Assembly: GCF_010091925.1 (NCBI RefSeq)
Contig: NZ_WVID01000013.1
Span: 186,001 to 250,000, forward strand
Source of the DNA: Nostoc sp. B(2019)
GTDB taxonomy: Bacteria > Cyanobacteriota > Cyanobacteriia > Cyanobacteriales > Nostocaceae
Direction: 5' to 3'
Length of the DNA: 64,000 bases
The translations under genes were made by a program, and so were the position numbers. Positions 1 through 64,000 of the stretch are shown here, one piece after another. The notes beneath the pieces were generated by a model. It worked only from the letters and a program-made list of their open reading frames with translations, had not been told where the DNA came from and did no database searches. Each line of letters starts with the position of its first letter. Position 1 is the stretch's first letter.

Positions 1-597
1 CATAACAACAGCGATCTGTTGGGAAATTGACCAGACAATTATTAAAAAGGTCGTCATTTCCAGTACTTTTTCTAAGAAAGTAGCTGAAAAACTCAGAGCA
101 TTACTGGTAACGGGTTCAATTTCTTGGGATAGACGTTGATCTGGATTATCAATATCGGATTTAAAGTTGATTCTATAATAGGCACGATTGTTTAAATATT
201 TTGATAAGATGCGGTTATTTAGCCATTTATACCAATCAAGAGCGATTTTTTTTCTAACAAATTTAGAAAATCCTACTAAAAAAGTTACGCTGATCAGACC
301 AACACTGTAAAGCCCTAACGTTTCAAGAAACTTAGCAATATCTTTCTCTTCAATGATGACATTGACCAAACGGTTACTAATGAAAGTATTGGAGGCAGTT
401 ACGCCCACAAGCGCGATTATTAATAAAATCAGAAGAACAAGCATCCCCCAGGCGCGAATCACATCTGAAAATGCTCTTTCTCCTGGCTCGGTTGGATACC
501 AGTAAGGCCCTGCGATCGCTTTGACATTCTCCCAAAATTTATTAAAATCTGAAGAAGCATTCATTAAGGGTTGAATGAAAGAAACTTGGGTTGGCAT
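1..597 (-). CDS. SbmA/BacA-like ABC half-transporter, N-terminal part (cut by window edge)
   Basis: Only the first 199 codons are present; the frame stays open to base 1, so the rest of the membrane domain and the ATPase lie outside. It is too incomplete for the automatic ORF cut-offs but is clearly coding. The translation has an amphipathic N-terminus, a hydrophobic helix at about residues 45-66 and another at about 95-112. The motif NPDQRLSQEI at residues 151-160 is the hallmark loop of the ABC_membrane_2 group (SbmA, BacA, YddA, peroxisomal ABCD). Family members import or export peptides, vitamin B12 or acyl compounds across the inner membrane. The substrate here cannot be told. ATG at 595-597 is the first start in the frame. 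Confidence 0.85.
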   Translation of the reverse strand, partial: MPTQVSFIQPLMNASSDFNKFWENVKAIAGPYWYPTEPGERAFSDVIRAWGMLVLLILLIIALVGVTASNTFISNRLVNVIIEEKDIAKFLETLGLYSVGLISVTFLVGFSKFVRKKIALDWYKWLNNRILSKYLNNRAYYRINFKSDIDNPDQRLSQEIEPVTSNALSFSATFLEKVLEMTTFLIIVWSISQQIAVVM

Positions 598-754
598 ATT
601 CTAGAAATAAACTTTAAAAGTAACAGCAAAACTTGAAGAGTATCCCGCCAGTTTTAAGCAGACATGATATTTAAATAATGGCCTTTGAGGTTTAATCCGG
701 TGAAATCGGACTCAGAGGCCATTTTCTCGTTTTACCGCAATTTGGCGCGTTAGC

Positions 755-780
755 GTACCCTTCCGGGAAAGCAAGCTATG
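755..780. repeat. Degenerate copy of the GC-rich dispersed palindrome
   Basis: This 26-bp stretch matches, with several mismatches, the core of the GC-rich element at 13869-13921 and 28496-28548 (the part around CCCCGTAGGGG). It lies in the 257-bp gap between the hydrophobic-protein gene and the ABC half-transporter. No gene was seen in this gap. Confidence 0.5.
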
Positions 781-854
781 CGCTTTCAACAGGATAAGGA
801 ATCGCTTAACTTGATGCCATTAAAACTGGAATTTTAACGAATGTAATAGTGAAA

Positions 855-1250
855 TTATTCTTCGGTGATTTCAATTGTTTTTGGGGGCTGAACTTCTTCA
901 AAATTATTAGTGATTGTTGGGTTAAGTTCATTTTTCAGCTTGAGTTTTAGATCCTCTGTGATAGGTAAATCTTTAATTTCTTTGAGAAGATATCTCACAG
1001 ATTCGGTTTTACGACGTTCTGTATAGATGTTCTTAAGAACGGCTTCAATTCCATATCCCGCTAAAGCTTCCCCTACAAGCGTTGTCAGACCAAGCACGCC
1101 TAGACCTCCAATGATGCCAAATGGGCCTCCCAATCCTGCAAGAGCAGCTACAACAGCGGAACCACCCACCATCCCTGATGCAGAGATTGCAATCACAAGA
1201 AGTATGCCAGGAAGACCCAGAGCAGCGATTTTTTTAACGACTTCATCCAT
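855..1250 (-). CDS. Glycine-rich hydrophobic protein, possible membrane or pore-forming partner
   Basis: 131 residues. Residues 5-68 form one long glycine/alanine-rich hydrophobic stretch that can make two or three membrane helices. A charged helical tail (about residues 75-110) and an acidic C-terminus follow. I know similar short proteins from cyanobacterial genomes only as hypotheticals. It lies 196 bp downstream of the LamG-patatin gene on the same strand and could be co-transcribed with it. A role as membrane target, pore or immunity partner of the phospholipase is inference only. Start is ATG at 1250. Confidence 0.6.
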   Translation of the reverse strand: MDEVVKKIAALGLPGILLVIAISASGMVGGSAVVAALAGLGGPFGIIGGLGVLGLTTLVGEALAGYGIEAVLKNIYTERRKTESVRYLLKEIKDLPITEDLKLKLKNELNPTITNNFEEVQPPKTIEITEE

Positions 1251-1446
1251 GGTAATTACCTACAATCCTTGTAATTTTGGTTAAATCTTTATTAAGGGTA
1301 CTAGTATCTATTCACCCTTATTTGATAGCTTAGTGCTTAATCGAGATGGTGACTAATTTTTCCTTTTACATCTGAGATAGCCACCGTTCTTGGAGAGGTC
1401 AAATAGTCTTGGCCCGTTAGATCACCACTGCGTCCTGTTGTAAAAT

Positions 1447-3552
1447 TTAGTTGGACAAAATACTACACAACTCATCGATTTGTTGACTTTTTTCTGTAAT
1501 CAGTCGATGAGCTAAGGCTTTTAAATGACGAATATTTTCCGACTTGACATTATCTATTGCTTCCAAGTCACCCGTTAAGAATGTTTGAAACCGATAATAA
1601 GAACCTTTAATTTCTTTATCACCAGGCTCAAATAATCGTTCTAATTCTCCGGCTACTACTTCACTACCACCGTCCATCACAATATTTAAAAGCGGTCTTC
1701 CCCATTGCAACAGTCCCCAATTTTTGACTTCGTTATAAGTATAAACACTCGTGAGGGAACCCGTACCCAAGGAAACGACTAACATATCATCTGTATGTAG
1801 GACTGGTCTTTTGTCTTGTTTACTAATTTTCGCTTCCATAATCGCCAAATTAGCTGGATTATTAGCGATCAATCCTCCATCAACTAAAGTATAAAAGCCG
1901 TTGGGGTTATGAGAAGTAGCAACGCGATAGGGAGGAAAATAAGTCGGAGTAGCACTAGTTGCCATTGCTGCATCTGTGAGCGTAAAGCCTACGCTTAACT
2001 TGCGAAACTTTTTAGATTCTGTCTGCTGCTTTTCAATTTTGTTTGTAAAGAATATGGGAATTCGCTGCTCAATATCGTAGCTAGTCACGAAAACTTCTTT
2101 GAGATTCTTTTCAAGAGGGGCATTACCAAAATATTTCCTCATAATTTCCTCTCTTCCGTCAGAAGCATATTTTGGCTGGACAAACATATCTTCTAGAGGG
2201 CCGAGTATGTGTTCTAAGAATGGCTCGTAAAAGATCTCAGCCCCATACTCAACATATAGCTCGGCGAGTTGCTCAGCACTATATTCAGCAATCGGTGAGC
2301 TATCAGATACATTTAAATCTAAATGGGGTTTAGTTAGTCCAAGTGCCAGAATTCCTCCGGTTGAAGTACCAGCAATTAAATCGAACAAACTCGAAATCGG
2401 CTTTTGTGTGCGCTTTTCAATTTCTGCTAGTATCAGTGCCGGGATAATGCCCCGAATACCGCCTCCATCAATGGAAAGTATTTTATATTTAGGATTGGCT
2501 GTGGTATTCATAGTTTTTTTCGATCGCTCCTGAGTTAATTCTGATTGTTGTTGCTGTTGGCTATTGGCTGGAACTTCGCGTTGCTTAGTTTGGGCTGTTT
2601 TAGCTTTCCCTACCTGGGTTGGCTGAGGAGTTTGGATGTTGGCAGCTTTTTCGCTGTTTATCCTTGTCCCTTTTTTTCCTTTTGGCTGACGCTCCTCTGT
2701 CGCTAACGTTAAAGCAGCTGTCGCCTGAGTCGGTAAATCCTCCGCCAGCACCGCAGTTTCTTGCGGAGGTATCTCCTCGGAACTGCTTGTTATCTGATCT
2801 TGTCTGTCGCCCTCATTGGATGATTGGGCGATTAGCTGGAGGCTTGGCGCTTGGCGTATCGTAAATGGAAGCTGCGCCAAATCCCAACTAGGATTGCCAT
2901 GCAAGGTTCCATTATGGGCTTGGACAGTTTGGTCTTGGACAGTTGCTCCTTGTCCTTCGCTTAATGTCCAGTAAGCTACTAATCCTTGTTCATTCCCGAT
3001 TAGAGGTTGAGCGCGATGCGTTTGGATTTCCGCTTGGGAACAGGGTAAATTCCAAACACTGATATTGGCTAATTGCCCTGTGAAATATATGTTGTTGTGT
3101 AAAGTTGCGCCAAGAGTTACAGCACTAGTTGCTTTGTTTAAGGAGTCACCTGTAAAAGAGCCAGCATACTCATGGTCATCAAGATATATAGTCAGTTGAC
3201 CTCGATTAAAAACGATCGCAAAGAAGTGCCATTGTCCAACAGTTAATTCTCCATTGCCAAAGGTTTTAATAACTTTGTTAACCTTGTCATCGATGTATAC
3301 ATCTAGGTTCCCTTCTTCACTGATGCCAAACTCAAAATTATCACTGTATCTATCTGAAGAACGGGCAAAAAAAACATTGCGCGTCCCGTAAGTACTGGCT
3401 TTATTTGTTAGTTCATGAGGATTAATCCATCCTGAAATCGTAAAGGCTGAACTCCCCTCAGCAAAAACACCACCAAAATCATTCCTGCCAAAATCTATGT
3501 AATCATCCTGACCATCAAATGTCAGAACTGATTGGCTATATACCTCTGTCAC
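1447..3552 (-). CDS. LamG-domain patatin-like phospholipase
   Basis: 701 residues from a GTG start. Residues 1 to about 215 read as a LamG/concanavalin-like sheet domain (repeated W-x-F-F/A and W-N-L elements). A low-complexity linker, rich in Gln, Thr and Lys, runs to about 345. From about 350 there is a complete patatin domain: oxyanion loop DGGGIRG near residue 359, nucleophile elbow GTSTGG near 394, and catalytic Asp in DGGLIANNP near 557. Patatins hydrolyse acyl chains of membrane lipids; bacterial ones include anti-phage effectors such as CapV. No signal peptide is visible, so it probably acts in the cytoplasm. An internal ATG at about residue 347 sits where a stand-alone patatin would start, suggesting the LamG part was added upstream. 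Confidence 0.88.
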   Translation of the reverse strand: MTEVYSQSVLTFDGQDDYIDFGRNDFGGVFAEGSSAFTISGWINPHELTNKASTYGTRNVFFARSSDRYSDNFEFGISEEGNLDVYIDDKVNKVIKTFGNGELTVGQWHFFAIVFNRGQLTIYLDDHEYAGSFTGDSLNKATSAVTLGATLHNNIYFTGQLANISVWNLPCSQAEIQTHRAQPLIGNEQGLVAYWTLSEGQGATVQDQTVQAHNGTLHGNPSWDLAQLPFTIRQAPSLQLIAQSSNEGDRQDQITSSSEEIPPQETAVLAEDLPTQATAALTLATEERQPKGKKGTRINSEKAANIQTPQPTQVGKAKTAQTKQREVPANSQQQQQSELTQERSKKTMNTTANPKYKILSIDGGGIRGIIPALILAEIEKRTQKPISSLFDLIAGTSTGGILALGLTKPHLDLNVSDSSPIAEYSAEQLAELYVEYGAEIFYEPFLEHILGPLEDMFVQPKYASDGREEIMRKYFGNAPLEKNLKEVFVTSYDIEQRIPIFFTNKIEKQQTESKKFRKLSVGFTLTDAAMATSATPTYFPPYRVATSHNPNGFYTLVDGGLIANNPANLAIMEAKISKQDKRPVLHTDDMLVVSLGTGSLTSVYTYNEVKNWGLLQWGRPLLNIVMDGGSEVVAGELERLFEPGDKEIKGSYYRFQTFLTGDLEAIDNVKSENIRHLKALAHRLITEKSQQIDELCSILSN

Positions 3553-4557
3553 AACATTTTATTCTCCAAATAAGATAATTTTTAATTCGTAATTAATAAA
3601 TTTAAAGATGTTTGAGAAAATTTAATAGTTACATGACTCGTTTGTCCTACTTCAATATTTACTGAGAATAAAATTTATGTAAATCCTATTATTGCAATTT
3701 ATAAACTATATTAAATATCCATGGATTAAATTTTTATTATAATTTTCAATCAAATCTTAGCAGCAATATGAAGCTTTTATCCTTACTACAATCAACATTT
3801 TTTCATAATAATTATCATTAATTAATAGATTAATTTGATAGCTTAAGTTTATTGAATACCCAATCATTCTTAGATTGACAATTTTATTTGACCTGGCGCA
3901 GAGAATAAAGTTTTAATTGAATCCAAAATTTAATTATACTTTTTACATTCAATATTAATGTATTTATAAATAGTCATTTTCTATCCTATAAATCTATTTC
4001 AAGATAACTTTTAGCAAATTATGATGAAAATAGATCCGTTGAAGTAAAGGATGAACTATCTGATTAAATAAACTTACTTGTTTAAAGTAATATGCTTAAC
4101 CTAAGCTTCCAAATAATCTCAGCTTTATCAAGAAAATGCAATAGCAGGTAAGACAATATAAGTAAATAATCAGGTGACAGTTAAGACATTTAAGACATTT
4201 AAGCAAATAGTAGTTAGACAGTTAAGACACTTAAGACACTTAAGCGAACAATTAGGTAAATAGTTAAGACACTTAAGACACTTAAGCAAATAATTAAAAT
4301 ATTTAAAGCAGTTAATAAATAATAATTACTAACTGTAACTTCTTTACAGTTAAGCTAGACTTTACTCATAATGGGGGTTAAAACTGCTAAGATCCTATTG
4401 CAAAAAATATTTTGACAGTTTTTGACCCTTCTGTTTTCGGCTTTTGTGAGCAATTTCAGACTGGGTATGTACCAAATACACCAATACTGAGTACTTTTCC
4501 TAACTCAGGACTAGCTACGCCCCGCTACCGCGCTTCAGCACTGAAGTATGGTTAATC
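3553..4557. other. 1-kb AT-rich gap without a gene
   Basis: This very AT-rich region lies upstream of the patatin gene. It holds the short tandem repeat block at 4180-4296 and a TAATTCGTAATTA-type dispersed repeat near 3580. No convincing coding frame, RNA gene or promoter was seen. Confidence 0.6.
4180..4296. repeat. Nested short tandem repeats (TTAAGACAY units)
   Basis: Three super-units start at 4180, 4221 and 4263 (41-42 bp period). Each begins with two tandem copies of the 9-mer TTAAGACAT or TTAAGACAC followed by TTAAGC. This is a typical cyanobacterial short tandemly repeated repetitive (STRR) block with a second level of periodicity. It lies in a non-coding gap. Confidence 0.9.
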
Positions 4558-4971
4558 CTAGTCTTGACTGTAAATTTTATTAGGATACATATTTTCAAAG
4601 TAGGCAATAGCAACTTCGCCTAATGCCTTAACCGCAACAGCTCCAATTGCAGGTTGAACAACTTGGCCAATGCCAGGAAAAAATCCTGCGATAGTACCCC
4701 CTATCCTGAAAAGTAATTGTCCTCCGCCCATTGCTGTGATTGCTGCGGCTATTGCTCCTGCACCACCAGCAGGTATTGAATTGAGATCATAGACTTGAGC
4801 AATTCGAGTTACTACAGCTGCCTGTACACCAGCTAAACTAGTATGAAAGGTTAACGCGCCGATCGCAGGAATCCCACCAACAACTCCTGCTGTTGCTCCG
4901 CCTCCCATCATTAACCAAAGTTCATCTCTAGCTTGGTCACGACAATATTTAGGCATAAAAAAGAACACCAT
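4558..4971 (-). CDS. DUF697-like hydrophobic protein
   Basis: 137 residues. Hydrophobic glycine-rich segments surround a conserved-looking pattern: a short polar N-terminus, then PAIGALTFHTSLAGVQ, VVTRIAQVYDL and a C-terminal FFPGIGQVVQPAIGA element. This spacing resembles DUF697 (YcjF-type) membrane domains, which often partner small GTPases or effectors. No GTPase is adjacent; the patatin gene lies 1 kb downstream on the same strand. ATG at 4971 and an in-frame ATG five codons later are both possible starts; neither has a clear ribosome-binding site. The family call is moderate and the function is unknown. Confidence 0.55.
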   Translation of the reverse strand: MVFFFMPKYCRDQARDELWLMMGGGATAGVVGGIPAIGALTFHTSLAGVQAAVVTRIAQVYDLNSIPAGGAGAIAAAITAMGGGQLLFRIGGTIAGFFPGIGQVVQPAIGAVAVKALGEVAIAYFENMYPNKIYSQD

Positions 4972-5451
4972 GCCACAAAAGGTTTTTTGTCTGCTAAGGA
5001 ATTTTTAGAGCCGCGATCGCGCGATGCGATAAGTAGCATTGACTCTCAAAATGCTTTTTGTTTCTAGCTTTCAAGGTTCTGGATATGCATCTTCCCAAAT
5101 GAGACTATCTTAAGGATCTAAAAGCTTCCATCCATGATATTCAGGATTGTTTTAGACAAAATCCATCCAAAGATATGAGGAATAAGGAATTTTAAGCATT
5201 TTTGACACATTCAGAATCGCAAGTAATTATGTCCCTGTTGGGGCGTGGGGCATGAGGAAAAATTACTGAAGCGATCGCGTACCCGTTTGCTAAGAGTGCG
5301 ATCGCCTCCGGCGGGGCGTAGCCCATCGCTGTTTTTTACTTCGAGTCTTTCAAAGTAATTTGGTAGTTTTGACAGTCCAGTTAAATCTGCATTCAATTGT
5401 TTGCACAGCTTGGTAATATCAAATAAAATTTAGTTTTAATTTCCAAAATTA
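4972..5451. other. Intergenic region with HIP1-rich GC palindromes
   Basis: The region contains a GC-rich dispersed repeat around 5270-5330 with several GCGATCGC octamers. A 61-codon minus-strand frame (5211-5396) runs through this repeat and is not credible as a gene. No RBS or promoter for the following glycosidase is obvious. Confidence 0.5.
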
Positions 5452-7770
5452 ATGAAAACTCCTTGGCAATCTTCTTACTCGGTGACGTACCCGCAGTACA
5501 CCGTTGCTTGTAGCGGTTGGGTGCTGAAACGGTTTTTGAGACTCTTAACTGAACCACTTAAAAAGCTGAGCCGTTGGAAGTTGATTCCGCTTGGTAATAT
5601 TTCAACTTCTGTACCCAGTCAAAGCTTTAAATTGGGAGAATTTACAATTGATTGGCAGGGTAGCGATACAAAACAGCCAAGTCTGCGGATTAGTCATCAA
5701 AGTAACGAAGCAAAAACAATATGGCAGACATCTCCTGGTTATAGCTTTGTCAGTGGGGGTGATGTTCGCCTAAACATCGTTGAAGAACGAGGTTCTATAG
5801 AAATTGACGAACACAAATATGCAGACTTTACCCATCAAACTGTTGATAGCATTAAGCAAGAAGACGATACTCTTATAATTTCTGGCCGTCTTCAAGGTCG
5901 CAAAACTGCCAGTAACGAACCCAAATATATTTTAATGTTGCGAACTGTAGGGTCAAAAGAACTTGATTTTAAAGTGCAAATTGTTGATGGGAATGTCAAT
6001 CAAACACAGTTGCAATTTACAACTTCTCCAGACGAACACTTTTATGGTTTTGGAGAGCAATTTTCTGACATCGACTGCAAAGGACAATGGATACCAATTG
6101 TCTGCGAGGAGGGAGGCATTGGCCGTGGCGATCGCGGCCCGAAAACTCTCAATCTGCTAGGTGTATCTGGTAATAGATATTCAAGTTATGCCCCCATGCC
6201 CTACTTTTTAACTAACAAGGGGCGATCAATATTTCTCACTAACACTGAACCCTCAATTTTCAACTTACGCGATCCATATATTGCAACTATACGGGTTTCA
6301 TCGAGTTGTATGCAGGGGCGAATCCTTTGCGGCGACACACCTCTAGACATTATTGAACTTTATACCAACTATGTGGGAAGGATGCCAGCACTTCCCGATT
6401 GGCTAAATAGTGGGGCGATCGTGGGTATGCAAGGAGGTACGGAGTTAGTCCGGCAAGTGTGGTCGCAGTTGCGTGACCTCGACACCCCTATTGCTGGATT
6501 TTGGCTTCAGGATTGGGTCGGTCAACGCCGTACAATAGCGGGAAAACAATTGTGGTGGAATTGGCAACTTGATGAAAGCACTTATCCAGGTTGGCAGCAG
6601 TTGGTAACTGACCTGGCAGAAGCAGAAATTTCGGTTGGGGTATATGTCAACCCTTTCCTGGTTGAGCGCCCACACCAGCCAAACCAAGCACAGCGTAATC
6701 TCTATAGAGAAGCCATACAACAAGGCTTTGTAGTTAAAACTCAAGACGCCCAACCATATTTAATTAAAAGCACTGACTTCTCCGCAGCTTTGCTAGATCT
6801 GACTAACCCAGATGCGCGTAAATGGTTCAAAAGTGTTCTCAAGGACGAAGTGATAGGCAAAGGCGCTAAATTTTGGATGACTGACTTTGGGGAAGCAGCG
6901 CCGTTTGATGGAGTGTATGCCCATGAAGCTGGACTACTCTATCACAACCAATATCCAGTTGATTGGGTAACAGTTAATCGGGAAGCTATTCAAGAAGCAG
7001 GTTGTGAAGGTGATGTTTGGTTCTTCAATCGAGCCGGATTTTTGCAAACTCCATCTCAGAGTACAGCTATGTGGTTAGGAGATCAGAATACTTCTTGGGG
7101 TCTAAATGATGGGATAGCGAGTGCGCTCAAAGGCGCAATTAGTGGTGGTATATCTGGGTTCAGTATCAACCATAGTGACATTGGTGGGTATACAAGTATT
7201 GCTAACCCGATTTTAGAAGCTTTAGGTATAGGATTTAGGCGATCGCGCGAACTGCTCTATCGGTGGATGGAAATGAACGCTTTCACGCCAGTATTCCGCA
7301 CACACGAAGGCAATCAGCCAGAGAAGAACGTTCAATTTTATACAGACAAAGACACCCTGGCAACTTTCAGTTATTGGGCGAAAGTCTATGCAGCACTAGC
7401 TGAGTATCGCCAGCAGTTGATGGTAGAAGCAGCTACAAAAGGATATCCCCTTGTTCGGCATCTTGTTCTTCATTACCCTAATGATCCTAATGTTTACAAA
7501 CTAGAAGATCAGTTTTTGCTGGGGAGTGACTTTTTAGTAGCACCAGTGCTGAAGCCAGGTAAAAACAGCACAAACATATATTTTCCAGCTGGCGAGTGGG
7601 TTCATTTGTGGAGTGGCAAGACCTACAGTATGAAAACAGGTATACTGCAAAAAGTTCCTGCTCCACTCGGACAACCTGCTGTATTTTATCGGCAGGGATC
7701 CAAAGCATCTGAATTAGTCTTGAAGGCTCTCAAAGCTAAAAGTCTACTCAATCTATCGCCTGAGCGATAA
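5452..7770 (+). CDS. GH31 glycosidase, sulfoquinovosidase (YihQ)-like
   Basis: 772 residues; family 31 alpha-glycosidase. The nucleophile is D478 in WMTDFGE and the acid/base is D544 in GDQN, with the same spacing as E. coli YihQ (D405, D472). Of the five YihQ sulfonate-pocket residues (Q262, Q288, R301, W304, Y508), four have counterparts: Q327, Q353, W369 and Y580. The key arginine is Q366. The alignment is from memory of YihQ, but spacings match exactly. It is thus in the sulfoquinovosidase subgroup but may prefer another alpha-glucoside. About 80 N-terminal residues exceed YihQ, so a later start is possible. Cyanobacteria make sulfoquinovosyl lipids, so a role in their turnover is plausible. 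It stands alone. Confidence 0.88.
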   Translation: MKTPWQSSYSVTYPQYTVACSGWVLKRFLRLLTEPLKKLSRWKLIPLGNISTSVPSQSFKLGEFTIDWQGSDTKQPSLRISHQSNEAKTIWQTSPGYSFVSGGDVRLNIVEERGSIEIDEHKYADFTHQTVDSIKQEDDTLIISGRLQGRKTASNEPKYILMLRTVGSKELDFKVQIVDGNVNQTQLQFTTSPDEHFYGFGEQFSDIDCKGQWIPIVCEEGGIGRGDRGPKTLNLLGVSGNRYSSYAPMPYFLTNKGRSIFLTNTEPSIFNLRDPYIATIRVSSSCMQGRILCGDTPLDIIELYTNYVGRMPALPDWLNSGAIVGMQGGTELVRQVWSQLRDLDTPIAGFWLQDWVGQRRTIAGKQLWWNWQLDESTYPGWQQLVTDLAEAEISVGVYVNPFLVERPHQPNQAQRNLYREAIQQGFVVKTQDAQPYLIKSTDFSAALLDLTNPDARKWFKSVLKDEVIGKGAKFWMTDFGEAAPFDGVYAHEAGLLYHNQYPVDWVTVNREAIQEAGCEGDVWFFNRAGFLQTPSQSTAMWLGDQNTSWGLNDGIASALKGAISGGISGFSINHSDIGGYTSIANPILEALGIGFRRSRELLYRWMEMNAFTPVFRTHEGNQPEKNVQFYTDKDTLATFSYWAKVYAALAEYRQQLMVEAATKGYPLVRHLVLHYPNDPNVYKLEDQFLLGSDFLVAPVLKPGKNSTNIYFPAGEWVHLWSGKTYSMKTGILQKVPAPLGQPAVFYRQGSKASELVLKALKAKSLLNLSPER

Positions 7771-7987
7771 AGTTGATGGGGGAGCTTTCAAGTAGAAGGG
7801 CTTAATTAAATCAGAGCTAGTAGTAAGCGGCTCTAGCCTTTGATAACCTTATATAGAGCGATAAATCGCTCTCTGCGAGACGCTACGCGAACACTACGAA
7901 CAAAAGTTTTAGCTTACATTTAATTACGCCCACCTACTTACCCATAGTTCATCCTGACTCTCTGAAATTAATGTATGGGACGGAAAA

Positions 7988-8314
7988 TCATTTAGAATCT
8001 GCCGAGTAGAAAGGAGAATCCATACCTCTGCTAGCTTCTTCGGTTATGTCACCATTAAAAAGCTTCACACTGAGATTTCCATTAACTTGTTTAGTAAATG
8101 GAATCAATATGCCATCAATATAATTTTGTGCATTCTCTACAGAATCAAATTCATAAAAACCACCAATAGTATTAGTATTCAAAGCACTTAACCAAGTTTT
8201 GGATTTCAATCCTGAAAATTTTTTCATTTCTACATTGATTGATTTCCAATCAATTTGACTAAAAGGAATGGAAACTTGATACTCGGCGTATAAAAATACT
8301 TTGCTTGCTGGCAT
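7988..8314 (-). CDS. YdhR-like small monooxygenase-fold protein
   Basis: 108 residues. The pattern of a beta strand, a GLKSKTWL helix start, a GGFYEF strand, and an A-x-x-Y-I helix matches the YdhR / dimeric alpha-beta barrel family of putative cofactor-free monooxygenases. The substrate is unknown. The ATG at 8314 has an AGGA six bases upstream. The region directly upstream (8334-8411) is a duplicated remnant of the kinase 3' end, so its promoter context was changed by that duplication. Confidence 0.65.
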   Translation of the reverse strand: MPASKVFLYAEYQVSIPFSQIDWKSINVEMKKFSGLKSKTWLSALNTNTIGGFYEFDSVENAQNYIDGILIPFTKQVNGNLSVKLFNGDITEEASRGMDSPFYSADSK

Positions 8315-8333
8315 TTTTGATCCTATTGTAAAA

Positions 8334-8411
8334 GGTGGCTGATTGATAGCGATCGCTAAAATAGTAGCAAACCATCTTATCTAAAATCAGCACTAATTCT
8401 TTACTAATTTG
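8334..8411 (-). pseudogene. Remnant of kinase 3' coding end (direct repeat copy)
   Basis: This stretch matches 9344-9421, inside the C-terminus of the kinase gene, in the same orientation with an offset of 1010 bp. In the 40 bp from 8341 there is one mismatch. It still translates as QISKELVLILDKMVCYYF and then SDRYQSAT, against QISEELAAILDKMVCYHF and SDRYQSAT in the intact kinase. It has no kinase upstream. The two copies bracket the DUF4351 gene. Confidence 0.85.
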
Positions 8412-8432
8412 CACTAATAAATAAATTAAATA

Positions 8433-9311
8433 TTAAGAAACTCTGCCAAATCTAGTAATTAATTCTTCCCGTGATAACTGCATGAGTAATGGAGTAAATT
8501 CTCCTGGTGGTAAAGCTAATAGTGGTTCAATAACTGCTTGAAGCTCGTTGTCTAATGAACCAAAACGAACTTGTAGTAAGTTTTCAACAACAAGACGTTC
8601 TCCTTCAAGTTTTGCTTGTTCCCGATCTTGTTGATAAAGTGGTTCTAGTCGCATAATTAACTCCCGATCATCCTCTTCGGAATTTTGATTTACTCTCAAG
8701 TTTTGTTGTAAGTTATAGAGCAATTCTAGCGTTGCTCTGCGGAATGGGTGATTTGATGATAGCGCTTCTAATTCATCAATTGCCTGTCTTTGTACTGCTC
8801 CTCGACCGAGAATTCTTAACCATAGTGTTTCCTGAGTACGTGGTAACTGATGAATCGCAACTATTGCTGACCGTAAGAACTCAGGCAGAAAGTGTATTCC
8901 AGGCAACCAATCTACGGCTTGAGTTGCACCAAATCCTGAAAGTAGTGTTGTTGATGCTGTTGGGCTAAGAATCCATAATTTGGGTATTATTGAGTCTAGA
9001 ACAGAAGTATTATTGCGATTTGCTTCCCGTTGTAATGCACCTCTAACTTCTAATAATTTTAACAGGCAATCACAAATCTCTTCTTTCGATGCAGCGTTTC
9101 GGAAGGGTTCAAAGATGGCTGGTGTAGCTGCAAATTTTCCTAACAATCCCAGTGTTTCTAAATTGGGGCTTTGTTCGGCTGAAGGAGAAAATAAAACATC
9201 GATTTCTCTAACTTCTCCCGCCACGCGACTCGGAGCTTGCACTTCTCCATAAGGTTTTAGTAATTCTTCTAGATAGTCTTTTGCAAATTGGTCATGAATA
9301 AATCTAGTCAT
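8433..9311 (-). CDS. DUF4351 / Rpn-like PD-(D/E)XK family protein
   Basis: 292 residues. The N-terminal segment GEVREIDVLF fits the nuclease-like core of Rpn/DUF4351 proteins. A long helical middle is followed by a C-terminal LLQVRFGSLDNEL and REELITRFG region typical of the DUF4351 tail. Such proteins are abundant in cyanobacteria and are related to recombination-promoting nucleases. Some copies are degenerate, so activity is not assured. Its ATG overlaps the kinase stop codon (ATGA at 9308-9311), indicating co-transcription and translational coupling. It is flanked by a 78-bp direct repeat of the kinase end. Confidence 0.75.
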   Translation of the reverse strand: MTRFIHDQFAKDYLEELLKPYGEVQAPSRVAGEVREIDVLFSPSAEQSPNLETLGLLGKFAATPAIFEPFRNAASKEEICDCLLKLLEVRGALQREANRNNTSVLDSIIPKLWILSPTASTTLLSGFGATQAVDWLPGIHFLPEFLRSAIVAIHQLPRTQETLWLRILGRGAVQRQAIDELEALSSNHPFRRATLELLYNLQQNLRVNQNSEEDDRELIMRLEPLYQQDREQAKLEGERLVVENLLQVRFGSLDNELQAVIEPLLALPPGEFTPLLMQLSREELITRFGRVS

Positions 9312-11506
9312 TCTATAATGCGTTTTAAATCTTGTATAACTGCGGTGGCTGATTGATAGCGATCGCTAAAATGGTAGCAAACCATCTTATCTAAAATTGC
9401 CGCTAATTCTTCGCTGATTTGTGGTGTTTTTCTCCACATCACATTACCCGTTTCTGGATCTGGCTGGAGTTCCTGCGGCGGTATCCCAGTAATTGCTTGA
9501 ATGCCAATCATTCCTAAAGCGTAAATATCACTGCACAAGCGTGGATGTCCGGCAAATTGTTCTGGTGGCGTATAACCCCGCGTCCCGATGGCTACTGTTG
9601 CTAATTCTGTTTGCTCACTCGGCGGTTGCATCAATTTAACTGCACCAAAATCAATTAGTACTAGCCGATTATCTTGAGTGCGTCTAATAATATTAGTCGG
9701 CTTGATATCCCGATGAATCACACGATGCTGGTGAATAAATGCTAGAATTTCTAAAACTCCTATGAGCATATCAATAACAAATAATTCATTCTTTACGTCC
9801 TGTACAGGTGGTAATTCTTCACTCAGAGTATGTCCCTGAATATATTCTTCAACTAAATAGAATTCTTGGTTATCCTCAAAATAGGCAAGCAATTCTGGAA
9901 TCTGATCATGTCTGCCTAAAACTTCTAAAATTTCAGCTTCAGTATTAAATAATCTGCGAGCAACCTGCAAAAATTTTGTATCTTGGCGAGCTGGCATTAA
10001 CTTTTTAACTACACAAGTAGGATTACCTGGTCGCTGATGATCTTTTGCTAAATAAACGCGACCAAATCCACCTGCACCAAGAATTTTAGAAATTTTATAG
10101 CGTCCGCTTAAAAGGAAATCACCAGCGTTTTTTTCTGGTGTATCAAGTTGCGGAATCAGGTCAAGTGAATCGGGAATTGCTGTTTTGTCTTCTAAGAGTA
10201 TATTTAATTGCGCGATCGCCTCTTGTTGTTGTTCAACTTGCAGAATAATCACCTGAGTTTGCTGCTGAGTTCGGTAGGTAGTATAAGCCATAACACTGAC
10301 ACTACTAGTTACCAAGGCGATCGCAGCCGGAATAATCGGTATCCATCCAGCTAGGAAAAACAAACCAACGCAGATTCCAACTAAGATAATTAGGGTTGTA
10401 CTTCCTACTACTAGCAGTAACAAAGGATGTTGCGATCGCCACGCTAAAGCACTACCCAGCAATGACCAACCCCACACCCAAAGAAGTTCGGCCCAGTCGG
10501 GCCAGTACCAAATTAGAGGTCGCTTATCCAGCACTGTACTGATGAGTTGACTAGCTATCTGTGCATGAATAAATAAAGCAGACATTCTTGCTGGTTGGTC
10601 TGGCAAAGTGCTGTAGGGTGTATAAAAGCCAGCTGGAGGAAGACTAGCTACCGTAGTGCCAATAATTACAAGACGGTCTTTGACTAAACTAGGATTTACT
10701 TGATTGTCTAAGACTTGCGTAAGGGTTACTTGGTCGGCGAGGCGATCGGGATGACGGTAATTTAACAATATTTGATAGCCAGCTGCATCCAGATGTTGAT
10801 AGCTACCAGAATTAGCTTCTAAGCGGGGAAAGATGGTTTTACCTAACTGAAAATTCCCTTCTTGAGTGAAGTTATATTTAATGCCTTGTTTATCCAGATA
10901 ATTAATAGCAATTAGTGAACCAAATGAAAATGAAGTTGTACATTTTTTATCTGTAGAGTTAGCAAATAATAAACTACGGCGGAGAATTTGATCATTCTCG
11001 TTGTCGGTAATTACATCACTAAAGCCCACATTATCTATAGGGAAATTGGGCGGTGGCGGAATTTCATATCTACCTTTACTACTAAATAAACAGGTATTGA
11101 TAATGTTAACTTGATTTTTAAGATTAGCCGCTAAGTTTTTCTGATCTGGACGGAAAAGATATAAACCAATGACACGCGGTTGATATGACTCAAGTTTTTT
11201 TAATAGCTGATTTATTGTCCTGTCTGAGAGAGTCCATTTTTCTCGTTCTAGATCCTCTTCAGTAATTTTTACCAGCAAAATCCGCTTGTCGTATGCTTTT
11301 TCAGGACGCGATCGCAACATCTCGTCATAAACTCTTAACTCCCAAGGCTGCAACCATCTGAGTTCACGAACTCCCCAGATCAAGGCGGTGACTCCCACAC
11401 TCGTAATTAGAATAATTTGCAGCCAACTATCACTAGGGGACGTTTCACGGGAACCCTTGTCTCTTACAAACGCGGTACGGAGTTTTTCTAATAGTCCACT
11501 AATCAC
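9308..11506 (-). CDS. CHASE2-domain serine/threonine protein kinase
   Basis: 732 residues. The order is: an N-terminal membrane segment (about residues 30-45), a CHASE2 extracytoplasmic sensor domain (about 50-320), three hydrophobic helices (about 330-405), a Gln-rich coiled coil, then a Hanks-type kinase from about 470. The kinase has the glycine loop GAGGFGRVYLAKD, the lysine in VVKKL, HRDIKPTN (catalytic loop), DFGAVK and GTRGYTPPEQF. It should sense a periplasmic signal and phosphorylate cytoplasmic targets. The start is a GTG. The 3' end overlaps the DUF4351 gene by four bases. Confidence 0.92.
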   Translation of the reverse strand: MISGLLEKLRTAFVRDKGSRETSPSDSWLQIILITSVGVTALIWGVRELRWLQPWELRVYDEMLRSRPEKAYDKRILLVKITEEDLEREKWTLSDRTINQLLKKLESYQPRVIGLYLFRPDQKNLAANLKNQVNIINTCLFSSKGRYEIPPPPNFPIDNVGFSDVITDNENDQILRRSLLFANSTDKKCTTSFSFGSLIAINYLDKQGIKYNFTQEGNFQLGKTIFPRLEANSGSYQHLDAAGYQILLNYRHPDRLADQVTLTQVLDNQVNPSLVKDRLVIIGTTVASLPPAGFYTPYSTLPDQPARMSALFIHAQIASQLISTVLDKRPLIWYWPDWAELLWVWGWSLLGSALAWRSQHPLLLLVVGSTTLIILVGICVGLFFLAGWIPIIPAAIALVTSSVSVMAYTTYRTQQQTQVIILQVEQQQEAIAQLNILLEDKTAIPDSLDLIPQLDTPEKNAGDFLLSGRYKISKILGAGGFGRVYLAKDHQRPGNPTCVVKKLMPARQDTKFLQVARRLFNTEAEILEVLGRHDQIPELLAYFEDNQEFYLVEEYIQGHTLSEELPPVQDVKNELFVIDMLIGVLEILAFIHQHRVIHRDIKPTNIIRRTQDNRLVLIDFGAVKLMQPPSEQTELATVAIGTRGYTPPEQFAGHPRLCSDIYALGMIGIQAITGIPPQELQPDPETGNVMWRKTPQISEELAAILDKMVCYHFSDRYQSATAVIQDLKRIIE

Positions 11507-11597
11507 AGTGTTGCAGCGGTAGCCTGAATTGGGTAAATGCTTTAATCTAACTTAATTTAGCAATTTACTCGCTGGTTCGAGGCTTAACCTGTCAAAA

Positions 11598-11701
11598 TAA
11601 TTCGTAATTACAATCAATTTTAGCTCTGAACTCCCCACGTAATAATTCGTAATTGATAATACTCGCTTCGCAAGAAGTAAGCTACATAATTCGTAATTAT
11701 G
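11598..11701. repeat. Dispersed TAATTCGTAATTA repeats
   Basis: Three close copies of TAATTCGTAATT lie at about 11598, 11643 and 11688, with a degenerate fourth near 11712, between the kinase and the next gene. Related copies occur near 3580 and 20808. This is a common intergenic repeat type in this genome; no function is evident. Confidence 0.7.
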
Positions 11702-11740
11702 GCTCTTAATTAAGAATTAGTAATTATTTCGTCATTACCT

Positions 11741-12022
11741 TTAATCATTTGTGTCAGATGCGTGAACATCTTCAACAGGACTAGCAATTGCGAAGGAAAT
11801 AGGATCGGTGGATTGAGTTGGTACTAACTGGGGTTGTTCAGGTGATGCTTGGATAGTTGTATCGGCAAAATAGGAGCCAATAATCTTATCGTAGTTAGAA
11901 GCAACGGCTAAAAAAGCCCCACCTAATATATAGATGGGTAATGGCAGATTAAATTCTTGCAACCAATCAAACAGTTCTGCTAAGGCAAACAGCACCAAAA
12001 AGCAGGCAAGCCAAACCCTCAT
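11741..12022 (-). CDS. Small membrane protein, conserved hypothetical
   Basis: 93 residues. There are two hydrophobic segments at about residues 3-17 and 28-42, then a polar acidic tail. The ATG at 12022 has AGGAG eight bases upstream, which supports the start. No family was recognised. It lies between the kinase and the 21-bp repeat array and shares no obvious operon. Confidence 0.6.
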   Translation of the reverse strand: MRVWLACFLVLFALAELFDWLQEFNLPLPIYILGGAFLAVASNYDKIIGSYFADTTIQASPEQPQLVPTQSTDPISFAIASPVEDVHASDTND

Positions 12023-12079
12023 GTCTTCATCTCCTGCATTGAAACATCTCTATAGTAGGGTAAATAGCTCGCATCATAC

Positions 12080-12415
12080 TTGAATGGGGAACACAACCAC
12101 AATGTCAGAAAAGACAGCTATCGGCAGTATAAAACCGAGAGGCGATCGCCCTTGGGGCATCGTGCTAGCATATTTAACTTAAATTCATATTTAACAAGCT
12201 TCAAGCCATATTACTTTCTCAAAAATTCATATTCAATAAGCAAAAAGGCATTTGACTTACTCAAAATGGCATTTTACTTACTCAAAATGGCATTTGGCTT
12301 ACTGATTTTAGTGTTTTCCGCAAGCAAAAAGGTATTTGACTTACTCAAAATGGCATTTGACTTACTGATTTTAGTGTTTTCCGCAAGCAAAAAGGCATTT
12401 GACTTACTCATTTGA
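12080..12415 (+). CDS. Doubtful ORF made of heptapeptide repeats
   Basis: 111 codons. The first 50 residues are nondescript; the rest is a run of seven-residue units such as KMAFDLL and ILVFSAS. These arise because a 21-bp DNA repeat stays in frame. No ribosome-binding site or homology was recognised. It could be a real membrane-active repeat peptide, but it is more likely a repeat array that happens to be open. Confidence 0.2.
   Translation: MNGEHNHNVRKDSYRQYKTERRSPLGHRASIFNLNSYLTSFKPYYFLKNSYSISKKAFDLLKMAFYLLKMAFGLLILVFSASKKVFDLLKMAFDLLILVFSASKKAFDLLI
12242..12409. repeat. Eight tandem 21-bp repeats of two unit types
   Basis: Units start every 21 bp at 12242, 12263, 12284, 12305, 12326, 12347, 12368 and 12389. 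Six are of type A (variants of AAAATGGCATTTGACTTACT) and two, at 12305 and 12368, are type B (ATTTTAGTGTTTTCCGCAAG). The order is A A A B A A B A. Degenerate units extend upstream to about 12200. All keep the same reading frame. Confidence 0.92.
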
Positions 12416-12569
12416 GTAATTCACGTATTCATTTTGGTGTAGCGTTGAGCTAAAAGCTGGCGATCGGTTTATTCAGCAAGAATCTTTCAACGCCTTACTG
12501 CTATTGCCGCTTTTTTAGGATGCATCTTTTAGGGGAAAGGATTTTTCAATCCCTTTAACCCTCCCCCTT

Positions 12570-13775
12570 TCACCTTTCCCCCGACTCCTTGCAAAAGTCC
12601 ACTGTTGTGGCAATATTACCGTTCAACACTGCTACCAATTTCTCAAGATGCGCTGTTTCATGCGTTGCCATCACAGATATTCTAATTCGACTTGTTGGCA
12701 CTGTGGGAGGACGAATTGCTGGGGCAAAAATGCCAGCATCTCTTAATTGCTTTCCAGTTTTAAGTGCACCCCCAGCGCTGTGTAATTGGAAACATAGTAT
12801 AGGCGATTCTGAAGGTAATAATTTTAGGTTAGGTAAATGCTGTTGCATTAACTTTTTCAAGTAATTTATATTTCGCCATAATTGAACGCGGCGTTGTGGT
12901 TCTTGTTGCACTATCTTGATTGCAGCTAGCGCTGCTGCTGTATCAGCAGGCGAAAGCGCAGTGGTGTAAATCCAACTTGGTGCGCGATTCCGCAAAAAGT
13001 CAATCAAGGTGGCGCTTCCCGCCACATATCCCCCTAAGCTACCCAAGGCTTTACTCAAAGTACCAATTTGAATTAACTGCCTTCCTGTACACCCAAAATG
13101 TTCAACACACCCAGCGCCAGTTTTTCCCAGTACCCCAGTAGCATGAGCTTCATCGACTAGTAGCATACAGTTAAACTCATCAGCCAGATCCAATAGTGCT
13201 GGTAATGGACATAAATCGCCATCCATGCTGAACACACTATCAGTAAGAATCAAACAGCGTCGATAGTTTTGTCGTTGCTGACTCAACTGGGTTTTGAGTT
13301 CTGCAATGTCACAATGGGGATATTCCACAATCGCTGCACCGCTGAGAATCGCCCCATTTTTCAGACTGGAATGATTGTACTGGTCAGATAAAATTAAATC
13401 CCGCTTACCCACTAAAGCAGCGATCGCACCCAAATTTGCTAAATACCCGGAACTAAATACCACTGCATCTTCTGTTTGTTTGGTAGATGCGATCGCCCCC
13501 TCTAACTCCCTGTGTAATTCTCGATGCCCACTCAGTAATCTAGAACCAGTGCTACCAGTACCAAATTCTTTAATAGCAGCAATTGCTGCCGCTATCAAGC
13601 GCTTATCCCCAGCCAGTCCCAAATAGTCATTACTAGCAAAATTAATCACCTGTTGCCCCGACAAAACCACGGTTGCACCCGGAAGCCCGTGGATTGCTTG
13701 TACTGAGCGATACCAGTCGGCTCGATGAATCGTTGCCAGAGATTCCTCTAGCCAAGTGTAAGGGTTAGTGGGCAT
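12570..13775 (-). CDS. bioF: 8-amino-7-oxononanoate synthase
   Basis: 401 residues from the ATG at 13775. It is a PLP enzyme of the alpha-oxoamine synthase family that joins pimeloyl thioester and alanine in biotin synthesis. Motifs: SNDYLGL near the N-terminus, [12 protein letters not shown], the VDEAHATG cofactor aspartate, and the PLP lysine in GTLSKALGS. The frame is open 18 codons further upstream, but that part is encoded by a C-rich repeat tract and is not the family N-terminus. [11 protein letters not shown] is therefore taken as the start. The related KBL/HemA branch is less likely from the motifs. No other bio genes are nearby. Confidence 0.88.
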
Positions 13776-13845
13776 GGGGCAGAGGGGCGGAGGGGCAGGG
13801 GAGCAGGGGAAGAATATAATAAAATACAAATGACTCTTGACTCTT

Positions 13846-13945
13846 GAACGCCAGTCGCTTCTCCTGTCGGAGACGCTGCGCGTAGCTTGCTTCCCCGTAG
13901 GGGTACAAGTCGGGAAACCCGCCCACAGCGCTGGCTCCCCTTGAC
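13846..13945. repeat. GC-rich modular palindrome, short form
   Basis: The 53 bp at 13869-13921 are identical, inverted, to 28496-28548. The matching flanks extend to the GCCAG / GCGCTGGC ends on both sides. This copy lacks the inner hairpin module present in the 28.5-kb copy. CTTGACTCT-type short repeats flank it. It fills much of the gap between ruvA and bioF. Confidence 0.9.
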
Positions 13946-13972
13946 TCTTAACAAATGACCAATGAAAAATGA

Positions 13973-14611
13973 CTACTGAAGTTGTTCACTACTGCTAAGA
14001 TGGGCGATCGCCTGTTTAATCCAATCTTCCACATAAGCATCTTTCGGTAGTCCAATGTCTTCGCTTACCACATGTAAGGCGTGACTGACTTCATGGGCAG
14101 TATATCCCAAGGCGAAAAGGGTCATTTGCACTTCTTCGAGAATTCCGGGGGCTGGGCCACCTGTGGCGACGAAGAATCCGGCTGATTTGCGCCACTCGAC
14201 TAACTTGCTTTTGAGTTCCAGACAGATGCGTTCTGCGATTTTTTTGCCGACGCCAGGAGCTTGAATTAAGATTTGTGTATTACCAGCGATGATTGCTTGG
14301 ACTAAATCTGGAAGTTCCAAAGTGTCTAACAAGGCGATCGCTAAAGCTGCACCAATACCGCTGACAGTTAGCAAATGACGAAATAAATCGCGTTCTGCTG
14401 GCGAAGCAAAGCCATATAGTAACGGCACTTCTTCACGAATTTGCAAATGGGTGAAAATCTGCGCCACTCCTCCTGACTCTGGTAACTGGTTTGCTAACCG
14501 TTGAGGAATTTGCAAATCATACCCTAAGCCATTTACTTCGAGAGTCAGAATCACGCGATTAGCGCCAATTGTTTGGATACCAGCAACAAGACCTTTAAGA
14601 TAACTAATCAT
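13973..14611 (-). CDS. ruvA: Holliday junction branch migration protein RuvA
   Basis: 212 residues. It binds Holliday junctions and recruits the RuvB motor. Seen: the N-terminal OB-fold start [11 protein letters not shown], the helix-hairpin-helix segments [16 protein letters not shown] and [19 protein letters not shown], and a C-terminal RuvB-binding helical domain ending near the stop. The ATG at 14611 overlaps the stop of the sucrose phosphatase gene (ATGA), so the two are translationally coupled. The frame is open 16 codons upstream, but that part lies within the phosphatase gene and is not used in the family. Confidence 0.93.
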
Positions 14612-15357
14612 TTCAATAAACCAAAATATTTCAAACCTTCGATAATTCCACCTGCACAAAAATCTTTTGCCAGGTAGCGGTAGTCAGCGGGATACTCGTT
14701 GTGCCATTGGAGTAGCTCTGGACGCGCATTCCCAACAATGATTCCCCGTTCGTTGCCTACAGCAAATAAAGCAATATCATTACCCGAATCACCACAGACA
14801 ACTGTTTGTTCTGCTGCAAATTTCCACTTTTGGCGGAGAAACTGCATTGCCTGACCTTTATCGCTGGTACGGGGTACAATGTCAAGGTCAATACCGCTAC
14901 TATAGATTAACTTTATATTTAATTTATATTTCTGTAACTCTGACTCAAGTTGTGGTAAAACACTTGCAGCCGAATCTTGTTGCAAGAAAAAGCTTACTTT
15001 GAAGGGACGCTGTTCTGAATCTGGTTGCAGAGCTAGCTCAGTATATTTATTGGTAATAGATAATACTTTTTCTCTTTCCCAGCCTGGTGAGAGGATTTCT
15101 GACCAGTCTGAATCTGGAGTTTCAGTACCATCAAGGTAAATTTCTGTACCTACAGAAAGAACAAGAGCATCAGGTTGCAAAAGATTTTTTTCAACTTGGA
15201 GTTCTTTGTAAAGTAGAGGCGATCGCCCAGTAGCATAAACAATTTTAGTGCCGTATTCTTGGCGATGTTCACTGAGTAGTTGGGTTAGTTCTGCCAAAGC
15301 GTTGTCATTGCCTACGAGGGTGTGATCCAGGTCAGTTACAAAAAGAAATGGTTTCAT
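14608..15357 (-). CDS. spp: Sucrose-6-phosphate phosphatase
   Basis: 249 residues; HAD hydrolase that removes phosphate from sucrose-6-phosphate, the last step of sucrose synthesis. Motif I is DLDHTLVG (nucleophile Asp near residue 9), motif II lies in YATGR, and motifs III/IV are in SDKGQA and [11 protein letters not shown]. The length fits cyanobacterial stand-alone Spp. I chose the ATG at 15357 because [13 protein letters not shown] is the usual N-terminus; a start 17 codons earlier is possible. Sucrose is a compatible solute and the carbon carrier to heterocysts. It overlaps ruvA by four bases. Confidence 0.88.
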
Positions 15358-15752
15358 AGCTTTAATTTCCCCCAAGTTAGTAGTTGCAGAAATACCTAAA
15401 AACCTCAAAATTAGCCAGATGTAACCCTGCGTTCCGAGTTAATCTACCAGATTTTGGCTCTTGTGTATTCGTACTAATGCAAGAATTCTTTCAAAAGTCA
15501 AAATGAACCAAGCTCTCTATAGTGTCTAGTCAAAAACGAACGATTAGTCTATGGTTTATTTCTACTGCTAGGTGCGTTAGCGCAGCTTACCGTACCCCTG
15601 TCAAAAATACCTCTGAAAGAGAGGAAATCTACGCCTAGTCAGCTAGTTGAAAGACTAGGGATGAACTGGGATCCTGGTTCAGAACAGGAAGCCACAGGTT
15701 TCGCTACGCTACATCTGTGGTACTTCACTTAAAGACTATTGTCCTCACCTAC
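15358..15752. other. Divergent intergenic region with hairpin-rich plus-strand segment
   Basis: The region lies between the divergent spp and peroxiredoxin-like genes. It contains a degenerate GC-rich repeat near 15570-15595 and the IS200/IS605-like right end annotated separately. No gene was seen. Confidence 0.5.
15611..15729 (+). mobile_element. Orphan IS200/IS605-type right end (omega-RNA-like hairpins)
   Basis: A series of hairpins on the plus strand: CCTCT/AGAGG near 15611, CCTAGTC/GACTAGG at about 15634-15658, a wobble hairpin at 15663-15680, then GAAGCCACAG ... CTGTGG followed by TACTTCAC. A GAAGCC-led stem-loop followed by a TTCAC-like tail is how right ends of TnpB-encoding IS200/IS605 elements of cyanobacteria usually look. 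No tnpB or tnpA is adjacent. The call rests on pattern memory and is moderate. Confidence 0.45.
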
Positions 15753-16547
15753 ATGAATACTCAAACAAGCTCCAATTCTCCAGATATTTACTCGATTTTG
15801 AGTCAAACTCAACGCTTGCGAGTTAGTGATGGAGAGATTAAACCCGTTTTAGATGGTTGTTCAAATACTTCAAAGTTGCTCGTACTTATTTGGTCGCAGT
15901 TAGGAGATTTTGATAATTTAGAATACGCTTGGTGGCTGCGGAGAGAAAAAGAAGAGATCCAAGCAAGAGGAATCACAATTCGCGCTATTGGAATTGGAAA
16001 CTGCAATTCTGGGATCAAGTTTTGTGAATATACAGGATTTCCTCAAGAATGGTTGTTTGTGGATAGAAATGCTGAAATTCACAGTCTTTTAGGACTTTAT
16101 CGCGGTTTATCTATACAATTTCCCATGCTATCAACCTCACAAAAAGCTTGGTTGAATTTAATGCTAATGTGTGCTGGGATTGCTAGTCCGGGAACTCTGA
16201 AGGAAGTTTTTCGGGGTTATAAAGGTGATAGGAAAGCTCCTCAGTTAATTACTGATGAGGAAGTTGTGAGGGATACACCTTTACCACCAATAAAAGGTTC
16301 GTTTTTCAAAGCTGCTGGAGGAAAAGGCTTTCAGCGTCCTTTTGAACTAGCAACCCTGCGCCTGCGAAACATGACCGAAGTTTTGAGCAACTGGAATATT
16401 TATGTACCAGATTCATCTTATTTGACACAACGGGGAGGAACTTTTTTATTTGATTCTCAAGGAAAATTAATTTACGAACATCGCGATCGCGGTATTCTTG
16501 GTTTTGCTGAAAATATGAGCAATCCTTTATCTTTTTTATATAAGTAA
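15753..16547 (+). CDS. Peroxiredoxin-like (AhpC/TSA-type) protein without active cysteine
   Basis: 264 residues. It has a thioredoxin-fold layout: LLVLIWSQLGDFDN (strand and active-site loop), an ITIRAIGIG strand, a TGFPQEWLFVD segment, and a C-terminal GGTFLFDSQGKLIYEHRDRG strand pair, as in the PRXL2 / AhpC-TSA-like family. The peroxidatic cysteine position in the loop after LVLIW is occupied by SQLGDF, so ordinary peroxidase chemistry is unlikely. The ATG at 15753 fits the family start better than a TTG or GTG earlier. It may bind redox partners or lipids; the role is unknown. Confidence 0.7.
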   Translation: MNTQTSSNSPDIYSILSQTQRLRVSDGEIKPVLDGCSNTSKLLVLIWSQLGDFDNLEYAWWLRREKEEIQARGITIRAIGIGNCNSGIKFCEYTGFPQEWLFVDRNAEIHSLLGLYRGLSIQFPMLSTSQKAWLNLMLMCAGIASPGTLKEVFRGYKGDRKAPQLITDEEVVRDTPLPPIKGSFFKAAGGKGFQRPFELATLRLRNMTEVLSNWNIYVPDSSYLTQRGGTFLFDSQGKLIYEHRDRGILGFAENMSNPLSFLYK

Positions 16548-16945
16548 TTGACAAACCAGAAATCGAGATCTTCGTTAAATTGGTGGACGACGTACGTGAT
16601 GCATCCGGGTTCCGCGCATGAAGAAGCATCACAAGTCCGCGGGGCGATCGCGGCGTTGTCGATGCTATCACCACCATCAATCCAGAATAGTAATTTTGAC
16701 AAGGCAAGTGCGAATAACACAAGAATTTCTGCGGAGTTTCATGCTTCTTTCCGGGCTTCCGAAAGTGCCTTGCCAAATCCTTGATTTATCGCCTCTGAGA
16801 CCTCGCTTGGCTTATTTTACATAATTTGCAAAAGTAGCAGCACGGTATAAGAAAATCTTAAATTTTGATACAAGTAAGGGCCCGGTTATTCGGGCCCTTG
16901 TTTGCAAAAAGTATTAATTTGACGGGTCTTTATCTTACATTACTA
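16548..16945. other. Intergenic region with overlapping small frames and a terminator
   Basis: Four small frames overlap here on both strands (about 68-156 codons). None has a family signature or a good ribosome-binding site, and they exclude each other. I do not call a gene. A strong hairpin at 16876-16899 separates the region from the convergent membrane-protein gene. Confidence 0.4.
16876..16899. terminator. Bidirectional hairpin terminator
   Basis: A perfect 9-bp stem AAGGGCCCG / CGGGCCCTT with a six-base loop; on the plus strand it is followed by GTTTG. It stands between the convergent peroxiredoxin-like region and the minus-strand membrane-protein gene, where a shared terminator is expected. 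Confidence 0.75.
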
Positions 16946-17593
16946 TTAATACTTGTGTAAAATTGCAGACAATGAACTCTCTTTGCGAAGATCCATTAAG
17001 TCTGCTAAAGATTCTGTGCGCGTATCTAGGCGGTGCTTGTGCTCTGGCGGGAGAACCGTTACCAGATGGGTTTTAGGCGGTATCGGCATCACGGATGTTA
17101 GTTGTTGCTGTGGCACAAACACTGGTGGATTTTTGGGAAGACGTGGTTCCAATCTTGGGTAGCGAGCTTGTGCTGAGTGTGCCTCATAGCGGTTAATATG
17201 TCTTTGGACTTTTTGCGGTTGCTTTGGACGATTGAGCATCCGAAAAATTATCAAGCAACCACTACCACAACTGAGGGCGATCGCAATCACCATCCATAAA
17301 GGTGTAAGATTGCTATTCTCAGAGGGCGTGTTGAGTGGTTTTTCAACTACAGCTGGGATTTGTTCTGGTTCTTCCTGTGCCATACGTCCAACATGACCTA
17401 GGCTGTATAAGGCAAAGGCACCGCCTCCTAGAAACATGGCTAACAACCCAGTTAACAATAGCCAAGGATGATGTGCAACCAGATATATTACAACGTTGGA
17501 GCTTTCTAATGGTCTAGATTTACTGTTTGTCAGCTCTGGAGTGTCCCCTATTAGTTGGGTTAGCTCGTACTGTACACTCTGACTATTTTCCAT
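16946..17593 (-). CDS. Two-helix membrane protein, hypothetical
   Basis: 215 residues. A polar N-terminus is followed by a hydrophobic segment at about residues 44-66, a short loop, a second segment at about 97-117, then a basic proline-rich cytoplasmic-type tail (repeated PKNPP, PIPP, LPPEH elements). No catalytic domain or known family was recognised. The start is the ATG at 17593. It may be a scaffold or envelope protein; that is only an impression from the layout. Confidence 0.6.
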   Translation of the reverse strand: MENSQSVQYELTQLIGDTPELTNSKSRPLESSNVVIYLVAHHPWLLLTGLLAMFLGGGAFALYSLGHVGRMAQEEPEQIPAVVEKPLNTPSENSNLTPLWMVIAIALSCGSGCLIIFRMLNRPKQPQKVQRHINRYEAHSAQARYPRLEPRLPKNPPVFVPQQQLTSVMPIPPKTHLVTVLPPEHKHRLDTRTESLADLMDLRKESSLSAILHKY

Positions 17594-17794
17594 GATTACT
17601 TTCAGATTTGTACCCCTCTAGTCCCTGATTGTAATAGAGGAGCCAAGCATCAGGTATCCGTAACAAAATTGCGGATTTAAGTAGCTTTTTTGTAACACAA
17701 AGGCTACTAAATTCGACTAATTTTTTCTAAAAATCTGTATTTTTTATTACTTTTCGCTGTAATTCTCTAAAAATCAATTTGCTCAGGCTTCTGG

Positions 17795-18877
17795 CTAGCC
17801 AATAGAATGTCTTTCGAGAGCAAGTTGAATCAACTGATCAACTAATTCTGGAAAAGGTATGCCACTATGCGCCCAGAGTTGTGGATACATACTCGTGGCT
17901 GTGAAACCCGGTAAAGTATTGATTTCATTAATCAATATTTCTCCTGTGGCTTCCACGTAGAAAAAGTCTACCCTTGCTAACCCAGCAGCGTCAACAGCGG
18001 CAAAGGCTTGCAAAGCCATGTCTTGCATTTGACGAACGATCGCATCTGGCAACGGTGCGGGTATCAGTAAATCTGCTCTACCTTCAGTATATTTAGTTTC
18101 GTAATCATAGAAATCACTATCGTAAGTAATTTCACCTATAATAGAAGCTTTTGGTTGATCGTTTCCTAAAACTGCACACTCGACTTCTCTGGCTACGACA
18201 CCAGCTTCCACAATTAACCGTCGGTCATAACCAGCAGCCTGATCTAATGCTGATTCTAATTCTTGCCTTGATCGCACTTTGGCAATACCTACAGATGAAC
18301 CCAAATTAGCAGGTTTGACAAAACAGGGATAGCCTAATGCCGCTTCAATTTCATCACAAAGTTTAGGAAACACGCAAGGATTAGACCAAACTTGTGCTCT
18401 AGTTAATGCCTTGTATTTAACTTGTGGTAGTCCTGCTTGCTCAAACGCCATTTTCATGGCAATTTTATCCATCCCCATTGCCGAACCTAACACCCCAGAA
18501 CCAACAAAAGGGATTTGCATCAAGGTGAGTAACCCTTGAATTGTCCCGTCTTCACCGTTGGGCCCGTGGAGAATCGGAAACCAAACATCAACTTCCGCGA
18601 CTTGGGATGGAGATTGCCACGGGCTTTGGGCTGTCAGATGTCCCTCAGATGTTGATTCTTGAGATTCCAGTAGGGGTATACCAGTTCCCAGAACCTTTTG
18701 AGGTGCTTCCCCTGCAAGCCAATGTCCATCTTTTTGGATGTAAAAAGGCAGTATTTCATACTTGCCAGCATTTTGCTCTGCACTCAAGGCTTTAGCGATC
18801 GCCCGTGCTGAGCTTATCGAAACCTCATGCTCTCCCGAACGACCACCAAATAGTAACCCCACGCGCAGCTTAGTCAT
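17795..18877 (-). CDS. ddl: D-alanine--D-alanine ligase
   Basis: 360 residues; ATP-grasp ligase that makes the D-Ala-D-Ala dipeptide of peptidoglycan in the cytoplasm. Seen: the N-terminal signature [24 protein letters not shown], the ATP-grasp lysine region [14 protein letters not shown], and the metal/substrate motif [10 protein letters not shown] near the C-terminus. The start is set at the ATG 18877, where AGAGG lies seven bases upstream; the frame is open eight codons further. Single copy here, no mur genes adjacent. Confidence 0.95.
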
Positions 18878-18994
18878 CTTTAGTACCTCTACATTCCTCA
18901 AGCAGATAGCGTATCACAATTGTTCTGGAGGTGTGCGGGAGTTGTTAGTTGTCTGCAAAAGAAAGTTTAGGAAAAGAAGATGTAATATATTTTT

Positions 18995-19063
18995 CTTAGT
19001 GTCTTTGTGCCTTGGTGGTTAAAAAATTGACATTTGAACCACTAAGACACAGAGACACAAAGG
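18995..19063. repeat. Imperfect inverted repeat (dispersed cyanobacterial palindrome)
   Basis: The left arm 18995-19020 and right arm 19037-19063 pair over about 21 of 26 positions around a 16-base loop. The right arm contains AACCACTAAGACACAGAG. A degenerate relative of the right arm lies near 59676-59700. It lies between galT and ddl and may form a stable transcript hairpin. Confidence 0.7.
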
Positions 19064-19081
19064 TGAACTACTATTACTAGG

Positions 19082-20203
19082 TTAAAAGCACCGGGAACCA
19101 TTAAGCTGGAGACTTAATTTACGCTGTTCTGCCGTTTGTTCAATATTCACAACTACAGCCTGTAACTCTTTTGCCTTCTCCTCTGGCAAAGCTTGATTAG
19201 TAAACATTCCCCCTGCGAGTTCAGATCCAGTCAGACTTCGATCAGCTGGATAAAGCTCTGCATATAAATGCGCTTCGGGATGTGTTTTACCGTCAGTTGG
19301 TGCTTGAAACCAAGTCATCGAGTAGGAAAACCGGCGTTCCAGCAAACCATCATATTTGAGGGTAACAGTTTTCAACGCTTTAGCAAGTCCCCAGCGTTGT
19401 TGTGCATTCAGTTCAAACAAGGTAGTTACTGGCTGAATTGGCGCAATCCAGGCTTCATAAGGGTAACGAGCGCACACTGGTACAAAGGCGATCGCATACT
19501 CATCCTGATAAATAATCCGCTTGTTTTGGGTAATCTCTTTTTGAATTAAATCTGTCAGCAAACCCCGGTGATGTTCATGGTAAAATCGTCTCTGCATTTC
19601 CAATATCCGTGCAGGAATAGGCGGTATAAAGGGATATGCATATATTGCACCATGCGATTGGTGCAAATTAATACCTACTTCTGCGTCTCTATTGTCAAAC
19701 GGTAGCACGTACTGAATTTGCTGATTTGCTCCTAGTATCAAAGTGCGATCGCCCCATACTTCCAACAGCAAAGCCAAGTGATCCAGTTCCAGAGAACTTA
19801 GAGATGCTTGCGGATTTTGTGCAAAAACCACAGTCTCACACAGCCCATTTGCAGGTAGCGTTTCCACTATGCACTTAGGTGGAACGGATGCAGATGGCGT
19901 CATCACGGGAAAGGGGTTATCGAACACAGCTACGTCATATCTACCTGAAGGGAGTTCGGTAGGAAATTGTGAGCCGTTGGACGATGCGAGCAGGTTGTAT
20001 TCTGGGGGCGGCAAAAAAGTCTGTTCTTGATGATAACTCGCGTAAGCTACCCATTCGCCACGCAGCGGATGCCAGCGCAGATGAGAGTTTATCTGGACTA
20101 GTTGGTTGCTGGGGCTAGTGGCTATGATAGCCTCTGCGATCGGGAATCGGCTGTATAAGGTTAGTTGACGACCGTCCGGCTTTAAAAGCTGGTGGGAGTA
20201 CAT
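19082..20203 (-). CDS. galT: Galactose-1-phosphate uridylyltransferase-like protein
   Basis: 373 residues; GalT family of the HIT fold, exchanging UDP between glucose-1-P and galactose-1-P (Leloir pathway). Seen: LRWHPLRGEWVAYA, FDNPFP, a GI-N-LHQSHGAIYAYPF active-site stretch, and a C-terminal HPEAHLYAELYP. In the usual HPHGQ motif the nucleophilic histidine (H184 here) is kept, but the preceding histidine is glutamine (Q182) and the last residue is alanine. The N-terminal zinc cysteines are absent. Activity is likely but zinc-independent or altered. The ATG at 20203 follows AAAAGG closely; a TTG lies five codons earlier. Confidence 0.8.
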   Translation of the reverse strand: MYSHQLLKPDGRQLTLYSRFPIAEAIIATSPSNQLVQINSHLRWHPLRGEWVAYASYHQEQTFLPPPEYNLLASSNGSQFPTELPSGRYDVAVFDNPFPVMTPSASVPPKCIVETLPANGLCETVVFAQNPQASLSSLELDHLALLLEVWGDRTLILGANQQIQYVLPFDNRDAEVGINLHQSHGAIYAYPFIPPIPARILEMQRRFYHEHHRGLLTDLIQKEITQNKRIIYQDEYAIAFVPVCARYPYEAWIAPIQPVTTLFELNAQQRWGLAKALKTVTLKYDGLLERRFSYSMTWFQAPTDGKTHPEAHLYAELYPADRSLTGSELAGGMFTNQALPEEKAKELQAVVVNIEQTAEQRKLSLQLNGSRCF

Positions 20204-20863
20204 AATCCTTTTTCTCAAAGAGTTACAGGTCGGATCGCCTCAACTTTTCCTTGAGGCCTGCGAACTGCGTACAACAACCAGTTAGCTTGTTGAAAGATAA
20301 CCGGAACTACGCGTAGTAAAATTTGCTGAGTATCTCAATATTCTTAACAGTGTGCTGTAGGATAGGCTATTAAACTTTTAGCTCTAAGATTCTCCAGTGG
20401 TGATAGGCTACCCACACTTTGGCAGAATTTGGCTTATCCTGGCTCGTGACATTATGGCACACTTAGCTTTAATTTGACATGGGTTTAACCATTTAATCTT
20501 AATTTTTTAGGCTGAGTTTAAAGAATTTGCACAGGTACAACAGGCAAATTCCCTGCTAATTGGGTAACTTAAGGGCATGGGGGGTGTTACCCCTCATTTG
20601 CCTACAGTATCATAATCTTTGTAGCGTTAGTTGTCAAAAATATTATGAAAATATTTAGTTACTTGCTCTGAAAAACCTGTAATTAACATCTTATTAGCAT
20701 AATATCACACAGCAGATGCAGAGAGACAGTTATAAAAATATTTAATTGAGCAAGAAAATAAACCTGTACCTCACTGAGGTGAGAACCGCTATATGCGTGA
20801 GCTAACAATTACGAATTATTACCCCTCTGGGTTAGCAAAGAGGGGTAAGGGCTAGGTTTCTGC
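20204..20863. other. 660-bp gap between ispH and galT
   Basis: No gene was seen. It contains a palindromic element at 20766-20793 and a TAATTCGTAATT-type repeat at about 20806-20818. GC-rich stretches near 20225-20270 look like eroded dispersed repeats. Confidence 0.5.
20766..20793. repeat. 28-bp element, exact inverted copy of 35208-35235
   Basis: This 28-bp stretch is the exact reverse complement of 35208-35235. It contains the near-palindrome ACCTCACTGAGGT and ends in ACCGCTATA, a typical end of small non-autonomous elements in this genus. Confidence 0.9.
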
Positions 20864-22072
20864 TTAAACCATTAATCCTGTAGTCTTTAGGTCAAAAATC
20901 TTCTTAATGATATCTTCTACCACTTTATCTGGTGTAGAAGCACCAGAAGTAATTCCCACAATAATTTCTCCAGTAGGCAACCAATTTTCTGTGATTACCA
21001 ACTGCCCATTTAGTTGCCGATGTTCAATAGAATGTCCTGATTTAATTCGCTCAACACTATCAATATGATAAGAAGGAATTCCTCGGTCAAAAGCAATCTG
21101 TTGCAATTGAGTAGTATTCGATGAATTAAAACCACCAATTACTACCATCAAATCGAGATTTTGTTCCACCAACTCCAGCATGGCGTCTTGGCGTTCTTGG
21201 GTGGCGTCACAGATAGTGTTAAAGCTTTGGAAATGCTGATTTAATTCAGTGGGCCCATACTTCTGCAACATAGTATGCTCAAACAACTTCCCAATTTGCT
21301 CAGTCTCGCCTTTGAGCATTGTGGTTTGGTTAGCAATACCAACCCGTTCTAAATCTTGATCAGGGTCAAATCCTGCTGAACAAGCTTTAGCGAATTTAGC
21401 CAAAAATTCGTCACGGTTTCCACCACTGAGAATATATTTAGCAACATATTCTGCTTCCTGCAAATTTAGCACAATTAAATATTTGCCAGCAAAGGAACTA
21501 GTAGCAACAGTTTCTTCATGCTTATATTTGCCGTGAATAATTGAGGTGTAATCAACTTTTTTGTGTTTCTCTACCGTATTCCAGACTTTAGACACCCAAG
21601 GACAAGTTGTATCAACAATTTTGCAGCCTTGATTGTGAAGTATCTGCATCTCTTGGACGCTAGCCCCAAAAGCAGGTAATATAACCACGTCACCAGTGGC
21701 AACAACAGAAAAATCTTTTTGATTTGCTTCAACGGGGATGAATTGTACTTCCATCTCTTGCATCCGCTGATTCACAGAAGGGTTGTGAATAATCTCATTA
21801 GTAATCCAGATGCGTTCTGTGGGGAAGTGCTGACGGGTTTGATATGCGATCGCTACAGCGCGTTCTACACCCCAGCAGAAGCCAAAAGCCTGGGCTAGCC
21901 GGATTGTGACATCACCCCGTTGTAGGATGTAGTTGCGATCGCGAATTTCCTTAATCAAGTCACTTTGATACTCAGATTGCAACTGGGTAGCAACTTCTGC
22001 TTGATGACCAAACCCCTTGCGATTGTAGTTTTCTGAATGTTGCAGCGATCGCTTAAAAGCTTTTGTATCCAT
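20864..22072 (-). CDS. ispH: 4-hydroxy-3-methylbut-2-enyl diphosphate reductase
   Basis: 402 residues, the cyanobacterial/plant-type long form. It reduces HMBPP to IPP and DMAPP, the last MEP-pathway step, using a [4Fe-4S] cluster. Cluster cysteines are visible in [24 protein letters not shown] and [12 protein letters not shown]. Also seen are [10 protein letters not shown] and [14 protein letters not shown] at the C-terminus. I chose the ATG at 22072 ([10 protein letters not shown]), the conserved family start; an earlier start 18 codons upstream is not conserved. It supplies precursors for carotenoids and chlorophyll. Confidence 0.96.
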
Positions 22073-22246
22073 TAGATTTGTCAACTTAATTAAATCACCA
22101 TCTCCTATTTTCTCGCGCCAAGACACGATTTATACAGAGTTGTGTTCAAACATATTATTTATTCTTGGCAGAATGAGTGGGGGAGTGGAAGAAGAGAATA
22201 ATTAATGACCCTTGACTCTTGACCCTTGGCCCCTCTTCTGCTTTTG

Positions 22247-23074
22247 TTAAGGTTGTAATTCCATGTTGCTATAAATCTGCAATGCGGAACGCCAAACTAT
22301 ATAGCCTTCAGGACTTAGGTGTAAGCCATCAGTAGTAAATTCGCGGCGGAGATTACCTTGCTTGCTGGTAAACAGGGGATACAAGTCAAGATATTTGACA
22401 CCTTCATTAGCAGCCACACTTCGCAATTGCTGATTCAACTGGCGAATGCGACTATTATCAACAACTAGCAGTTTGTCTCGTCCTTCCCAGGTTGTCTCTT
22501 CTCCCCCATGTGGCAAAATTGACTGGACAACAACTTGTGCTGCTGGATGTACCTTTCGCAGGTAACTCATAATTTGCCGCTGATTATCTAAAATTACCTC
22601 ATCACTCATCCCCCGAATTAGATCATTAATGCCAACCATCACAAAAATCACCTCTGGCTGGGTGCGGTCAAATAAATCCAATCTTTTCAATAATCCATTG
22701 CTGGTTTCGCCAGAAATTCCCTGATTTAGCCAATTTTTGTCTTCAGGTAATAGCTCAGCAGGAAACCACAGACTCAGAGAATCTCCCGCCAGTATAGTTA
22801 AATGCGGAGGACGTTTCTTAGCGACTACCTCAGCTTCTTTCTTGAGGATGTCTACCCACTGCTGGTAATTGAGTTTTAGACGGGAACCCAAAACAGGTGT
22901 AACAGATTGGGTTTCACTGTTCAGGTTGACTTGAGCTAAGGAAGTTGTAGTCCCAAAAAAAGCAGTCAATCTCTGCTGTTGCCAAATTAGCAGGACGACG
23001 GCCAGCATCAATATGCCGTTGGTTAACAGCGAGAAAAATGCCCAGACAGGAAAGGTTTTTGCAGAAGTAGGCAC
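22247..23074 (-). CDS. Membrane-anchored SGNH/GDSL hydrolase
   Basis: 275 residues from a GTG start. One N-terminal membrane helix (about residues 8-30) is followed by a periplasmic SGNH domain. Block I is LAGDSLSLWF (Ser nucleophile), block II is the glycine in NQGISG, block III is VGINDL (Asn), and block V is DGLHLSPEGY (Asp/His). The enzyme is an esterase or acyl-hydrolase, probably acting on envelope lipids or acetylated glycans; the substrate is not shown. It follows ispH on the same strand after a 174-bp gap. Confidence 0.85.
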   Translation of the reverse strand: MPTSAKTFPVWAFFSLLTNGILMLAVVLLIWQQQRLTAFFGTTTSLAQVNLNSETQSVTPVLGSRLKLNYQQWVDILKKEAEVVAKKRPPHLTILAGDSLSLWFPAELLPEDKNWLNQGISGETSNGLLKRLDLFDRTQPEVIFVMVGINDLIRGMSDEVILDNQRQIMSYLRKVHPAAQVVVQSILPHGGEETTWEGRDKLLVVDNSRIRQLNQQLRSVAANEGVKYLDLYPLFTSKQGNLRREFTTDGLHLSPEGYIVWRSALQIYSNMELQP

Positions 23075-23526
23075 GACTAGGGAAATTTACCAATTGTTTG
23101 AATCAGATTTTAACTGATTCGCCGTCAGTACTCCGCTTATTAGTAAGTAGTTTGCAAAAAAAGAGACAGGAGTCAAGAGTCAGCCTTTCCAAGGTGAAAT
23201 GTATTTTTGCAAAAACGGAACTTAAGCCTGAAAAATATTGTCATACATGGCTTTCAGTTTTTTCATTTTCCTGTTTTACCCAGACATAGAGAGGCTACAA
23301 CGAGCCACAATTTAGTACATAATTACTAATTAATCTGGCTTTTACTCTCTTAAATACCAATACTGTAGGACTCCTATTTGATTTTTGAAATACACGTAGA
23401 GTGGGCAAAGCCCACCATACATTACTTAAAATTTTTCACATATTATTTAGGATTACTATAGGCTTTTTAGTGGTGTTAAGGCTTCTACAATCAATAACCA
23501 TTTAATCAATTAAAGACGTTTGAGAA
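23075..23526. other. Divergent gap with small repeats
   Basis: The region lies between the SGNH gene and the broken secreted-protein gene. It has AGTCAAGAGTCAG-type short repeats near 23171 and a GTGGGC-AAA-GCCCAC hairpin at about 23401-23415. A 63-codon plus-strand frame (23098-23289) has no support as a gene. Confidence 0.45.
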
Positions 23527-24024
23527 ATGAAAAAAGTACTAAGCGCGATCGCACTAGTTGCATGTTTGGGTTTGGGATTAGTATATGCTGCAACAGCTAG
23601 CCAGCAAGAACTAAAACAAAACCCACGCCCACCAGAATTAGATAAACCAGGTGAAGTTGAAACCACATCAAAAGCAGCGCCTAACTATCTGTTTCCTGAC
23701 AATAGCAGCAAAACTGAAGCACAATTAACTAAGAAATAAAATGCTATTGGTGAACTCAAAAAGGATCTAAAGCTTAAGCAAATTAAGTTAGCAAAATACT
23801 CAGAGTATCTAGAAAATAAAAAGCAATGTGGTGGCGATATTATCGAAAATCTACAAGTTCACCCAAAACGTTTAGTGTGGGTAGTTGAAATAGATGCACC
23901 ATTAGGTGTAGAAGTGCCACAAAAAAATGGGCAGTCTGTTAAATTCAAAAAGTCATCAATAACTATCGTTGTTGACGCAGAAACAGGACAAAGGTTTGAT
24001 ACTGATATTGTAGAGACGCCTTAA
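23527..24024 (+). pseudogene. Secreted protein gene interrupted by one in-frame stop
   Basis: From the ATG at 23527 the frame encodes a signal peptide (MKKVLSAIALVACLGLGLV, then AATA) and a polar segment, and meets TAA at 23737-23739. The same frame then continues for 94 codons without a stop to 24022-24024. That part reads as a structured domain (LVWVVEIDAPLG, SSITIVVDAETGQRFDTD). A terminator follows directly. So one nonsense codon splits a 165-codon gene. Seen in sequence; whether it is a mutation, read-through or a sequencing error cannot be told. The intact protein would be exported; its function is unknown. Confidence 0.8.
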
Positions 24025-24043
24025 TTGCCACACTCTGAACAGT

Positions 24044-24079
24044 AACCCTCACTGACGGCAATCAGTGAGGGTTGTTTTA
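24044..24079 (+). terminator. Rho-independent terminator
   Basis: A perfect 12-bp stem AACCCTCACTGA / TCAGTGAGGGTT with a six-base loop, followed by GTTTTAT. It lies 20 bp after the final stop of the interrupted secreted-protein gene and supports reading 23527-24024 as one transcription unit. Confidence 0.9.
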
Positions 24080-24166
24080 TGTGTGGGGGTCAATTTCGTG
24101 AGTACACTTTAACTATTCTCCGAGTATTGCTATCCCTCAAATAAAGATGTAAAAAGCTACATCAAT

Positions 24167-24346
24167 TTATAGGATGCCCCAAAAATGGAGGAACCCTTGA
24201 CCAGAGAAAACCTCAAGTAGAACAGCGGATAAAAAACCAATCATTGCAAAACGACCGTTCCAATTTTCGCTTTGAGGAGTGAATCCCCAACGCAATGCAT
24301 TAGGATCTTCTGAAACCAAAGGCGTGGTCTTTTTTGTGCCTGTCAT
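24167..24346 (-). CDS. High-light-inducible (Hli/Scp) protein, one-helix Cab family
   Basis: 59 residues. The chlorophyll-binding helix is [19 protein letters not shown], preceded by LRWGFTPQS and followed by [13 protein letters not shown]: the complete ELIP/HLIP signature. These thylakoid proteins bind chlorophyll and carotenoid and protect photosystem II assembly under strong light. The ATG at 24346 has GGAG eight bases upstream. A perfect HLR1 box lies 42 bp upstream, so RpaB control under high light is expected. This is strong family identification despite the short length. Confidence 0.95.
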
Positions 24347-24387
24347 AATTAATACTCCAAGCTTTTTTGTTTTAACAGTTTCATCTG

Positions 24388-24405
24388 TATGTAAATTAAT
24401 GTAAC
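24388..24405 (-). promoter_or_regulatory. HLR1 box (RpaB binding site) of the hli gene
   Basis: On the minus strand the site reads GTTACATTAATTTACATA. This fits the HLR1 consensus (two (G/T)TTACA(T/A)(T/A) direct repeats separated by two bases) at every defined position. It ends 42 bp before the hli ATG. RpaB regulates hli genes through HLR1 sites. A plausible -10 (TGTTAAA) lies between box and start. Confidence 0.85.
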
Positions 24406-24540
24406 AGACTTTTAAAAAATTGCAACATAAACTCAGGGTTTACGTAAATAAACCTGGTTTCTGGCATCTGCTGCCTAAGTTCTGGCTTTTTTAGAAACTA
24501 TCAGGACTTACACAAAAATTGCCTAAAAGCTTAATTTATC

Positions 24541-24614
24541 GTTCGCGTAGCGTGCCGGAGGCATACCACTAAGACGCCAACGCGTAGCGTCTGTCTGCGA
24601 CACGCTGCGCGAAC
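24541..24614. repeat. GC-rich inverted repeat
   Basis: The 14-base arms GTTCGCGTAGCGTG (24541-24554) and CACGCTGCGCGAAC (24601-24614) pair with one mismatch around a 46-base loop that contains further GCGTAGCGT motifs. It is related in composition to elements near 7875 and 32060. Confidence 0.85.
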
Positions 24615-24788
24615 GTAGAGAAGAATGCGTCGAGTGTGCGTAAGTCCTAACTATGTGCCAGTTGCGTCAGCCATGTGTAGTTACCAACCTGACAGCGTGA
24701 GCCACAACATAAATGCACCCAATAGTGATAATGCTTACTAGCTTATAATCGCTGCTGTCTTCGCTATGCATGTGGGCGATAGCTTCGA

Positions 24789-25361
24789 TTAAGAAGATTT
24801 TTTACCATCTGTGACAATCTGCGAGAGAAGGTTTCCTGTGAAATCTAGCAACTGATCCAGCAATAAGCCAATGATACCGATGTAAAGTATCATTTCGATA
24901 ATGTAATCAGTGTTACCAGCTTTATAAGCATCCCAGGTGAGAAAGCCAAGTCCTCTTGTTCCTGTGAGCATTTCAGTAGCAATAACTGTAAACCATGCTA
25001 CCCAAATGCCAACTTTCAAAGCATGAAATATATGAAAAATCGCTACTCGAAAGTTATTGCCCTGTCTGCGAAAATGCTGTATGCCTATTGCTGTATTAAT
25101 AATTACAGTCCAGAGTGTCCCAATGAAAATTACGCTCACGGCTGCCGATTCTAGGTCTTTAAATGCTATGAGTGCAATGGGTAACAAGGCTATGGGAGGG
25201 ATACTATGTGGTATCTGAAATAACCGCCTAAATATTTGATAAATTGGGTCATTTATACCGATTAAATATCCAGTGAAACTACCCAAAACGGCGGCTGGAA
25301 TGTAGCCTATAAATAATCTTTGTAGGCTAGCTAAAAAGTCTAAAAATATATTATTCTCCAT
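24789..25361 (-). pseudogene. Truncated NrtB/SsuC-type ABC permease
   Basis: 190 codons. The sequence aligns by eye with the inner part of nitrate/cyanate/taurine-type permeases: ASLQRLFIGYIPAAVLG, PPIALLPIALIAF, GTLWTVIINTAIG and ATEMLTGTRGLGFLTWDAY. The family protein is about 270 residues and begins roughly 80 residues earlier; that part is missing. The EAA loop after IGIQHF is also shorter than usual. No binding protein or ATPase gene is adjacent. I read it as a decayed orphan; an open frame with a start codon leaves a small chance of a functional variant. Confidence 0.65.
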
Positions 25362-25952
25362 GCCTCAGTTCTCATTTATATTATCTGGGGAATACTGCGG
25401 CAGTGACACACCATAGCAAATAGAAAAGTGATTTGAATTACACTTTCTATGTTTCTAATACAAGATTACCTGTGCCATCTTCTCCTGGGAGGTTCCTCAA
25501 AAAGTTTAGGTATTTTTACGTTGATAAAGGAGTAATCTGAAGAAGGTTTGACAATACGGTTAACTAAAATTTATCAGAGAAGTAAACCCTGATTAGGAAA
25601 TTAAATAAAATTTCAATAATTCACTTGCTTGATACTTTGAGTAAATGTGAATATGCAAAAGTTTTACTAATAATAATTAGGAAAATCTGTTCTTAGCAAT
25701 ACAGATTATAATTGTGAAATGTTGACGCGATCGCCTAAAATTTGAAACTTTTAGATAAAAACTCCAAAATTTAAGCCTTGAACTGGGAATATCGAGTTTT
25801 ACACTCCAACATCCAAGTTCAAAGCTCTAAATTTAAACTTCTTTTATATGGCTAACCATATTTGCAGCTGGGCTTTCCAAGACTTATAGGTAAACCTACA
25901 CTTCATGTCAACAATTGTAGATATTTAGCCCTACCCTAGAATTCTTGTCTTT
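25362..25952. other. 591-bp AT-rich gap without a gene
   Basis: This lies upstream of the truncated permease and downstream of mlaD. I saw no remnant of the missing permease N-terminus in the frames I read, and no RNA gene. Confidence 0.45.
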
Positions 25953-27515
25953 CTATTTCCCAGTCTCCAGTTGCTCCCGTTGTTTACCATACTCCCGCAG
26001 TTGCTTCAATAGGTCTTCTTGGGATGATTTGGAAGTGGACGGGGACGGACTGGGAAGTTGAGAGTTTGTACCAGCACTCTGAAAAGTAGCAGATGAGGAA
26101 TTGGTTGTATAGACGCGTAAGGACTTATCATCAGATATTGCCTGTTGGGTTGGTGCTGGACTCATAATCACAGCATTTGTGTCCATAGCTGTTACCGAGT
26201 CCAAAATATCAGCGATTTGCCGTTGTTGCCGCGTTAGCGCCTGCTGGGTTGGTGCTGGATTCTTAATTACAGCATTTGGTTGATTCACAGCAGCTTTTAT
26301 CGAGTCTAGGGTAGTAGCAACCTGCGCTTGTTGCTGCATTTGCTGGGTAGAAGACACCAAGCCACTTAGACCATTCACCAATTGTCGGAGATTTTGCCGG
26401 AAAGCAGGATCACCCGTCAACTCATCCAAATCAGATGTAATTTTTTGGGTGTTTTCAAATGTTACTCGTGCTGAATCTAAAGTTTGTTGCAGTAGTACTA
26501 CGTTATTTGGATCGTTTAAAGTTTTAGTGGCATCGCGTAAGTTAGCTGACGCTTGCGCTGCATTTGTCGAGAGGGTTTCTAAATTTTGTAGTAATTGTCC
26601 TTGGGTCAATCGACTTACACTAGGTGATAAAGTACTAACTGTAACGCGCAGTTGATTACTAGTTTCAGTGATGTTGTTTAAAGCACCAACTAGTGAAGAA
26701 CGATTTGTTGTCACCAGATTATCTAGGTTGCTGAGCAAACGATTCGCTTGATTTGCAGTTGCGCTAAATTGACTTGCGGTTACACCAAATTGATCTACTG
26801 TTTTAGCAGTGGATGTGCTGAGTTTATTTGACGCCTGTTGCACAGAATTAGCAGTAGCGGAAAATGTGCTTAGTTGCTGTCTTAAGCTTTTGGTTAAAGC
26901 TTGAAGATCCTGACTTAGTTCCGCAAAATTGGACGCCGCTCCTGTAGTGCTTTCCAGAACCCTATTGACGTTGTTATAGAATTTGGGATTAGTGTATGTA
27001 GTAGCTAAGTCAGTTGAGCTGCGAATCAGATCATCAACACTGATACCAATCTGACCTTTTAAGCGAGAACCATTACAGACAATGAGGCTGGAATCGCAAT
27101 TTTTCTCTAGTGGCTTAGCTAGGACAACCCCAGGCGGTAGCGTCGCTTTTGGTGTAATGTCGATAATGCTTTCACTAATCAGTCCGCTTTGATTAGCTTC
27201 CACCGATGCATTAAGCGGGATGATTAGGTCAGGTTGAGCAATTTCAATTTCTACTTCGACGGCATTTGGTTTTGGTTGAACCTTAGAAATATTGCCTACT
27301 TTGACGCCACGATAGCGAACTGGCGCTCCTCTTTGCATGCCGCCAGCATTGGCAAATTCTACAATAGCTTTGTATGACCTCTGAGCACCAGTGAATCTAT
27401 TCAACCACAAAAATATTAATCCGAATACCCCCAGTCCTAGCAGGAGTAACAATCCTACAGAACCTTCTCTAAATGTTCGCATAGACGCGAAGCGGCTTGT
27501 CATTAGACCTCGCAT
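25953..27515 (-). CDS. MlaD-type MCE-domain lipid transport protein
   Basis: 520 residues. A basic N-terminus precedes one membrane helix (about residues 17-38), then an MCE domain (about 42-120; MQRGAPVRYRGVKVGNISKV is the typical entry). A long Ser/Gln/Asn-rich coiled-coil-like region and a low-complexity C-terminus follow. In the Mla/TGD pathway MlaD forms a ring that passes phospholipids between membranes. The ATG at 27515 has GGAG eight bases upstream. The ATPase gene lies 98 bp upstream on the same strand. The usual permease (MlaE) is not in this cluster. Confidence 0.88.
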   Translation of the reverse strand: MRGLMTSRFASMRTFREGSVGLLLLLGLGVFGLIFLWLNRFTGAQRSYKAIVEFANAGGMQRGAPVRYRGVKVGNISKVQPKPNAVEVEIEIAQPDLIIPLNASVEANQSGLISESIIDITPKATLPPGVVLAKPLEKNCDSSLIVCNGSRLKGQIGISVDDLIRSSTDLATTYTNPKFYNNVNRVLESTTGAASNFAELSQDLQALTKSLRQQLSTFSATANSVQQASNKLSTSTAKTVDQFGVTASQFSATANQANRLLSNLDNLVTTNRSSLVGALNNITETSNQLRVTVSTLSPSVSRLTQGQLLQNLETLSTNAAQASANLRDATKTLNDPNNVVLLQQTLDSARVTFENTQKITSDLDELTGDPAFRQNLRQLVNGLSGLVSSTQQMQQQAQVATTLDSIKAAVNQPNAVIKNPAPTQQALTRQQRQIADILDSVTAMDTNAVIMSPAPTQQAISDDKSLRVYTTNSSSATFQSAGTNSQLPSPSPSTSKSSQEDLLKQLREYGKQREQLETGK

Positions 27516-27613
27516 TTTTTTCTCCACCCAAAAATTAGTTTTGAGTCCTGAGTATTTAAGTGGTGAGTGAAAATAACTATACTCAGGACTCAGCACTCAT
27601 CACTCAAAACTGA

Positions 27614-28396
27614 TTAGCCGGCTACCTTAATTGGGCCATGCACACTTCCACTGATAAATTGTCTAATCAACGGATGCTCTGTGCTATCTATTTCACTCAC
27701 TGTACCTTGCCACTGCACTTTACCTTCATAGAGAAACACAAGTCTGTCAGATGTACGGCGTATAGTACTGTCTTGATGCGTAACAACGGCATAAGTACCA
27801 CAGACTCCTTGTGCGCTTTGCAAATAACGGATTAAATCTTCAATCACTGTTGAAGCAATTGGATCAAGTCCGGCTGTTGGTTCATCGTATAGTAAAACTT
27901 CTGGAGTTTCTGAGGGGTTATCAGGGTTAGACATAATTGCACGGGCAAAACTTACCCGTTTTCGCATCCCCCCAGAGAGTTCGGCTGGGTAAAGATTGGT
28001 AATTCCCGGCAAACCTACCATCTCCAATTTTTCTTTTACCAGTTCTCGAATACGCGATCGCGGTAATTTTGAGTTTTGGTAAAGTAAAAATCCGACATTT
28101 TCCTCCACCGTTAATGAATCAAATAATGCCGCTTGCTGAAACACCATACCAATACCAACCGGGTCGCCACCATCCTCAATCAAACCGTCTCGCCGTACCC
28201 CTTGCACATAAATTTCTCCTTCATCAGGAGCCAGTAACCCCGCGATTATCCGTAAAACCGTGGATTTACCAGTCCCCGAAGGGCCAATAATTCCCAGTGC
28301 TTCTCCCCGGTAAATTGTCAAATCTACGTTATCTAAAACTTTATGGCTACCAAAGGACTTAGAAACACCTTTTAGTTCAATCAATGGTTCAGTCAT
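27614..28396 (-). CDS. MlaF-type ABC transporter ATPase
   Basis: 260 residues. Walker A is GPSGTGKST, the Q-loop lies in MVFQQAALFDSLTV, the signature is LSGGMRKRVSFARA, Walker B is VLLYDEPTAGLDP, and the H-loop is VVTHQD. The GMRKR form of the signature is characteristic of the Mla/TGD3 ATPases. With the downstream MCE protein it should energise phospholipid transfer between inner and outer or thylakoid membranes. The start is the ATG at 28396. Confidence 0.9.
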   Translation of the reverse strand: MTEPLIELKGVSKSFGSHKVLDNVDLTIYRGEALGIIGPSGTGKSTVLRIIAGLLAPDEGEIYVQGVRRDGLIEDGGDPVGIGMVFQQAALFDSLTVEENVGFLLYQNSKLPRSRIRELVKEKLEMVGLPGITNLYPAELSGGMRKRVSFARAIMSNPDNPSETPEVLLYDEPTAGLDPIASTVIEDLIRYLQSAQGVCGTYAVVTHQDSTIRRTSDRLVFLYEGKVQWQGTVSEIDSTEHPLIRQFISGSVHGPIKVAG

Positions 28397-28421
28397 TGGT
28401 TATAAATCAGTGGTCAGTGGT

Positions 28422-28586
28422 CAAGGGTCAAGGGGAGCCAGCGCTGCGGGGAGACACTGCGTTGCGCGGGTTCCCCGCGTTGAAGCAAGTGTCGTCGGGT
28501 TTCCCGACTTGTACCCCTACGGGGAAGCAAGCTACGCGCAGCGTCTCCTTTAGGAGAGGCGGCTGGCGTTCAAGGATCAAGGGTCA
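28422..28586. repeat. GC-rich modular palindrome, long form with nested hairpin
   Basis: 28496-28548 is the exact inverted copy of 13869-13921. Between the shared core and the shared end there is an extra module (about 28446-28493) that the 13.9-kb copy lacks. Its 24-bp centre 28459-28482 is identical to 55320-55343. AGGGTCA short repeats flank both sides. It lies in the mlaF / oxidoreductase divergent gap. Confidence 0.92.
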
Positions 28587-28635
28587 AGGGTCAAAATAAG
28601 TTACTGTGGACTTTTGACTCCGTAAAGCGGCAAAC

Positions 28636-30150
28636 ATGCAAGATAGTGATGTCATTGTTATTGGTAGTGGTATCGGCGGGTTATGTGCTGCTGGATTACT
28701 TGCTCGTTATGGGAAGCGAGTTATTGTATGTGAAAGCCACACAATTAGTGGAGGTGCTGCTCATAGCTTTAAACGGCGTGGATTTGAATTTGATTCTGGC
28801 CCCTCCTTTTATTGTGGTCTGACTGATACCCAAAGTTTGAACCCGCTAAAACAAGTTTTGGATGTTCTCGGCGAATCCATTCAAGTTATACCCTATGATC
28901 CCTTGGGACACTACCACTTTCCTGAAAACACTTTTGCAGTTTATAGTAATGCTCAGCGTTACCGAGAACAAGTAGCTAAGGCTACACCCCAAGGTGCGAG
29001 GGAACTCCAGCAGTTTGAAGAACGCTTGTTAGGTTTATACGAGGCGATGAAAGGCATTCCTACCCTGGCTCTGAGAGCCGATTGGCAGGTAATTCTGGTG
29101 TTGCTGAGCCGTTACCTGCCATCTTTAGTTAAAATACTACCCAACTTGCCACTTGTTCAAGCTTCTGTAGGCGATGTGATGGATGCAACGGTGCAGGACT
29201 GTTGGGTGCGGCGGCTTATTGACTTGGAATGCTTTTTACTCTCTGGTTTAAAGGCACACGGGACGATCGCTCCAGAGGTAGCTTTTATGTTAGGCGAACG
29301 CTCCCGTGCTGGAGTTGAGTATCCTTTGGGTGGTAGTGGCGCAATTGTCAAGGCTTTAGTGCGGGGATTAGAACGCTGGGGTGGTGAGTTGCGAACGGGA
29401 TGCCATGTCGAGAAAATTTTGGTGGAATCTGGTAAAGCCGTAGGTGTCAAGTTGCAAAAGGGTGAAGTTTTAAAAGCGCCTGTAGTGATTTCCAATGCAA
29501 CGATTTGGGATACTTACAATCGCCTGTTGCGTCCTGATGATTTACCTGCATCTTACCGCCAAGTTGCGTTAGAGACACCAGCAGTTGAAAGTTTTATGCA
29601 TTTGCATTTAGGCATCCGGGCGAGTGGGTTGGAGAATTTAACCGGACATCATGTGGTAGTTCACGATTCTAGCCAGGATATTACTACACCGGGTAATACG
29701 TGCATGATCTCGATTCCCAGTGTGTGGGATGCAACTTTAGCACCTGAAGGACATCATCTGGTTCATGCTTATACTCTCGAACCATACATCGGATGGGAAC
29801 GGAATAATAGCTATGAACAGAAGAAGCAGGAAAAAGCACAATCTCTATATCGCGCCCTAGAGTGGATTATCCCAGATATTCGCGATCGCATCGTCTTGGA
29901 ACTCATCGGTACACCGCTGACTCATGCCCATTATCTACGACGCTATCAGGGAACTTATGGCCCTGCCATTTCAGCAGGTAAAGGAATGTTTCCTAGTACA
30001 CACACACCAATACAAGGATTGTACCGCGTGGGTGACAGCACTATGCCGGGAATTGGTGTTCCAGCAGTAGCGGCTTCTGCTATTTTATGCGCTAATACTT
30101 TAGTGCAACCACGGCAGACAGCAGAGTTATTAGATAATTTGAGAAGTTAA
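28636..30150 (+). CDS. CrtH-like carotenoid isomerase/desaturase-family flavoprotein
   Basis: 504 residues. The N-terminal FAD-binding motif is VIVIGSGIGGLCAAGLLARYG, continuing with the conserved ESHTISGGAAHSF. The C-terminal flavin motif is GLYRVGDSTMPGIGVPAVAASA. Both are typical of the phytoene desaturase / carotenoid cis-trans isomerase (CrtH, CRTISO) group. Members act on membrane-embedded carotenoids using reduced FAD. It may be CrtH itself or a close paralogue with another polyene substrate; the sequence alone does not decide. It is monocistronic and divergent from mlaF. Confidence 0.82.
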   Translation: MQDSDVIVIGSGIGGLCAAGLLARYGKRVIVCESHTISGGAAHSFKRRGFEFDSGPSFYCGLTDTQSLNPLKQVLDVLGESIQVIPYDPLGHYHFPENTFAVYSNAQRYREQVAKATPQGARELQQFEERLLGLYEAMKGIPTLALRADWQVILVLLSRYLPSLVKILPNLPLVQASVGDVMDATVQDCWVRRLIDLECFLLSGLKAHGTIAPEVAFMLGERSRAGVEYPLGGSGAIVKALVRGLERWGGELRTGCHVEKILVESGKAVGVKLQKGEVLKAPVVISNATIWDTYNRLLRPDDLPASYRQVALETPAVESFMHLHLGIRASGLENLTGHHVVVHDSSQDITTPGNTCMISIPSVWDATLAPEGHHLVHAYTLEPYIGWERNNSYEQKKQEKAQSLYRALEWIIPDIRDRIVLELIGTPLTHAHYLRRYQGTYGPAISAGKGMFPSTHTPIQGLYRVGDSTMPGIGVPAVAASAILCANTLVQPRQTAELLDNLRS

Positions 30151-30168
30151 TTGTATCTCCTTCTTTTT

Positions 30169-30804
30169 TTATAGCTGACAAATTGCTTTTAGAACTTGTA
30201 GTGATTCAATTGCACGGGGAGATTCCATAAAATTTAATAATGGCATTAGCTGATAAATTGGTGGATTACCTTGTTCGATGTACACAAACTGATAACTTCT
30301 GCCATTAGTTGTCAAACCCCAAACTGATTTTTGCTTATCTAAACTTTTATAAGCATAAGTCAGGAGTTGAGATAATCCTGTTGATATATCAATTTGGCTG
30401 TTTTTAGATTCAATTAAAAGTATCCAAAAATAAGCATTAGCTTTTGTATGTTTAGCTTTGCTTACAGCTAAAATATCCATCCTGCCTTTAATTATTATAT
30501 CTTCATCTTCTACCTCAATATCAGCTATGTCTTCTTCTAGACGAATCTCAATAGGATATCTATAGAAGCCAGCTAATCTTAATAAAGGAGCAACTGCAAG
30601 AAACTTGACTTGACCCTCAGAAACTTTGCCTGCTGTAAGGTATCTATCAAAGTCATTCTGAATTTGTATGAGTTCCTGTTTTTCTGCTTCGGTAAGAGGT
30701 TCTAGAGATAATAAGTTAGAAAATGAGTCATTGTACTGTTTTTGAAAGCCAAACAGACGTTGAACTTCTTCTAGGGATAGATTGCGGGTATTGAGAATTG
30801 TCAT
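30169..30804 (-). CDS. PD-(D/E)XK nuclease-like protein (HsdR N-terminal type)
   Basis: 211 residues. A helical N-terminus is followed by a PD-(D/E)XK-like core: Asp in IIKGRMDILAV and the E-x-K pair in WILLIESKNSQ, then a helix GLSQLLTYAY and GLTTNGRSYQFV. This is the layout of stand-alone homologues of the type I restriction R-subunit N-terminal domain, common in cyanobacteria. No methylase or specificity subunit is nearby, so restriction activity is doubtful. It is convergent with the CrtH-like gene, 18 bp apart. Confidence 0.65.
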   Translation of the reverse strand: MTILNTRNLSLEEVQRLFGFQKQYNDSFSNLLSLEPLTEAEKQELIQIQNDFDRYLTAGKVSEGQVKFLAVAPLLRLAGFYRYPIEIRLEEDIADIEVEDEDIIIKGRMDILAVSKAKHTKANAYFWILLIESKNSQIDISTGLSQLLTYAYKSLDKQKSVWGLTTNGRSYQFVYIEQGNPPIYQLMPLLNFMESPRAIESLQVLKAICQL

Positions 30805-31231
30805 AGATTTGTGCTTTATATTGACAGTAATTATTTAATTATATTATTTAGCAGCTAAAGCCATTTCTTAAATCACAGTAATATTAGGGTCACGTAGCTA
30901 GAAAACATCAACCGACACTTCTGGGCGTGACTTGGAGATTTGCGTAAACTCTTGTTAGATATTTATAAAAGTACGACTTCCTAATCCTTTTTATTTTAAG
31001 GGATGTTTAGAGAGCCAATCTCTTAAAACTTATAGCTAACAAAACTTCATAAAAAACCTAACATTATCTCCAGAAACCTAATTTTTTAAGTCTTGTTAAG
31101 AGAAATTTTTCCTGCTGATATAAATTAAATCGACAAGCGATCGCCTTTAGACTATCTTTTTCCTGACCGGAATCGTAGAATTTGAAAGTGTAGCTGAACA
31201 CTGCGTAGATAACGGGACTTTGGAGGTTAAA
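30805..31231. other. Divergent gap, AT-rich
   Basis: This region lies between the nuclease-like gene and the EACC1-like gene. No gene or clear regulatory box was seen apart from a GGAGG ribosome-binding site at 31222-31226. Confidence 0.45.
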
Positions 31232-31948
31232 ATGACAGGCGAACCCACTATTAAATTCACCTTTGCCGTTGACGATCCAGAGTTAGATGATGAGAGACGA
31301 CAAAAAATAGCGAACAAGCTGCTACGGGAAATCCGGGATTTGGATGAGGTAGAGAAGGCTGATCGCACGGAAGATTTGAACCCAAAAGCGGGAAACATGA
31401 GTGAAAGTTTAGCAGCCACATTAGGTGAATTACAAGCACAAATATATTGGTTACATGATGCTGAAAAGTTTGCAGAATTGGCATCAGCAGCAGCAACGAT
31501 ATATATGAAACTTGGTTATACTCAACAGCAAGCAGAAATAGCAGGTAACTTAATTAGTCAGGCTTATCAATTATCTGATGATGCTGTTTTAGCCCAAAAA
31601 TCGGGTAATCTTGACAAAGAAATGCAGTTTTATGATCAAGTTCAAGATAAATTAATCCAAGTAGAAACTACGTTAGTTTATCAAACCAGTATCGCCATAC
31701 ATCAAATGAAATGGTGGATGTATTTTCGTCATAGACAGAAACTACAAGTCTTGCTAAATTTATTTTTACAAAATTTTAAAGCAGTGGGATTGATTAACTT
31801 ACTTACTGCTATTAAACTTACATATTTTCTAATGGAGATAGGCAGAGTTCACAAATCGCGTGACATACAAACCACTAAACATAATGCCATACAATACTGG
31901 GCTGAATTATTGAAAATTAAACCGCCACGATACCCTTATCTTGGTTAA
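31232..31948 (+). CDS. Protein with EACC1-like N-terminus and unrecognised helical C-terminus
   Basis: 238 residues. The ATG at 31232 has GGAGG five bases upstream. Residues 1 to about 50 (KFTFAVDDPELDDERRQ, then LLREIRDLDEV) look like the start of the small effector-associated (EACC1-like) proteins that accompany caspase or trypsin effectors in conflict systems. In those proteins a glycine-rich hydrophobic part should follow. Here the sequence changes at about residue 52 to an unrelated all-helical region with an aromatic WWMYFRHRQK patch. I read it as a fusion or a rebuilt accessory protein; the domain match is from memory and needs a profile search. It converges on the M4-hydrolase gene. 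Confidence 0.5.
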   Translation: MTGEPTIKFTFAVDDPELDDERRQKIANKLLREIRDLDEVEKADRTEDLNPKAGNMSESLAATLGELQAQIYWLHDAEKFAELASAAATIYMKLGYTQQQAEIAGNLISQAYQLSDDAVLAQKSGNLDKEMQFYDQVQDKLIQVETTLVYQTSIAIHQMKWWMYFRHRQKLQVLLNLFLQNFKAVGLINLLTAIKLTYFLMEIGRVHKSRDIQTTKHNAIQYWAELLKIKPPRYPYLG

Positions 31949-32054
31949 GTTGCCTATTTTTATGTTTGGTTATCACCTTGCTATGCCAGTTCTAAAGTGT
32001 TCATTAGACTTCTTGCAAAAGTCAGGGTAAAGGTCAAGGGGTAAAGCGCAAAGT

Positions 32055-32152
32055 CTGAGCGGTTCGCGGAGCGTCTCGTAGAGAAGCCATGCCGTTGGCG
32101 CAGCCTCTCGTAGAGAAGGCTTTACGCTGCGCTATCCGTTGGCGCAGCCCAA
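32055..32152. repeat. GC-rich repeat with internal direct repeats
   Basis: Within about 100 bp there are two copies each of TCTCGTAGAGAAG (near 32074 and 32106) and GTTGGCGCAGCC (near 32094 and 32139). It fills most of the convergent gap between the EACC1-like and M4-hydrolase genes, and a C-rich tract follows at about 32200. Confidence 0.85.
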
Positions 32153-32228
32153 CCCAGGCATCAGAACTTTGCAAGAGAGGGAAAAGGAACTTATAACCCT
32201 TCCCCTTTAACCTTTACCCTTCTAACAT

Positions 32229-34859
32229 TTACGTCAGTATGTACTTAGCAAAGATTTCCTGGTTAACAGCTATGTTTTCTTTGACAAAGTAGGAATTGTG
32301 TGCACAACCTGAATCATAGCCAAACCATTGTTGTGAGCAACCTGTTGGGTTAAGTTTTAGAGTTTCCTCACTGATATCGAACATACCCCATAACGTACCG
32401 CCAACGAGATCACCCTTGGCATCAAGGTTGATCCATTTGTTTACTATAGAGGGTCGGCGACCATCTCTATTTTCTGGGCGTAAGAAGTCGCCCACCTTTC
32501 CAATTGATAAAGCACTACCTACGGTAAAAAAGTTCGAGACATATTTTTGTAAAAATTGCTCATTAGCCTCAAGTTCTCGCAATCCTTCGTAGGCAACTAC
32601 AGTACCCCAACTGTGAGAAATGATGTCAATCTGGTTGTTATTAATCAGAAGAGGCTTAACAATATCTGTGAAGCAATCGATGATTCGTTGGCGCATTCTG
32701 CTGTTCAACATATAAATGAGAAAGTCATCAATTGCCAGAGCAGCTGCATTGCTTTCTAGCCAATGAGTGTGCATTGCTGAGCTTCTGTGGAAACCACCGT
32801 TGGTATTTTCCGCTAGTTCTTGTCGCTGTCGATCTTCTAAAATAGCCATAATTTCTCGCCGCAATTGCTGTTGTTTGGTAGTATCAACTGCATTGACAGC
32901 ATTGACAAAAGTTTCGGTATTGACTAAGTGACTCCATAGCACCTCCAAGCGTGTGTCGCCGAGGTTTCCGTTCTTGAAAACTTCTCCAACGTGCGGTTGT
33001 AACGCCTGCCACCAACTATCGGAATAATGCTCCCTATGTTGGCTAATTCCGTGTACATATACCAGGTAATGGTTTCCAACTATGCGTGATGATCCATTCT
33101 CTAACAGTTGCGATCGCGTGATTGTGTCTCCAGAGAAGACACTCCCATCTAGTGGTTGTTCCTGACTAGAAATCGAAATTCCAACGGCATCGAAGGCGCG
33201 GGCGATCGCCTGCAACTTTGCATTCCGAACCTCAATCGCATTATCCCGGAACAAGGTGCGACCAACGAGTTCAATCGCTTGCCGACTGTCTATGAATAAG
33301 GAAGTTCGAGACAGATATTGGGTCAATGTTAGGTAGAAAAGCGCCGCCAGACTCTTAGAATCAAACAGATAAGCTCCCTGCCTATCCTTAGCTGTCATAA
33401 TCTTATAGGCAGCTAAGTTGTGGATTCCGCTGTTGAAGTGAACGCCGCCCCAGTCACCATCTGGGGTAATCGGCAAGTTCAGGTAATCTCGCGTATGTGC
33501 AGGTTGCCGATATTTGGTAGGGTTACTAAGATCCCGGAGTGGTATCCCCGTACCTTCAAGTTCCTCTCCCATTTCCCAGTTCCATCTGGACAGATCTGAC
33601 TCTTCAAAATTAGAAACAATAATCCCAAAAATATCTGAGTAGGATTCGTTTAAAGCCCCAGATTCTCCCGCATACTGGAGTCGTGATGTTTTATCAGTTA
33701 CTCCGTGAAATATCTCGTGGGCAACAACATCAAGCCCCACCGCATAAGCACGGAGCTGTCCACGAACTCTCCTCTGACCATACACCATTTGCGTTTCTAC
33801 CCAGGCTGCGTTCCGCCACTCCTGACCGTCTGGACTTTCATTTGCAACTATGCAGTTAATGCTGGAAATTAACGGCCCACCTCTATTATCGATACCATTG
33901 CGATGGAGAACGTCCCGCAAGAAAATTGCCACTACTGCTGCGTTGGCATGTGCACTGATCGCTCCTGGTGCCCACTCTGGTGGTTTACCCACATACTTAC
34001 CTGGTAATAACCCCGAATTCAAGTCCTGAAATTCAAAGTCGTATGTATGGACATTCAAATCAAGGTCTAGTAGTGTTCTCCTATCTCCTGTAACTAAGTA
34101 CGAAATTTTACGCAGCTTTTCAAGACCGTCTAGTGCTTCTTCAACCTGCTGATGAGAGGGAGAGACTTTATCTAGAACGGCGATACTCGGCGTTCTGGGT
34201 AGTTTAGCAACAATTTCACCATTATGTGCATCAATTAAGTAGTCCATCAACAAGGGTATATGCTTGTCTGTTTGTGTCTTCTCCCGGCTTTGTTGGCGTA
34301 CATCCTCAATTACATATATTAAGCGCCATCGCTCAACTGCTGTGTCAAAGTAGTAACACAGACGGGGCGTTGCTTCGAGTGGTTGCAATCCATATCCCGC
34401 TAGGTCACGAACCTTATTCAACGCCTCAGCTGGTGAAATCCGCGCTATGGTGTCTACATTTATCGGCTCTCCCAGTGACGAGTTGACTGCAAGTAGCTCG
34501 TTCTCATAGTCCATCTCGATAGTAATTAAGGAACCGTAAACAGGAATCTTGTTGTATGTTTGACGAAACTTTACAGTTTTTGTCTTAGTCAGGGGCAATG
34601 TCTCAGTGCCAAGGATTCTGAATTCACAAGTGGCGCCGTTCACTTCTGGAGCAGTAAACTGGGGCAGTTCCTTACTTGCGAGAGCCTGATTTAAGTGCTG
34701 ACGAGCAGCGGTTTCTGGATCAAGGGTACGCAGGCCTATAGCTTTTGTCGTGGCGAAGGCAGCTAAGGAAGGTCTTTCAGTCCGCAACGCATTAGCTACT
34801 CGATCTGAAGTTTCGTCTTCCGTGTGGAATGCAAAGGTGTGAAGTCCGTTCTTACTCAT
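32229..34859 (-). CDS. M4 (thermolysin-type) metallopeptidase fused to alpha/beta hydrolase
   Basis: 876 residues. The order is: FTP/PepSY-like propeptide (about 60-210), then an M4 catalytic domain with zinc motif HEIFH at about residues 381-385, third ligand Glu in GALNESYSDIFG, and VHFNSGIHNLAAY. From about 600 a second enzyme follows: YLVYVHGIS (oxyanion strand), nucleophile elbow SHSWGTVVAYEGL near 748, and a C-terminal His region (CAHNSYF). M4 enzymes are normally secreted, but no signal peptide is visible. AGGGG lies about eight bases before the ATG. The fusion suggests one effector that cuts both peptides and esters. It is the third gene of a large-protein cluster on this strand. Confidence 0.85.
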   Translation of the reverse strand: MSKNGLHTFAFHTEDETSDRVANALRTERPSLAAFATTKAIGLRTLDPETAARQHLNQALASKELPQFTAPEVNGATCEFRILGTETLPLTKTKTVKFRQTYNKIPVYGSLITIEMDYENELLAVNSSLGEPINVDTIARISPAEALNKVRDLAGYGLQPLEATPRLCYYFDTAVERWRLIYVIEDVRQQSREKTQTDKHIPLLMDYLIDAHNGEIVAKLPRTPSIAVLDKVSPSHQQVEEALDGLEKLRKISYLVTGDRRTLLDLDLNVHTYDFEFQDLNSGLLPGKYVGKPPEWAPGAISAHANAAVVAIFLRDVLHRNGIDNRGGPLISSINCIVANESPDGQEWRNAAWVETQMVYGQRRVRGQLRAYAVGLDVVAHEIFHGVTDKTSRLQYAGESGALNESYSDIFGIIVSNFEESDLSRWNWEMGEELEGTGIPLRDLSNPTKYRQPAHTRDYLNLPITPDGDWGGVHFNSGIHNLAAYKIMTAKDRQGAYLFDSKSLAALFYLTLTQYLSRTSLFIDSRQAIELVGRTLFRDNAIEVRNAKLQAIARAFDAVGISISSQEQPLDGSVFSGDTITRSQLLENGSSRIVGNHYLVYVHGISQHREHYSDSWWQALQPHVGEVFKNGNLGDTRLEVLWSHLVNTETFVNAVNAVDTTKQQQLRREIMAILEDRQRQELAENTNGGFHRSSAMHTHWLESNAAALAIDDFLIYMLNSRMRQRIIDCFTDIVKPLLINNNQIDIISHSWGTVVAYEGLRELEANEQFLQKYVSNFFTVGSALSIGKVGDFLRPENRDGRRPSIVNKWINLDAKGDLVGGTLWGMFDISEETLKLNPTGCSQQWFGYDSGCAHNSYFVKENIAVNQEIFAKYILT

Positions 34860-35674
34860 CTATTTTTCCCCTTTTTTAATCGTGGAGTTAACTCCTAATA
34901 TGTGAGTTACAGACATGATTTCAATCTTTGGCAAGAGCTAAAGGAAGGAGAGTTAATCTTGATTAACTGTCGAATTCTGATTCTTTAATTAATTGTTTTA
35001 ATTCAGGTAGAACGTCAAAATCTAGTATGTTAAGCCCTTTTGATAGATAATCTAGTTGATCTGGTTTACATTACTTAATTGGATAAAGTTGAGCTTATAA
35101 TATCTCAAACTTTAATCACTTGTGTTATTGCTGAGACTAGAGATCTGTAGAAAACTACAGTGCCAAAGTTAATTAGATTGTCTATGTATTGTGAAAGCTA
35201 ACTTTGATATAGCGGTTCTCACCTCAGTGAGGTACACAGAAGAAGTAATTAACCACAGATAAACACCGAGAAATTCGTACTAAGCAGATTAGGAAACGCT
35301 ATGACTAAAGGAGAAACTAGCAATAAGTTTCTCAGTAAATAGACCCTCTCTATTAAGCTTGGGTATTCTGGAGGATAATAAGTGGAGTGTAAAAATGTTC
35401 TGATAATTTGAAGGTTATATAAATATTTTGGCAATGAACGCAATAGTTTAAAATTCTTAAAGCAAATGAGTTCTTTTAGCTATTGACCAAGCTGGTTGGT
35501 ATACAAGTAATGATTTAAACTTACCATTTGGCATTGAGCTAATATCTTTACCTAAATTTTGGAGTAGCCGCATAGCTAGTTATGATTTATACAGGATTTT
35601 TCTCCTGAATAAGTTTTTGCAACACAACCCCTTTACGCGCTAATACCATTTCACGAAATACCTGATACAAATGA
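34860..35674. other. 815-bp AT-rich gap inside the large-protein cluster
   Basis: This separates the caspase-WD40 and M4-hydrolase genes, so the M4 gene probably has its own promoter. It contains the 28-bp element at 35208-35235. A 64-codon frame at 35249-35443 is not supported. A C-rich tract lies at about 35690-35720 at the left gene's end. Confidence 0.5.
35208..35235. repeat. 28-bp element, exact inverted copy of 20766-20793
   Basis: It begins TATAGCGGTTCTC and contains ACCTCAGTGAGGT. It is identical over 28 bp to the reverse complement of 20766-20793, and distantly related to the ends of the 90-bp element at 44641-44730. Confidence 0.9.
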
Positions 35675-38600
35675 TTAGTCTCTAATCCTTTCCCCCTGCC
35701 CCCTGCTCCCTGCCCCTCTGCTGCCTATTTGTATCGATTTTAAAGTGAAATGGTATAAAGCGGGGTATCTGTGGCACAGATGGCGATCGCTTTCTTCCAA
35801 CTTAGAGTTATTTTGCAAATAGTCCTGCACTTCATCGCAAGCTTGTTTCATCAACTTATCGAATGATTGAATCTGCCACAACTTAGCGATGCTGTCATCT
35901 CCAGCGCTAGCCAGCATCTTACCATCCTTGCTAAAACTGACGTTCCTGACTTCGCCTTGATGTGCTTTCCAGGCAGCAAACTGCTCCCTATTCTGCCAGT
36001 TCCACAACTGCACGTTGCCTTTTTGATCACTACTGACAATCATTTTGCCATCGGGGCTGAACGCTACTGAATTCACCGCCGCCCCAAAATTTACCGCCGC
36101 CACAAATTCCTGGAATGGCTTACCCTGCAAGTTCCATAAGCGAATAGTGCCATCATCTCCAGCGCTAACTAGTCGCTTGCCATCGGGACTGAATGCCACA
36201 CTAGAGACAGGGCCTAGATGACCTGGAATGTCTGTGATTAACTGCTGTTTTTGCCAGTTCCACATACGGATAATACCGTCATTTCCGGCGCTAGCCAGCA
36301 GCTTGCTATCTGGGCTAAAACTGACTTTGCAGAAGTGCTTTTCACGCGGGAATTTTACCATAGAGAACTTTGCTAACTGCCGCCGCTTTTGCCAGTCCCA
36401 CACAAGAACAATACCGTTCTCTCCCACACTAGCTACTAGTTTGCTATCCGGGCTAAAACTGACATCGCATATATGCTGTGGATAACCGAGGGATTCTGCC
36501 ATTGATAAGGTTGTCAACTGTTGACCATACAAGTTCCATAAGCGGACAGTTCTATCATCTCCAGCACTAGCCATTAACTGACCATCCGGGCTGAAACTGA
36601 CACTGTGGATTCGTTCACCTTGATGTGCTGTCCATCCTAGCAACTGTTGACCCTGTAAGTTCCATACGCGGATGATGCCATCATCTCCCCCAGTCGTAAC
36701 TCGTTGACCATCCGGGCTAAAATTAATGCTGAGAACTCGATCCTTATGACCTAATAATTCTGTCACCTGCTGACCATGCAAGTTCCACACGCGGACAGTT
36801 TTATCATCTCCGGCGCTAGTTAGTAGTTGACCATCTCGGCTAAAACTGACGCTTCTAACTGGGCCTTGATGCCCAGCAAATTTGTCCAACTCCTTACCCT
36901 GCAAATTCCATAAACGAACAGTGCCATCTCCGGCTGCACTAGCTACTTGTTGACCATCTGGGCTAAATTGTACACTCCAGATTCGGCCTTGATGCCCTGT
37001 AAAAGGTTTTCCCAATTGCTTACCCTGCAAGTTCCACACGCGAACAGTTCTGTCCTGTCCACCACTGACTACTAACTGACCATCTTGGCTAAAGCTGACA
37101 CTGCTAACAGGTTGTTGATGTCCTTTGCATTGTGCCAATTGTTGACCCTGCAAGTTCCACAGGCGGATAGTACTGTTTTTTCCGGCTGTAGCTAGCATCT
37201 GCCCATTGCGGCTAAAACTGACGCTGTTAACCGAGTTTTGATTTGCTTTCCATTCTCGCAACTGCTGACCTTGTAAGTTCCATAAGCGGATTGTATCGTC
37301 ATCGCCGCCGCTAGCGATTAGATGACTATCTGGGCTAAAACGGATGCTCCTAACGCGACTTTGATGCCCTTTCAATTCTGCTAACAGTTGACCCTGTAAG
37401 TTCCATAAGCGAACAATGCCGTCCTCTCCGGCTGTAGCCAGTAGCCGTCCATCCGGGCTAAAACTGAGGCTTCTGACCAGATTTGTATTCCACACAGCCT
37501 GCTCCTGACCCTGTAAGTTCCACAAGCGAACAATACCGTCCTCTCCAGCACTTGCCAGTAATTGCCCATTTGGGCTAAAACTGCTTCTGACCGTACCTTG
37601 ATGCCCTTCCAAGCGGTTGCGTTCTTTGACTGTATAAACTGCCTTTTGCAGTGTTCCTTGCACTTGAGTTTGTAGCTGTTCTGGCTTGAATAACTGCACT
37701 AGAGGTTGATTGAGAAGTGTTCCGGCTCGTAAACTGGCGATCGCCCCATCTAACACTGGTGTCCCCAAGTCTACTTCGGCATTTTCTCTAAAAGTACTAG
37801 CTTGACCTATTTGTGCGTTTCTCAAATTAAACAGAGCGTAAAGAGTTAATCCACTTAACCCCAAGATGACTGCGATCGCAATGCGCGATCGCCAAGCAAT
37901 ATTCTTGCGTTTTTGCACAATGCTACGCTGTACAAACTCTGCTTCTAACTGGTTGAACCAATTTTTATTGAACTTAATTTTTTCATTCAAGACATCGAGA
38001 TAGGGATTAGCATTCCAAAGAAACTGTACCTGTTTTTCTCGGCGCTGCTCTTGCTGACTTTGTGTTTGTTGCCACAGCCGCAACAGTTGAGCGTTGATTT
38101 TGTCAAATGAGTTTTCCACAACATAGCAACTGCTATCCAACCAATCCAGAACAGGTTCTACCTTGGCTTGCCAACCTGATGGTCTTTCCCTACTTTTAAC
38201 GTTTTTCCACTCAAAAGCAGCTGGTGTAAGTTGCCGTTGGAGAATTAAACTTTCCGCCTCATCTTGTTTCCACGCTAGCAGCTTTTGCCATCCTCGCACT
38301 AAAGCATCATGGGCAGGCTCTACATAAGGTTGACCCTCAGTATCTTGTCCTTGAACTAGCAGACGTGCTATCGAAAAGCGCCGAATTACCTCTTTTACCC
38401 GTCGGTTTTCTGGTTCTGGATACTCCATCTCAGATAAAGGTACTCGTCTACGCGCCAACTCTCCCCCACCCACAGCCACCATTCGCAGCATGACATGACG
38501 GATAGTTTGCTCATAGGCTTGATTGTTGTTGACTAACTCCTCATATTCATAGTCTGCTCTTTGGGTAAGACTTTGGATCACTCCACCCAGTTGTTCATAA

Positions 38601-40219
38601 TCTGCTTGCGTAATCGCTCGGTTATTCCTTTTACCTTGGCGGACAGCCTTTAAATACTTGAGGTAGAGTTCACTTAAAGTAAAAGAAAGTAGCGGTAATG
38701 CTCCTGGCATCTGTGCTACTTCATCTATTAACGTATCTACCAGATTGTGCGGCTCAAAATACATCACCCTTTTGGATGCTGGTTCTTCGATGCAGGCGCG
38801 TAATTCCTCCCGCGTCATGGCTGGCACGATAAATCTCGCACTCTGCCAATATGCTTGTAAAGCAGAATTTCGCAACTGAGGTTCAAAATCTGAGCGTAAC
38901 GTCAGTACGAGGCGGAAATTATCTGAATATTGAGCTACTGCTTGCGCCAATAAACTGAGGAATTTCTGCCGTTCTTGCTCGTCTTGGCAGAGGGTGATGA
39001 GTTCTTCTATCTGGTCAATGACTAATAGCAACTTTGACTGCGGATAAAGCTGACTCCAAGTTGCTAAACTGGCGGTTAGGCTTTCCCGCGATAGTATCTT
39101 ATTTAAAGCCTTCACCGGAGACTCTCCAGGACGCATAGTCGCCAGAATTTGCCACTGCTGCTGACTTCGCAAGTATGGTATTAATCCCGCTTTTACCAAG
39201 CTCGATTTTCCGGTTCCAGAAGCCCCAAGCACCACAGTTAACGACTGATTGCTGACGAATTCGTATAACTTTTCAGTCAGGGCTTGTCTACCGAAAAACA
39301 GGTGACTGTGTTCTTCCTCAAAGGATTCCAAGCCACGATAGGGGTTTTTTGATTCATCGAGTGGTGGTGCTGGAGGTAAATTTAAGATATGCCCAGGAGT
39401 CAGAAAGATATATTCACCTTTATCATGTTTCTTCAGGGGCCAAATACTAGGGGTTTGCCGGAGATGATGCCCAACAGTTGTCGGTTCAATGCGATCGCGC
39501 AAATAAAGGTAGAGTTTGGTAGCGGTAATTACCCCGTCTCCTGAAGGTTGACCATAAGCAACCGGAGGATGTAAATCAACTCTACCTGTGATTGCTTCCA
39601 GCAAAGCGGCAGCAAAGGGTGAATGATCCCCAATTTGACCACGGCAATCTGTATCAAGTGCATAAGCATCTAAAGCTTTTTGGTCATAGGCAGCAGAGGT
39701 AATCACCTGCCATGCTGGATCAGAGATAAAGCGATCGTACCGTTCTTGGTGAATCACCTCTGGCACAGTTAACAATTCTCTGGTACTAGACCAGCGAAAG
39801 GCTCCAGCAAAACAGCAATCAAGGAATGCTAGGAAATGACGGCAAGGCAATTTCTCCAAGGCTTCCTGCAACTGAGTCATCGGTAGGTAGGTTTGAATCT
39901 CTCCGAGGATGGCATCTTGGGGAATTAAATAACCCTTTGGCCCGTCATCAGCATTCAGGGCAATTCCATGACCAGCAAAGTAAAACAGCAGACGGTCATC
40001 TGAATGTACTTGTTCTGGCAGAGTTTTCCAAAGTAATTTATTCAGATTGGAGAGATTTGCCACCTCATCCAAACACAACCATACTTGATATCCATGCTGT
40101 TCACGCAAAACCTGTACTAATTGTTTGGCATCATTAACAGCATTTTGGAGTGGAGAAATTCCGTTGCCGTAATTATTAATTCCAATCACAAGTGCCAGGT
40201 TGTGCGAAAACTCAGACAT
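35675..40219 (-). CDS. Caspase - STAND NTPase - transmembrane - WD40 protein
   Basis: 1514 residues. Residues 1 to about 250 are a caspase (C14) domain: IGINNYG, catalytic His in FYFAGHG and Cys in LDCCFAG. A novel-STAND NTPase follows, entered by NPYRGLESFEEE and FFGRQ, with Walker A GASGTGKSS at about 331-339 and Walker B-like LLLVIDQIEEL. One membrane helix lies at about 773-793. Then come 14 WD40 repeats (about 870-1455), enough for two seven-bladed propellers. The layout is that of a regulated cell-death or defence switch: WD40 senses, the STAND oligomerises, the caspase cleaves. The ATG at 40219 is chosen over a TTG ten codons earlier. The last residues come from a C-rich repeat tract. 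It follows the other caspase gene by 30 bp. Confidence 0.93.
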   Translation of the reverse strand: MSEFSHNLALVIGINNYGNGISPLQNAVNDAKQLVQVLREQHGYQVWLCLDEVANLSNLNKLLWKTLPEQVHSDDRLLFYFAGHGIALNADDGPKGYLIPQDAILGEIQTYLPMTQLQEALEKLPCRHFLAFLDCCFAGAFRWSSTRELLTVPEVIHQERYDRFISDPAWQVITSAAYDQKALDAYALDTDCRGQIGDHSPFAAALLEAITGRVDLHPPVAYGQPSGDGVITATKLYLYLRDRIEPTTVGHHLRQTPSIWPLKKHDKGEYIFLTPGHILNLPPAPPLDESKNPYRGLESFEEEHSHLFFGRQALTEKLYEFVSNQSLTVVLGASGTGKSSLVKAGLIPYLRSQQQWQILATMRPGESPVKALNKILSRESLTASLATWSQLYPQSKLLLVIDQIEELITLCQDEQERQKFLSLLAQAVAQYSDNFRLVLTLRSDFEPQLRNSALQAYWQSARFIVPAMTREELRACIEEPASKRVMYFEPHNLVDTLIDEVAQMPGALPLLSFTLSELYLKYLKAVRQGKRNNRAITQADYEQLGGVIQSLTQRADYEYEELVNNNQAYEQTIRHVMLRMVAVGGGELARRRVPLSEMEYPEPENRRVKEVIRRFSIARLLVQGQDTEGQPYVEPAHDALVRGWQKLLAWKQDEAESLILQRQLTPAAFEWKNVKSRERPSGWQAKVEPVLDWLDSSCYVVENSFDKINAQLLRLWQQTQSQQEQRREKQVQFLWNANPYLDVLNEKIKFNKNWFNQLEAEFVQRSIVQKRKNIAWRSRIAIAVILGLSGLTLYALFNLRNAQIGQASTFRENAEVDLGTPVLDGAIASLRAGTLLNQPLVQLFKPEQLQTQVQGTLQKAVYTVKERNRLEGHQGTVRSSFSPNGQLLASAGEDGIVRLWNLQGQEQAVWNTNLVRSLSFSPDGRLLATAGEDGIVRLWNLQGQLLAELKGHQSRVRSIRFSPDSHLIASGGDDDTIRLWNLQGQQLREWKANQNSVNSVSFSRNGQMLATAGKNSTIRLWNLQGQQLAQCKGHQQPVSSVSFSQDGQLVVSGGQDRTVRVWNLQGKQLGKPFTGHQGRIWSVQFSPDGQQVASAAGDGTVRLWNLQGKELDKFAGHQGPVRSVSFSRDGQLLTSAGDDKTVRVWNLHGQQVTELLGHKDRVLSINFSPDGQRVTTGGDDGIIRVWNLQGQQLLGWTAHQGERIHSVSFSPDGQLMASAGDDRTVRLWNLYGQQLTTLSMAESLGYPQHICDVSFSPDSKLVASVGENGIVLVWDWQKRRQLAKFSMVKFPREKHFCKVSFSPDSKLLASAGNDGIIRMWNWQKQQLITDIPGHLGPVSSVAFSPDGKRLVSAGDDGTIRLWNLQGKPFQEFVAAVNFGAAVNSVAFSPDGKMIVSSDQKGNVQLWNWQNREQFAAWKAHQGEVRNVSFSKDGKMLASAGDDSIAKLWQIQSFDKLMKQACDEVQDYLQNNSKLEESDRHLCHRYPALYHFTLKSIQIGSRGAGSRGQGERIRD

Positions 40220-40249
40220 GGTATTAGGCCCTTTTTTTGCACTAGTCAA

Positions 40250-43200
40250 TCACATTTGTAGAGACTGATTAAGTTGATTTTTATTTTTGGGTTCTATGTA
40301 ATTGGATTGTTGATATCGCCACAATCCAATCATCACTATTGCTGCTAATACACCAATCAACACACCAATTAACCATTGAGGCCTTATGTTCTGAATTGAA
40401 CGACTATTAGTAGTGATATGAGGAGTGCTGACAGTAGGGATATCGGCTTGTTCTTGAGGTGAACTCACTGTTTTATTAAGAGGCAACTTGTCTACAACAG
40501 CCATATCAATAGAGGAGGGTAAAGGTGTGTGAGAGAGGTTTTCTCGACCCAAGTGAGTGGTCAAATAATTCTCCGACTTGACAGGACTACTTATCGCTAC
40601 CTCTAAATGATGGCGCTGAACGCACAAGATACAAGTATTTGCTAATGCTGCTAACCCTTCGGGATAAGTGAAATAAACAAAATGATCACAGCCAACTTCT
40701 TGAACTTGGGGTGGAGGCTGACGTTCTTGACTAACACTTTTGATACTGTGTACAGTTGCAGCAAGGTCGTTTGGTTGACCAAAAAAGGGTAGGCTCACTG
40801 TCTTATAAAACAGCTTTTGCATTAATCGCTCTAAAGGACTAGACTGCTGATTAGCTTCTGGTTGGAGAGCCGCGGGAATAATTGATGTATTACCAGCAAT
40901 GATTGTGTAAGGAATTCCAGGATCAGGGCTGGCTGCCAAGTTTTGCAAGAATTGAGAGCCAGGACGCATTTCATCTAAGGAAACATCGATAGTTTTAACT
41001 ACCTCGACAGATTTGTTCATCGCCTTGAGCAACATTCCCAAAACTGGTATGGGCCAAGTAATTGTTGACAGACCATTAAGCCCAATACTCAAGGTAGTTA
41101 GCGCCCAATCTTGGATAGTAGACCAAGGAAACCCAGCATTTGGTGTACCCAGCATAATTAAGTTTTGCACGATGCGATCGCCTGCTTCTCTTTCAATAAA
41201 CCAACGAGAAACCAAGCCTCCCATTGAATGAGCGACAATGTGCAAGGCTTTACCGTGATTTTCTCTTAAACCGACTGCTGCGAGTTTTTGCTTGAGGAGT
41301 TTGGCATTCTCTTCAATGGAAGTGTTGAGGCTTTCATAGTCAAAGGTGAGAACTAGATCATATAAGTCAGTAAGTTTTGCCCTTTGTATACTTCCTAACA
41401 TACTTTGAGTATCGCCAATGATGCCGTGGATGTAGAGCACAATCCGCTCTGCTTGGGCAACCCGTTGTTTAACTTGCTCGATTTCACCGATATAATTAAC
41501 TACACCATCTGGACTAACATCTGCTACAGCTAAAATTGGGTAATCAAACTGCAACCCTAGATTTTGAGACACTATTTTTTGAAAGAAAATTCGGATAGAT
41601 CCCCCAAGGCTACGTTTTCCTGCACTCACTGGTTCTGTTAACCGCTCCAAGACTATTTCTGTTGTGCCATCCGCACTACTGTGAGCGCGTCCTAAAGGTA
41701 GGAAAAACTCGCCATCATAACTGATTGGTAAGAGATACTCGTCTGGTTCTAAGGGTGAATCAACAACTAGCTTTAAAGGATGATTGGGCGTGACAACAGA
41801 TGGATCTTGTATCTGATTCAACTCCAACACGCTTAAACCTGGATCAGTCCCCCGACTAGCCGTGAATTGAAAGGGTCTAATTCCCGAATTATCTGCCCGC
41901 AGAAGAGGCGGTAGCAGATGATTACCTAGATCCCTAGTGGATTGGGTGACTGTTGTCAGCCGAACATTAGCATTTAAATTGTGATGTGATTGCAACCTCA
42001 CACCAGATCCCAGAGAAACACTTTCTTGTCCCCTGGGAATCGGCGTGGCGTTTTGTGGGTGGACAGTTGTGAGCATGATTTGACTAGTTACCCAGTCGTC
42101 GCAAACATCTTCTTCTGGTTTAGCTCTGAGGTCGCGTAAGGGAATCCTGTTCATCAAACGGTTCAGTGTCCCTTGACCTCGATGAGGTGTGGGTGTGGAA
42201 CGAGAAGGTAAATCAAGCTCATCTTGTGTCAGCAAGGTAGCGTCAAATTCCGCAGTGCTGACAATTAATTTGAGCATATCTTTAACTTCAGTAATTCCCT
42301 GTTCCCGCCATAGTTTTTCGGGAACTTGGGCATAAATTGCATGACCGCCTAAAGCCCAGGCTTCATCTCCTGTCTGTCCACTTGGTTGTAGCCAAATTCC
42401 TCCTGTCTCAAACAAATCTGCACTCACTGCAAAACGATCTGTTAAATTCAGGAGGGCGCAATACACTGGTTCATTAGCAGTATTTTTTAACTTAATTTTG
42501 AAATTAGGTTGCTTCCATTTACCATTTTCTTGTTGATATTCTAAGCGCATCTGGACATCTTGCCGCTCTTGCCCATCTTGATAAATCATTATTTGCACTG
42601 CGTCGGCTGGAATTCTGCTGCTAGCAGGACTAGAAAGTTCGTAAATATTTGTCCAACGGGCAATATGTTCTAATCGTTGTATTGCCTGCCAAGCAGTGGT
42701 CTTTGTGTAACCTTGAATTTGAGCGACTAAAGGACGGTCATCAGCTGGTCGTGTAATCAGATATTCATCATTACGAGCTAGCAACTTAAACTCAGCAATT
42801 TCAGGTGCAGTAACTTCCCGCAGGTATAAGGACTGTTGATTCTGAGTCCCAGCCGTCAGTAGTGCGGTGCGTGCTAATTCTACTCCTATATCCTCACCAG
42901 CAATCAATATTCTTTTAGGTGGTGAAGGCAGGCTAGTAACAAGTGCTTTGAAAGTCATCTCAGTATTTAAGTCTCTGATACCGCTAATTTGAACTTTACT
43001 CAAATGCGGCATAACTTCCAGTACTTGAGCTTCACCTATTGCCCTTGATAGTTGATGTAGCTGTTCCAAGGGGGTATCAAAAGGAAATAACGCCAGTAAA
43101 GTTGTCTCATCCCCACAAGGTTGGGGAATTCCATGAACAGCGCCACCATCAATTACCCATGTATGGTGTTTGTGATAACTAATTGTAAAGTAGGGAGTAT

Positions 43201-44074
43201 GTGAGGCGATCGCTCCTCCTAAAAATGGTTGGTTTAAATCATCCTGAACTGTTGCTTCTATTTGGGGAGACTGCGCTGCAACTTTGCTCCGAACTAAGGC
43301 ATTGGTGCGTTTGAATAAATCTCTATAACTGAGGCTACCATTGGCTTTTGTCAATGTATCGAGTAAAAAGTAAGAGAATGCCCCCCGACTTTGCCCATCT
43401 GCAATGTACTCTTTAGCTTCCTCGTAATCTTGGCAAGCCGCAAAAAAGATATGTTTGCCTTGCGGTAAAGTCCAACCAGCAGCATTTTTGACCAAACTGC
43501 GGGAATTTGAGAGTTGTTTGGCTTCTGTCACAGAGAAAATGAAGCTGTCTAAAGGTCGCTGGCGGGGATCAATGGGTGCTTTACGAACAGCCGTTTCTAG
43601 TTTTAAATCACCGCGAATGCCTGAACCTGAGTGGCAACAGTCCATAATAATAGCGATATGAGGGTTTTTGTCGGCTACCTCAGCAATTAGCTTCCCTAAT
43701 TCTTTATCTGCTAAATCCCAACCCCCTGGATTACGACTGTCGTAACAAACGAGTGTTTCATCTAGTCGATCTGGTTCTAAAGCCCAAAACTCTTCAGGTG
43801 TGGCTTGTTGACTACCATGGCCTGAATAGTAAAAAAAAGCCACATCTTCACTACTAGCTTGACACAAATGTTGACGGAAACCGTCAATAATTGCCTGACG
43901 GGTGGCATCTTGGTTTAACAATATGCGTAAATGTAGCTGGCATCCGTTGGGAGAAATTCGCCCTAACAAATACTCTTTAACAGCCAAAATATCATTGATA
44001 CAGCCTTTTAAAGAAGGCACAGAACTAAAATACTCATCAATCCCAACCAGCAATGCATAGATATTACGAGTCAT
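40250..44074 (-). CDS. Caspase - alpha/beta hydrolase (lipase-like) - membrane anchor protein
   Basis: 1274 residues. An N-terminal caspase (C14) domain has LLVGIDEY, catalytic H86 in YYSGHGSQ and C147 in MDCCHSG. The middle (about 270-870) contains unassigned beta-rich segments. From about 880 an alpha/beta hydrolase begins with VLYIHGIIGD, with nucleophile Ser near residue 949 in VAHSMGGLVSRW and LGTPNAG, as in PGAP1-like lipases. One C-terminal membrane helix lies at about 1234-1252. It is upstream of and probably co-transcribed with the caspase-STAND-WD40 gene (30 bp apart). Protease and lipase activities tethered to a membrane suggest an effector of cell death or defence; that is inference. 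Confidence 0.9.
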   Translation of the reverse strand: MTRNIYALLVGIDEYFSSVPSLKGCINDILAVKEYLLGRISPNGCQLHLRILLNQDATRQAIIDGFRQHLCQASSEDVAFFYYSGHGSQQATPEEFWALEPDRLDETLVCYDSRNPGGWDLADKELGKLIAEVADKNPHIAIIMDCCHSGSGIRGDLKLETAVRKAPIDPRQRPLDSFIFSVTEAKQLSNSRSLVKNAAGWTLPQGKHIFFAACQDYEEAKEYIADGQSRGAFSYFLLDTLTKANGSLSYRDLFKRTNALVRSKVAAQSPQIEATVQDDLNQPFLGGAIASHTPYFTISYHKHHTWVIDGGAVHGIPQPCGDETTLLALFPFDTPLEQLHQLSRAIGEAQVLEVMPHLSKVQISGIRDLNTEMTFKALVTSLPSPPKRILIAGEDIGVELARTALLTAGTQNQQSLYLREVTAPEIAEFKLLARNDEYLITRPADDRPLVAQIQGYTKTTAWQAIQRLEHIARWTNIYELSSPASSRIPADAVQIMIYQDGQERQDVQMRLEYQQENGKWKQPNFKIKLKNTANEPVYCALLNLTDRFAVSADLFETGGIWLQPSGQTGDEAWALGGHAIYAQVPEKLWREQGITEVKDMLKLIVSTAEFDATLLTQDELDLPSRSTPTPHRGQGTLNRLMNRIPLRDLRAKPEEDVCDDWVTSQIMLTTVHPQNATPIPRGQESVSLGSGVRLQSHHNLNANVRLTTVTQSTRDLGNHLLPPLLRADNSGIRPFQFTASRGTDPGLSVLELNQIQDPSVVTPNHPLKLVVDSPLEPDEYLLPISYDGEFFLPLGRAHSSADGTTEIVLERLTEPVSAGKRSLGGSIRIFFQKIVSQNLGLQFDYPILAVADVSPDGVVNYIGEIEQVKQRVAQAERIVLYIHGIIGDTQSMLGSIQRAKLTDLYDLVLTFDYESLNTSIEENAKLLKQKLAAVGLRENHGKALHIVAHSMGGLVSRWFIEREAGDRIVQNLIMLGTPNAGFPWSTIQDWALTTLSIGLNGLSTITWPIPVLGMLLKAMNKSVEVVKTIDVSLDEMRPGSQFLQNLAASPDPGIPYTIIAGNTSIIPAALQPEANQQSSPLERLMQKLFYKTVSLPFFGQPNDLAATVHSIKSVSQERQPPPQVQEVGCDHFVYFTYPEGLAALANTCILCVQRHHLEVAISSPVKSENYLTTHLGRENLSHTPLPSSIDMAVVDKLPLNKTVSSPQEQADIPTVSTPHITTNSRSIQNIRPQWLIGVLIGVLAAIVMIGLWRYQQSNYIEPKNKNQLNQSLQM

Positions 44075-45026
44075 GCTGATCTCACTTTATTAAACTTTAT
44101 AAAATGTGGTGGCTTTCAACAGATTTTATAACTAGTACATTTTGCATATACAAGTTTTTAATTTTTGTCAAACCATCTCTTAAACTATTGCAGATTAAGA
44201 TATTAACTGGCAAACGAGTGTTATTAAAAAATATTTTTTAAAATCCTGGTTTTTTGGTTTCTATTATCTTTTTTTTCACAAAAAATAATTACCTATAATT
44301 ATATGTTGCTGTATTTCGTTCTTGATTTCCCGATTAAGGAATAAATCTACTCTGTTTGGGCTACTTCTGAAGGAAGATTTTACCTATTTCCTGCGGCAGA
44401 TACTTAATTAGTTTTTGTTATCACTATACATTTTAATATTTGTCTATCTAAATTATGAAATAATTTACAATTTTGGTTTACTTTTTATGCCGGGATATCT
44501 ATATCAAAAGATTTATTACTATATATCTATAGTTAGAGGAGTACTAAGCATATACTCAACTATATTCAGAGCAAACATTGAAGAAAAAGCTACAAGAAAA
44601 TTTTTTCAGTCTTTGTTATCAGTCAAAAGTGCAAATTGTTTATAGCAGTTCCCAATTACATGAGGTAAATCCTAGCCTCTAGTCCCTAACCTCAACGAGA
44701 TGTACGTGACTAAAACGAGAAACGCTATAGTGCATTGTTGATAATTTGCATTTTGAAAATTGATTTTCAGATTTTTGGGCAAAAATTTTGCTTTGGTAAT
44801 CAGTAGAATTAAATACATTAATTTTACAGGCAAACCCTAAGTATTTTGCAAATTTTCCGAAAGATTATCTTTCAACAGCGAGTTGAAAGGTTGGGTATAA
44901 ATAGCTGAAATTTCAGTTGACAATAAATACAAAATAATTCATGGGAATGTATCTGATTTTTATACATTCTCATCAGAGATAAGAATATTGTCAACTAACT
45001 ATTTTTAACAGTAAAAGGATAAAAAC
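44075..45026. other. 952-bp divergent gap, very AT-rich
   Basis: This separates the caspase operon (minus) from the gene train starting at 45027 (plus) and must hold both promoters. It contains the small element at 44641-44730. A 76-codon frame at 44415-44645 is low-complexity and ends inside that element; I do not accept it. Confidence 0.5.
44641..44730. mobile_element. Putative 90-bp MITE-like element
   Basis: It starts TATAGCAGTT and ends AACGCTATAG, an imperfect terminal inverted repeat. The left end is like the TATAGCGGTT end of the 28-bp repeats at 20.8 and 35.2 kb. Inside are ATGAGGT and ACCTCAACGAGAT fragments related to the palindrome of those repeats. No coding capacity. The call is tentative. 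Confidence 0.45.
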
Positions 45027-47042
45027 ATGAAAAAATTTACTGTAAATACAACTTTAATGGGCAAAGTTACAGATATTAAAGCAGAAAAAGATGCTTTTAT
45101 CTTGAAATGCCGTAGTGATGATGAGATAGAGGTTTTTGTGGGTAATGAAACCAAATTTAGATTTCTGAGAAATTTGGATGGCATCGAGCGCGATCGCGTA
45201 CCCAATCCTGATAACTTTAATCATGATTCTCCCACAAATTTAGTCAAAAAATACATCCAGCCTGATAGCTTGGTTGTCCTACAAGGTGTTTATCAAGAAA
45301 ATAATGGTAATTGCCATTATGATGCGCGTATTGTGAACCTATTACATTCATATAGAGGGCAAGATGAATTATTGTTTGAGCAGACACATTGGTGGATTAC
45401 ACAAATTGCCCGCCTAGCAGATAGTTGGTTAGGGTATCTATTTCCCAATAAACAAACCTATCAAATTGATGATTTTGCTCTCTACCGAACTAACTTAAAT
45501 ATCATTGGTTTACCAACTGATGACAATATACAGGAATGTGCCACACTTTCTCGGCTAATTTATGGTCTTTCCTCAGCTTACTTACTGACTGGTTCTGAAA
45601 GCTATGTTTCAGCGGCCCGTGCTGGAGTTCAATACCAACGTGAAACTTTTCGCAGTTTAACATCTGATGGCAAACATTGTTTTTGGGCTTTTGGCAAGCG
45701 CAAGACTGAGTACAGTTATCAGTTGTATATCAACTCTTTAAATGAAGATGACAGAGATACAATCCCACTTTATGAGCAAATTTATGCTTTAGCTGGATTA
45801 GCTCAGTATTATCGGATCACCTTAGATTGGGAAGTGCTTGATGATATTAAGCGGACTGTTCGCGTCTTTAATGAGTTCTTTACTGATCCGGAATCGGAAT
45901 ATGGTAAGCACGCATACGGAGATTATTTTTCCCACCTAGATTATGTCACCTTAAACTGGGATAATCCGGCTCTTGCTAACAACCAAGCTAGGAAAAATTG
46001 GAATTCCATTGGGGATCACATACCTGCCTATTTAATAAACGTGATTTTGGCATTAGAACCTTTGCCATTAACTGATCATGGACACGAAGAAATCAGGAAA
46101 TTTTTAGAAACTTGCAAGAAGATTCTCAAAACAACATCCACAATTATTGTTGAGAAGTTTCCCGATCCAGATCCCAATATTCCATTTGTCAATGAGCGAT
46201 TTTTTCGGGATTGGAAGCCAGACCATAGTTGGCGGTGGCAACAAAACCGTGCTGTTGTCGGACACAATTTAAAGATTGCCTGGAATCTGACTCGTGTTGC
46301 CAATTATTATTACTACTTAGCTGCCCAATCTGCTGCTGAGAACGAGCAAGAAGCAAAAGAATCACAACAGTTAGCCGATAGGTTGATGAAACTGGCAGAT
46401 CAATTAGGCATCAAAATAGCAGAGATTGGTATCGATCTATTTAGAGGAGGAATTTTCGATACTTTAGAACGTAATCCCCAAAATGGGATGCCTTTGGAAT
46501 TTCCTTGGTTCAACACTAAGGACTTTTGGCAGCAGGAACAAGCTTTGTTAGCCTACCTGATTCTTTATGGTTGCAGTAACGAAAATCATCACCAAAAGCA
46601 AGAGTATTTGCGATTAGCACGAGAAACAGCCGCATTTTGGAATCTCTTTTTTCTTGACCAAGACAATAAAGGTATTTTCTTCCGAGTTAGTGAAAGTGGA
46701 GATGCAATGACTGTCGGGGAGTATGGACAAAAAGGGGGGCATTCAATTTCTGGATACCATGCTTTTGAACTCAATTATTTAGCTCATATCTATACCAGTA
46801 GCTATGTGACAAAAGAACCCTTCTGTTTGTATTTCAAACCTGACAAGCATTGTCGCCAGCGATCGCTCAATTTCTTACCCGATTTCTTTAGACCCAATAC
46901 CCTGGAAGTCAGCAGAATCAGCATTAATGGTAGCGATCGCACCTCAATCGACCCTGATAATTTCCAAATTGAACTAGGAGAAAAAGAATTTCAACTTGGT
47001 TCAGAAGCAGAAATCATTGTACAATTTACACCCAAAACTTAG
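45027..47042 (+). CDS. (alpha/alpha)6-barrel protein, N-acylglucosamine 2-epimerase-like
   Basis: 671 residues. A small beta N-terminal domain (about 1-110) precedes a long helical barrel. Repeated helix pairs with W, H and aromatic residues (QNRAVVGHNLKIAWNL; KDFWQQEQALLAYL near 498; GGHSISGYHAFEL) resemble the AGE superfamily of sugar epimerases. The C-terminal part (about 600-671) looks beta-rich. Substrate unknown; a sugar or glycan is likely. AGGA lies six bases before the ATG. It is the first gene of a plus-strand train whose next start is 10 bp after its stop. Confidence 0.65.
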   Translation: MKKFTVNTTLMGKVTDIKAEKDAFILKCRSDDEIEVFVGNETKFRFLRNLDGIERDRVPNPDNFNHDSPTNLVKKYIQPDSLVVLQGVYQENNGNCHYDARIVNLLHSYRGQDELLFEQTHWWITQIARLADSWLGYLFPNKQTYQIDDFALYRTNLNIIGLPTDDNIQECATLSRLIYGLSSAYLLTGSESYVSAARAGVQYQRETFRSLTSDGKHCFWAFGKRKTEYSYQLYINSLNEDDRDTIPLYEQIYALAGLAQYYRITLDWEVLDDIKRTVRVFNEFFTDPESEYGKHAYGDYFSHLDYVTLNWDNPALANNQARKNWNSIGDHIPAYLINVILALEPLPLTDHGHEEIRKFLETCKKILKTTSTIIVEKFPDPDPNIPFVNERFFRDWKPDHSWRWQQNRAVVGHNLKIAWNLTRVANYYYYLAAQSAAENEQEAKESQQLADRLMKLADQLGIKIAEIGIDLFRGGIFDTLERNPQNGMPLEFPWFNTKDFWQQEQALLAYLILYGCSNENHHQKQEYLRLARETAAFWNLFFLDQDNKGIFFRVSESGDAMTVGEYGQKGGHSISGYHAFELNYLAHIYTSSYVTKEPFCLYFKPDKHCRQRSLNFLPDFFRPNTLEVSRISINGSDRTSIDPDNFQIELGEKEFQLGSEAEIIVQFTPKT

Positions 47043-47052
47043 GCAACCAATT

Positions 47053-47715
47053 ATGGCAACCCCAATGCTAGAAGGAAAGAAAATTGCCATTCTTGTAGAG
47101 AGTGAATTTATTCCAGAGGAAATTGCTGCCTATCAGCAACGCTTTGCCGAACTTGGGGCGACTGTGCATTTAATGTCTCGGTTGTGGGGAAATCAAAGTC
47201 TGCGTTTTGTTAGTGATGTTGATGCAGTGGGTAAATCCTTGGAATACCTAGACGTAAGCATTGACTTTCAGAATGTAGATATTAATGATTATGCGGCTGT
47301 GATTGTCTCTGCTGGCTACACCAGTGTACGTTTGCGTTACTTTGAGCCTCCAGAAGGTTGTCCACTCAGTCCAGAACAGTCTCGTACTGCGCCAGCAGTC
47401 CAATTCTTTGCCCAGGCGATGGCAAATCCCAAAATTGTGAAAGGAGCTATTTGTCATGGATTGTGGCTGTTGACACCGATACCAGAACTACTCCGGGGGC
47501 GAAAAGTAATCTGTCACGAAGTCACCCTTGCAGATATTGCTAATGCTGGTGCTGTTTATGTCCCGTCTGCATCTGGAATTGTTGTTGATGGTGACTTAGT
47601 TACAGGGCGAGCAGGTCATGATGTAGGTGTATTTATCGATGCGATCGCACAACTAATTATCCAACAAGATGCACAACCAGGACAAAAAGGGGAATTGGTA
47701 GAAGCTAAATCCTGA
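47053..47715 (+). CDS. DJ-1/PfpI family protein (first copy)
   Basis: 220 residues. The flavodoxin-like fold begins KKIAILVESEF (conserved Glu16), and the nucleophile elbow has C134 in KGAICHGLWLL. These are the DJ-1/PfpI active-site residues. Known activities in the family include protein deglycase/glyoxalase, chaperone, hydratase and peptidase. The ATG at 47053, ten bases after the previous stop, is used; the frame is open 19 codons upstream inside the previous gene. A second homologue (49795) lies in the same train, about 2.7 kb on. Confidence 0.82.
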   Translation: MATPMLEGKKIAILVESEFIPEEIAAYQQRFAELGATVHLMSRLWGNQSLRFVSDVDAVGKSLEYLDVSIDFQNVDINDYAAVIVSAGYTSVRLRYFEPPEGCPLSPEQSRTAPAVQFFAQAMANPKIVKGAICHGLWLLTPIPELLRGRKVICHEVTLADIANAGAVYVPSASGIVVDGDLVTGRAGHDVGVFIDAIAQLIIQQDAQPGQKGELVEAKS

Positions 47716-47731
47716 CTTAAGGAGAGAAGCA

Positions 47732-48637
47732 ATGAGAACAACTAATTATGCACAGCGAGATCAAGCCGCACAAGTAGTTTTTTACGTCCCACTGTGGAAG
47801 AGAAAGGGAATTTCTTTAGAGTTGTTCGATGATTATTGGCGAAACGTTCACGGCCCAGTCTGCGCCCGCTTACCTGGTCAGTACCAATATTGGCAGTTTC
47901 ATGTAGCTCACAATGAAGGGGGTATTTGGCCCACCATAAAAGGTATAGATTACAACACTCCTGAAGAGGATCAGTTTGATGGGATTGCTGAATTAACCTT
48001 TAAAACCGCCGCAGACCGTCAGACATGGTTTCAGGCTTCTACCATTCTCATGGATGATGAGCATAACTTATTTCGTCAGGCGATCGGTTATAACACTAAC
48101 CCCGGTAACTCTATCACCTATGTTGATGGTATTGAAAACGCCACTCCTAACGGTTTCGTTAATGTAGAAAAGTTTCATGTCATGCTCAAGAAAGCTGATG
48201 ACGTAAGTGTAGAAGATTTCCGCCAATATCTGCAAGAAAGCTTTGCTTCAGAGGTGCTCAAGAGTGACTTATTGCTGAAGTTACGAATACATTTGTTTGA
48301 AGAAGTAGATAATTCTCGCCCCGATGCAGCTGGTGTATCTCATTCCGAACAACCAGAAAAGAACTATCAAGCAGCTTTGGAAATGGCCTTTTCTAATCGT
48401 CTAGAAATGGAAAAATTCTTTGCTTCCGAAATATACACCACAGCCACAAAATCCCACGCAAAATACGTCAGGCAAATCAGCACATTTCCAGAGAGAACCG
48501 CTTTTACATTTGTCTATGGTGGTCAGATGACACTTGCGGGTCAGCGCAGTTCTACGGTTGCTGATTTAATTACGAGAATCGGCGCAAAAAATCAACTGCA
48601 AGATGACATTTCTACTTTGATGCTTGGTAAACGCTAA
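47732..48637 (+). CDS. EthD-domain protein (dimeric alpha/beta barrel)
   Basis: 301 residues. The segment FDDYWRNVHGPVCARLPG, then YWQFH, is the EthD signature. A second, weaker repeat of the fold begins near residue 145 (VEKFHVMLKKADDVSVEDF). EthD-like proteins are cofactor-free oxygenases, dehydratases or accessory proteins in polyketide and ether degradation. AGGAGAG lies six bases before the ATG; the gene follows the DJ-1 gene by 16 bp, so they are one operon. Confidence 0.8.
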   Translation: MRTTNYAQRDQAAQVVFYVPLWKRKGISLELFDDYWRNVHGPVCARLPGQYQYWQFHVAHNEGGIWPTIKGIDYNTPEEDQFDGIAELTFKTAADRQTWFQASTILMDDEHNLFRQAIGYNTNPGNSITYVDGIENATPNGFVNVEKFHVMLKKADDVSVEDFRQYLQESFASEVLKSDLLLKLRIHLFEEVDNSRPDAAGVSHSEQPEKNYQAALEMAFSNRLEMEKFFASEIYTTATKSHAKYVRQISTFPERTAFTFVYGGQMTLAGQRSSTVADLITRIGAKNQLQDDISTLMLGKR

Positions 48638-48668
48638 TCAAGTTAATGGTTTTTTATAGGGCAAAATC

Positions 48669-49028
48669 GTGTCTAAAAATTCTCTTAAAAAAAATGCCGT
48701 CCTTGATGATCAACAACTGCAAGCAAATCTAAAAGCAATCAATCCCAAGTTTGGGGATTTTGTAATTCGTGTTGCTGGTGAAGCTTGGGGACTACCATTA
48801 ATTGACCAAAAAACCAAAGCTTTAATCACTATTGCTATCGATGTAGTAAATCAGGATCATGTTGGCCCAGGTAATCCCTTTGGCGCTCATGTTCACATGG
48901 CTATGCAGCACGGTGCTACCCGCGAAGAAATAGAAGAATTACTTTTATTCTTATGCGTCTATGCAGGATTTAACAAGGCGGCTGGTTGCTTTGGTACTTT
49001 GAACCAAATTTTAGATGGTTCTAAATAA
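48669..49028 (+). CDS. Carboxymuconolactone decarboxylase-like protein
   Basis: 119 residues from a GTG start. The pattern GAHVHMAMQHGATREEIEEL followed by a hydrophobic YAGFNKA helix is the CMD/AhpD-like fold. The CxxC of AhpD peroxidases is absent, so it is closer to decarboxylase-type members or a non-redox homologue. Catalytic function not shown. It sits 31 bp after the EthD gene. Confidence 0.78.
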   Translation: MSKNSLKKNAVLDDQQLQANLKAINPKFGDFVIRVAGEAWGLPLIDQKTKALITIAIDVVNQDHVGPGNPFGAHVHMAMQHGATREEIEELLLFLCVYAGFNKAAGCFGTLNQILDGSK

Positions 49029-49202
49029 CAAACTCATCAAGAAGAATCAACTCTAACATATCAAATCATGTCTCTTATGAACCACGAAAATAATAATATT
49101 AAATACGATTTTGCCAATTGCAAGAGTATTTGATTAGACATAATTAATTTATGGACTACCGATAGCAAATTCTTGTAATTGCAAGTAAATAGGAAAGGGC
49201 TT

Positions 49203-49775
49203 ATGAAGAAGCGCATGAATTATTATCAAGATTTAAGTGCTGATTATTCAAAACCAGGACTAGTCTCTCCAGAATTAGCAGAAAAGCTCATCTTTGAAGC
49301 TGAAAAATTTATTCCCCTCAAAGAAGACCATTTTCCGGCAATCACTCTAGGTTATCCATTAGAGCAGATTGAACAAGAAAATAAAGCATGGTGGCCTACC
49401 CATTGTGAAGCACTAAGGCAAGGTAGAGGAGACATTTTAACGGCAGAATATCGCCAAGAATTAGTTTATTTTTGCCAGGATGGCCCCTATTACGGACTAG
49501 AAGAACAAAAAGAACGAGAACAACATTGGTGGGCTTTAATCGCTCAACCTGGCGTGACTATGTGCTGGCCAATTGTCATGTTTCATGGTGAATTTGTCTG
49601 GTTTGAATGGAATTGTCTGGATAATGAAACTCACGAAACAATTGCTAAAGGTAGTGTAGCCTGGTTGCGTCGCGGTCATCGGGGGGGCTGTTATATCAAG
49701 GGTGAACAACTAACTTTTTATCGTGATGTTTTTGCCCCTAATGAACTTTTGAAATTGATTACTACAGCTAATTAA
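49203..49775 (+). CDS. Unassigned protein, possibly NTF2/SnoaL-like
   Basis: 190 residues. Tryptophan-rich segments (AWWPTHCEALRQG, EQHWWALIAQPG, EFVWFEWNCLD, VAWLRRGHRGGCY) and a C-terminal YRDVFAP suggest a cone-shaped NTF2/SnoaL-like fold, but I am not sure. The strongly conserved-looking RRGHRGGC patch may be an active site. The ATG at 49203 is preferred to a TTG eight codons earlier because of a nearby AGGAAAGGG. It lies 174 bp after the CMD gene and 19 bp before the second DJ-1 gene. Confidence 0.5.
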   Translation: MKKRMNYYQDLSADYSKPGLVSPELAEKLIFEAEKFIPLKEDHFPAITLGYPLEQIEQENKAWWPTHCEALRQGRGDILTAEYRQELVYFCQDGPYYGLEEQKEREQHWWALIAQPGVTMCWPIVMFHGEFVWFEWNCLDNETHETIAKGSVAWLRRGHRGGCYIKGEQLTFYRDVFAPNELLKLITTAN

Positions 49776-49794
49776 ACAATCAACGGAGGATAAT

Positions 49795-50424
49795 ATGGCT
49801 ACTGAAAGTAAAGGTAAAATCGGTGTACTCATTGAAGAACATTTTGACCCATTTGAATTTCGGGCTTTCAATGAATACTTTCCTCAACAAGGTTATCAAG
49901 TTGAATATATTTCTCATTTGTGGAGCAATCCAGAAATAACTTTTCACAGTAATTCTGAGGATGGTGTAATTAAAGAACGTGTCACTGTCACTACAGAAGT
50001 TAATAATATTAATCCAGGTGACTATAAGGCAATAATTTGTATTGGTGCTTATGCAATGGATCGGTTGAGATATGAAGAAAAGGTGAGAAAGGGTCAGCCA
50101 AGTCAAGCACCAGCAGTTGTGTTTATTCGCCAAGCTATGCAAGAACCCAATGTCAAAACAGGAGTTATTTGTCATGGGTTATGGCTACTTTGTGCTGCTG
50201 ATGTTCTGAAAAATCGGCGGGTAACTTGCGCTCATAATATTTTGGTTGATGTGGAAAATGCTGGGGCTGAGATTATCTATGAAAATGATTTAGCTGCTGA
50301 TATTGTGATTGATGAAAATTTAGTTACAGGTAGACATCCTGACCTGGTAAATAAATTCATGGAAACTTTGGTAAGAGAAATTGAGAATAAACAGCGCAGT
50401 CTTCATGCAGCTATGACTATTTAA
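49795..50424 (+). CDS. DJ-1/PfpI family protein (second copy)
   Basis: 209 residues. It has GKIGVLIEEHFDPFEF (conserved acidic residue near 14) and C126 in KTGVICHGLWLL, the same elbow as in the copy at 47053. The two paralogues differ elsewhere, so the duplication is old or the genes have different origins. GGAGG lies five bases before the ATG. It is co-oriented and 37 bp before the glycosidase. Its role within the train is unknown. Confidence 0.82.
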   Translation: MATESKGKIGVLIEEHFDPFEFRAFNEYFPQQGYQVEYISHLWSNPEITFHSNSEDGVIKERVTVTTEVNNINPGDYKAIICIGAYAMDRLRYEEKVRKGQPSQAPAVVFIRQAMQEPNVKTGVICHGLWLLCAADVLKNRRVTCAHNILVDVENAGAEIIYENDLAADIVIDENLVTGRHPDLVNKFMETLVREIENKQRSLHAAMTI

Positions 50425-50461
50425 ATTTTGTAGTTTTGAATGCTCGACAAGGGATATCAAT

Positions 50462-52987
50462 ATGACTAATATTCCCGTTCGATTTACCTATTTTACAGGT
50501 ATCAAAAGAGCAATTTTTCACAACCCCCGCTTAATTGGCAGTTGGGATGATAACGGACATTATTCTCAACAGTGGCAATCTTTAGATATGCAGCAAATAG
50601 TTGGGGAAGATGGTTGTCTTTGCTTTATAGCCACAGTGGAGTTAGATGATTCCCAAATTGGTTGGCTATTTCGCTGGGGTGTGATGCTAGATAGTCCCGC
50701 GGGTAATAACTTATGGGGAATTCCAACGGAGATTCACGATCGCAAGTCAAGCGATCGCTACTGTAGTTTTACGCTACAATCTCCTGACAACGGTCAACCT
50801 CAACAAGCGAAATATTATCTAGTTCATGATCGCAGACTAGGCGCACAACCATATTATCTTCCTGGTGAATCTCAACCTGCATTGCGGTTTGCTGTCTGGT
50901 CGCCAAACGCGCGTAATGTGGAAGTTGTGTTTGGTAACAGCAGTAGTGGGTATATTGCAGACGATGTTTTTCGAGATGATCCTGATTTTGGCATGAATCC
51001 CAATCTTGGGCCATTTCCCATGTTGCGGACACAGGAGGGTATTTGGCAAACAGATGTCAGCGTATCACCAGAACTGGCTGATTTCTCCCGCTTTGACCAT
51101 GTGCCTTATATGTTTAGGATTGTCAATGAAGCAGGACGGGTAGTTTATCGAACTGATTTGTACTCCCGTTGTCAAATTGGTAAAGGCAATATCAATCCTG
51201 ATGGTAAACCTTTCTCTAGCCGATATACAGATAAACACGGAAGACCTTTTTCGGGAAAATATCAGGATTTGGATGGCACTAAAAGCTGTTCTGTAGTCAT
51301 CAATCCAGAAACGGTAACTAAACATTTTCAAGAAGCAGTCTGGCCAGAACAGGAATTTATCTCAGAAGAGGAGTTCTGGAATCATGAGTTTTCATGGGAA
51401 CGCCCCATACCGCAGCGTGTCGAAGATTTAGTGATTTATGAACTCCATGTAGGGTCTTTAGGGTATGGTAACGATAGACCAGGAAACTTTGAGGATGCGA
51501 TCGCTTTACTACCCTACTTAGTAGAATTGGGAGTTAACGCTGTTGAACTGTTACCAATGTCAGAATTTCGAGACGAAGTAAATTGGGGATATGAAACATC
51601 TCATTACTTTGCTCTGGAATATAGTGCTGGTGGTAGAGATCAACTAAAACATTTCGTCAGAGAATGCCATCGTTATGGAATTGCCGTAATTTTAGATGTG
51701 GTATATAACCACTTCAATCCTGATGGCGAGCGGGCACAATGGACTTATGATTCGGATATTCCCGAACATAATATCTATTACTGGTATGAAGGCAACTCTA
51801 GCGATTATTTCTACCCAGATGGTACACCTTTTCCAGAAGGTGGCTATGTTGATAATTGGTCTACAGGTTACGCACCTCGATTTCATGAGGAGATGGTGCG
51901 ACAGATGTTTATTAGCAGTGCTGTAACTTTAATAGAAGAGTTTCATGTAGATGGCTTCCGAGTTGATCAGACAACTTCCATGCACCTATACAACCAACTG
52001 CACGCTGATGGTAAACCTGTGGGTAATGCCAATATTTTTGGTGCGAAGTTCCTCAGAGAATGGACTCGAACTATGAGGTTAATCCGACCAGATGCCCTCC
52101 TTATGGCAGAAGACCATTCTGATTGGGATCAAGTGACTGAATCGCCCGACGTGGGAGGGTTAGGTTTTGATGCAACTTGGTATGCTGAGTTCTATCACCA
52201 TCTGATTGGCGATGCTAGACCAGGAACAGAATATGCCAAATTAATTCCTACGGCTGGATACGGTACAGATGCACCCTTAGCTATGGATAAATTTGCAGGG
52301 GTGTTGGCATGGTCTGGTCATAAAAAGGTTGTCTATCATGAATCCCATGATGAAGCAGGCAACTCTTATTATGAGGGAGGCGGTAACAAAGTTGAATCTC
52401 GGCGCACGATTGTATCTGCTGCTAACGCCGCCCCATTGATTGGAGACACCCGACGCTACGCAGAAGCACGTTGTCGCTTTGCTGTGGGAATGTCCATGTT
52501 GTCGGCTGGTACACCAATGTTTTTGATGGGTGAAGAAATTGGCGCACAAAAACCTTATAGATACAGAGATTTCATGAATAACCGGGAAGATTTGTTAGGC
52601 GATCGCCAGACTTCCGGTCAACAACTATTCCGATTTTACCAAGACATCATTCAGCTGCGGCGCGGCCATTCAGGACTGCGATCGCACTTGATTGATATTT
52701 TCTACGTCCACAATGCCAACCGAATCATCGCCTTCAAACGCTGGGATGTGACTGAAGAATTTTTAATTGTAACCAGTTTGAATAATCACCCGTTCTCATC
52801 AGGGTACACCATTAACAATGCCCGAATAGCAGATGGTCAATGGCGCGAGATATTCAATAGTGATGCTTCACTCTACGGAGGAGATAATATAGGCAATTTT
52901 GGATCTCATATCTCTGCAATTAACGCATATATTCATCCCATAGTCCCAGCAAATGGATTTGTCGTGTTTCAACAGGAAAGGACATAA
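50462..52987 (+). CDS. GH13 glycosidase, branching-enzyme/alpha-amylase-like
   Basis: 841 residues. An N-terminal carbohydrate-binding-like domain and a CBM48-type linker (about 1-320) precede a GH13 TIM barrel. Region I is D412 in LDVVYNHFNPDG, region II has nucleophile D502 in GFRVDQTTS, region III has acid/base E550 in LMAEDHSDW, and region IV has D630 in YHESHDEAG. The set is complete, so it should be active on alpha-glucans. The layout is nearest to glycogen branching or maltogenic enzymes, but it is long at the N-terminus. No glycogen genes are adjacent; instead it follows DJ-1, EthD and CMD genes. Confidence 0.85.
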   Translation: MTNIPVRFTYFTGIKRAIFHNPRLIGSWDDNGHYSQQWQSLDMQQIVGEDGCLCFIATVELDDSQIGWLFRWGVMLDSPAGNNLWGIPTEIHDRKSSDRYCSFTLQSPDNGQPQQAKYYLVHDRRLGAQPYYLPGESQPALRFAVWSPNARNVEVVFGNSSSGYIADDVFRDDPDFGMNPNLGPFPMLRTQEGIWQTDVSVSPELADFSRFDHVPYMFRIVNEAGRVVYRTDLYSRCQIGKGNINPDGKPFSSRYTDKHGRPFSGKYQDLDGTKSCSVVINPETVTKHFQEAVWPEQEFISEEEFWNHEFSWERPIPQRVEDLVIYELHVGSLGYGNDRPGNFEDAIALLPYLVELGVNAVELLPMSEFRDEVNWGYETSHYFALEYSAGGRDQLKHFVRECHRYGIAVILDVVYNHFNPDGERAQWTYDSDIPEHNIYYWYEGNSSDYFYPDGTPFPEGGYVDNWSTGYAPRFHEEMVRQMFISSAVTLIEEFHVDGFRVDQTTSMHLYNQLHADGKPVGNANIFGAKFLREWTRTMRLIRPDALLMAEDHSDWDQVTESPDVGGLGFDATWYAEFYHHLIGDARPGTEYAKLIPTAGYGTDAPLAMDKFAGVLAWSGHKKVVYHESHDEAGNSYYEGGGNKVESRRTIVSAANAAPLIGDTRRYAEARCRFAVGMSMLSAGTPMFLMGEEIGAQKPYRYRDFMNNREDLLGDRQTSGQQLFRFYQDIIQLRRGHSGLRSHLIDIFYVHNANRIIAFKRWDVTEEFLIVTSLNNHPFSSGYTINNARIADGQWREIFNSDASLYGGDNIGNFGSHISAINAYIHPIVPANGFVVFQQERT

Positions 52988-53040
52988 TACGTTTTTGTTT
53001 AAGCTTGCTACAAAAATCCCAAAGTAACTTCGCTCTTTAC

Positions 53041-53098
53041 GAATTAGAGGACGTAGAAACCTCTAGTTCAGGCGGAGCCAACTAGAGGTAGTTCATTA
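53041..53098 (+). mobile_element. Orphan IS200/IS605-type right end
   Basis: GTAGAAACCTCTAGTT starts a perfect 9-bp stem (CCTCTAGTT / AACTAGAGG) with an 11-base loop, followed by TAGTTCATTAC. The stem-loop plus TTCA(T)TAC tail resembles the right ends of cyanobacterial IS200/IS605 elements and the element at 15.7 kb. No transposase or TnpB is nearby. The hairpin may now serve as a terminator between the GH13 and S51 genes. Confidence 0.4.
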
Positions 53099-53157
53099 CT
53101 TAAAAACAAGAATTCTAACCCAAAAGCTCTAACTGGATTTAAGCGAGGGTGATATTT

Positions 53158-54201
53158 ATGATTAGAGCATTTACAAACCCTGTATTAGTAGCAGTAGATA
53201 TTGATAACTTTGACTATGTACGTGAATGTGGAAGAGTCAATAATACCTCTCCACAATCAACTTTTTGTATTCTATTAATTGGTGGTGCAGAAGGGGAAAA
53301 ATCTGGAGAAGATGTAGCTACACGATGGTTTCTCAACCGATTAGATAAAGGAGATTACTTAGTTCTGCGCTCACGCAGAATTGGCAGACAGGCTACTTGG
53401 ATATGTGATAATTATAGAGATTTTGTCAGTTCATCTGCTGAACTTGCTATCAACAGTCGGAAGGCAGCTAATCATCCACAAGTTATCCAATACATCCGCG
53501 ATGCCGATGCACTATTTATAGCCGGTGGTGATCAGAATGATTATGAAGATTATTGGGAAGGTTCAGGTGTAGAAAAAGCAATTAATTACTTAATTAATCA
53601 AAAACAAGTGCCGATTGCTGGCACTAGTGCTGGTATGGCTATTCTGGGAGATTATTATTATGCACCTGCTCATCAGGGTGTGTTGAGTTCTGAAATTTTG
53701 AATGATCCTTTTCACCACAATACGAAGGATATTTATCACAGCGACTTTATTAAAGTTCCGATTCTCAAAAATGTGATTACAGACACGCACTTAGACCGGA
53801 TTAATAAAGAGCATCCTGAACCCAGATATGGGAGACTTTTGGGATTTCTTGCTAGAATCATTTATGAAAAAGGCAATCAACTTCCGGCTTTGGGAATTGG
53901 TTTAGAAGAAGGTGCATTTGTTGCCATTGATGAAAACGGGATTGCTCAGGTGTTTGGTAATGGCACATCTAAAGGGCAAGATGCTTATTTTTTACAAACA
54001 AATGGAGCAGTACCAGAGCAAATTCAACCGAATTTACCCTTAATTTGGAATAATAACGGACAAGCTGTTAAAGTCTATAAAATTTCAGGTACTCCACAAG
54101 GCAGTGGACACTTCGATCTCAAGAATTGGACAAATGCTTTAGGAGGAAGTTGGGAATACTGGTTTACCACAGGCGGAATGTCTGGTTTTGAAAGAAAATA
54201 A
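53158..54201 (+). CDS. Cyanophycinase-like S51 family peptidase
   Basis: 347 residues. The flavodoxin-like start LLIGGAEG, the DALFIAGGDQ segment and the nucleophile elbow GTSAGM (S157) are S51 hallmarks. DTHLDRINKEHPEPRYGRL is the usual following substrate loop. True cyanophycinases (about 270-300 residues) degrade cyanophycin to beta-Asp-Arg; this protein is longer, with an insertion in the N-terminal half and a beta-rich C-terminus. Substrate is therefore uncertain. The ATG at 53158 has GAGGG eight bases upstream. It may be transcribed apart from the preceding genes because of the hairpin in between. Confidence 0.82.
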   Translation: MIRAFTNPVLVAVDIDNFDYVRECGRVNNTSPQSTFCILLIGGAEGEKSGEDVATRWFLNRLDKGDYLVLRSRRIGRQATWICDNYRDFVSSSAELAINSRKAANHPQVIQYIRDADALFIAGGDQNDYEDYWEGSGVEKAINYLINQKQVPIAGTSAGMAILGDYYYAPAHQGVLSSEILNDPFHHNTKDIYHSDFIKVPILKNVITDTHLDRINKEHPEPRYGRLLGFLARIIYEKGNQLPALGIGLEEGAFVAIDENGIAQVFGNGTSKGQDAYFLQTNGAVPEQIQPNLPLIWNNNGQAVKVYKISGTPQGSGHFDLKNWTNALGGSWEYWFTTGGMSGFERK

Positions 54202-54374
54202 GTTTAGTTTTTATTAGAGTAGTGAAAAAAACCTTAACTAGAGGATTGAATCGCCTAGCTGACATGGCAGCAATGCCAGTTTTTATATTCCTCTAATTCT
54301 GATAATTACCTCATTTTCGGTGTTATAAATTAGCACATCGCAGTTATCGAAAGGAGATACTTAATTAGTCCTAA

Positions 54375-55772
54375 CTAACACCAAGTTTGTACAACACGGC
54401 CCTTCAACTGTTGACCTAACCAAGGTGTATTACTAGCTAGTGTATAAAGATTTTTCCTTTCCACTTTCCAGGTTTGCTGCGGATCAAATAAAGTCAGTTC
54501 TGCTCGTTGATCAGGTGCGTTGCTTGCGTTGACCTGTGTGGCGATCGCACTCACTTTCTGTCCCAAACATTCTGCTGGTCGAGTGCTCAAAGCACCCCAT
54601 AATTCTAAAGCTGTAAATTCCCCAGTTTCTACAAGGTACTGCCACAATAGCGGCAATGCTAACTCTAAACCAATTGCCCCTGGTGGTGCTTCGGCAAAAG
54701 CTTGAACTTTTTCTTCGTAGGTGTAAGGTGCGTGGTCAATGGCGATCGCATCCACAATACCCGCACGCACCCCCGCACGCAATTCCGCCACATCACTGGG
54801 ATTGCCTAAAGGTGGGTCTAAATGCAAGCTGGTATGATAACTTCTAACCGCTTTTGTATCTAATAAAAGATGCATCCAAGTAGTGCTAGCGGTGATGGGT
54901 AATCCAGCAGCCTTTGCTGATGCGATCAGTTCTACACTGCGAGCTGTAGAGACACGCATGATGTGTACTGGTGTGGTTGTGCCAGCAACTAATTCTAACA
55001 AAGCAGCGATCGCAGTAGTTTCAGCGCTGGCGGGTATAGGTGGTAAACCCAGACGAATTGCTTCTGAACCTTCTCTGATGACACCGTTTGCTGTTAATAG
55101 GCGATCGCTAGGCCAAAATGCTACTGGTTTGTCCAACGGCTGGAGATATTCCAACACCCGCCGCACCAGCGCCAAATTGTCCCAAGGTAGACCATCGCTA
55201 AAACCAACAACTCCAGCATTCGCCAAATCTGCGAATTCTGTCATTTGCTTCCCAGCAACATCTAGGGTAATAGCACCCCAAACTTGAAGCTGGGGGAGAG
55301 GAGGAGCAGGGGAGGCAGTGCGTTGCGCGGGTTCCCCGCGTTGTAGCAACTGCCGTGGAGCAGGGGAAGCAGGAGGAGACAAATTAATTTTCTCCTTCTC
55401 CCCCATCTCCCTCATCCTCCTCATCTCCCCACCTTTATTTTGCAACTGCGCCACCAGAGCAAGGTTATCGATGGATGGAGATGTATCGGGTAAGATGCTA
55501 ACTCTGGTAAAACCGCCAGCAGCAGCAGCTTGCAAGAAAGACAAGAGGGTTTCTCGTTCTTCATACCCCGGTTCGCCAGAGTGGCTATACAAATCCACTA
55601 ACCCAGGCCCAAGAACTAATCCCCGACAATCTCTGATTTGAGTATCGGGACTAATGTCAGAAATGTGCTTGGCGATCGCTCGGATTTCACCATCAGCAAT
55701 TAGCACATCAGCTATTTGGTCAGTTCTCGAAACTGGGTCAATTACCCGTACTTGTTGCAGTAGTTCAGTCAT
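54375..55772 (-). CDS. Dihydroorotase homologue, probably non-catalytic (PyrC'-like)
   Basis: 465 residues of the amidohydrolase fold. The N-terminal metal motif, normally DxHxHxREPG, reads DLYSHSGEPG: the first His is Y62 and the substrate-binding Arg is G66. A later conserved Asp is kept in IDHAPYTYEE. Loss of a metal ligand points to a structural partner of aspartate transcarbamoylase, as known for PyrC' proteins. Residues about 112-160 are encoded by an inserted palindromic repeat and a purine-rich tract, not by family sequence. It is likely still folded because the insert is in frame at a loop. Confidence 0.8.
   Translation of the reverse strand: MTELLQQVRVIDPVSRTDQIADVLIADGEIRAIAKHISDISPDTQIRDCRGLVLGPGLVDLYSHSGEPGYEERETLLSFLQAAAAGGFTRVSILPDTSPSIDNLALVAQLQNKGGEMRRMREMGEKEKINLSPPASPAPRQLLQRGEPAQRTASPAPPLPQLQVWGAITLDVAGKQMTEFADLANAGVVGFSDGLPWDNLALVRRVLEYLQPLDKPVAFWPSDRLLTANGVIREGSEAIRLGLPPIPASAETTAIAALLELVAGTTTPVHIMRVSTARSVELIASAKAAGLPITASTTWMHLLLDTKAVRSYHTSLHLDPPLGNPSDVAELRAGVRAGIVDAIAIDHAPYTYEEKVQAFAEAPPGAIGLELALPLLWQYLVETGEFTALELWGALSTRPAECLGQKVSAIATQVNASNAPDQRAELTLFDPQQTWKVERKNLYTLASNTPWLGQQLKGRVVQTWC
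55290..55440. repeat. Palindromic repeat and C-rich tract inserted in frame in the dihydroorotase homologue
   Basis: The centre 55320-55343 is identical over 24 bp to 28459-28482. Around it lie two GGAGCAGGGG-type tracts and a CTCCC-rich stretch. All of it is translated, adding about 49 residues (for example PRQLLQRGEPAQR) with no stop or shift. Confidence 0.9.
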
Positions 55773-55850
55773 AAAATGTTTGAGTTGTCAGTTATGAGTT
55801 ATTTACTCGTAACTTCTAACTTTATTCCTCACTCCTCACTTCTCACTTTT

Positions 55851-57203
55851 TTACAATGCCCCGGCTGCTGTTTTATCTAGTACGCCTCCACCCAAATGAG
55901 CAGTGATATTCATCGCTTGCAATACTGGTGAACCATTTAGACCAGAAGGATAGTCAATGACACTAACTGCACCATTGCCTTGGCGGAAATTCCAGAAATT
56001 TTCTAGTGGTAAACCGAGAATATGACAAAGCAAAGTTTTATTAGTAGCGTCGTGAGCTACTACTAATACAGTTTTGAATTGTTTAGTTAATGCTGCTTCC
56101 ACAATTGATTGCCAAGCTGTGACGCTGCGCTCCCACACCTGTTGCAAATTTTCTCCTTCCGGCATTTGGACTTTTGCTGGTACTGTCCGCCAGCGTTGCA
56201 ACTCGCCGGGAAACTCTTGCTCTATTTCTGTTTCTAATCTACCTTCCCAGAGTCCGTGGCCGATTTCCCTTAAACCGTCTTGCAATTCCAACTCTACACT
56301 AGGATGGTGCTTTAAGATAATCTCTGCTGTTTCTTTGGGACGCAGCATTGGGCTACTCACTGCAAAATCAATCGCTATCTCTTGCAAGAATTCGCCTGTT
56401 TTTTGCGACTGTTGTCTACCGTTATCGTTGAGGGGAACGTCAATTTGTCCTTGAAACCTAGTTTGGCGATTCCACTCAGTTTCCCCATGACGCACCAACA
56501 ACAATCTTACTCCCTGATGATCCGGTCGTAATGAAGGTAGAGTTTCTCCAGTGTGTTGTGTTTGATTCAAAGACTCTAGTTGGACTGCTTCCCCTAATCC
56601 CCCAGCAAGATTTAGTACGGTAATGCCACAATTCGATTGCTGGATTGAATGATAGCGACTTGGGGGAATATTCAGCGCTGTACTCATGAGAGCGCGATTA
56701 ATGCCGTTATGTCCGACTATGAGAATGGTTTCGCCTTGATGGCGGGACAAAATTTCTTGCCAAAATTGCTGCGCCTGTTTGTATAAAGCTAAAACAGGGA
56801 AATGTTCTTTTGTCCCCTCTGCATCTTTCAAGAGCATCCGCATTTCGTGGGGACGTTCATGCCAGGTGCGGTAGTCTTCGGCAAACTTCTGCTTGACATC
56901 AGCACTAAGCATTGCTTCCCACAAAGGCAGGTCAATTTCCAACAGATGATCAGAAGCTTGGGGGATAGGAGACTGTCCAGCATGAATTGCTAACTCACTG
57001 TGGATAATATCTGCTGTCTGTTTTGCTCGCTGTAGGGGACTGCTGTAAATTGCATTAAATGAAATATTGCTGAGGGCTTTGCCTAGTTTAGTGGCATCGT
57101 TACGACCTTTCTCTGTTAATTTAGACGCATCAGTGCGCCCTTGAATACGCCGCTCGGTGTTATAGCCGCTTTGACCGTGACGCACAATGATGACACGAGT
57201 CAT
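55851..57203 (-). CDS. Tandem histidine phosphatase (phosphoglycerate mutase-like)
   Basis: 450 residues. There are two complete histidine-phosphatase domains. The first starts VIIVRHGQSGYN (catalytic His9) with IVGHNGINRAL. The second, from about 230, has LLLVRHGETEWN and VVAHDATNKTL. Members remove phosphate from sugars, phosphoserine or act on 3-PGA; cyanobacterial two-domain forms are often named phosphoglycerate mutase, but a phosphatase role is as likely. The ATG at 57203 is used. It is 78 bp upstream of the dihydroorotase homologue on the same strand. Confidence 0.86.
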   Translation of the reverse strand: MTRVIIVRHGQSGYNTERRIQGRTDASKLTEKGRNDATKLGKALSNISFNAIYSSPLQRAKQTADIIHSELAIHAGQSPIPQASDHLLEIDLPLWEAMLSADVKQKFAEDYRTWHERPHEMRMLLKDAEGTKEHFPVLALYKQAQQFWQEILSRHQGETILIVGHNGINRALMSTALNIPPSRYHSIQQSNCGITVLNLAGGLGEAVQLESLNQTQHTGETLPSLRPDHQGVRLLLVRHGETEWNRQTRFQGQIDVPLNDNGRQQSQKTGEFLQEIAIDFAVSSPMLRPKETAEIILKHHPSVELELQDGLREIGHGLWEGRLETEIEQEFPGELQRWRTVPAKVQMPEGENLQQVWERSVTAWQSIVEAALTKQFKTVLVVAHDATNKTLLCHILGLPLENFWNFRQGNGAVSVIDYPSGLNGSPVLQAMNITAHLGGGVLDKTAAGAL

Positions 57204-57579
57204 CTATCTTGCCCTCCTCTATCTAAAGGACTAATTTTACTGCAAAATGTCTGCACAAGTATTTAATAGATAGATTTGGCATTTGAATCGAAGCAACCAG
57301 AAGTCAGAAAAACCTGAGATTTTGTTCCATTCTTCATAAAAAACCACGCACGCAAGCGAAAAGTTCTGTAGGCGGGTTTCCCAACCTAGGAAACTTTTCA
57401 CTATCTTGAAAAGTTCTGTAGGCAAAGATAAGTCTGTATCAATATCCCGCAGGGTGCGCCGGCTTCCGGTGAACAGAAGTTATCCCAACGCGAAGAAGCG
57501 TCTCCAAGAGTTGGGAAGATGTCCGAATGTAGGGCGATCGCTAACTCGACACGCTCGTATGGTCAACCTGTATACCTAA
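57204..57579. repeat. Gap with direct and inverted repeats
   Basis: GAAAAGTTCTGTAGGC occurs twice (near 57358 and 57408). A GC-rich segment at about 57470-57515 has TCCCAAC ... GTTGGGA arms. A 62-codon frame over this region is an artefact of the repeats. No gene was seen. Confidence 0.6.
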
Positions 57580-57930
57580 TTACTCATTGTCCAGATCCAA
57601 CTGCAATCGCATTCCTTGATTTTCGTCGCCCGATTCAACTGGTACTAAAAAAACAGAACTATCTGGCAGTGGTTGTGAGTTGTTGACACGTAATTTTACT
57701 GGAGTAGTATTACCTCTTCGGTTATTGATGGAGTTACTTCCTAGATTATTTGGCTCGAAAAATATAAGGAAGTCATCCTGAGTTGTTTTACTCTCAATTC
57801 CGTTTAGAGAATTACCAGTTGTTTTGTATTGTACTGGGTCTGAGTTCGATGGTGACTGTGCATACACCGAGTTTCCTATGCTTGCACAGATGAGTATCAT
57901 TCCAAAGGAAGCAATAATTTTGGCGTTCAT
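57580..57930 (-). CDS. Secreted hypothetical protein
   Basis: 116 residues. A typical signal peptide (MNAKIIASFGMILICASIG) ends in the cleavage-like SVYAQS. The mature part is polar and Asn/Ser-rich, with no cysteines and an acidic C-terminus (LQLDLDNE). No family was recognised. It is a single gene, minus strand, with repeats downstream. Export to periplasm or outside is likely. Confidence 0.6.
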   Translation of the reverse strand: MNAKIIASFGMILICASIGNSVYAQSPSNSDPVQYKTTGNSLNGIESKTTQDDFLIFFEPNNLGSNSINNRRGNTTPVKLRVNNSQPLPDSSVFLVPVESGDENQGMRLQLDLDNE

Positions 57931-58645
57931 TTGTTTTATCCAAATTCTATTTATATTGCTTGGCTCTATTCTCTAAGCGAATTATTTTGGTAAACTCTAT
58001 CAATCAGTCTCTATATAAAAATGATTGTATTTCGTATATACATAGGTTGTCAATGATAGCTGTTTTAGGTTAAGTAAATTAACTAGACAAAATACCATCT
58101 AAAAAAATGTAGCGAATAATGCAAAAATGCAATACTTTGTTAATAAAATCTTAAAAAGATTGAATTCGTTTTGTAGAGATAATCTAACTGTTGCTCAATT
58201 TTCAATCAAACAACTAATAGGATAGTTCTTCTACAATTAAAACGTATATTCTTGATCATCCTCTTTGTTTGCGCCTTTGACCTGCTAGCAGTATTAGGCG
58301 AATAGAATTCGCTACTACACAAACCAAGTCCACCTCCGTGGACTAACGAAGAATCTAACCCACGGAGGTGGAGAGAAGTCTGAGCGGAGGCTTCCTCCGA
58401 TCAGAACTTCGGGGTAAAGTCTCGTGTAGCTGCGACTTGCAGTCGCCAGGGTTTTTCTAAGTAATCTTAGTTACAGCACGTAATAACTATTAACTTACTG
58501 AATTACCTAAAGTTAACCTAATCCATACCTGGATGTAACCTATCCTTACTTAAACTATTCATTAATCTTATACATAGTTGCAATCTAACAAAAGCTTGCA
58601 GAAATATTTGTCCATAACCCAGATCTGGAATCGGAGGTCAATTTA
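57931..58645. other. 715-bp region upstream of the iron transporter operon
   Basis: The left half is AT-rich, with no gene. The right half has the hairpin cluster at 58329-58445. The iron operon promoter should lie within about 58450-58645; I saw no convincing Fur box. GGAGG lies at about 58632-58636, before the ATG of the binding protein at 58646. Confidence 0.5.
58329..58445 (+). repeat. Cluster of three hairpins (dispersed structured repeat)
   Basis: A perfect 12-bp stem CCACCTCCGTGG (58329-58340) / CCACGGAGGTGG (58359-58370) is followed by an imperfect hairpin around GCGGAGG-CTT-CCTCCG (about 58375-58410) and GCGACT-TGC-AGTCGC (about 58431-58445). It could be a dispersed repeat or a structured leader; no family was recognised. 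Confidence 0.65.
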
Positions 58646-59656
58646 ATGGTGTCAATTCGAGTACAGCGAATCTCATTTGTAATTGCTGCTGTGCTTTTGA
58701 ACTGGGGAGTAGGAATTTCAGCCGTAGCGGCCTCAAAAACATTGACGATTTATTCAGGGCGAGAAGAGGACATTATGGCTCCCCTGATTGAAAAAGCTAA
58801 GAAAGATTTGGGGATAAATATTGAGGTGCGCTATGGTGACTCCACTGAGTTAGCGATCGCCTTGCTCGAAGAAGGTAAAAATAGCCGCGCTGATGTGTTT
58901 TATGCTCAAGATGCTGGTTCCTTGGGAGCTATAGCTAAAGAAGGACGAACTTTATCTCTCCCTACCCAATTGTTGAACAAAGTCGCTCAGCAATTTCGCT
59001 CTCCCGCTGGGCAATGGATTGGCATCTCAGGACGGGCACGCGTGATAGACTACAACACCAAGCTTGTGAAAGCTAGCGAACTGCCCACAAGTGTAATGCA
59101 ACTGAGTGATCCAAAGTGGCGAGGTAAAGTCGGTTGGGCTCCTACCAACGGTTCTTTTCTATCTTTCGTCACTGCAATGCGGCTCATAGAAGGGGATAAA
59201 AAAACTTTGCAGTGGTTGAAGGCGATGAAAGCCAATGGAACCAAGGACTATAGCAAAAATTCTGCAATTGTTGAGGCCTTGGGACGGGGAGAAATCGCTT
59301 TGGGGTTAGTAAATAACTATTATTTGTATCGGTTTATTACAACAAATCCTAACTTCCCCGTCGCTATTCATCATACACGTGGTGATGCAGGAGCGTTGAT
59401 TAACGTGGCAGGTTTGGCAGTACTAAATACAACCGATCAAAAAAGTGATGCAGAAAAATTTGTTGCTTACATGCTCAGCCCAGATGTACAAAAGTACCTG
59501 ACTCAGAAGTTTTATGAATATCCGTTGGTAAAAGATATCCCTGTATCACACAAACAAGTTCCACTGAATCAGCTACAGTCTCCCCAACTTGATCTGAGTG
59601 AATTATCCGATTTGAAGGGAAGTATCTCATTACTCCAAGAGGCAGGTTTATTGTAA
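58646..59656 (+). CDS. Ferric-iron ABC transporter substrate-binding protein (FutA/FbpA type)
   Basis: 336 residues. An N-terminal signal peptide (about 1-29, ending AVAAS) precedes a family 1 binding domain: TIYSGREEDIMAPL, FYAQDAGSLGA, GISGRARVIDYN. The tandem tyrosines in VNNYYLYRF are the usual Fe(III) ligands of this class. It captures ferric iron in the periplasm for the permease and ATPase genes that follow. GGAGG precedes the ATG. First gene of a four-gene operon. Confidence 0.9.
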   Translation: MVSIRVQRISFVIAAVLLNWGVGISAVAASKTLTIYSGREEDIMAPLIEKAKKDLGINIEVRYGDSTELAIALLEEGKNSRADVFYAQDAGSLGAIAKEGRTLSLPTQLLNKVAQQFRSPAGQWIGISGRARVIDYNTKLVKASELPTSVMQLSDPKWRGKVGWAPTNGSFLSFVTAMRLIEGDKKTLQWLKAMKANGTKDYSKNSAIVEALGRGEIALGLVNNYYLYRFITTNPNFPVAIHHTRGDAGALINVAGLAVLNTTDQKSDAEKFVAYMLSPDVQKYLTQKFYEYPLVKDIPVSHKQVPLNQLQSPQLDLSELSDLKGSISLLQEAGLL

Positions 59657-59757
59657 CTGAGGCTAGGAAGAGGACACGGAGCTACAGAGACGCAAAGACG
59701 GAAAACTCTCCTTTATCTCCTTCATCTCTCCCTAATCCTTACCAGCAGCTATGTAAG

Positions 59758-61464
59758 TTGTCAGTCATGAACCCAAGTTCGCATGAAAAACCCTCTCCGC
59801 GTCACCGCATCTATTTTCATAGCAGAGGTATAAAAACTCATCATCCACCTTTGTTTCTTGTAGTCATAGCTGGACTGACGGCTATGGCGATCGCACTACC
59901 TTTGACTTACTTAGTCATACGGATGGCTGGTGTAGGGCCAGAAAAGTTGTTGGCTTTGATATCGCGTCCTCGCACACTGACTGTGTTACTCAACAGCGTT
60001 GGACTAGCCGTAGTTAGCACTTTCCTTTCAGTTGCGATCGCCCTACCACTGGCATTTCTCACGATGCGGACGGATTTACCTTGGCGGCGATTTTGGCTGA
60101 TTGTCACTACATTACCCTTAGCTGTACCTGACTATGTGGGTGGTTTTGCCTTAATTGCAGCTTTTGGGCCTAAGGGAAGCTGGTTACAACTCTGGCTAGA
60201 ACCGCTAGGAGTGCAGGAGTTACCAGAAATCTATGGCTGGACTGGAGCAATTCTAGGGCTAACTCTGTTTTCCTATCCATATTTACTGCTGAGTATTCAA
60301 GCTGGATGGCAAGGCATTGACCCAACAATTGAGGAAGCTGCAAGGAGCTTAGGTTATGGTCAGCGGGAAACCTTTTTTCGGATTACCTTGCCTACTCTGC
60401 GTCCGTCAATTGTAGCAGGAGGATTGTTAGTCGCGCTGAATGCCTTGCAGGATTTTGGCACAACTTCAGTGATGCGGTTTGATACATTTACACGCGCGAT
60501 TTTTCTGCAATACAGATATACATTTGATCGCAATCAGGCAGCGGCGCTAGCTTTAATGCTAGTGGGTTTAGTTTTGCTGGTGTTGTGGTTAGAATACAAA
60601 GCGCGATCGCGAGCTGCTTACTACAGTCGTGCCACCAAATCCTACCGTCTGCCTGCATTGGTTCATCTTGGTGTTTGGCAAGTGCCTGCAATTTTGTTTT
60701 GCCTCGTCATAGCTAGCTTGGGTCTAATATTACCAATAAGTGTCACTTTGTTTTGGCTAGTCAAAGGATTAACAGGCACAGACGTAGGTGAAATTATCTC
60801 TTTATTGAAACTGATGCAATTAGCTTGGCACTCGATAGTAGCCGCAGGATTGGCCGCCATAGTAGCCACTCTCTGCGCTTTGCCAGTAGCAATCCTCGCA
60901 GTCCGGTTTCCCAGTCGCATTACCACCGCCATTGAATGCTGTAGTTACATTGGCTTTGGTTTACCTGGAATTGTAGTCGCTTTATCTCTCGTATATTGGG
61001 GAGCAAATTACCTGCCCTGGTTATATCAGACTTTGCCAATGCTGATCTTTGCATATTTAGTATTATTTGTTTCCCAGTCCGTTGGCACAGTGCGGAGTTC
61101 CCTACTTCAGGTCAATCCCCAATTAGAAGAATCTGCCCAGAGTTTAGGCAGAACCCCCTGGCAAAGTTTAAAAGAAATTACGTTGCCCTTAGTGAGTCCA
61201 GGGGTGCTGGGTGGTGCAGCATTGGTATTTCTGACTGCAATTAAGGAGTTACCAGTAACATTACTATTGGCTCCCATTGGCTTTAGTACCTTAGCAACGC
61301 ATATTTGGAAAGCAACTGAGAGTGTTTCCTATAGCAATGCAGCAGCAGCGGTACTAATAATGCTAGTGATTTCCATTAGTTCCACTTTGTTGGTTTTGTC
61401 TCAAAATCGCTTCCAAGGACTTTCTCAAGACGCATACCGGAGTTTGCAAAGGGAGGTTGATTAA
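59758..61464 (+). CDS. Ferric-iron ABC transporter permease (FbpB/HitB type)
   Basis: 568 residues with about twelve membrane helices. Two fused BPD_transp_1 halves each carry an EAA loop: EEAARSLGYGQRETFFRITLP in the first (about 197-217) and EESAQSLGRTPWQSLKEITLP in the second (about 459-479). These loops dock onto the ATPase. The double-length permease is typical of FutB/FbpB iron transporters. It begins 101 bp after the binding-protein gene and is followed by its ATPase. Confidence 0.92.
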   Translation: MSVMNPSSHEKPSPRHRIYFHSRGIKTHHPPLFLVVIAGLTAMAIALPLTYLVIRMAGVGPEKLLALISRPRTLTVLLNSVGLAVVSTFLSVAIALPLAFLTMRTDLPWRRFWLIVTTLPLAVPDYVGGFALIAAFGPKGSWLQLWLEPLGVQELPEIYGWTGAILGLTLFSYPYLLLSIQAGWQGIDPTIEEAARSLGYGQRETFFRITLPTLRPSIVAGGLLVALNALQDFGTTSVMRFDTFTRAIFLQYRYTFDRNQAAALALMLVGLVLLVLWLEYKARSRAAYYSRATKSYRLPALVHLGVWQVPAILFCLVIASLGLILPISVTLFWLVKGLTGTDVGEIISLLKLMQLAWHSIVAAGLAAIVATLCALPVAILAVRFPSRITTAIECCSYIGFGLPGIVVALSLVYWGANYLPWLYQTLPMLIFAYLVLFVSQSVGTVRSSLLQVNPQLEESAQSLGRTPWQSLKEITLPLVSPGVLGGAALVFLTAIKELPVTLLLAPIGFSTLATHIWKATESVSYSNAAAAVLIMLVISISSTLLVLSQNRFQGLSQDAYRSLQREVD

Positions 61465-61532
61465 GTAGTCAAGAGTCAATAGTCAAGAGTCTTTTATTTA
61501 TTCTCCCCTGCCCCTCTGCTCCCCAGCTTTAT

Positions 61533-62636
61533 ATGACGCCCTCGGCAATTTTACGCTTGAAGAATGTGACTCTAAAGTTTCCTCAAATGAATGCCCCAGC
61601 GGTTGCTAGGGTAACTTTAGGATTAGCACCAGGAGATGTGCTGAGTTTGCTTGGGCCTTCTGGATGTGGGAAAACCACGCTCCTACGAATTATTGCTGGT
61701 TTTGAATCCCCGCAAGTGGGAACTGTGGAGATTGCTGGCAGAGTTGTTGCAGGTAATGGTGATTGGGTTCCTCCAGAACAGCGGCATGTGGGGATGTTAT
61801 TTCAAGACTATGCCCTATTCCCGCATTTATCGGTAGCTGATAATATTGGCTTTGGCTTACGGTTTGTCAAAGCTAGCGATCGCCGACAACGAGTAGCCGA
61901 GTTACTAGCGCTAGTCAGACTCTCAGGATTGCAAAACCGCTATCCTCACGAACTCTCTGGTGGTCAGCAACAACGGGTAGCGCTGGCGCGTGCTCTAGGG
62001 AGTCAACCGAAACTCTTACTATTAGATGAACCACTAAGCAATCTAGATGTGCAAGTGCGGCTGAAATTGCGGGAGGAAGTATTAACAATTCTCAAAGCAA
62101 AAAGGATTTCGGGAATTTTTGTTACCCATGATCAACAAGAAGCACTAGCGATCGCTGATCAAGTTGCTGTGATGCGCCAAGGCAGATTAGAGCAAGTTGG
62201 AACACCAGAGGAAATTTACACCCAGCCAGCCTCTCGCTTTGTTGCAGAGTTTGTCACCCAAGCCAACTTTTTACCAGCTAAGCGTAGGGGACATTTATGG
62301 GAAACAGAAATTGGGTGTTTTGCACTCAGGAGTCACACAGAAGTTCAAAGATCGGCTTTCGACTCCCCGAACTTCGGAGATTTAGAAAACGAGGGAGATT
62401 TGATGATCCGGGAAGAGGACATAATTTTGCAGCCAGATCAGGATGGTGTAACTGCTATTGAAATGCGTCTATTTTTGGGCCGCGAGTATCGTTACTGTTT
62501 ACGAACTCCCTCCGGGAAAAAGCTATATGCACGCACACCAGTTGCCATAGATCTACCAATTGGTGCGCGGGTGCAGTTGTCTGTAGCAGCACAAGCATTG
62601 AGGTTTTTTCCCACTCTTAAACCAACTAAGTTTTAG
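61533..62636 (+). CDS. Ferric-iron ABC transporter ATPase (FbpC/FutC type)
   Basis: 367 residues. Walker A is GPSGCGKTT, the Q-loop is in MLFQDYALFPHL, the signature is LSGGQQQRVALARAL, Walker B is LLLLDEPLSNLD and the H-loop is FVTHDQ. A C-terminal TOBE-like regulatory domain follows from about residue 245. It drives import through the adjacent permease. ATG at 61533 gives the family N-terminus; AGTCAAGAGTC-type short repeats and a C-rich tract lie just before it, so spacing to the permease (68 bp) is partly repeat-made. Confidence 0.93.
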   Translation: MTPSAILRLKNVTLKFPQMNAPAVARVTLGLAPGDVLSLLGPSGCGKTTLLRIIAGFESPQVGTVEIAGRVVAGNGDWVPPEQRHVGMLFQDYALFPHLSVADNIGFGLRFVKASDRRQRVAELLALVRLSGLQNRYPHELSGGQQQRVALARALGSQPKLLLLDEPLSNLDVQVRLKLREEVLTILKAKRISGIFVTHDQQEALAIADQVAVMRQGRLEQVGTPEEIYTQPASRFVAEFVTQANFLPAKRRGHLWETEIGCFALRSHTEVQRSAFDSPNFGDLENEGDLMIREEDIILQPDQDGVTAIEMRLFLGREYRYCLRTPSGKKLYARTPVAIDLPIGARVQLSVAAQALRFFPTLKPTKF

Positions 62637-62681
62637 CGATGTCACTTTCCTATAAAACCACAACTGTGAGGTATTAATTTT

Positions 62682-63419
62682 ATGAATTGGGAAATCTTTC
62701 TTGCCAGTTTTGCCGGATCTCTAATTGAGTTGGTGGAGATTCTGGGCATAGTCATCGTTGTCGGTAGGCTAGCAGGTTGGCGTAACGCTCTAGTTGGTTC
62801 AGGTAGTGGCATTGCTTTAACAATAATTGTCTCACTCATCTTAGGAAAAAGTTTGACGCTCATCCCCGTAGACATTTTGAGGATTGTTGCAGGTACTTTA
62901 CTACTGTTATTTGGGCAAAAGTGGACACGCTCAATTATTAAGTATTACGGCGGCATTCCCAAGCGTGGAGGTGACAAAGAAGATAGGCTAGAAGCAGAAC
63001 TAGCAAAAGAAGACAACCAATCTGGCTGGAATTGGTTTGCTGTAGTCACCACATTTAAAGGTGCGCTGTTGGATAGTGTAGAGGTGGCGATCGCAGTAGT
63101 CACGTTAGGTGCTGCTGGAGGTCAATGGATAGACGCCATTAGTGGGGCTGTAGTTGCAGCAGTTGGGTTAGCCGTGTTTGCATTCTTATTCCGAACCCCA
63201 CTCAATCAAATACCTGTCAAGCCGATGAAATTTGTTGCAGCAATGCTGCTAATGGGATTTGGCATTTACTGGTTAGGTGAAGGACTAAATGTAGAGTGGC
63301 CAGGTGGTAACTGGGCAATTATTTGGCTACCGTTAGCTTGGGGTTGTTTTATGGCTCTTGCTGCGGCACTTTTGCGCTGGCGAGTTGGGTTGCAGAAACC
63401 GGAAGAGATTGTTAGTTAG
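62682..63419 (+). CDS. COG4280-like membrane protein
   Basis: 245 residues with about six or seven membrane helices in two similar halves. The first half has SLIELVEILGIVIVVG, the second KGALLDSVEVAIAVVTLG; each places an E-x-x-E or D-x-x-E pair in a membrane helix. This resembles the acidic pairs of cation permeases such as FTR1 or UPF0016 only in style. Family naming is from memory. The gene follows the iron ATPase by 45 bp on the same strand, so a link to metal homeostasis is likely but not proven. Confidence 0.65.
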   Translation: MNWEIFLASFAGSLIELVEILGIVIVVGRLAGWRNALVGSGSGIALTIIVSLILGKSLTLIPVDILRIVAGTLLLLFGQKWTRSIIKYYGGIPKRGGDKEDRLEAELAKEDNQSGWNWFAVVTTFKGALLDSVEVAIAVVTLGAAGGQWIDAISGAVVAAVGLAVFAFLFRTPLNQIPVKPMKFVAAMLLMGFGIYWLGEGLNVEWPGGNWAIIWLPLAWGCFMALAAALLRWRVGLQKPEEIVS

Positions 63420-63589
63420 GTTGCTACCGCCTATTAACAAGACCGTAAACGGAGGCTTTGCGTCTACAGTGAAAGCCGCCGTTGATCCTGCCTTTCTTAT
63501 GAGATAGCCTTAGTGAAAAGAAAGCAACGGCAAGGATTAGTCATTGGGTAAGCGGTCTAACAAAACTAAGGTTTGCTACTATCAAAGCA

Positions 63590-63946
63590 ATGAATTTGAA
63601 GACACCCATGACACTAGCAATTATGGCTGAATTTGCTCCTCTGAAAGCGAATGAAGATGGCGTAGTTCTCGTGGGAAAAACCAGGGTAACGTTGGATACT
63701 GTGGTTGCTGTCTTTAAGCAAGGCACGACAGCAGAGGAAATTGTTTATCGCTATCCATCGCTGAATCTGGCTGATGTTTACGCCACAATTGCCTTCTACC
63801 TCAATCACCAACTAGAAGTAGAAGCCTACTTGCAACAACGACAGCAGCAATCACAACAAATTCGTGCAATGAATCAAGCGAGGTTTGACCCACAAGGCTT
63901 ACGTGATCGCCTGCTTGCCCGCAAAACAGCGCCAGAAGCATGCTAA
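63590..63946 (+). CDS. DUF433 antitoxin-type protein
   Basis: 118 residues. The segment DGVVLVGKTRVTLDTVVAVF, then GTTAEEIVYRYPSLNLADVYA, is the DUF433 winged-helix signature. A polar helical tail (QQRQQQSQQ) follows. DUF433 proteins usually act as DNA-binding antitoxins paired with DUF5615 PIN-like toxins. The next gene starts inside its last codons (7-bp overlap at 63940-63946), the usual arrangement. Chromosomal toxin-antitoxin role is inferred from this pairing. Confidence 0.85.
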   Translation: MNLKTPMTLAIMAEFAPLKANEDGVVLVGKTRVTLDTVVAVFKQGTTAEEIVYRYPSLNLADVYATIAFYLNHQLEVEAYLQQRQQQSQQIRAMNQARFDPQGLRDRLLARKTAPEAC

Positions 63947-64000
63947 AACTGCTTGCCGATGAGAACTTCGATAATACAATTGTTAGAGGATTATTTCGCC
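63940..64000 (+). CDS. DUF5615 PIN-like toxin, N-terminal part (cut by window edge)
   Basis: Only 20 codons are visible. They read MLKLLADENFDNTIVRGLFR, which is the typical start of DUF5615 PIN-like proteins with the first acidic residue in ADENF. The ATG at 63940 overlaps the end of the DUF433 gene. Members are predicted Mg-dependent RNases and toxins. The rest lies outside the window. Confidence 0.8.
   Translation, partial: MLKLLADENFDNTIVRGLFR

Follow-up and report, generated by a model that had tools for sequence, protein, structure and literature searches.

The apoptosome of Apaf-1 and caspase-9 combines a WD40 sensor, an oligomer of a STAND-class NTPase and a caspase activated by proximity. 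The apoptosome analogy is drawn in the accessible text of PMC7159879, which also describes an EACC1-caspase system of two genes, with the caspase fused to variable C-terminal parts including STAND NTPases, as well as ternary systems involving VMAP. In the canu (caspase-nuclease) anti-phage loci, as far as the available part of the source describes them, a MALT1-like caspase activates a hydrolytic effector linked to it; the predicted sites lie in disordered insertions required for defence, and the Gly sites are conserved (PMC12799240). Cyanobacterial caspase-WD40 proteins had been catalogued by 2010, no target being named in the accessible portion of that survey, which also notes WD40- or GUN4-containing metacaspases on the flanks of some alpha metacaspases (PMC2853523). 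Furthermore, the accessible metacaspase literature names a GDSL-lipase-amidase-caspase protein of Chitinophaga (PMC3501461, PMC2853523).

Here we consider a window of 64,000 nucleotides (the whole stretch of DNA analysed) from Nostoc sp. B(2019), contig NZ_WVID01000013.1, in which two adjacent genes encode a caspase-hydrolase protein (CH) and a caspase-STAND protein (CS) (Table 1). CS, with its nSTAND1 domain, shares the architecture of the metacaspase-NACHT-WD40 proteins of cyanobacteria and other organisms, whereas the accessible parts of the two metacaspase surveys contain neither a caspase-alpha/beta-hydrolase fusion of the CH type nor a CH-CS fusion or cleavage site (PMC3501461, PMC2853523). 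No description of the pair was found in the available main texts (supplements aside) of the open-access literature.

Table 1. Features of the locus, with positions counted from the first nucleotide of the window
Feature	Position	Strand	Remarks
CH gene	40250..44074	-	1274 aa; caspase, two middle beta-rich regions, predicted lipase-type hydrolase, C-terminal helix
CH caspase domain	43220..44074	-	aa 1-285; H86 codon 43817-43819; C147 codon 43634-43636
R647 codon of CH	42134..42136	-	proposed orthocaspase cut site; linker between protease half and putative lipase half
CH hydrolase domain (DUF7379, lipase type)	40625..41482	-	about aa 865-1150; S950 codon 41225-41227; H1131 codon 40682-40684
CH C-terminal hydrophobic helix	40319..40375	-	aa 1234-1252; hydropathy 2.54 over 19 residues
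CS gene	35675..40219	-	1514 aa; caspase, nSTAND1 NTPase, single hydrophobic helix, 14 WD40 repeats
nSTAND1 NTPase domain of CS	38192..39343	-	Pfam PF20703, 354 bits (cut-off 27.1)
Single hydrophobic helix of CS	37826..37882	-	hydropathy 1.99; position converted from concatenated pieces
WD40 region of CS, putative sensor	35819..37603	-	approximate limits; 14 WD40 stretches among the Pfam matches listed
M4 peptidase gene	32229..34859	-	876 aa; FTP and M4, C-terminal probable alpha/beta hydrolase; neighbour, outside the CH/CS unit
Chimeric ORF	31232..31948	+	EACC1 N-terminal remnant and unrelated protein of ~180 aa; outside the CH/CS unit
Variable slot	31448..54374		~23 kb; not found at the corresponding position of three genomes of the genus

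The comparison with canu brings out likeness and difference, within the limits of the accessible description: the CH caspase, too, matches MALT1 in Foldseek, but the canu effector is a separate metallo-beta-lactamase-type nuclease with Gly sites, whereas in CH a lipase-type hydrolase and a candidate Arg site belong to the caspase's own chain, and the partner is a caspase-STAND protein. No metallo-beta-lactamase-type nuclease domain, which canu has in a downstream gene, is listed for CH, for CS (among the best 25 of 75 families), for three adjacent ORFs or for further neighbours. The CH/CS unit also differs from the EACC1-caspase system as described in the available text: it contains no EACC1 gene, and both caspases (CH 39.6 bits, CS 58.5 bits) fall far below the cut-off of 140 of the EACC1-associated caspase model NF047832, on which three scanned caspase neighbours of relatives' EACC1 genes reach 164.2-166.5 bits. 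Membership of that system was rejected also because the sole EACC1 sequence in the locus is an N-terminal fragment within a chimeric ORF, separated from CS by the M4 gene and about 8 kb from CH. A VMAP/MoxR-vWA ternary system was likewise discarded, there being no VMAP-C protein in the locus. VMAP-C has no match in the genome itself, in difference from the ternary systems of the accessible text (PMC7159879), nor close by on the contig at any of 57 CH places in a by-eye comparison of listings; one CH elsewhere (L154) adjoins a VMAP gene. AVAST (Avs) was rejected as well, with 27 bits for CS on Avs4 against a cut-off of 1500 and no other Avs model at E 0.01. As for the apoptosome, the difference is that one caspase of the pair lies in the receptor chain, the second bears its own putative lipase, and the predicted cut follows Arg, not Asp.

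Two caspase proteins and their pairing

The preliminary description of this region reported three long minus-strand ORFs, with 30 bp between CS and CH, and the coordinates agree; the CS start is taken as ATG, the mechanical ORF beginning at TTG, 40249. Its reading of CS as caspase, STAND, helix and 14 WD40 repeats is borne out by Pfam, PADLOC and hydropathy, that of CH as caspase, alpha/beta hydrolase and helix by Pfam and hydropathy, and the catalytic motifs that it called intact are present (His, Cys and Ser of CH; H84, C136 and K338 of CS; HEIFH of the M4 protein). In CH, Pfam detects Peptidase_C14 (81 bits) and DUF7379 (59 bits, cut-off 33), and the motifs are GHGS at 85, DCCHSG at 145 and AHSMGG at 948. 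Both H86 and C147 are kept in 44/44 aligned CH proteins, S950 in 42 and H1131 in 43 of these; in a wider set of 74, C25, D28 and H86 each occur in 72, with two gaps each, and C147 in 72, the other two showing one Phe and one gap. The AlphaFold model of residues 1-1150 (pLDDT 81, pTM 0.71) matches metacaspases, MALT1 and lipases in Foldseek; metacaspases are the nearest solved structures to the caspase domain, and the MALT1 caspase-Ig3 matches span 434-471 columns but at an rmsd of 14-16. The predicted p20 fold and the His-Cys dyad place CH in peptidase family C14, and the modelled fold together with Ser and His of the triad assigns its second domain to the lipase-type alpha/beta hydrolases, with predicted activity. 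The CH caspase may further carry metacaspase-type pocket residues, C25 and D28, with a predicted basic P1 specificity, the equivalence of the residues being suggested by the alignment. The C-terminal hydrophobic stretch was found in 23 of the 69 CH ORFs scanned and hence is not universal; these 69 include L132, L135, L141 and L146, four contigs judged by their length to duplicate L081, L095, L103 and L091; the four duplicates were left out of the R647 count, the neighbour clustering, the CH tree and the mirror-tree analysis discussed below.

The nSTAND1 profile and the P-loop/Walker B residues assign CS to the nSTAND1 STAND NTPases, and the predicted His-Cys dyad of its caspase to family C14. 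PADLOC labels this domain 'caspase' (51.6 bits); Peptidase_C14 is absent among the best 25 of 75 Pfam families for CS and reaches 33-69 bits on five unfused relatives. H84, C136, Walker K338 and D402 are kept in 26/26 CS proteins, and in its pocket D30 is present, but the Cys is replaced by Ala or Pro in all 26. In 29/29 WD40-tailed relatives, similarity is lower over the WD40 part than over the STAND part. The hydrophobic helix comes from a scan of concatenated pieces, without 10 residues and the last 54.

In a survey of 120 related genomes, at least 57 places hold CH, after setting aside matches below 505 bits (caspase-only forms and fragments, with pieces in G001, G041 and G052 among them) and counting two G037 rows in one open frame once. 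A CS caspase lies within 6 kb at 32 of the 57, on the same strand in 31 of these pairs and downstream in 29 of those 31; the other 25 places have no CS within this distance, at least one of them lying at a contig end. CH is present in 31 of 33 CS-holding genomes, and at least 38 of the 120 hold CH (Fisher p 1e-19, uncorrected for phylogeny), the CH counts being lower bounds, with the best 5 candidates scored in most genomes. Clustering of neighbours with no preset partner found STAND/WD40 genes near 41/68 CH loci and the next cluster near 6. Furthermore, CH and CS are fused in one ORF at two loci, L088 (also by Pfam) and L093, and their divergence is correlated (mirror-tree r 0.877 over 36 pairs, omitting L099, L102 and both fusion loci; 0/5000 permutations as high). 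Pairs also occur outside cyanobacteria, in Methylomonas fluvii and Pedobacter, and CH genes are found on plasmids, two of which are typed conjugative; G001-G004, of the same genus, have no CS match at E 1e-40. The shared strand in 31 of 32 pairs, the two natural fusions and the co-divergence thus support CH and CS as a conserved two-gene module of the caspase/STAND type, which published predictions assign to conflict systems.

Neighbouring genes in a variable slot

The preliminary description had united CH and CS with the M4 gene and the 'EACC1-like' gene in a single system for cell death or anti-phage defence, to which we would now give hardly any credence. In this genome a stretch of 13 kb does contain all four genes, but conserved linkage across relatives holds for CH and CS only; for the other two genes the result is the one that the preliminary description had itself named as refuting, and the whole-cluster model is rejected on linkage. 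The N-terminal part of the M4 protein is, as had been claimed, an M4 peptidase, with an FTP propeptide (Pfam) and HEIFH at 381. That its C-terminal third is an alpha/beta hydrolase is weakly suggested by the motifs VHG and SHSWG and by sub-threshold profile matches (LCAT, E 0.027; DUF676, 0.033); searches against PDB return an aminopeptidase first (E 0.25), then PhaZ7 (0.6), and the predicted structure of this domain, from 6 sequences, has a pLDDT of 31. The full-length fusion occurs in 2/120 genomes, this one included, in 3/3 20-kb neighbourhoods (L111, L112, L113) the relatives of this C-terminal portion are not close to CH/CS, and G042 carries CH, CS and an upstream 671-aa gene without the M4 fusion.

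The EACC1-like N-terminus was correctly noticed, with a match to EACC1 of relatives over approximately the first 71-74 residues in most cases (against two genomes it extends, less identical, to residues 102 and 125), but the ORF is a chimera: residues 55-238 match a different protein, at 85% to a copy on contig C67 of the same genome. The same slot in three same-genus genomes (G001, G003, G004) holds EACC1 with its own caspase, identified by NF047832 in G001 and by BLAST in G003 and G004; some 23 kb differs, between colinear flanks of 83-98% protein identity (L121, L122, L126). Judged from these matches, the 'EACC1-like' gene is what is left of another locus, and both it and the M4-hydrolase gene appear to be unrelated neighbours of CH/CS.

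The linker arginine and a possible caspase relay

R647 is present in 73/74 CH proteins, that is, in 67/68 at first and then in 6/6 plasmid homologues fetched afterwards, its placing in the most distant rows depending on a gapped alignment, and 61/74 have [VIT]xxR there. Of the 87 columns with a conservation of at least 95%, it has the least conserved surroundings, and the stretch between the domains has lower confidence in the CH model. W661, 14 residues further on, is kept in 74/74 in similarly variable surroundings, which would suit a structural role. In the first 880 residues of CS there is no cleavage-site-like basic residue comparable to R647, the basic column in the least conserved surroundings being only 54% Lys. 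At least 11 CH forms without the hydrolase keep R647, which argues that a site at this position would not serve lipase release only; R647 may have a structural function or take part in maturation of the caspase half. Such forms are found at L098, L100, L101, L104, L105, L106, L137, L150, L226, L227 and L228.

By 2017, according to the available part of PMC5756287, the characterised C14 enzymes apart from true caspases cut after Arg or Lys. Since the canu caspase is thought to use Gly sites, Arg specificity of CH is no given; the metacaspase-type pocket and the conserved R647 lead us to propose an Arg-specific cut there, gated by CS. CH retains C25 and D28 whereas in CS Ala or Pro takes the place of the Cys, and this fits CH as the main cutter. 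Under this scenario, CS would be the receptor, its WD40 tail (elsewhere another tail) sensing phage or some other stress, and the nSTAND1 NTPase would assemble it into an oligomer in which the caspase domains are clustered. This assembly would activate the metacaspase-type caspase of CH, the executioner, which would cut, in cis or in trans, at R647 between its two halves, so that the membrane-tethered lipase half would be freed or unlocked to attack membrane lipids, and the cell would be killed or stalled. We infer a function in cell death or anti-phage defence, and consider it close to an even bet that CH and CS form one such receptor-executioner system in which a CS-gated cut at R647 frees the lipase. 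Linkage, natural fusion, co-divergence, the kept catalytic residues and arginine and the lipase matches in Foldseek speak for it; the 25 CH places with no CS within 6 kb, the different neighbours of several CH genes, the C-terminal hydrophobic stretch in only 23 of 69 ORFs, the R647 of hydrolase-less forms, W661, and the replacement of S950 in two and of H1131 in one of 44 CH proteins speak against it.

Other outcomes of the same partnership have to be weighed. The two proteins might cooperate with proteolysis of host or invader proteins as the key output, the hydrolase being accessory and R647 a structural or maturation site. Hydrolase-less CH next to CS (L098, L100, L101, L104, L105, L106, L150) and retaining R647 speaks for this, as do at least 10 changes between presence and absence of the hydrolase on the CH tree (broken copies counted; five rows near contig ends carried no CS label); yet the hydrolase Ser is kept in 42/44 and the His in 43/44 CH proteins with this domain, across phyla, and we regard proteolytic output as rather unlikely. 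A role in developmental or nutritional protein turnover, such as stress-linked lysis, rather than defence seems more improbable still. We take TeMC9 to be a Trichodesmium gene. Expression of this orthocaspase with a WD40 tail goes up in iron-depleted medium, as reported in the accessible text of PMC5756287, which would suit turnover; against it stand the patchy occurrence of CS, with no match at E 1e-40 in G001-G004, the position in a variable slot, and the presence of CH on plasmids, conjugative ones included.

Compatible with a CH/CS relay is the reading, quite possible if somewhat under even, that CH is a general effector for many sensor-protease cores (caspase-STAND, CHAT-STAND, CHAT-VMAP, caspase-subtilase), with CS as merely the most frequent partner, in the way that different defence systems have nuclease-protease pairs in common. 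CH indeed lies near CHAT-nSTAND5 (L110), CHAT (L152) and caspase-subtilase (L161) genes, near a gene annotated as CHAT-TPR on a plasmid of Anabaena, and next to the VMAP gene of L154, which has a borderline CHAT match, and at L225 a caspase is two genes off; but 8 of 10 scanned neighbours of CS-less CH loci are neither caspase nor CHAT, and pairing with CS is far commoner. More tentatively, the two-caspase relay may represent an undescribed immune or death pathway, whose effector would travel by plasmid from phylum to phylum and find new partners among other sensor-bearing caspase or CHAT proteins.

If the relay between CS and CH is real, a caspase-STAND-WD40 receptor, apoptosome-like, would switch on an Arg-specific caspase that cuts itself and frees its own lipase. 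The lipase-bearing partner and the conserved arginine would then give caspase-WD40 proteins a definite substrate with its cut site, together with an effector, and the protease-activated effectors of bacterial immunity would extend from nucleases to lipases.

The CH/CS caspase pair

The three long minus-strand genes of the preliminary description are real, and the two that encode caspases lie 30 bp apart: CH (caspase plus lipase-type hydrolase, 1274 aa) and CS (caspase-nSTAND1-WD40, 1514 aa), both within C14:186001-250000 of a 7.4 Mb genome in 109 contigs. The domains and motifs claimed for the three genes were likewise confirmed, except that the hydrolase end of the third, M4 peptidase gene is weakly supported. 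The CH caspase shows likeness to metacaspases and to the MALT1 paracaspase and has pocket residues of the metacaspase type; the pocket Cys is absent from CS. The CH hydrolase resembles bacterial lipases, membrane phospholipase A among them, and a C-terminal helix is present in the window CH and in about one third of CH proteins. All 29 CS relatives that carry a WD40 tail match CS less well over that tail than over the STAND part (median identity 35% versus 59%, a tail figure that shifted repeat registers also depress), which fits the expectation for a sensor.

Coordinates of the genes discussed (window positions unless a locus, L, is named)
Feature	Position	Strand
CH: caspase, middle regions, hydrolase, C-terminal helix	40250-44074	-
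CS: caspase, nSTAND1, helix, 14 WD40	35675-40219	-
M4 peptidase with C-terminal probable alpha/beta hydrolase	32229-34859	-
EACC1-like ORF	31232-31948	+
Laminin-G-like domain fused to patatin phospholipase (PADLOC phospholipase effector models reach 212 bits)	1447-3552	-
Part of the variable slot: DJ-1/PfpI-type ORF, EthD-domain protein, alpha-amylase, S51-type peptidase	46996-54201	+
Putative carboxymuconolactone-decarboxylase-like ORF	48669	
Putative second DJ-1-like ORF	49795	
CH-CS fusion, Peripla_BP_6 (periplasmic-binding-protein domain) in place of WD40	L088:2924-11845	
CH-CS fusion	L093:7237-16410	
Genes between CH and CS	L145:10034-11311; L078:6384-8102; L076:6395-7732	
Stand-alone relative of M4 C-terminal domain and adjoining gene	L213:1495-3777	
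CH neighbourhood, Deinococcus aetherius plasmid	L225:1590-10537	

CH and CS belong together, as linkage, fusions and co-divergence all indicate. When the same 120 genomes were searched separately for each gene, with neighbours defined as lying within 6 kb, a CS caspase was found next to 32 of 57 CH places, on the same strand in 31 of these 32 and after CH in 29 of those 31; conversely, CH accompanies 38 of 67 CS places. By genome, CH occurs in 31 of the 33 with CS versus 7 of the 87 without, counts that are not corrected for shared ancestry. When the genes around 68 CH loci (6 kb limit) were clustered blind to the partner, the STAND/WD40 family came first with 41 loci, followed by a family seen at 6; 49 of 61 STAND/WD40 ORFs are on the CH strand. 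Two loci each encode CH and CS as one fused ORF (2973 and 3057 aa); the one scanned for domains is that of L088. Distances within CH and within CS are correlated (0.877 over 36 pairs, a value reached by none of 5000 permutations). The pair extends to Methylomonas fluvii, where CH is split into two separate open pieces, and to Pedobacter, in which the CS-like gene is found two genes upstream. In some genomes other genes separate CH from CS; their products, possibly extra effectors, are a lysozyme of phage type that carries a YkuD domain, an alpha/beta hydrolase of the DUF1400 family and a DUF2252 protein.

Proteins of the caspase-NACHT-WD40 type have been known for a long time (PMC3501461, PMC2853523), and a 2010 paper reports that metacaspases containing WD40 or GUN4 flank some of the alpha metacaspases (PMC2853523). 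Predictions of conflict systems combine caspases with alpha/beta hydrolases in the VMAP systems (PMC7159879) and also name nSTAND1 (PMC8195603); the canu nucleases are activated by a caspase (PMC12799240). Searches of open-access literature turned up neither the CH/CS pair nor the linker arginine site, R647.

A conserved arginine in the CH linker

The linker between the first and second middle regions of CH is variable and gapped, and still Arg occupies position 647 in 67 of 68 CH proteins (Pro in L081) and in all six plasmid homologues fetched later (Anabaena, Rhizobium, Deinococcus, two Nostoc, Embleya), 73 of 74 in total. Of all 87 columns with at least 95% conservation, R647 has the least conserved surroundings. 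The preceding residues fit [VIT]xxR in 61 and xx[ST]R in 47 of the 74 proteins; ahead of Arg, MALT1 prefers a hydrophobic residue at P4 and either Ser or Pro at P2. R647 falls just past a helix in the AlphaFold model (mean pLDDT 81), within a lower-confidence stretch. Among the C14 enzymes characterised by 2017, those that are not true caspases cleave after Arg or Lys, and self-processing is reported for an orthocaspase (PMC5756287). Given these precedents, an Arg kept in a variable linker and a metacaspase/MALT1-like caspase, we propose R647 as a candidate cleavage site. Simple release of the lipase is disfavoured by at least 11 hydrolase-less CH forms that retain the Arg, by W661, conserved 14 residues further on and second in the same ranking, which hints at a structural role of the stretch, and by the canu caspase, which probably cuts at Gly sites (PMC12799240).

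The M4 gene and the variable slot

The preliminary description joined the M4 gene, CS, CH and an EACC1-like gene into one death or anti-phage system; the CH-CS linkage holds across genomes, and the surroundings split off the other two. Among 120 genomes, only our own and G037 have the M4-hydrolase fusion at full length. Its C-terminal part has matches in 9 of 386 genomes of the phylum (E 0.001), close ones in five (our own, G037, G058, G137, G153), the last three carrying it as a separate ORF of ~345 aa; G040 has another separate copy. Neither CH nor CS occurs in the 20-kb neighbourhoods L111, L112 and L113, which surround relatives of this C-terminal part. At L213 the stand-alone relative adjoins a putative subtilisin-type peptidase gene, so this domain may keep company with peptidases.

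In three genomes of the same genus (G001, G003, G004), colinearity holds on the left up to window position 30804 and on the right from 54375 (83-98% protein identity); these flanks enclose an EACC1 gene and a caspase gene, ~23 kb of the window being absent. In G001, and likewise in the two further relatives scanned (G029, G044), this caspase scores above the cut-off of the EACC1-associated model. The ORF at 31232 matches the EACC1 of G001, G003 and G004 at 75-77% over its first 72-73 residues, and is the first part of EACC1 joined to a ~180-residue protein with an 85% copy on our contig C67. Since only this first part is kept, joined to another protein, the EACC1 piece is best read as a trace of an earlier occupant of the slot and not as a member of the cluster.

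Other partners of CH and a possible route of activation

The CH layout is shared by proteins from a Chloroflexi MAG, from Arthrobacter and Bacteroidota, and from Rhizobium and Deinococcus plasmids. Hydrolase-less ORFs of 664-682 aa with a nearly identical end point (L098, L101, L104, L105, L106, L137, L150) fall in about four places on the CH tree. CH without CS sometimes lies near another caspase or CHAT protein: CHAT-nSTAND5 (L110), CHAT (L152), a caspase-subtilase (L161), a VMAP protein with a borderline CHAT match (L154), a caspase two genes away (L225) and an annotated CHAT-TPR gene on an Anabaena plasmid. Such partner swapping is a tendency, not a rule: in one set of 10 scanned neighbours, eight were neither caspase nor CHAT, and a 342-aa upstream neighbour conserved at four CS-less loci has no Pfam match. 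Besides a second caspase gene, the L225 neighbourhood contains genes for a C1 peptidase and for a protease inhibitor of family I42. On a conjugative plasmid of Nostoc ATCC 53789 (L227), three consecutive genes encode a short CH, a caspase and a WD40 protein, each on its own; the nearby integrase, ATP-binding and TniQ genes are of the kind seen in Tn7-like elements.

From the observed anatomy, linkage, fusions, co-divergence and conserved residues we infer each activation step and its outcome as follows. The WD40 tail of CS would sense a trigger, nSTAND1 would drive oligomerisation, and the clustered CS caspases would switch on CH, which would cut at R647; the lipase half of CH, tethered by the C-terminal helix where this is present, may then attack the membrane.
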